17,097 nt of DNA from contig NYVC01000104.1 of assembly GCA_002684375.1 (NCBI GenBank), forward strand, positions 8,204 through 25,300. The letters are read 5' to 3'. Below are positions 1 to 17,097 of the stretch, in pieces (the first letter of the stretch is position 1; each line of letters starts with the position of its first letter). This DNA is from Marinovum sp. Its GTDB lineage: Bacteria; Pseudomonadota; Alphaproteobacteria; Rhodobacterales; Rhodobacteraceae. The position numbers and the translations under genes were made by a program. The notes under the pieces are model-generated. The model was not told the origin of the DNA and did no database searches. It saw only the letters and a program-made list of their open reading frames with translations.

Positions 1-121
1 GCAAGAGCTCAGAGTGCGCTTGAGTATTGTCCTCCTTTGGCGCAGAGCGCCGTGAGGATAGGCCAAAAGCCAATTATGGCTATTCATTTTGGTTGAAGCT
101 TCAAGATGACTTTTCACGGGT

Positions 122-140
122 AATTGACTATTTTTCAATT
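122..140. promoter_or_regulatory. Inverted repeat upstream of the tautomerase gene, candidate operator
   Basis: A perfect 6-base inverted repeat (AATTGA, 7-base spacer, TCAATT) lies about 45 bases before the start codon at 183. A TTGACT resembling a -35 box (124-129) sits within its left arm, but I see no convincing -10 box at the right distance. It could be a protein-binding site or a weak RNA hairpin. The rest of 1-182 shows no gene that I can support, only a second short repeat (AGCCA, ATTA, TGGCT at 68-81). Confidence 0.3.
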
Positions 141-182
141 CGCAATCAGGATGTTGAACGAATGTAAAGCAGGACACCATTC

Positions 183-746
183 ATGCCCTTGATAGACTGT
201 ACTTTAATCAAAGGATATAACGCCGCAACGCGGCGCTTGCTTTCCGAACGCCTCACGGATGCGGCCTGCTCGGCCATCGGTGCCGATCCGAACCTTGTGA
301 CGATCACGATCAAAGAGGTTGCGCCAGATAATTATATGCGGGGCCGTCAACAGCGCACGCCCGCCAGTGCCCCAGAGCAACCCGAGCAGATTGTTCATCG
401 CTATCTAAAAGCCATGGAGGCCCGAGATCTAGAGGCCGCCGCCATATTCTTGAGTGACATGTTTGAAGTCATTTGCCCCGGAAACAAGCGTTTCAAGACG
501 CTCGCCGAATTTACCAAATGGGCGCAACCGCGCTATCGCTCGATTTCAAAAACCTTCCTGGCAACCGATGTCAGCTTCGAAGGCCTTGATGCAACGGTTT
601 TTTGTCACGGTACATTATCAGGGGTCTGGCATGATGGTACTGACTTTGCCAATATCCGTTTCATGGACCGCTTTTCACTGACGGCAGGGCTTATTACCTC
701 GCAACAGATCTGGAACGATATGCCCATGGCCGCGTCCGGGCCATGA
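183..746 (+). CDS. Tautomerase (4-OT-like) fused to a SnoaL/NTF2-like domain
   Basis: This 187-residue protein has two domains. Residues 2-60 align without gaps to 4-oxalocrotonate tautomerase and begin Met-Pro-Leu-Ile, so processing would expose the catalytic N-terminal proline. This fixes the start at 183, which has an AGGA about 9 bases upstream. Residues about 67-182 look like a SnoaL/NTF2-like alpha+beta cone, a fold used by small isomerases, cyclases and hydratases. Known 4-OT family members use Pro-1 as a general base to move protons in enol/keto acids. Arg-11 and Arg-39 of classical 4-OT (mature numbering) align with Tyr and Thr here, so the substrate is probably not a 4-OT-type dicarboxylate. 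The stop overlaps the next start (ATGA, 743-746), which implies coupled translation with the second SnoaL-like gene. The product is probably cytoplasmic, as there is no signal peptide. The exact reaction is unknown. Confidence 0.75.
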   Translation: MPLIDCTLIKGYNAATRRLLSERLTDAACSAIGADPNLVTITIKEVAPDNYMRGRQQRTPASAPEQPEQIVHRYLKAMEARDLEAAAIFLSDMFEVICPGNKRFKTLAEFTKWAQPRYRSISKTFLATDVSFEGLDATVFCHGTLSGVWHDGTDFANIRFMDRFSLTAGLITSQQIWNDMPMAASGP

Positions 747-1141
747 GCCGAGATAGCGACATGCTCGAAGCGATGGTGCGGACGTATTTTACTGGGGTCG
801 ACAGTGAAGATATGGATCTGGTGTTCAGCACGCTTGCGCCGGACTGTGTCTTTACCGTTGAGACCCATCAGGTGCATCTGGTCGGGCGTCCTGAGATCAC
901 CGCGATGTTCACGCGGCTTTGGGCCAGCCATAAATCCGTGCGCCATGATCAATTCAAGTTCGTAACAGACCCCCAAGCCGGGCGCGTCGCTGTGCAGTTT
1001 CGGGTGACCAATATCTTGCCTGATGATAGTCTGGTGTATAAATCCAACTGTAACTTTTTCACCGCAACCAAGGGCATGTTCAGCGCAGTTAATGTCTATA
1101 TGGCCGGCGCCAACACCCTGCATGGCCCAAAATCGCCCTAA
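743..1141 (+). CDS. SnoaL-like (NTF2 superfamily) protein
   Basis: This 132-residue protein has the pattern of a SnoaL-like polyketide-cyclase/NTF2-like fold. It has an N-terminal helix (about 6-28, including YFTGVDSEDMDLVFS), a VFTVET strand, a GRPEI loop with the next helix (about 48-62), and a C-terminal sheet (FRVTN, NCNFFTAT). Such proteins are small enzymes or binding modules with a central pocket, and sequence alone does not give the reaction. It overlaps the tautomerase-SnoaL gene by 4 bases (ATGA) and resembles its C-terminal domain in kind, so the two may form a hetero-complex or act on the same intermediate. The 3' end overlaps the convergent racemase-like gene by 4 bases, so transcripts from the two strands meet with no terminator between them. 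Confidence 0.7.
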   Translation: MSRDSDMLEAMVRTYFTGVDSEDMDLVFSTLAPDCVFTVETHQVHLVGRPEITAMFTRLWASHKSVRHDQFKFVTDPQAGRVAVQFRVTNILPDDSLVYKSNCNFFTATKGMFSAVNVYMAGANTLHGPKSP

Positions 1142-1902
1142 TGCTTGAAAGCTTCGGCCGCCGTCATCATTGCCAAGATCATGTCGTCGCGCGCCACAGG
1201 TGAGGTGGGATGCGCACTGCGGCTGTGGCTCAACCCCAAGCCCAACATCGCTTCAAGCAACTTATACGAGAGTGGCCCGGGATTGATCACCGGCACATCC
1301 AACGTGGCGCTGAGATGGGCATGCGCTTGATGCATTGTGGTGGATCCAAGCAGGATAACTTCGGCGCGATCCTCTGTTATGGCGCGTTTTGCCTCGGCCT
1401 CAAGCAAAGGAAATATCGCGTCTTCTTTGCCGTCGAGCAGACCAAGGTTATCCGGAGCCAGATCAATAGACCGAATCGACGCACAGGCCGCGGTCATGCC
1501 AAGATCGGATAGCGTTTTATCATATAGATGTCGCCATTTTTGCCACATGGTTAAAATTGAGAAACGATTCCCAAGCATCATCGCCATCAGCACAGATGCC
1601 CGACCTGGCCCGATCACCGGGATAGTCAGGACCGAACGCAGTGCTGCAACGCCTGAATCGCTCATTGTGTCGATGCAGACCGCATCAAATCCGTCCTTCT
1701 GGGCGGTGCGACCGGCGTCGAATATGCCCAGATCCGCCAGCGCCATATCCACGGGGCTGACGTAATTTCTCGGTGCGGCGCGCACCGGTTTAAAGGTGAA
1801 ATTCATCTCTGGATTTAACTCAACTGCTGCAAGCTGCGCGCGTCGGGCTGCAAGGTTTTCCTCTGACATCGGAAACGGAACAATGACTAAAACCTGTTTC
1901 AT
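1138..1902 (-). CDS. Asp/Glu/hydantoin racemase-family protein, both catalytic Cys replaced
   Basis: This 254-residue protein fits the Asp/Glu/hydantoin racemase superfamily (hydantoin racemase, maleate isomerase, arylmalonate decarboxylase) in length and fold pattern. It has an N-terminal VLVIVPFP strand, a first active-site loop CIDTMSDSG (76-84) followed by IPVIGPG (94-100), a second loop LLGSTTM (184-190), and a VINPG motif (205-209). In hydantoin racemases these loops read roughly ACFGDPG and LGCAGM, and the two cysteines are the proton donor and acceptor. By my alignment those positions are Thr79 and Ser187; Cys76 lies three residues early, within the strand. Two-base racemase or maleate-isomerase chemistry is therefore doubtful, although the fold and loop glycines are intact. 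The start codon follows GGGAG by about 7 bases on the minus strand. The gene diverges from the GntR regulator, which suggests shared control. It may act as a decarboxylase, lyase, isomerase by another mechanism, or binding protein. Confidence 0.72.
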   Translation of the reverse strand: MKQVLVIVPFPMSEENLAARRAQLAAVELNPEMNFTFKPVRAAPRNYVSPVDMALADLGIFDAGRTAQKDGFDAVCIDTMSDSGVAALRSVLTIPVIGPGRASVLMAMMLGNRFSILTMWQKWRHLYDKTLSDLGMTAACASIRSIDLAPDNLGLLDGKEDAIFPLLEAEAKRAITEDRAEVILLGSTTMHQAHAHLSATLDVPVINPGPLSYKLLEAMLGLGLSHSRSAHPTSPVARDDMILAMMTAAEAFKH

Positions 1903-1973
1903 GTATTGCTCCCGCTCCCGTGGCCCGCTGTCTGCCGCTTGGTCCAGCCGGTAAAAATATTGACTCGGTCATA

Positions 1974-2001
1974 ATAGTATAACAATATAGCTTTATGTCT
2001 A
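1974..2001 (-). promoter_or_regulatory. Candidate promoter of the racemase-like gene
   Basis: On the minus strand TAGACA (2001-1996; 5 of 6 to TTGACA) and TACTAT (1979-1974; 4 of 6 to TATAAT) are separated by 16 bases and point to the racemase-like gene that starts at 1902. This would leave a 5' leader of about 65 bases. It is a pattern match only. Confidence 0.35.
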
Positions 2002-2005
2002 GTCG
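1996..2005. promoter_or_regulatory. Candidate HutC-type GntR operator in the divergent region
   Basis: GTCTAGTC (1997-2004) matches 7 of 8 positions of the HutC-subfamily GntR consensus as I recall it (GTMTAKAC). It lies between the divergent racemase-like and GntR genes and overlaps the candidate minus-strand -35 box. A nearby TGAC-TCG-GTCA repeat (1961-1971) overlaps a TTGACT (1960-1965) that could serve as a -35 box for the regulator gene, with only a weak -10 (CAATAT, 1983-1988). Autoregulation by the adjacent GntR/UTRA protein is the natural inference. Confidence 0.3.
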
Positions 2006-2062
2006 CCCGTCTAATCGGTCGGATCAGCGGCGCCAATACATGCGAATTAATAAGGTGGATAC

Positions 2063-2896
2063 GTGACGTCTAAGGTGAGCAAACTGGTACCATCCAACCC
2101 GACCGCAGATGGCATCGCGACGCGGGGCTATGTTGATGAGCGTTTGCCGATGCCATTGTACCATCAGGTGTATTTGGTGCTGCGCAACAAGATCCTGACC
2201 GGGGAATATGGTTTTGGTGCGCTCTTGCCCAGCGAACAGGAAACCTCTGAAACTTTTGGGGTTTCGCGCATAACCGCCAAACGGGCTCTCAATGATCTGG
2301 CAGGGGACGGTTTGGTGCTGCGTGAGCGCGGACGGGGGACAAAAGTGGTTTTCCATGCGCCAACCCCCCCAGTCAAAGCCAACGTAGAGGGTCTTTTAGA
2401 GAATTTGCTGGCAATGGGCCTTGAGACCGAGGTGCGTCTCTTGGCCTTCGAATATGTACGCCCGACGGATATGGTTTCACGCATCTTATGTTGTGACAAG
2501 ACGGCGCTGGTGCAGCGCGCAGTGCGCGTGCGCCTTCTGGAAAAAGAGCCGTTTTCTTATCTTGTGACGCATGTGCCAGATTGGATCGGGCAGTCTTACA
2601 GTCGCGGCGATCTGGCAGAGCGGCCTCTATTGACGTTATTGGAGCGGTCAGGCGTTGTTATCAGCCGCGCCGAACAAACCATTTCGGCAACATTGGCCGA
2701 CGTCGAGGTTTCGGCGGCACTTGGGTTAGAACTTGGCTCTCCGCTGCTAAAAATTGACCGTGTGGTTTATGATCAGAGCGAACGCCCGGTCGAGTATATC
2801 ACCGCCCTATATCGCCCTGATCGGTATCAGCACCGGATGATGTTATCCCGTGTTGGCAGTGAAAGTGCCCGATCCTGGCTAATGGCCGGAGAGTGA
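2063..2896 (+). CDS. GntR-family transcriptional regulator, HutC/UTRA type
   Basis: This 277-residue regulator begins at a GTG preceded by AAGGTGG at a good distance. Residues about 30-97 form the GntR winged helix-turn-helix, with the typical LPSEQE (55-60), VSRITAKRAL (67-76) and wing RGRGTKV (89-95). Residues about 108-255 form a UTRA effector-binding domain (for example VRVRLLEKEPFS and the C-terminal VVYDQSERPVEYITALYRPD). HutC-type regulators usually repress catabolic operons and are released by the substrate or an early intermediate. It is the first gene of the + strand run, only 37 bases before the transporter binding-protein gene, and is divergent from the racemase-like gene. It is therefore the likely local regulator of the whole cluster. 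It also has an unusual N-terminal extension of about 28 residues before the helix-turn-helix. Confidence 0.9.
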   Translation: MTSKVSKLVPSNPTADGIATRGYVDERLPMPLYHQVYLVLRNKILTGEYGFGALLPSEQETSETFGVSRITAKRALNDLAGDGLVLRERGRGTKVVFHAPTPPVKANVEGLLENLLAMGLETEVRLLAFEYVRPTDMVSRILCCDKTALVQRAVRVRLLEKEPFSYLVTHVPDWIGQSYSRGDLAERPLLTLLERSGVVISRAEQTISATLADVEVSAALGLELGSPLLKIDRVVYDQSERPVEYITALYRPDRYQHRMMLSRVGSESARSWLMAGE

Positions 2897-2933
2897 ATAC
2901 ATAAGAATAAAAACAAAACAGAGGAGAACCAAA

Positions 2934-4169
2934 ATGAAGAATAAGATCAAAAACACCACCAGACGCTCATTCATCCAAGGTGCAACTGCGGGCACGGCGC
3001 TTGCGGCGGCAGGCATCTCAGGATTCCCGCATGTTGTACGGGCCGCAGACCCCGTCAAAGTCGGGGTGATCCATCCGGTTACCGGTTGGGCGCAATACTC
3101 CGGCAGCCAATGCCGCTTTGGCGCGCTTGCCGCAATCGAAGAGGTCAACGCCAGCGGCGGGATCAAATCTCTAGGAGGCGCAGCGGTTGACGCCATGCTG
3201 GGAGATGCGCAATCCAAAGCCGAAGTCGGCGCAGGCGAAGTGGAAAAAATGGCTGATGCGGGCGTGTCGGCAATCGTTGGGGCCTATGCCTCAAATATTT
3301 GTTTGGCAACAACGCAGGCGGCGGCGAAACACGGAATTCCTCATGCAGTCGATGTCGGTGTCAGCGATAAGATCGTCAGCCGAGGCTTGACGAACACCTT
3401 CCGCTTTGGGCCAGGGTTTGGGGCAATCACCAAAGCCGGCGTCGAAGGCTTTTTGGCAGTCAACAAAGCGGCAGGGAATCCAACCAAAACCGTTGCGATC
3501 GTAAACGAGGAAACCACTGGGTTTGGGGCTGGCATCGCCGGCATCATGACCAAGGGGTTGGCGCCAGCAGGCATCGAAGTGGTTGAAGTGCTGTCGCACC
3601 CCACCCCCAATAAGGATTTCCGCAACATTGCGCTGAAACTGAAAGAGATTGATCCAGACGTTTTGATCCCTTCGCATTATTACAATGAGGGTGTGTTGTT
3701 TCTACGCACGTTACAGCGCCAGAAAGTCCAGCCGAAAGCAATTTATTCGGTGCTGGGCGGAGCGTCGTCACAATATCGTTTTGTCAGCGAATTCCCAGAT
3801 GCCGCGCAATATGTGATGGATTGCAACCATTGGTTTGACCCCAAAAATGCTGGCGCGCTGGCGCTGCAGAAAAAAACCAATGCGGCTGGCCTGCACTATA
3901 ATTACGAGGTCTTTCTCGCCTATACCGCAATGATGTTCACGCTGGATGCGATTGAGCGCGCCGGGTCGGCAGATCGCACCGCAATCACCGAGGCCATGAC
4001 AGCCAGTACATGGGGTGGTCACATCATGCCTTATGGCGCGACCAAGATGGAAAATGGCCAGAACACCGGTGCCCGGCCGTTGGTCATGCAGGTCCAAGGC
4101 AGCGATATCGGCGTTATAAACCCGTCTGAATACGCCACTGCCGAGGCCATCTTTCCGCGCCCCGTATAG
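2934..4169 (+). CDS. ABC transporter substrate-binding protein (LivK/amide type), Tat-exported
   Basis: This 411-residue periplasmic binding protein belongs to the Peripla_BP_6 family (branched-chain amino acid, amide and urea binding proteins). The N-terminus has a twin-arginine signal: TTRRSFIQ with Arg10-Arg11, an Ala/Gly-rich hydrophobic stretch, and a likely cleavage site near VRA-AD (37-38). The mature protein starts with the family pattern KVGVIHPVTG, followed by the alternating two-lobe fold (GALAAIEEVNASGG, VAIVNEETTGFG, DVLIPSHYYNEG). A strong ribosome site (GAGGAGA) precedes the ATG. It would capture the cluster's substrate for the LivHMGF-type transporter encoded downstream. The ligand cannot be read from the sequence. 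The hydantoinase and amide-hydrolase context suggests an amide, imide or carboxylate rather than leucine. Confidence 0.9.
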   Translation: MKNKIKNTTRRSFIQGATAGTALAAAGISGFPHVVRAADPVKVGVIHPVTGWAQYSGSQCRFGALAAIEEVNASGGIKSLGGAAVDAMLGDAQSKAEVGAGEVEKMADAGVSAIVGAYASNICLATTQAAAKHGIPHAVDVGVSDKIVSRGLTNTFRFGPGFGAITKAGVEGFLAVNKAAGNPTKTVAIVNEETTGFGAGIAGIMTKGLAPAGIEVVEVLSHPTPNKDFRNIALKLKEIDPDVLIPSHYYNEGVLFLRTLQRQKVQPKAIYSVLGGASSQYRFVSEFPDAAQYVMDCNHWFDPKNAGALALQKKTNAAGLHYNYEVFLAYTAMMFTLDAIERAGSADRTAITEAMTASTWGGHIMPYGATKMENGQNTGARPLVMQVQGSDIGVINPSEYATAEAIFPRPV

Positions 4170-4193
4170 TTGCCAGCGCGCAATGTCGGATTT

Positions 4194-4217
4194 GGCGGCA
4201 GACTATGCTCTGCCGCC
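4194..4217 (+). other. Stem-loop between binding-protein and permease genes
   Basis: A perfect 9-base stem (GGCGGCAGA / TCTGCCGCC) with the 6-base loop CTATGC lies 25 bases after the binding-protein stop. No T-run follows it, so it is not a classical intrinsic terminator. Such hairpins often sit between binding-protein and permease genes, where they protect the upstream mRNA or partly stop transcription, so that binding protein exceeds membrane components. That role is inferred here. Confidence 0.6.
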
Positions 4218-4263
4218 TCATCCCTTCGGCTGGTCCTGTGCACATAATTAATAGGTTAATTTA

Positions 4264-5166
4264 ATGGAATTTCTGGGACTTGATCTGCCAAGTTACGGCT
4301 GGGAAACGGTACTGGGCTCTGCAATTAGCGGTGTTTTTCTGGGGTCAATTTATGCGTTGGTGGCGCTGGGTTTAACGTTGATTTACGGTGTCTTGCACAT
4401 CATCAACTTTGCCCATGGCGCGCTGTTGATGCTGGCGATGTACGCCGTTTTTTTCCTGTGGAAATTTCTGGGACTTGACCCCTATCTCGCGATGATAATC
4501 GTTGTACCGGGGGCCTATGTCTTTGGTTATGGGTTACAGCGCGGTATCATCGGTAAGGCCAGTCACGGACGGGACGAAATAATCCTGCTGGTTACTTTGG
4601 GGGTTTCGATCGTGATCGAAAATGCTGCGCTGTTTTTCTTCTCAGCCAGCGAACGATCTGTTCTGGTCCCCTATGATCTGGACGGTATTGATCTTGGTGT
4701 GACCTACGCGGTCTATCCCGAGCTTATCGCGCTGGGCGGGTCATTGTTGATCACCTTTGCGCTGTGGCTGTTTATGAGCTTAACCGACACCGGCAAAGCC
4801 ATCCGTGCGGTCGCCAAAGAGCGCCAAGGCGCACGTCTTGTCGGAATTAATGTCGATCATATCTTTGCGGTAACGTTTGGCATCGGCACCGCCTGTGTTG
4901 CTGCAGCTGCCAGCCTTTTGGTGCCGACCTACGCAGTGCATCCACAGATCGGTTATCTGTTCGTTCTGATCGCTTTTACGGTTGTGGTCCTCGGTGGCAT
5001 GGGCAGTTTTATAGGCGCGCTTGTCGGGGGCTTTCTCATCGGCGTCACAGAACAGCTGGGTAGGCTGTATCTGGGCGAGAGCATGGGGGTCATTACAATC
5101 TCGGTGATTTTCATTCTTGTTCTGCTGTTCAGGCCGACGGGTCTGTTTGGCCAACGCAGCGGATGA
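4264..5166 (+). CDS. Branched-chain amino acid/amide-type ABC transporter permease (LivH-like)
   Basis: This 300-residue inner-membrane permease of the LivH family is hydrophobic throughout, with about eight predicted membrane segments. The family signature near the N-terminus is clear (GLTLIYGV and IINFAHG, residues 36-52). A cytoplasmic coupling loop with GKAIRAVAKERQGARLVGIN begins at residue 177; this is the region that contacts the ATPases. A late GGMGSFIGALVGG segment and the C-terminal RPTGLFG are also typical. It pairs with the LivM-like permease encoded 10 bases downstream to form the channel. The ribosome site is weak (AGG in an A/T-rich leader). With the preceding stem-loop, this would lower its expression relative to the binding protein. 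Confidence 0.9.
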   Translation: MEFLGLDLPSYGWETVLGSAISGVFLGSIYALVALGLTLIYGVLHIINFAHGALLMLAMYAVFFLWKFLGLDPYLAMIIVVPGAYVFGYGLQRGIIGKASHGRDEIILLVTLGVSIVIENAALFFFSASERSVLVPYDLDGIDLGVTYAVYPELIALGGSLLITFALWLFMSLTDTGKAIRAVAKERQGARLVGINVDHIFAVTFGIGTACVAAAASLLVPTYAVHPQIGYLFVLIAFTVVVLGGMGSFIGALVGGFLIGVTEQLGRLYLGESMGVITISVIFILVLLFRPTGLFGQRSG

Positions 5167-5176
5167 GGGCGCTTTT

Positions 5177-6193
5177 ATGACCACACGCGAACGGATTTTA
5201 GGCTGGGCTTTCATCCTGTGTGCACTGGCCCTCGCACCACTTTTTATCACATCAAATCGCTGGATCGATTTTCTAGAACTCACGCTGTTTATCGCTGTTT
5301 TGGGACAAGGCTGGAACGTTCTGGGCGGATATGGCGGACAGTACTCTTTTGGACATGCGGTATTTTTCGGCACGGGCGCGTATATTCAGGCGCTGCTGCA
5401 ATACAAACTTGGCTGGAGTCCTTGGCTGACCCTATGGTTTGCTATATCCGGCACTGCGGCCGTGGCGGCAATGATCGGCTATCTAAGTTTTCGTTACGGT
5501 CTGCGGGGTTCTTATTTTGCGCTGATAACACTGGCGTTTGCCGAAGCGTTCCACGTTGTGTCACGGTCTTGGTCTTCGTTTACCGAGGGTGGACAAGGTG
5601 TGCAGTTGACCCTTAACCAAGACCCCGCGCTTGCGCTTGCGACGTTCCAGTTCAGTTTCGGCGGGCCGTTTATGAAAGCCTACGGGTTCTACTATACGAT
5701 TTTTGCCATTTTGCTGATCAGCTATGCGGCCACTTGGTGGATGGAGCATTCTCGTTTTGGCGCTCAGCTGGTGGCCGTGCGCGAAAATGAGGACGCCGCC
5801 GAAGCCTTGGGGGTCAATGCTTTTGCGGTCAAAATGCGGGCAATCTGCCTTTCGGCTGCAATCACCGCCAGCGGCGGGGTGTATTACGTGCAAAAGTTTC
5901 TCTTTATCGAGCCCGGCATTGCGTATGGCACCGCGAAATCGGTTGAGGCGCTGTTTGCGCCGATTATCGGTGGTCTGGGTACCGTGCTTGGCCCGTTAAT
6001 CGGCTCGTTCTTTATTCACGGAGTGGGCGAGGTCGCAAAAGAAGCGATACACGGGATTTTTGGCGACCGGCCAGGGGTTGATTTGATATTGTTTGGCATC
6101 ATTCTGGTCTTGATACTCGCCTTTGCGCCCCGTGGTTTGGTCGGGCTTTTAGAACGGGTGTGGATTCGCCTGAAAGCGAGGCGGGATGCTTGA
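5177..6193 (+). CDS. Branched-chain amino acid/amide-type ABC transporter permease (LivM-like)
   Basis: This 338-residue LivM-family inner-membrane permease has the hallmark GQYSFGHAVFFGTGAY (54-69) and a coupling loop with RFGAQLVAVRENEDAAEALG (from about residue 193). It ends in a GGLGTVLGPLIGS membrane segment and the typical RGLVGL near the C-terminus. I placed the start at the ATG at 5177, after GAGGGCG, rather than at an in-frame ATG at 5117. The 5117 start would overlap the LivH gene by 50 bases and add a non-family N-terminus rich in Cys and Arg. The 3' end overlaps the ATPase gene by 8 bases (ATGCTTGA). It forms the transmembrane pore with the LivH-like subunit. Confidence 0.9.
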   Translation: MTTRERILGWAFILCALALAPLFITSNRWIDFLELTLFIAVLGQGWNVLGGYGGQYSFGHAVFFGTGAYIQALLQYKLGWSPWLTLWFAISGTAAVAAMIGYLSFRYGLRGSYFALITLAFAEAFHVVSRSWSSFTEGGQGVQLTLNQDPALALATFQFSFGGPFMKAYGFYYTIFAILLISYAATWWMEHSRFGAQLVAVRENEDAAEALGVNAFAVKMRAICLSAAITASGGVYYVQKFLFIEPGIAYGTAKSVEALFAPIIGGLGTVLGPLIGSFFIHGVGEVAKEAIHGIFGDRPGVDLILFGIILVLILAFAPRGLVGLLERVWIRLKARRDA

Positions 6194-6935
6194 CGTTCGC
6201 ACAATGTCGAAAAGCTTTGGCGGCTTGAAAGCGGTCTCAGAGGCGTCCCTCACAGTATCTGAGGGCAGTATCGTATCGTTGATCGGGCCTAATGGTGCTG
6301 GCAAGACCACTCTATTTGCGCTTATTTCGGGATTTCTAAAGCCTGACAGCGGGGCGGTGACCTTTAACGGCGCTGCCATAACTGGTCAAAGGCCACATCA
6401 AATCTGTCATAAAGGGCTGGTACGAACCTTTCAGGTGGTCCAGCCTTTTGCTGGTCTCACAGTGCGCGAAAACATCGCGGTAGGGGCGCATACGCGGGTT
6501 ACCGGGCGCGCCGCAGCGCTTGCGGCAGCAGGTGAGATTGCGCAATTGGTGGGAATGGGGGCCCAGCTGGATCAATCTGCCGGGGATTTGACAATTGCCG
6601 GACGCAAGCGGCTTGAATTGGCGCGGGCGCTGGCGACCGGGCCAAAGCTGTTGCTGCTCGATGAGGTCATGGCGGGGCTGAATGCGACAGAGATTGCAGA
6701 CCTGGTGGCTGTCGTGCGCAAAATCCGTGACAGCGGCGTGACGATTTTTCTGATCGAACATGTCATGCAGGCGGTTATGAGCCTGTCCGACTATACCTAT
6801 GTGCTCAACCATGGAGCGATGATTGCCGAGGGGCAACCAAGCCAAGTGACAAAAGATCCAAATGTGATCGAGGCTTATCTGGGGCATGGAGCGGCAAAAC
6901 GTCTTTTGGCGATGGAGGCAACTGCAGATGCTTGA
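6186..6935 (+). CDS. ABC transporter ATP-binding protein (LivG-like)
   Basis: This 249-residue cytoplasmic ATPase of the LivG family has Walker A GPNGAGKTT (34-42), a Q-loop around FQVVQPFAGL (82-91), a signature-helix region LTIAGRKRLELARAL (135-149), Walker B LLLLDE (155-160) and the H-loop IEHVM (190-194). The canonical LSGGQ is replaced by LTIAG, a variant common in LivG proteins and not a defect. The C-terminus has the usual LivG tail (HGAMIAEG, then VIEAYLG). It overlaps LivM and LivF by 8 bases on each side with the identical junction ATGCTTGA, implying coupled translation. It would pair with the LivF-like ATPase to energise uptake. Confidence 0.92.
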   Translation: MLDVRTMSKSFGGLKAVSEASLTVSEGSIVSLIGPNGAGKTTLFALISGFLKPDSGAVTFNGAAITGQRPHQICHKGLVRTFQVVQPFAGLTVRENIAVGAHTRVTGRAAALAAAGEIAQLVGMGAQLDQSAGDLTIAGRKRLELARALATGPKLLLLDEVMAGLNATEIADLVAVVRKIRDSGVTIFLIEHVMQAVMSLSDYTYVLNHGAMIAEGQPSQVTKDPNVIEAYLGHGAAKRLLAMEATADA

Positions 6936-7629
6936 GGTGCAAAGCCTACATGCAGGCTATGGTCAGATGAAAGTCTTGCAAGGCGTCGATCTCAATATCC
7001 AGCAGGGCGAAATCGTTGCTCTTTTGGGCAGTAATGGCGCAGGCAAATCGACCCTGAATAATAATATTTCTGGCATTTACACCCCGACTGCGGGCGCGAT
7101 TTTGTTTGAAGGCGAAGACATCACCGGCCTGCGTTCTGAACAAGTGGTACAAAAAGGCATCATCCATGTCCCTGAGGGCCGGCGTATTTTTCCGAATATT
7201 TCAGTGCGTGAAAATCTTGAGTTGGGCAGTTATCTGCGCGGGCAGCAAAATCGGAAGGCCAATCTTGACCGGGTGGTCGGCGTATTTCCGCGCTTGCAAG
7301 AGCGTTTTTCGCAACTGGCTGGAACCCTGTCAGGGGGCGAACAGCAAATGCTGGCGATTGGCCGTGGGATGATGGCGGAACCACGTCTGATGATCCTCGA
7401 CGAACCCTCGCTTGGCCTGTCACCGCTGTTGGTTGAGGAAATGTTTGGCCTGATCCAGAATTTCAATAAAACCGGACTTTCGTTCTTTCTGGTCGAGCAG
7501 AATGTAATGCAATCGCTTGAAATCGCCAACCGGGCCTATGTGATCGAAAACGGTAAAATTGTTTTATCGGGAAACACAGATGCTTTGCTGAACGATCCCG
7601 AGCTTAAAAAATCCTATCTGGGAGTGTAA
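6928..7629 (+). CDS. ABC transporter ATP-binding protein (LivF-like)
   Basis: This 233-residue ATPase of the LivF family has Walker A GSNGAGKST (34-42), a Q-loop region with VPEGRRIFPNISVREN (81-96), signature LSGGEQQ (134-140), Walker B LMILDEP (154-160), a D-loop SLGLSP (161-166) and the switch segment VEQN (189-192). I chose the ATG at 6928, which overlaps the LivG stop by 8 bases. It gives the family N-terminus MLEVQSLHAGYG, whereas an in-frame ATG at 6886 would add 14 unrelated residues. It completes the five-gene transporter. A 148-base gap follows before the next gene, the first real break after the transporter. Confidence 0.92.
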   Translation: MLEVQSLHAGYGQMKVLQGVDLNIQQGEIVALLGSNGAGKSTLNNNISGIYTPTAGAILFEGEDITGLRSEQVVQKGIIHVPEGRRIFPNISVRENLELGSYLRGQQNRKANLDRVVGVFPRLQERFSQLAGTLSGGEQQMLAIGRGMMAEPRLMILDEPSLGLSPLLVEEMFGLIQNFNKTGLSFFLVEQNVMQSLEIANRAYVIENGKIVLSGNTDALLNDPELKKSYLGV

Positions 7630-7672
7630 TATCAATGGTTTGGATGGTAAGCTTAAAAATAAAGGACAAGAT

Positions 7673-7700
7673 CGGACGCATTAGTCCGGTTCTGGGACCG
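7673..7700. promoter_or_regulatory. Overlapping short inverted repeats after the transporter genes
   Basis: CGGAC-GCATTA-GTCCG (7673-7688) overlaps CGGT-TCTGGG-ACCG (7687-7700), and the 10-base palindrome CCTTGCAAGG (7718-7727) follows. None has a T-tract. They could be mRNA 3'-end structures of the transporter transcript or protein-binding sites for a promoter serving the enzyme genes. I found no clear -35/-10 pair in this gap. Confidence 0.25.
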
Positions 7701-7761
7701 AAAACAAAACCCTCTCACCTTGCAAGGGTGCTCAGCGCGCCGCCCATGATACGCTATGAGC

Positions 7762-7778
7762 AGAGGTATACCCTCTCA
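7762..7778 (+). promoter_or_regulatory. Ribosome site inside a small hairpin before the lyase gene
   Basis: The only plausible Shine-Dalgarno for the lyase gene, AGAGG (7762-7766), can pair with CCTCT (7772-7776) just upstream of the ATG at 7778. The sequence is a near-palindrome centred on GGTATACC (7765-7772). The same octamer CCCTCTCA occurs at 7710-7717 and again at 7771-7778, where it runs into the start codon. Translation start could thus be dampened by structure, or the palindrome could be a DNA operator. Confidence 0.3.
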
Positions 7779-8671
7779 TGAGCGAATATTTTTCATTGCG
7801 TCAGCGGCTAGCCGCACCCGGGATAACCATAGTTCCCGGCATCTATGACGCATTGGGGTCTGTTTTGGTACAGCAGGTCGGCTATCACGTGGCCTATCTG
7901 TCCGGCGCCTCGATCGCCTATACCCGATTTGGCCGACCCGATATTGGTCTTGTTGGGATGAGCGAGGTCGCAGAAACCTTATCGGCGATCACCGAAAGAA
8001 GCGACCTGCCAGTTATCGTCGATGGAGATACCGGATTTGGCAATGCTTTGAACGTAATGCGTACGGTACGATTGTTTGAAACCTGCGGTGCTGCGGCGAT
8101 CCAGTTGGAAGATCAGACACTACCCAAGCGCTGTGGCCATCTTACGGGAAAAACGCTCGTGCCCAAAGGCGAGATGGTGGGAAAGATCAAGGCGGCCCTT
8201 GATGCGCGCCGGCAGGCCGAGACTTTGATCATCGCCCGCACCGACGGTATCGCAGTCGAGGGCTTTGATGCCGCTTTGGAGCGTGCCGAACATTATGTCG
8301 AAGCTGGAGCAGATGTTCTTTTTGTCGAGGCCCCACAAACTCCAAGCCAGATGCGGGCAATCGTGGCGCAGTTCGGCGGCCGTATTCCCCTGATGGCAAA
8401 CATGGTAGAGGGCGGCATGACCCCACAGAAAACTGCAGCAGAACTGCAAGATATCGGCTATTCACTGGTGATTTTCCCCGGAGGCATGGTGCGGGCTATG
8501 GCCCATAGCGCACGAGCATATCTTGAGAGCCTTAATACCCATGGAACAAACCAACCGTTTCGTGATCAGATGCTAGATTTCTCAGAGTTGAATGAGATGC
8601 TTGGCACAGACAATATGCTCGCAATCGGGGCAAGATATGACGCAAAAAACTTCGAGGATACCCATGATTGA
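7778..8671 (+). CDS. Isocitrate lyase/PEP mutase-superfamily carbon-carbon lyase
   Basis: This 297-residue enzyme has the alpha/beta-barrel pattern of the isocitrate lyase/PEP mutase superfamily. It has PGIYDALGS (20-28), YLSGASIAYTRFGRPD (40-55), the Mg-binding strand IVDGDTGFGN (80-89), QLEDQ (109-113), the lyase loop KRCGH (117-121) and the following IIARTDG. The KRCGH loop supplies the catalytic cysteine in isocitrate, 2-methylisocitrate and 2,3-dimethylmalate lyases, and it is missing from the oxaloacetate decarboxylase and phosphonate branches. A retro-aldol/Claisen-type cleavage of a substituted malate or (iso)citrate is therefore likely, giving a 2-oxoacid (pyruvate or glyoxylate) plus a carboxylic acid. 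The length is close to that of methylisocitrate and dimethylmalate lyases. It overlaps the hydantoinase subunit gene by 8 bases. With the LeuCD-like hydratase it could form a hydrate-then-cleave module. No prp genes are nearby, so 2-methylcitrate metabolism is less likely. Confidence 0.85.
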   Translation: MSEYFSLRQRLAAPGITIVPGIYDALGSVLVQQVGYHVAYLSGASIAYTRFGRPDIGLVGMSEVAETLSAITERSDLPVIVDGDTGFGNALNVMRTVRLFETCGAAAIQLEDQTLPKRCGHLTGKTLVPKGEMVGKIKAALDARRQAETLIIARTDGIAVEGFDAALERAEHYVEAGADVLFVEAPQTPSQMRAIVAQFGGRIPLMANMVEGGMTPQKTAAELQDIGYSLVIFPGGMVRAMAHSARAYLESLNTHGTNQPFRDQMLDFSELNEMLGTDNMLAIGARYDAKNFEDTHD

Positions 8672-10394
8672 TCCGGTTACACTGGCAGTCCTGAAGGGCC
8701 GTCTGGAACAGATAGCCGACGAGATGGACGCCACGTTGTTTCGTAGCGCGTTCAACCCGATCATCGCCGAGGCCCATGATGCCTCGCATGGGCTTTATGA
8801 TGCAGAAACCGGTGATACATTGGTTCAAGGGAAATCTGGCTTGCCGATTTTCGTCGGGGCGATGTCTTTTGCTGTCAAAGCGGTGATCGAGAAGGCCGCA
8901 AAAGATGGCGATCTCGCCGAGGGTGACGTCTATATTTTCAACGATCCTTACGATGGCGGCACCCATCTTTCAGATTTTCGGTTGGTGCGCCCGGTCTTCC
9001 GCGATGGCATTGTATTTTGTTATCTGGCCTCGGTCGGACATTGGCATGATGTTGGGGGCAATGTGCCGGGAAACTATAATCCAGTTGCGACCGAATGCTT
9101 TCAAGAGGGGATGTTGATCCCTCTTGTTAAGTTATTTGTCAAAGGCGAGATGCGGCAGGATATCGTCGACATTCTCAGTGCCAATTCGCGGCTGCCGGGC
9201 TCGCTGTATGGCGATTTGAACGGTCAGATCAACGCCCTTGATCTCGGTTTGCGGCGGATGACCGCGCTGCTGGATGAATATGGCGATGAGACGGTTTCAG
9301 AGGCACTGGCCGAATTACGCAATCGGGCCGCGACCCTGATGGCGGCAAACATCGCTGAATTGCCCGACGGGACCTATTCGGCAGAAGACTTTCTCGACAA
9401 TGATGGCATTGTCGATATGCCGTTGAAAATTGCGCTTGATCTTTCCATTAAAGGCGACCGTATGGTGCTTGATTTCTCACGCAGCGCCAAAGCCTGCGCC
9501 GGGCCTGTCAACATTGCGCTCTCAACAGCGGTGGCGTCGGTCTATGTTGCGATCAAACATGTGTTCACAGACGTGCCGGCTAATGGCGGTGTGTTGGAGC
9601 CTATTGAGACGATTATTCCCGACGACTCTCTGCTGAGCGTGCGGGCTCCAAAACCGGTAGGTGGCTATACCGAGACCATTTTACGCATCATTGATGTTAT
9701 ATTTTGCGCGATTGCACAGGTCGCACCTGAACGGGTGAATGGCTGTGCGTATGGCACAATTAATGCGTTGTCTCTGGCCGGGCACCGTCAGAATAACAGT
9801 CGCTGGGTGATGTTCAGCTTCTTTGGTGGCGGCCATGGCGGACACCCCAAGGGAGACGGACTCAATCATGGCAATGCCCCGATTTCAACCGCAACCATTC
9901 CGCCGGCGGAAATTCTTGAAGCCGCCTATCCCGTTATCTTCACTCAATGGGCGCTGCGCCCCGACAGTGGCGGACCCGGCCGCCATCGGGGAGGCCTTGG
10001 TGCGGTTTATGAAATTGAATTGCTCGAGGAAACAGCCAATGCCTTCGTCTTCGGAGAGCGCGGTAAATTCGGCCCACCCGGAGTGCTGGGTGGCGGACCC
10101 GGGGCGCGCAATGTGTTTCGGTATGAGCAAGACGATGGCTATTATCACCCACCACAAATTTCCAAGATGGTCGGGATCAAAATCACGAGGGGTCAGCATC
10201 TGCGGCTTGAGACACCCGGTGGGGGCGGGTATGGCGCCGCAAATCAAAGGGACCCCAAGGCGGTGGCGCGGGATGTTTCCTTGGGCTATGTTACGGCCGC
10301 TAGGGCCGAGACCGATTATCTGGTGCGATTAGATGCGTACGGCGATCCAGACATACCCGCTACCCAACGTTTGAGAAAAGCAGCGCAATCATGA
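8664..10394 (+). CDS. hyuB: Hydantoinase B/oxoprolinase family protein
   Basis: This 576-residue subunit belongs to the HyuB/5-oxoprolinase-C family. Landmarks are the N-terminal DPVTLAVLKGRLEQIADEM (from residue 3), NDPYDGGTHLSD (93-104), GHWHDVGG near residue 127, GGGHGGHPKGDG in the C-terminal half, DSGGPGRHRGGLG from residue 434, and a late GGGGYG. With HyuA it forms ATP-dependent hydrolases of cyclic amides (N-methylhydantoinase, 5-oxoprolinase) or, in relatives, ketone carboxylases. The start at 8664 has GAGGA 5 bases upstream and gives the family N-terminus. In-frame ATGs at 8592 and 8637 would extend into the lyase gene and lack a good ribosome site. The 5' end overlaps the lyase gene by 8 bases (ATGATTGA), and the 3' end overlaps hyuA by 4 (ATGA). 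The order B then A is less usual than A then B. The true substrate is unknown. Confidence 0.88.
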   Translation: MIDPVTLAVLKGRLEQIADEMDATLFRSAFNPIIAEAHDASHGLYDAETGDTLVQGKSGLPIFVGAMSFAVKAVIEKAAKDGDLAEGDVYIFNDPYDGGTHLSDFRLVRPVFRDGIVFCYLASVGHWHDVGGNVPGNYNPVATECFQEGMLIPLVKLFVKGEMRQDIVDILSANSRLPGSLYGDLNGQINALDLGLRRMTALLDEYGDETVSEALAELRNRAATLMAANIAELPDGTYSAEDFLDNDGIVDMPLKIALDLSIKGDRMVLDFSRSAKACAGPVNIALSTAVASVYVAIKHVFTDVPANGGVLEPIETIIPDDSLLSVRAPKPVGGYTETILRIIDVIFCAIAQVAPERVNGCAYGTINALSLAGHRQNNSRWVMFSFFGGGHGGHPKGDGLNHGNAPISTATIPPAEILEAAYPVIFTQWALRPDSGGPGRHRGGLGAVYEIELLEETANAFVFGERGKFGPPGVLGGGPGARNVFRYEQDDGYYHPPQISKMVGIKITRGQHLRLETPGGGGYGAANQRDPKAVARDVSLGYVTAARAETDYLVRLDAYGDPDIPATQRLRKAAQS

Positions 10395-12457
10395 CCGATC
10401 CTTCCTCTCGTTATGTTGTCGGCGTCGATGTCGGCGGAACCTTCACGGATGTATTTTTCCTCAATGAGGCCTCTGGGCAGTGTCACGTGGCCAAAGTGCC
10501 CTCAACACTGGGGAACCAGTCTCAAGGCTTTATTGAAGGCATCAAGGCGCATGTTGCCGATTTTGCCCAGCTGGCCACGGTGGTGCACGGCACAACGGTC
10601 GGGACCAACGCATTGTTGGAACGTAAAGGCGCAAAAACCGGTATCATCACAACGGCCGGGTTTCGCGATACCTTGGAAATGCGCCGGCGTGACAGGCCGC
10701 AAACCTGGGGGCTATGGGGGGAATACGACCCAGTTGTTTCTCGCGATTGCCGGGTTGAGGTGTCCGAACGCACGCTGGCAGATGGCACCATCCACGCTGT
10801 GGTCGATCCTGAAGAGGTCCGGCAGGCGGCGCTGCATCTGCTTGGTCTCGGCGTCGAGGCGATCTGTGTTGTATTTATCAATGCCTATGCCAATGCCGCC
10901 AACGAACAAAGCGCTCTGAGTGCGGTAAAGCAGGTCTGGCCCAATGATCACGCTGAGGCTTCCAGCAACATCCTGCCTGAAATTCGCGAATTTGAACGCA
11001 CGTCAACCACAACGTTGAACGCCTATCTTCAGCCATTGGTGGGCAACTATCTGCACAAATTGGAAACGGCGCTGTTGCAGGATGGTTTTTCGGGTGAGGT
11101 TTTGATTGTGCAATCCAACGGCGGGGTGATGACGGTAGAGACAGCACGGCGTCTGCCTGTGCGCACCGCTTTGTCGGGTCCGGCCGCAGGTGTCATTGCC
11201 AGTGCCTATATCGCCACCGAGGCTGGGTTTCCCAATGTCATTACCTGTGACATGGGCGGTACCAGTTTTGATGTCTCATTGGTGGCGCATGGGGAAAGTG
11301 CGTTGAGCCCTCAAACCAATATCGATTTCGGGATGACAATCCGAACACCGATGATTGAAATGACCACAATCGGCGCTGGCGGCGGATCTATTGCCAGCGT
11401 AGATCGCGGCGGATTGTTGCAAATCGGGCCAGAATCTGCGGGCTCATACCCGGGACCGGTTTGCTATGGACAGGGCAACACACGCCCGACCGTGACCGAC
11501 GCCAACGTGGTTCTGGGACGGATCAACGCGGACAAACCTATTGGCGGTAAACTTAACCGCTTGGACGTCGATCGCGCAAAATTGGCGATTGAAACCCATA
11601 TTGGAACGCCTTTGGGCCTGTCTGTGATGGCAGCAGCCGAGGCGATTATCCGCGTTGCAAATTCAAAAATGGCCGGCGCTATTCGGTTGGTGTCAATTGA
11701 ACGTGGACATGACCCCAAAAATTTCTCGGCAATGCCTTTTGGCGGCGGCGGTGCGCTGCACACGGGCGCATTGATGAAAGAGGTCGGGCTTCAAAGTGCT
11801 CTGGTGCCGCGCTATCCCGGTATTAACAGCGCGCTGGGCTGTACAATTGCCGATATGCGTCATGATTTTGTCCAAACTATCAATGGGATGTTGGGAAGCT
11901 TGGATATCGATGATCTGGACCGGCGCATGGTGCAATTGGCACAAAAGGGCCTTGCCATGTTAAAGACCGCCGGGGTTACCTTTGGTGGTACGGCGCTGCA
12001 GTTCGAGCTTGATATGAGCTATCAGGGCCAAACCCATACCGTTGATGTGCCAGTACCACTGGAACTCAGGGGCGATACCACTAAGGTATCTGAGGCCGCG
12101 GTGAGGGCGGCGTTTGAAACCCGCTATCTGGCTGTTTATGGCAGATTGCTTGACAATATACCTATCCGGGTTTTGAACTTGAGGGTGTCGACCCTCGGCA
12201 AACGGCCCAAATTTGATCTCACACTTTTGGCCCCGGCGGCGGGCGTTGATCTGGCTCAGGCGCGCAGGGGGACGCGTCAAGTTTGGTTCGACGGAGCTTT
12301 TCATGAAACCGGGGTTTATGAACGTTTGCCGCTTTCTGTTGGAGAAATTGTGCCGGGCCCAGCGCTTTTAGAACAACCGGATGCAACAGTTTTCATCGAA
12401 CCTGATCTCACGGGGTGCGTTGATCAATTTGGCAATCTGGTTATCTCGCGGAAATGA
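10391..12457 (+). CDS. hyuA: Hydantoinase A/oxoprolinase family protein (ATPase subunit)
   Basis: This 688-residue protein of the HyuA/5-oxoprolinase-N family has an actin/Hsp70-like ATPase core. It has phosphate-1 motif GVDVGGTFTD (11-20), VVHGTTVGTNALLERKGAK (near 64-82), ALSGPAAGV, phosphate-2 motif CDMGGTSFDV (286-295), GAGGGSIA, and the GGGGALH segment. The C-terminal region after about residue 500 is the usual HyuA accessory beta domain (ending VFIEPDLTGCVDQFGNLVI). It would phosphorylate an imide or lactam carbonyl so that the HyuB partner can complete ring opening. The length is typical. All ATPase motifs look intact, so an active ATP-dependent enzyme is expected. It is translationally coupled to hyuB (ATGA overlap) and lies 4 bases before the isochorismatase-fold gene, so the two products likely act in sequence. 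Confidence 0.9.
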   Translation: MTDPSSRYVVGVDVGGTFTDVFFLNEASGQCHVAKVPSTLGNQSQGFIEGIKAHVADFAQLATVVHGTTVGTNALLERKGAKTGIITTAGFRDTLEMRRRDRPQTWGLWGEYDPVVSRDCRVEVSERTLADGTIHAVVDPEEVRQAALHLLGLGVEAICVVFINAYANAANEQSALSAVKQVWPNDHAEASSNILPEIREFERTSTTTLNAYLQPLVGNYLHKLETALLQDGFSGEVLIVQSNGGVMTVETARRLPVRTALSGPAAGVIASAYIATEAGFPNVITCDMGGTSFDVSLVAHGESALSPQTNIDFGMTIRTPMIEMTTIGAGGGSIASVDRGGLLQIGPESAGSYPGPVCYGQGNTRPTVTDANVVLGRINADKPIGGKLNRLDVDRAKLAIETHIGTPLGLSVMAAAEAIIRVANSKMAGAIRLVSIERGHDPKNFSAMPFGGGGALHTGALMKEVGLQSALVPRYPGINSALGCTIADMRHDFVQTINGMLGSLDIDDLDRRMVQLAQKGLAMLKTAGVTFGGTALQFELDMSYQGQTHTVDVPVPLELRGDTTKVSEAAVRAAFETRYLAVYGRLLDNIPIRVLNLRVSTLGKRPKFDLTLLAPAAGVDLAQARRGTRQVWFDGAFHETGVYERLPLSVGEIVPGPALLEQPDATVFIEPDLTGCVDQFGNLVISRK

Positions 12458-12461
12458 AAGG

Positions 12462-13076
12462 ATGTCACAGGTGACTAAGCTAAATCTGGAGCGCACAGCG
12501 CTTGTTTTGGTGGATATGCAAAACGATTTTCTGCATCCCGAAGGGGCCTATGGTCGCAACGGCCAAACCTGCGATGCCATTGCGCAGTTGGCTGAACGCT
12601 TGGCTCCATTGGCACAGGCGATGCGTGCGGCCGGAGGCTGGATCGTTTCCACCCACTTTACGCTGGTGCCAGGCAGGAAAGGTGTGCCGTTTATCTCGCC
12701 CCATCTGCGCAGTTTGCGACCGTTTTTAGGAGCCGGTGATTTCGCCTCGGGCAGCTTTGGCCACCAGTTGATTGATGAATTGCAACCAGCAGATTTGACC
12801 GTTGAAAAAGTTGCATTTTCGGCGTTTTATCAAAGCCGTTTGGAGTGGGTCCTATCCCGCGCAGGTCTTGAAACGCTGATATTTGGCGGTATTGTCACCA
12901 ATGGCGGTGTAGCCTCGACGGTGCGCGATTCCCATGTGCGCGATTTTCATAACATTGTGTTGTCAGACGGATGTGCGGCGTTCAGCGAGGCCGCGCATGA
13001 GGCCACCATTGCCGCGCTTTCGACGATTGCGCAGATCAAAACCTGCGATGAGGTATTATCGCAATTGAAGGTTTGA
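12462..13076 (+). CDS. Isochorismatase-fold hydrolase with the nucleophilic Cys replaced by Gly
   Basis: This 204-residue isochorismatase-like (cysteine hydrolase family) protein has VLVDMQNDF (15-23) with Asp18, VEKVAFSAFYQS (114-125) with Lys116, and the nucleophile elbow GGIVTNGGVASTVRDSHVRDF (142-162). Relatives that hydrolyse amides (N-carbamoylsarcosine amidohydrolase, maleamate amidohydrolase, nicotinamidase) read TN-x-C-V here. In this protein the Cys position is Gly149 (codon GGT). Asp and Lys of the triad remain, as in true isochorismatases (EntB, PhzD), which lack that Cys and hydrolyse a vinyl ether. Its role next to HyuAB suggests handling of the ring-opened product, but normal thioester amidase chemistry looks impossible. 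The start is uncertain: the ATG at 12462 directly abuts AAAGG, while GTG at 12471 has better spacing and would give 201 residues. Confidence 0.8.
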   Translation: MSQVTKLNLERTALVLVDMQNDFLHPEGAYGRNGQTCDAIAQLAERLAPLAQAMRAAGGWIVSTHFTLVPGRKGVPFISPHLRSLRPFLGAGDFASGSFGHQLIDELQPADLTVEKVAFSAFYQSRLEWVLSRAGLETLIFGGIVTNGGVASTVRDSHVRDFHNIVLSDGCAAFSEAAHEATIAALSTIAQIKTCDEVLSQLKV

Positions 13077-13079
13077 GGC

Positions 13080-14477
13080 ATGCCAGTGCTGTCAGCGTCT
13101 GATGGACCAAAATTTCAGGCACAGGTTGATGCCTTGATCATAGGGGGTGGAGCTTGCGGCATGATCGCGGCACTGGCGGCCAAAGACGCAGGGGCCGAAC
13201 CGGTCATTGTCGAGCGTGACGCCATCCCAAGCGGTAGCACTGCGTTATCATCGGGGATGATTCCGGCCTGCGGCACGCGTCAGCAAACCGATTGTAACAT
13301 CACTGATACGGTGCAGATTATGAGCGGGGATATCCAGCGCAAAGCTCATGATGAGGCGAATGCGGCGCTGGTCCAGCGACTTTGTGAGCTGTCGGGGCCT
13401 GTGATAGATTGGCTTTGCGTGCGCCATCACCTGAATCTGACCTTAGTTGAGGGATTTCTTTATCCCGGCCATAGTGTTCCGCGGATGCATGCCCCGCCGT
13501 CGCGCGCCGGGGCCGACCTAATGGCTGATCTTAGTCGGGCGGTTGCCGTGGCAGATATCCCAGTGATGACGCAGGCGCATGTAACCGACCTATATGCCGA
13601 CACCCACGGCGGTGTCACGGGCACGCGCATCAAACGCCCAGACGGTGGGGTTGAATATATTGGCTGTGAGGTCTTAATCCTTGCGTGCAACGGCTTTGGG
13701 GGAAACGCAGACATGGTGCAAACCCATATTCCGGATATGGCAGACGCCCTTTATTTTGGTCATCAGGGCAATCAGGGTGACGCGATTGTCTGGGGGCAGG
13801 CCTTGGGCGCGGAAACGCGGCATTTAGGATCGTACCAAGGGCATGGTTCAGTTGCCCAGCCCCATGGCATTTTGATAAGCTGGGCACTGATGATGCAGGG
13901 CGGGTTGCAAATCAATTGCGATGGCAAGCGGTTTTCCAACGAGCATCAAGGCTATTCCGAACAGGCGCGCCGGGTGATTGCTCAACCTGGCGGCACTGTC
14001 TGGAACCTGTTTGACGCCCGGTTGCTGCACTTGGGTCGCGGGTTTGAGGATTTTCGTCAAGCTGAGGCTTTAGGGGCCATACAAACAGCCCACACCATTG
14101 CAGAACTAGCGAAATTGATCTCTGTGCCTGGCGCGCATCTGGCCGAGACTTTGGCTCAAGTTGCGCGCTATGCGTCGGGAACAGATCAAGATGTTTTTGG
14201 CAGGGACTTCACACAAACGCCTATTCTTGAGCCGCCTTATTATGCGCTTAAAGTCACCGGCGCTTTGTTTCACACCCAGGGGGGGCTGGCCATTGATGGC
14301 GATGCGAGAGTGTTGCGCCGCGATGGCAAAGCGTTACCAAACTTATTGGCAGGAGGTGGCGCCGCTTGCGGCGTGTCTGGGTCGCAGGACTGGGGCTATC
14401 TGTCGGGCAACGGTTTGCTGACCGCCGCAACGCTGGGCTATTGCGCCGGGGTTACCGCCGCTGGATTGCTGGGATGA
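13080..14477 (+). CDS. FAD-dependent oxidoreductase (FAD_binding_2, fumarate reductase/KstD-like)
   Basis: This 465-residue flavoprotein has an N-terminal dinucleotide fold (ALIIGGGACGMIAA, glycines at 22-27) with a following acidic VIVERD (42-47). Its second landmark is GKRFSNE, and it ends with FHTQGGLAID (His398), a GGGAACGVSG flavin loop and GYLSGNGLLTAATLGYCAG. This architecture is shared by soluble fumarate reductases, tricarballylate dehydrogenase and 3-ketosteroid dehydrogenases, which add or remove hydrogen across a C-C bond. By my alignment two arginines essential in fumarate reductase are not conserved (the region after RFSNE has Tyr, and the NRLGG segment is SQDWG). A desaturase or dehydrogenase on a different acid is therefore more likely. 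No signal peptide or haem motif is seen, so it is cytoplasmic. It starts 3 bases after the isochorismatase-fold gene, with GAAGG upstream. Confidence 0.85.
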   Translation: MPVLSASDGPKFQAQVDALIIGGGACGMIAALAAKDAGAEPVIVERDAIPSGSTALSSGMIPACGTRQQTDCNITDTVQIMSGDIQRKAHDEANAALVQRLCELSGPVIDWLCVRHHLNLTLVEGFLYPGHSVPRMHAPPSRAGADLMADLSRAVAVADIPVMTQAHVTDLYADTHGGVTGTRIKRPDGGVEYIGCEVLILACNGFGGNADMVQTHIPDMADALYFGHQGNQGDAIVWGQALGAETRHLGSYQGHGSVAQPHGILISWALMMQGGLQINCDGKRFSNEHQGYSEQARRVIAQPGGTVWNLFDARLLHLGRGFEDFRQAEALGAIQTAHTIAELAKLISVPGAHLAETLAQVARYASGTDQDVFGRDFTQTPILEPPYYALKVTGALFHTQGGLAIDGDARVLRRDGKALPNLLAGGGAACGVSGSQDWGYLSGNGLLTAATLGYCAGVTAAGLLG

Positions 14478-14529
14478 GCGAATGCCGGCGCAGCTGCGAT
14501 CGCGTTAAGGCGGAGCCAGTTGCAGGCCT

Positions 14530-14543
14530 TGACAGATTTGTCA
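14530..14543. promoter_or_regulatory. Inverted repeat before the LeuCD-like genes, candidate operator
   Basis: A perfect repeat TGACA-GATT-TGTCA sits in the 156-base gap between the flavoprotein and LeuC-like genes. It includes a consensus -35 hexamer TTGACA (14529-14534). The best -10 candidate at 17-18 bases (around 14552-14558, GTTATGA) is poor. It may be an operator over a secondary promoter for the hydro-lyase genes. The rest of the gap shows no convincing gene. Confidence 0.35.
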
Positions 14544-14633
14544 GTTGTGTCGTTATGAAAACGGTCACCACGCAAGATTTGCAAAAGAACCCCGTTTTGA
14601 CGATATCCAAAGTTAAAGAGATGAACACGACAG

Positions 14634-16022
14634 ATGATAAGTTCTCAAACGCTGGTTGAAAAAATATGGAATAACCATCGTATCCTCAGCAATGAGGGCA
14701 TGGATTTGCTGTTTATAGACCGACATTTCGTGCATGAAGGATCTCATCATGCCTTTCACAAAATATCAGCATCGGGGCGTGAGGTACGACATCCTCGGCT
14801 GACCTTTGGTGTTGCCGATCACTATGCGCCCACGGGGGTTGGAAAACCCGATGAAGCAATGTCAGTTATGATCTCGCGACTGCGGGAAAATACCGCACAA
14901 CACCGCATCGATAGCTTTGATCTAAGTGATGCACGTCATGGGATTGTGCATGTTACCATGCCCGAACAAGGGCTCAGCTTGCCGGGAACAACCATCGTAT
15001 GTGGCGATAGCCACACCGCCACTCATGGCGCATTCGGAGCGTTTGCATTTGGGATCGGGGCCTCGGAAGTCGCCCATGTGCTGGCCACGCAAACCCTGTG
15101 GCAAAAGCCGGTTGAACCGATGCGGATTACGATCAACGGCCGTTTGCCCTTTGGCACCAGTGCAAAAGACCTGGCGCTGTACGTGATCGCCCAGATTGGC
15201 ACGGGAGGAGCGGCCGGATATTCGGTTGAATACGCAGGTGATACGGTTGCCGGGCTCTCGATTGAAGGCCGGATGACCCTGTGTAATATGACCATCGAAA
15301 TGGGCGCCCGGTCGGGCATTATTCCACCCGACGACATCACATTTGCCTGGCTTAAAGGGCGCGCCCTGGCACCTGTTGGCGCAGATTGGGACACGGCCGT
15401 AGCGCAGTGGCGGGATTTAAAGTCTGATAGAAACGCGACATTTAAGAAAGATCTCACGATAGAGGCTTCAAACGTAGTGCCAATGGTAACTTGGGGCACG
15501 GCACCAGATCAGGTGGCCGCAGTAACAGCATGTGTGCCGTCTGATGGGGCCGATGATGCCGCGCTGCGCTATATGGGTCTGACTGCTGGACAAGCGATCA
15601 CAGCAATGCCCATCGATCAGGCCTTTATCGGATCTTGTACCAATGGCCGCTATTCGGATTTGCTTGAGGCCAGTCGGGTATTGCTCGACAATCAAGTCAA
15701 AGTGCCTTTGCTCATATCGCCGGGGTCCGCCGAGGTCGCGCGGCAGGCCGAAGCAAACGGGCTGGTCGATATTTTCATTCAATCGGGGGCCACATGGGCG
15801 CGCAGCGGATGCTCGCTCTGCGTCGGGATGAATGGCGACCGGGTCAAACCGGGTCAGCGCTGTGCCTCGACCTCCAATCGCAACTTTAAAGGCCGACAGG
15901 GCAAGGGCTCGCGGACCCATTTGATGAGCCCTGCAATGGTTGCGGCCGCCGCGGTGGCAGGATGCATCGTCGATGTGCGCCAACATGCCGGATATCGGCG
16001 CTCTGGGTCGGTGCCAAGATGA
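14634..16022 (+). CDS. LeuC-like hydro-lyase large subunit (aconitase superfamily)
   Basis: This 462-residue large subunit resembles 3-isopropylmalate dehydratase. The N-terminus TLVEKIWNNHRI is family-typical and supports the start at 14634 despite a weak ribosome site. It contains IDRHFVHEGSHHAF, the VCGDSHTATHGAFGAFAFGIGASEVAHVLATQTLW region, and all three 4Fe-4S ligands: Cys335 in GSCTNGRYSDL, and Cys393 and Cys396 in GCSLCVGMN. It ends with TSNRNFKGRQGKGSRTHLMSP. These enzymes reversibly hydrate cis-double-bond diacids. There is no leuA or leuB nearby, and the neighbours are catabolic. A role as a (substituted) maleate hydratase, as in dimethylmaleate hydratase or maleate hydratase, is thus more likely than leucine synthesis. 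It overlaps the small-subunit gene by 4 bases. Confidence 0.88.
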   Translation: MISSQTLVEKIWNNHRILSNEGMDLLFIDRHFVHEGSHHAFHKISASGREVRHPRLTFGVADHYAPTGVGKPDEAMSVMISRLRENTAQHRIDSFDLSDARHGIVHVTMPEQGLSLPGTTIVCGDSHTATHGAFGAFAFGIGASEVAHVLATQTLWQKPVEPMRITINGRLPFGTSAKDLALYVIAQIGTGGAAGYSVEYAGDTVAGLSIEGRMTLCNMTIEMGARSGIIPPDDITFAWLKGRALAPVGADWDTAVAQWRDLKSDRNATFKKDLTIEASNVVPMVTWGTAPDQVAAVTACVPSDGADDAALRYMGLTAGQAITAMPIDQAFIGSCTNGRYSDLLEASRVLLDNQVKVPLLISPGSAEVARQAEANGLVDIFIQSGATWARSGCSLCVGMNGDRVKPGQRCASTSNRNFKGRQGKGSRTHLMSPAMVAAAAVAGCIVDVRQHAGYRRSGSVPR

Positions 16023-16630
16023 GACCCTTTACCGTACTAACCGGTGACTGCGTTTTGATGCCCTCGGAAAATATTGATACCGACCAGTTGATACCAGCCC
16101 GTTTTATGAACAGGACGCGTTCTTCTGGGTACGGCGGGTATCTTTTTTATGATTTACGCTATGACGCGCACGGTGCGCAAATACCTGAATTTGAGCTGAA
16201 CAAAACGAGTGGATCAGAAGTAATCTTGGTCGGTGGCCAAAATTTTGGCTGTGGGTCATCACGGGAAGCGGCAGTTTACGCGCTGCTAGATTATGGATTC
16301 CGGGCCATTGTAGCACCGAGCTTTGGCGATATATTTCGCAACAATGCCAGCAAAAATGGACTTTTGACGGTGCCTCTTAAGGATCAAGATCATACTGAAT
16401 TTGTCGAACAGTTGTCGCAATCGGGGTCTACGAATGTCAAAATTGATCTGGCGATGCAAACTCTTGGATTTACGTCTGGCGCCAACTTTAGCTTTGAGAT
16501 TGACCCCGCAATCAAACGCAAGATGTTGCAGGGGATCGATGATCTTGCTGAAACTTTGCAATACAAAGCCATGATAGAGAATTTCGAAACGAAGTATCTT
16601 CGAAGCAAACCGTGGCTATTTCCGAAATAA
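16019..16630 (+). CDS. LeuD-like hydro-lyase small subunit
   Basis: This 203-residue swivel-domain subunit partners the LeuC-like protein. Clear family landmarks are MPSENIDTDQLIPARFM, GYLFYDLRYDAHG, GGQNFGCGSSRE (72-83), DYGFRAIVAPSFGDIFRNNASKNGLL, and a C-terminal tail that ends PWLFPK. The start at 16019 overlaps the LeuC-like stop (ATGA). An in-frame ATG at 15962 would add 19 non-family residues inside the upstream gene. After the active-site loop GCGSSRE the usual His-Ala is Ala84-Ala85 (typical LeuD: SSREHA), which might alter substrate choice. With the large subunit it would form a heterodimeric Fe-S hydratase. It is the last gene of the + strand run, and mobile DNA starts within about 150 bases. 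No clear terminator follows. Confidence 0.88.
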   Translation: MRPFTVLTGDCVLMPSENIDTDQLIPARFMNRTRSSGYGGYLFYDLRYDAHGAQIPEFELNKTSGSEVILVGGQNFGCGSSREAAVYALLDYGFRAIVAPSFGDIFRNNASKNGLLTVPLKDQDHTEFVEQLSQSGSTNVKIDLAMQTLGFTSGANFSFEIDPAIKRKMLQGIDDLAETLQYKAMIENFETKYLRSKPWLFPK

Positions 16631-16649
16631 GTTTAAATGAAGTGGCTTC

Positions 16650-16919
16650 GATATGATCTGACAACGCCCCTCTTTGCAGCAGACTGGAATGAGAGCGGCG
16701 CCTCTCTTGAATGAGATGATGGTTGTCCGTTTTGAGGGAGGTGCAAACCAAGCCATTAAAGAAGGAAACCACAATGTTGAATACCACTAATAGGATCATC
16801 AAACACAAAACAGGCTTGCTGAACCTGGCTGAAGCACTAGGCAAAGTGCCGAAGGCCAGCGAGGTCATGGGCATGTCACGTGACACATTCTACCGCTCCA
16901 AATCGGCGGTAGAGGATTT
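16650..16919 (+). mobile_element. Left part of an IS481-type insertion sequence, interrupted
   Basis: The 5' leader and first third of an insertion sequence lie directly after the LeuD-like gene. The element is recognised from the truncated transposase it encodes. Its left terminal repeat could not be fixed; about 16650 is a guess. A small repeat GAGAG-CGGCGC-CTCTC lies at 16691-16706. The right side is replaced at about 16920 by an IS3-type element. Confidence 0.5.
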
Positions 16920-16938
16920 TGGACCTGTCCCGTTTTAA
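16774..16938 (+). pseudogene. Truncated IS481-type transposase, N-terminal fragment
   Basis: This 54-codon reading frame begins at an ATG with AAGGA 7 bases upstream. It matches the helix-turn-helix N-terminus that I know from one group of IS481-family transposases: HKTGLLNLAEALG, then KASEVMGMSRDTFYRSKSAVED. The genuine family sequence appears to stop at VED (codon ending about 16917). The last residues (FGPVPF and the stop) come from the inserted IS3-type end. The DDE catalytic domain is absent, so the fragment cannot transpose. It might still bind terminal repeats, but more likely it is dead. Confidence 0.7.
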
Positions 16939-17097
16939 TGCCGCCCCAAGTGCTCGTTTAAGCCACTTTCCTTTCGAAAGCGACGGGGCTTTTCCAGCCC
17001 AATGCTGAGTGTCGGCGTCGCGGGTTGTAGAAGCCGTTGATGTATTCAAAGATGGCCAACTCGGCGTCTCTGCGCGTCTGCCACGACCTGCGCCAGA
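16920..17097 (-). mobile_element. End of an IS3-family element inserted in the IS481-type gene
   Basis: The sequence changes at about 16920 to TGGACCTGTCCCG, a plausible IS3-type terminal inverted repeat beginning with TG. The 3' end of an IS3-type transposase gene follows on the minus strand. The element continues past the window edge, so neither the other repeat nor a target duplication can be checked. Confidence 0.6.
16958..17097 (-). CDS. IS3-family transposase (OrfB), C-terminal end, partial
   Basis: Reading the minus strand into a TAA at 16960-16958 gives 45 residues open at the window edge. They include TRRDAELAIFEYINGFYN, PRRRHSALGWKSPVAFE and the final KVA. This is the conserved C-terminus of IS3-family OrfB integrase-type transposases (rve domain, with the family pattern Y-N-x-x-R-x-H-S-x-L-G). 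The catalytic DDE residues lie beyond the window. The stop falls about 40 bases from the presumed element end, which is normal for this family. Confidence 0.85.
   Translation of the reverse strand, partial: WRRSWQTRRDAELAIFEYINGFYNPRRRHSALGWKSPVAFERKVA

What the first reader, a model, noticed from the sequence alone, without database searches (positions are those of the whole stretch)
7778..16630. Possible undescribed pathway: cyclic amide/imide opening followed by hydration and cleavage of a substituted malate
Seen: the genes for an isocitrate-lyase-family enzyme with KRCGH, HyuB, HyuA, an isochorismatase-fold protein, a flavoprotein, LeuC-like and LeuD-like subunits lie in one direction, mostly overlapping, behind one transporter and one UTRA regulator. 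Known: LeuCD-like dimethylmaleate hydratase plus dimethylmalate lyase (isocitrate lyase superfamily) end anaerobic nicotinate degradation; maleamate amidohydrolase has the isochorismatase fold; maleate isomerase has the Asp/Glu racemase fold; HyuAB opens cyclic amides. Inferred: an imide or lactam is opened, converted to an alkylmaleate, hydrated and cleaved to a 2-oxoacid plus an acid. Alkylmaleimides from tetrapyrrole breakdown would be one fitting natural substrate in the sea, but this is a guess. I do not know a described pathway with exactly this set.
Basis: partly seen in the sequence, partly recalled or inferred. Interest (0 to 1): 0.72.

Follow-up and report, generated by a model that had tools for sequence, protein, structure and literature searches.

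The report
Modular cyclic-imide breakdown operon
A bacterium carries a tightly packed set of genes that looks like an undescribed route for opening a small nitrogen ring and cutting the resulting branched acid in two; the set recurs in distant microbes, with single steps swapped for unrelated enzymes that do the same kind of chemistry.

Summary
Seven genes (lyase, HyuB, HyuA, isochorismatase-fold protein, flavoprotein, LeuC-like, LeuD-like) are intact, co-directional and mostly overlapping and recur together elsewhere. The strongest evidence is new: single steps are replaced by unrelated enzymes. HyuAB is swapped for an imidase/PuuE-like pair or a D-hydantoinase-like protein; LeuCD for MmgE/PrpD; the flavoprotein for acyl-CoA dehydrogenase plus CoA transferase; the lyase for CoA transferase plus HMG-CoA-lyase-like protein. 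This supports ring opening, dehydrogenation, hydration and C-C cleavage. LeuCD here is not the leucine enzyme. Two corrections: the isochorismatase-fold protein lacks the catalytic cysteine of maleamate amidohydrolase (Gly149), and the flavoprotein lacks the two succinate-binding arginines. So the amide-hydrolysis step, the order of steps and the substrate are open. Alkylated succinimides/maleimides from tetrapyrrole breakdown fit but are untested. Keyword searches of open-licence papers listed no description of this set.

The parts
2063..2896 (+). GntR/UTRA-family regulator
   Evidence: Rv0792c/HutC-type models, below cut-offs; GntR hits in 25 of 80 loci
2934..7629 (+). LivK-H-M-G-F ABC transporter (2934-4169, 4264-5166, 5177-6193, 6186-6935, 6928-7629)
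   Evidence: (LivK); same position and order in Azospirillum oryzae L031; in Roseomonas L038 followed by MmgE/PrpD
7778..8671 (+). lyase of the isocitrate lyase/PEP mutase superfamily, KRCGH motif; cleaves the substituted malate (inferred)
   Evidence: PrpB model 291.7 bits, cut-off 354.4; best solved relative petal death protein 1zlp, E=4.7e-57; KRCGH in 75 of 81 lyases of the loci
8637..10394 (+). HyuB-type subunit (ATP-dependent cyclic amide opening, inferred)
   Evidence: caprolactamase beta model 306.9 bits, cut-off 1000; ATG at 8637 (sequence)
10391..12457 (+). HyuA-type subunit
   Evidence: caprolactamase alpha model 523.3 bits, cut-off 1000
12462..13076 (+). isochorismatase-fold hydrolase without the catalytic cysteine (Asp18, Lys116 kept; Cys position is Gly149)
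13080..14477 (+). FAD enzyme of the fumarate reductase/urocanate reductase/ketosteroid dehydrogenase fold; alpha,beta-dehydrogenase (inferred); His255 and His398 kept, Tyr292 and Tyr440 in place of the two substrate arginines
14634..16022 (+). LeuC-like hydratase large subunit
16019..16630 (+). LeuD-like hydratase small subunit
183..746 (+). 4-oxalocrotonate-tautomerase-like domain (Pro after Met) fused to a SnoaL-like domain; recurring accessory gene
   Evidence: first gene of the HyuAB run in Sulfitobacter L032; with the set in 12 of 16 same-genus/family genomes and 15 of 80 loci
743..1141 (+). SnoaL-like protein, accessory
   Evidence: hits in 5 of 80 loci
1138..1902 (-). Asp/Glu/hydantoin-racemase-family protein, accessory
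   Evidence: relatives beside the set or the flavoprotein in L033, L060, L065, L070, L130, L207

Best explanation
A catabolic operon for a small saturated cyclic imide (or closely related lactam) carrying one or two alkyl substituents. Proposed course: uptake by LivKHMGF; HyuAB opens the ring at the cost of ATP; the remaining amide nitrogen is released, probably with the isochorismatase-fold protein; the flavoprotein removes two hydrogens to give a C=C next to the carbonyl(s), making an alkylated maleate-type acid (or doing so already at the imide or half-amide stage); LeuCD hydrates it to a substituted malate; the KRCGH lyase cleaves that by a retro-aldol to a 2-oxoacid plus a carboxylic acid, and ammonia is gained. 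Shown here: presence, intactness, conserved linkage, and step-by-step replacement by unrelated enzymes of the same kind of chemistry. Inferred: every reaction, their order, and the substrate. A substrate-assisted amide hydrolysis (neighbouring carboxylate of a dialkylmaleamate as nucleophile) would explain an amidase without cysteine; this is a chemical argument from recalled knowledge, not a result.
For: Same gene order in Azospirillum oryzae. Ring-opening step replaced: of 80 loci, HyuAB only 38, imidase/PuuE-like pair only 20, both 1, neither 21; the Acidiphilium pair resembles PuuE (119.3 and 94.7 bits, cut-off 424.6) and its first member solved PuuE and 3qbu, the group that PMC9304392 connects to cyclic imide hydrolases (passages); Haloferax has a D-hydantoinase-like protein instead. 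Hydratase replaced: LeuCD only 36, MmgE/PrpD only 12, both 3, neither 29 of 80, and two LeuC lineages. Dehydrogenase replaced: Tistrella pTM2 has acyl-CoA dehydrogenase + CoA transferase (closest to succinate-glutarate and succinyl-CoA:mesaconate CoA-transferase models, below cut-offs) between the isochorismatase-fold gene and LeuCD; same in L211, L214, L216, all of one genus. Cleavage replaced: CoA transferase + HMG-CoA-lyase-like in Haloferax and Acidiphilium (Haloferax protein over the HMG-CoA lyase subfamily cut-off, 285.5 of 246). Most LeuCs of imidase-type operons branch within the same lineages as those of HyuAB-type operons (Acidiphilium's is outside on a long branch). Genome-wide co-occurrence: 21 of 22 genomes with the Cys-less protein also hold the flavoprotein, which is in 36 of 289 (Fisher p 2e-20 without the own genome, relatedness not corrected).
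Against: The isochorismatase-fold protein of the HyuAB variant lacks the nucleophile of the amidases of that fold (RutB Cys = Gly149), so the deamidation step has no proven enzyme. The flavoprotein lacks both succinate-binding arginines, so it may not act on a free dicarboxylate. 21 of 80 loci show no opener at >=40% (18 of these are under 19 kb). Of 8 flavoprotein stretches from 7 class-level genomes, 6 show no other core step nearby. Paraburkholderia L205 (one of six such records) has opener, isochorismatase-fold protein, lyase and LeuCD, but no flavoprotein or acyl-CoA dehydrogenase was found in its 24.6 kb or in L208, which runs 11.6 kb further. No enzyme was assayed; the substrate is unknown.
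Confidence: 0.66

Rival explanations
1. The substrate is a lactam or unsaturated pyrrolinone rather than an imide, and the Cys-less isochorismatase-fold protein works like true isochorismatase (acid-base hydrolysis of an enol-ether- or enamine-like bond), not as an amidase.
Against: Hydratase, flavoprotein and lyase are alike in both variants, which suggests that the same acid is formed; the imidase-type opener is related to cyclic imide enzymes.
Confidence: 0.2
2. A hydantoin/ureide pathway: HyuAB opens a hydantoin, the RutB/biuret-hydrolase-like protein removes the carbamoyl group, the racemase-family protein is a hydantoin racemase, and the rest handles the carbon skeleton.
For: RutB and biuret or triuret hydrolases are among the best matches of the isochorismatase-fold protein; a racemase-family gene lies at 1138-1902.
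Against: No aminotransferase or ammonia-lyase among the window proteins scanned (the other long frames are the transporter genes); RutB needs the cysteine that is missing here (8bll, which has Ser there, reads as a mutant form); the racemase-family proteins have Thr/Ser where hydantoin racemase has its two Cys (sequences; motif recalled).
Confidence: 0.1
3. The LeuCD-like pair is a spare leucine-biosynthesis isopropylmalate isomerase that happens to sit beside a hydantoinase operon.
For: Annotators call it leuC/leuD; LeuD passes the leuD cut-off (163.8 vs 116.25) and LeuC nearly passes (551.1 vs 560.25); the LeuC of Tistrella pTM2 passes it (634.1).
Against: Canonical leuC (766.0 bits), leuD (253.2) and leuB (472.2), all over cut-off, lie together on contig C82; operon LeuCs are outside the canonical clade (15 rows, 100/100) and differ from it at positions fixed in both groups (42 of 42 vs 15 of 15 rows at Gly36, His39, Tyr64, Phe139, Trp156, Pro358, Gly401); MmgE/PrpD takes its place elsewhere.
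Confidence: 0.02
4. A tricarballylate- or alkylsuccinate-uptake pathway in which the ring-opening genes only serve amide forms of the same acid.
For: The flavoprotein matches the tricarballylate dehydrogenase model TcuA weakly (132.3 bits, cut-off 369); DctP-type TRAP hits in 17 of 80 loci.
Against: An opener is present in 59 of 80 loci and 44 of the 47 long ones, so it is not optional; the dicarboxylate arginines are absent.
Confidence: 0.08

Closest known systems
Anaerobic nicotinate degradation, last steps: dimethylmaleate hydratase (DmdAB, LeuCD-like) and 2,3-dimethylmalate lyase
   Same: LeuCD-like hydration of an alkylmaleate followed by cleavage by a PrpB-superfamily lyase (pathway recalled; the hydratase reaction is named in PMC8651744, passages)
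   Different: Here preceded by HyuAB or imidase ring opening and a flavoprotein or acyl-CoA dehydrogenase; found mostly in Proteobacteria; no DmdAB sequence was compared
Cyclic imide metabolism: imidase/D-hydantoinase plus half-amidase (Blastobacter, recalled), and fungal HxnM + HxnN
   Same: Imide opened to a half-amide, then to a diacid (PMC9304392 passages; titles in the reference list of PMC9863593)
   Different: Those end at a simple diacid; here dehydrogenation, hydration and C-C cleavage follow, and HyuAB stands in for the imidase in the window
2-Methylcitrate cycle (PrpB methylisocitrate lyase, PrpD 2-methylcitrate dehydratase)
   Same: A PrpB-family lyase and, in variant operons, a MmgE/PrpD protein
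   Different: Lyase below the PrpB cut-off (291.7 vs 354.4); no citrate-synthase-type gene among the window proteins scanned
Caprolactamase CapAB / N-methylhydantoinase HyuAB
   Same: Hydantoinase A and B Pfam domains over full length
   Different: Far below the caprolactamase cut-offs (523.3 and 306.9 of 1000)
Maleamate amidohydrolase NicF/Ami
   Different: Catalytic cysteine position is Gly (by alignment to RutB)

Membership tests
PrpB / dimethylmalate lyase group of the isocitrate lyase superfamily | KRCGH catalytic motif | tested here: met
   window protein and 75 of 81 lyases of the loci (KKCGH 4, RPCGH 1, one truncated without motif)
2-Methylisocitrate lyase PrpB (equivalog) | score over curated cut-off 354.4 | tested here: not met
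   291.7 bits
2,3-Dimethylmalate lyase | cleaves 2,3-dimethylmalate | not testable with these tools
   solved 3fa3 matches with E=3.1e-45; activity unknown
Leucine-biosynthesis isopropylmalate isomerase LeuCD | LeuC over TIGR00170 cut-off 560.25 | tested here: not met
   551.1 bits, just below; canonical own LeuC 766.0; LeuD is over its cut-off (163.8 vs 116.25)
Leucine-biosynthesis isopropylmalate isomerase LeuCD | groups with the LeuC that relatives carry elsewhere in the genome | tested here: not met
   tree of 79 rows
Dimethylmaleate hydratase DmdAB | hydrates dimethylmaleate | not testable with these tools
   no DmdA sequence was compared
Maleamate amidohydrolase / cysteine hydrolases of isochorismatase fold | catalytic Cys | tested here: not met
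   Gly149 aligns with RutB Cys; TNGGV in 120 of 120 listed nearest homologues
Maleamate amidohydrolase / cysteine hydrolases of isochorismatase fold | isochorismatase fold with Asp and Lys | tested here: met
   Asp18 and Lys116 in 81 of 81 aligned proteins of the loci; model and matches
Fumarate reductase / succinate dehydrogenase type flavoprotein | two substrate arginines (402 and 544 of flavocytochrome c3, numbering recalled) | tested here: not met
   Tyr292 and Tyr440 instead, invariant in 27 rows
Tricarballylate dehydrogenase TcuA | score over cut-off 369 | tested here: not met
   132.3 bits
3-Ketosteroid dehydrogenase | score over model cut-off (PRK12844, 789) | tested here: not met
   135.9 bits; KstD-like L198 and L199 (themselves below the cut-off) have Tyr in the column of Tyr292, but their second Tyr is one column after Tyr440
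Caprolactamase CapAB | score over cut-off 1000 | tested here: not met
   523.3 and 306.9 bits
HyuAB (hydantoinase/oxoprolinase) family | Hydantoinase_A, Hydant_A_N, Hydantoinase_B domains | tested here: met
Cyclic imide degradation pathway | turnover of a cyclic imide | not testable with these tools
   inferred from replaced openers

The most novel reading that the evidence does not exclude
An undescribed, modular aerobic pathway by which Proteobacteria and haloarchaea finish the breakdown of tetrapyrroles (chlorophyll, haem, bilins): the mono-pyrrolic leftovers, dihydro- and dialkylmaleimides such as methyl ethyl maleimide and haematinic acid imide, are opened, dehydrogenated, hydrated to dialkylmalates and split (for example to 2-oxobutyrate + propionate, or pyruvate + glutarate). 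In its HyuAB form it uses an amidase that has lost its cysteine because the substrate's own carboxylate serves as nucleophile.
Probability: 0.2. Interest if true: 0.85.

Novelty: new variant of a known kind. Interest (0 to 1): 0.62.

Why it matters
Each chemical step resembles known enzymology, but the assembled route appeared in none of the open-licence papers listed by my searches, and it is hidden by annotations such as 'leuC', 'nitronate monooxygenase' and 'oxaloacetate decarboxylase'. The flavoprotein is in 36 of 289 sampled genomes of the class, so an unknown but widespread nitrogenous compound is probably being consumed. The replacement of four steps (opening, dehydrogenation, hydration, cleavage) by unrelated enzymes gives an unusually direct reading of chemistry from genomes alone, and the Cys-less amidase-fold protein and the Arg-to-Tyr flavoprotein are good targets for new enzymology. 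If the substrate is a tetrapyrrole remnant it would close a gap in the carbon and nitrogen cycles.

Tried and rejected
Leucine-biosynthesis reading of LeuCD: rejected. Maleamate amidohydrolase for the isochorismatase-fold protein: rejected on the missing Cys. Fumarate reductase/succinate dehydrogenase for the flavoprotein: rejected as a strict member. An old-yellow-enzyme gene as a fixed part of the pathway: seen in 3 of 111 loci only. A search for further conserved neighbours among unclassified reading frames gave 13 clusters; judged by eye from their sequences they are mainly general dehydrogenases, transporters and taxon-specific neighbours, and none was scanned against a library. KstD-like L197 came out in a wrong frame and was ignored. 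The structure searches rank urocanate reductase, flavocytochrome c and ketosteroid dehydrogenases within about 5 Z units, so they do not decide the flavoprotein's substrate.

Literature: searches (10 of 10 used). None listed a paper on this gene set; the library holds only open-licence papers, and the searches are by keyword. I saw passages of PMC7318184, PMC7609661, PMC8651744, PMC9304392 and PMC9863593, and only listings for the others. The petal death protein paper (10.1021/bi051776l) and PMC2892964 are not held, so the statement that this protein prefers (2R)-ethyl-(3S)-methylmalate is recalled only.


Full report
What is there. The window is contig C53:8204-25300 of a 3.37-Mb draft genome (84% complete). 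Seven enzyme genes stand on the + strand from 7778 to 16630, after a GntR/UTRA regulator and a LivKHMGF transporter. Distances between neighbours are -35 (HyuB from its ATG at 8637), -4, +4, +3, +156 and -4 bases (which printed -32 for a start at 8640). Each frame is open over the full length of its family match.

Is it conserved? A search of 147 relatives with the flavoprotein found it in 24 genomes, the own one included (E <= 1e-60). I read 24 stretches of the 23 others, covering all 25 listed places (regions). In all 16 same-genus or same-family genomes with a hit the flavoprotein lies beside other members of the set; 12 of the 16 show tautomerase-HyuB-HyuA-isochorismatase fold-lyase-flavoprotein with LeuCD and regulator divergent. 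The same-genus G001 contig ends in HyuA but has isochorismatase fold, flavoprotein and LeuCD at 85-91% identity. Against strict linkage: of 8 stretches from the 7 class-level genomes, 6 (L042, L048, L050, L051, L056, L065) show no other core step near the flavoprotein; for G090 and G123 the rest of the set was later found on another contig (L209, L210). In 52 plasmid records with a flavoprotein relative I read eight neighbourhoods. Azospirillum oryzae has the window's order gene for gene: regulator, LivKHMGF, lyase, HyuB, HyuA, isochorismatase fold, flavoprotein, LeuC, LeuD.

Counts. By blastp to labelled references at >=40% identity: ring opener 59 of 80, isochorismatase fold 60, lyase 54, hydratase 51, opener + isochorismatase fold + lyase + hydratase 42. 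In the 47 loci of >=19 kb: opener 44, isochorismatase fold 42, lyase 42, hydratase 41, full set 36. Control: 20 arbitrary 20-kb stretches of 11 of the relative genomes gave at >=40% one lyase-like and one HyuA hit, in different stretches; HyuAB-like genes at 30-35% occur in two more. The flavoprotein is in 80 of 80 by construction. A test with another bait: the Cys-less isochorismatase-fold protein is in 22 of 289 sampled class genomes (E <= 1e-50), the flavoprotein in 36 (E <= 1e-90), both in 21; without the own genome 20 of 21 against 35 of 288, Fisher p = 2e-20, uncorrected for shared ancestry. In ten of the 22 genomes (one of them, G367, without the flavoprotein) the Cys-less protein, at eleven places, was not near the flavoprotein; I fetched all eleven: HyuAB lies next to it in nine and LeuCD in six. 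Among plasmids, 23 of 30 records with the Cys-less protein are also in the listed rows of the flavoprotein search (40 of 52 rows listed).

Replacement of steps is the main evidence. (a) Ring opening: HyuAB only in 38, a pair of 'polysaccharide deacetylase' proteins only in 20, both in 1, neither in 21 of 80. The Acidiphilium pair matches allantoinase PuuE (119.3 and 94.7 bits, cut-off 424.6) and its first member solved PuuE and 3qbu. PMC9304392 (passages) reports the fungal cyclic imidase HxnM as 64.2% identical to a P. putida cyclic imide hydrolase homologue and structurally close to 3qbu, whose nearest characterised relative is PuuE; an amidase HxnN follows. In Haloferax a D-hydantoinase/dihydropyrimidinase-like protein stands there (249.5 bits, cut-off 393.25); the reference list of PMC9863593 names a D-hydantoinase with cyclic-imide-hydrolysing activity. 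(b) Hydration: LeuCD only 36, MmgE/PrpD only 12, both 3, neither 29 of 80. (c) Dehydrogenation: on Tistrella plasmid pTM2 the order is regulator, HyuB, HyuA (found; not in the annotation), isochorismatase fold, acyl-CoA dehydrogenase, CaiB CoA-transferase, LeuC, LeuD; the transferase is nearest to succinate-glutarate and succinyl-CoA:mesaconate CoA-transferase models, below cut-offs (533.1 of 750, 294.8 of 700); its LeuC is of the operon type (66.9% to an operon LeuC, 55.5% to the best canonical one). (d) Cleavage: HMG-CoA-lyase-like protein plus CoA-transferase in Haloferax and Acidiphilium. Unrelated enzymes that share only the reaction type point to the chemistry: open a cyclic amide, make a C=C next to a carboxyl, add water, split.

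The LeuCD-like pair. The own genome carries canonical leuC (766.0 bits, cut-off 560.25), leuD and leuB together on contig C82. In a tree of 79 LeuC rows, 76 different, the LeuCs that relatives carry elsewhere form, with the own canonical one, a clade of 15 rows (100/100; one gene entered twice; leuB was checked for the own genome only). The window's LeuC falls into a group of 42 rows (96/88), operon LeuCs (two entered twice; one, G042's, lies on a contig whose neighbourhood I did not read), and 20 further operon LeuCs form a second, distant lineage. Two long-branch rows (Acidiphilium and own C115) are unsure. Against the canonical clade the 42 rows share fixed changes, including a one-residue deletion that turns HEVTSPQAF into HEGSxHAF.

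The lyase. KRCGH is in the window protein and 75 of 81 lyases of the loci. Its best solved match is the carnation petal death protein (E=4.7e-57), ahead of the next, a methylisocitrate lyase, by only 4 bits, so this ranking decides nothing. From memory, that plant protein prefers an ethyl-methyl-malate, which would be the hydration product of ethylmethylmaleate; the paper is not held.

Substrate. Evidence for tetrapyrrole remnants is circumstantial: PMC7318184 (passages) lists methyl ethyl maleimide, methyl vinyl maleimide and haematinic acid among haem/chlorophyll breakdown products and cites maleimides and haematinic acid in senescent leaves and lake sediments, while not detecting maleimides itself. 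I did not search the loci systematically for tetrapyrrole genes and saw none among annotated or scanned genes; an old-yellow-enzyme gene with weak similarity to bilirubin reductase models occurs in 3 of 111 loci, and a different one ends 1.8 kb before the window start. The habitats in the listings (marine, soil, plant, saline) fit a common substrate. I give this specific reading 0.2.

Verdict. A real, conserved catabolic module, not described in the papers that my searches listed, with well-supported general chemistry, two unusual enzymes and an unknown substrate.

Noticed in passing
window 1138-1902 (-): Asp/Glu-racemase-family protein with Thr/Ser at the two places where hydantoin racemase has Cys (motif recalled, sequences); relatives, often as pairs, lie beside the set or the flavoprotein in L060, L065, L130, L207, and single ones in L033 and L070.
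   Followed up: partly
window 183-1141 (+): Tautomerase-SnoaL fusion followed by a SnoaL-like gene; the fusion leads the HyuAB run in 12 of 16 same-genus/family genomes and also occurs in imidase-type Halomonas operons. Possibly isomerises a C=C.
   Followed up: partly
L045 (contig C53) 4423-6384 + and 2933-3688 -: Upstream of the window: a 653-aa old-yellow-enzyme-type protein (mycofactocin OYE, BaiCD and bilirubin reductase long-form models, below cut-offs) and a cysteate racemase CuyB over cut-off.
   Followed up: no
L044 (contig C115) 240-7141: A third LeuCD-like pair next to a DctP-type TRAP transporter and a LysR-type regulator in the same genome, on a long branch of the LeuC tree.
   Followed up: no
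L186 (G028:C29:1-20000): A control stretch holds a distant lyase + LeuC + LeuD set at 35-41% identity with a TRAP permease: perhaps a sister pathway without ring opening.
   Followed up: no
L034 8682-9653 (-), L033 10745-11722 (-): Genes annotated nitronate monooxygenase and tRNA-dihydrouridine synthase are old-yellow-enzyme relatives (NamA model 283.2 bits, below cut-off, for L034; the L033 protein is 63% identical to it).
   Followed up: partly
L034 806-1705 (-): 'Oxaloacetate decarboxylase' beside HyuB is a PrpB-type lyase (296.2 bits to prpB, cut-off 354.4).
   Followed up: partly
L076, L083, L085, L096, L104, L125, L133: In several MmgE/PrpD variants a binding protein and permease that look like a polar-amino-acid ABC transporter recur (judged from the sequence only).
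   Followed up: no
L205 13626-14624: Reading frame matching Pfam Peptidase_M91 ('effector protein') beside the Paraburkholderia set; named only.
   Followed up: no
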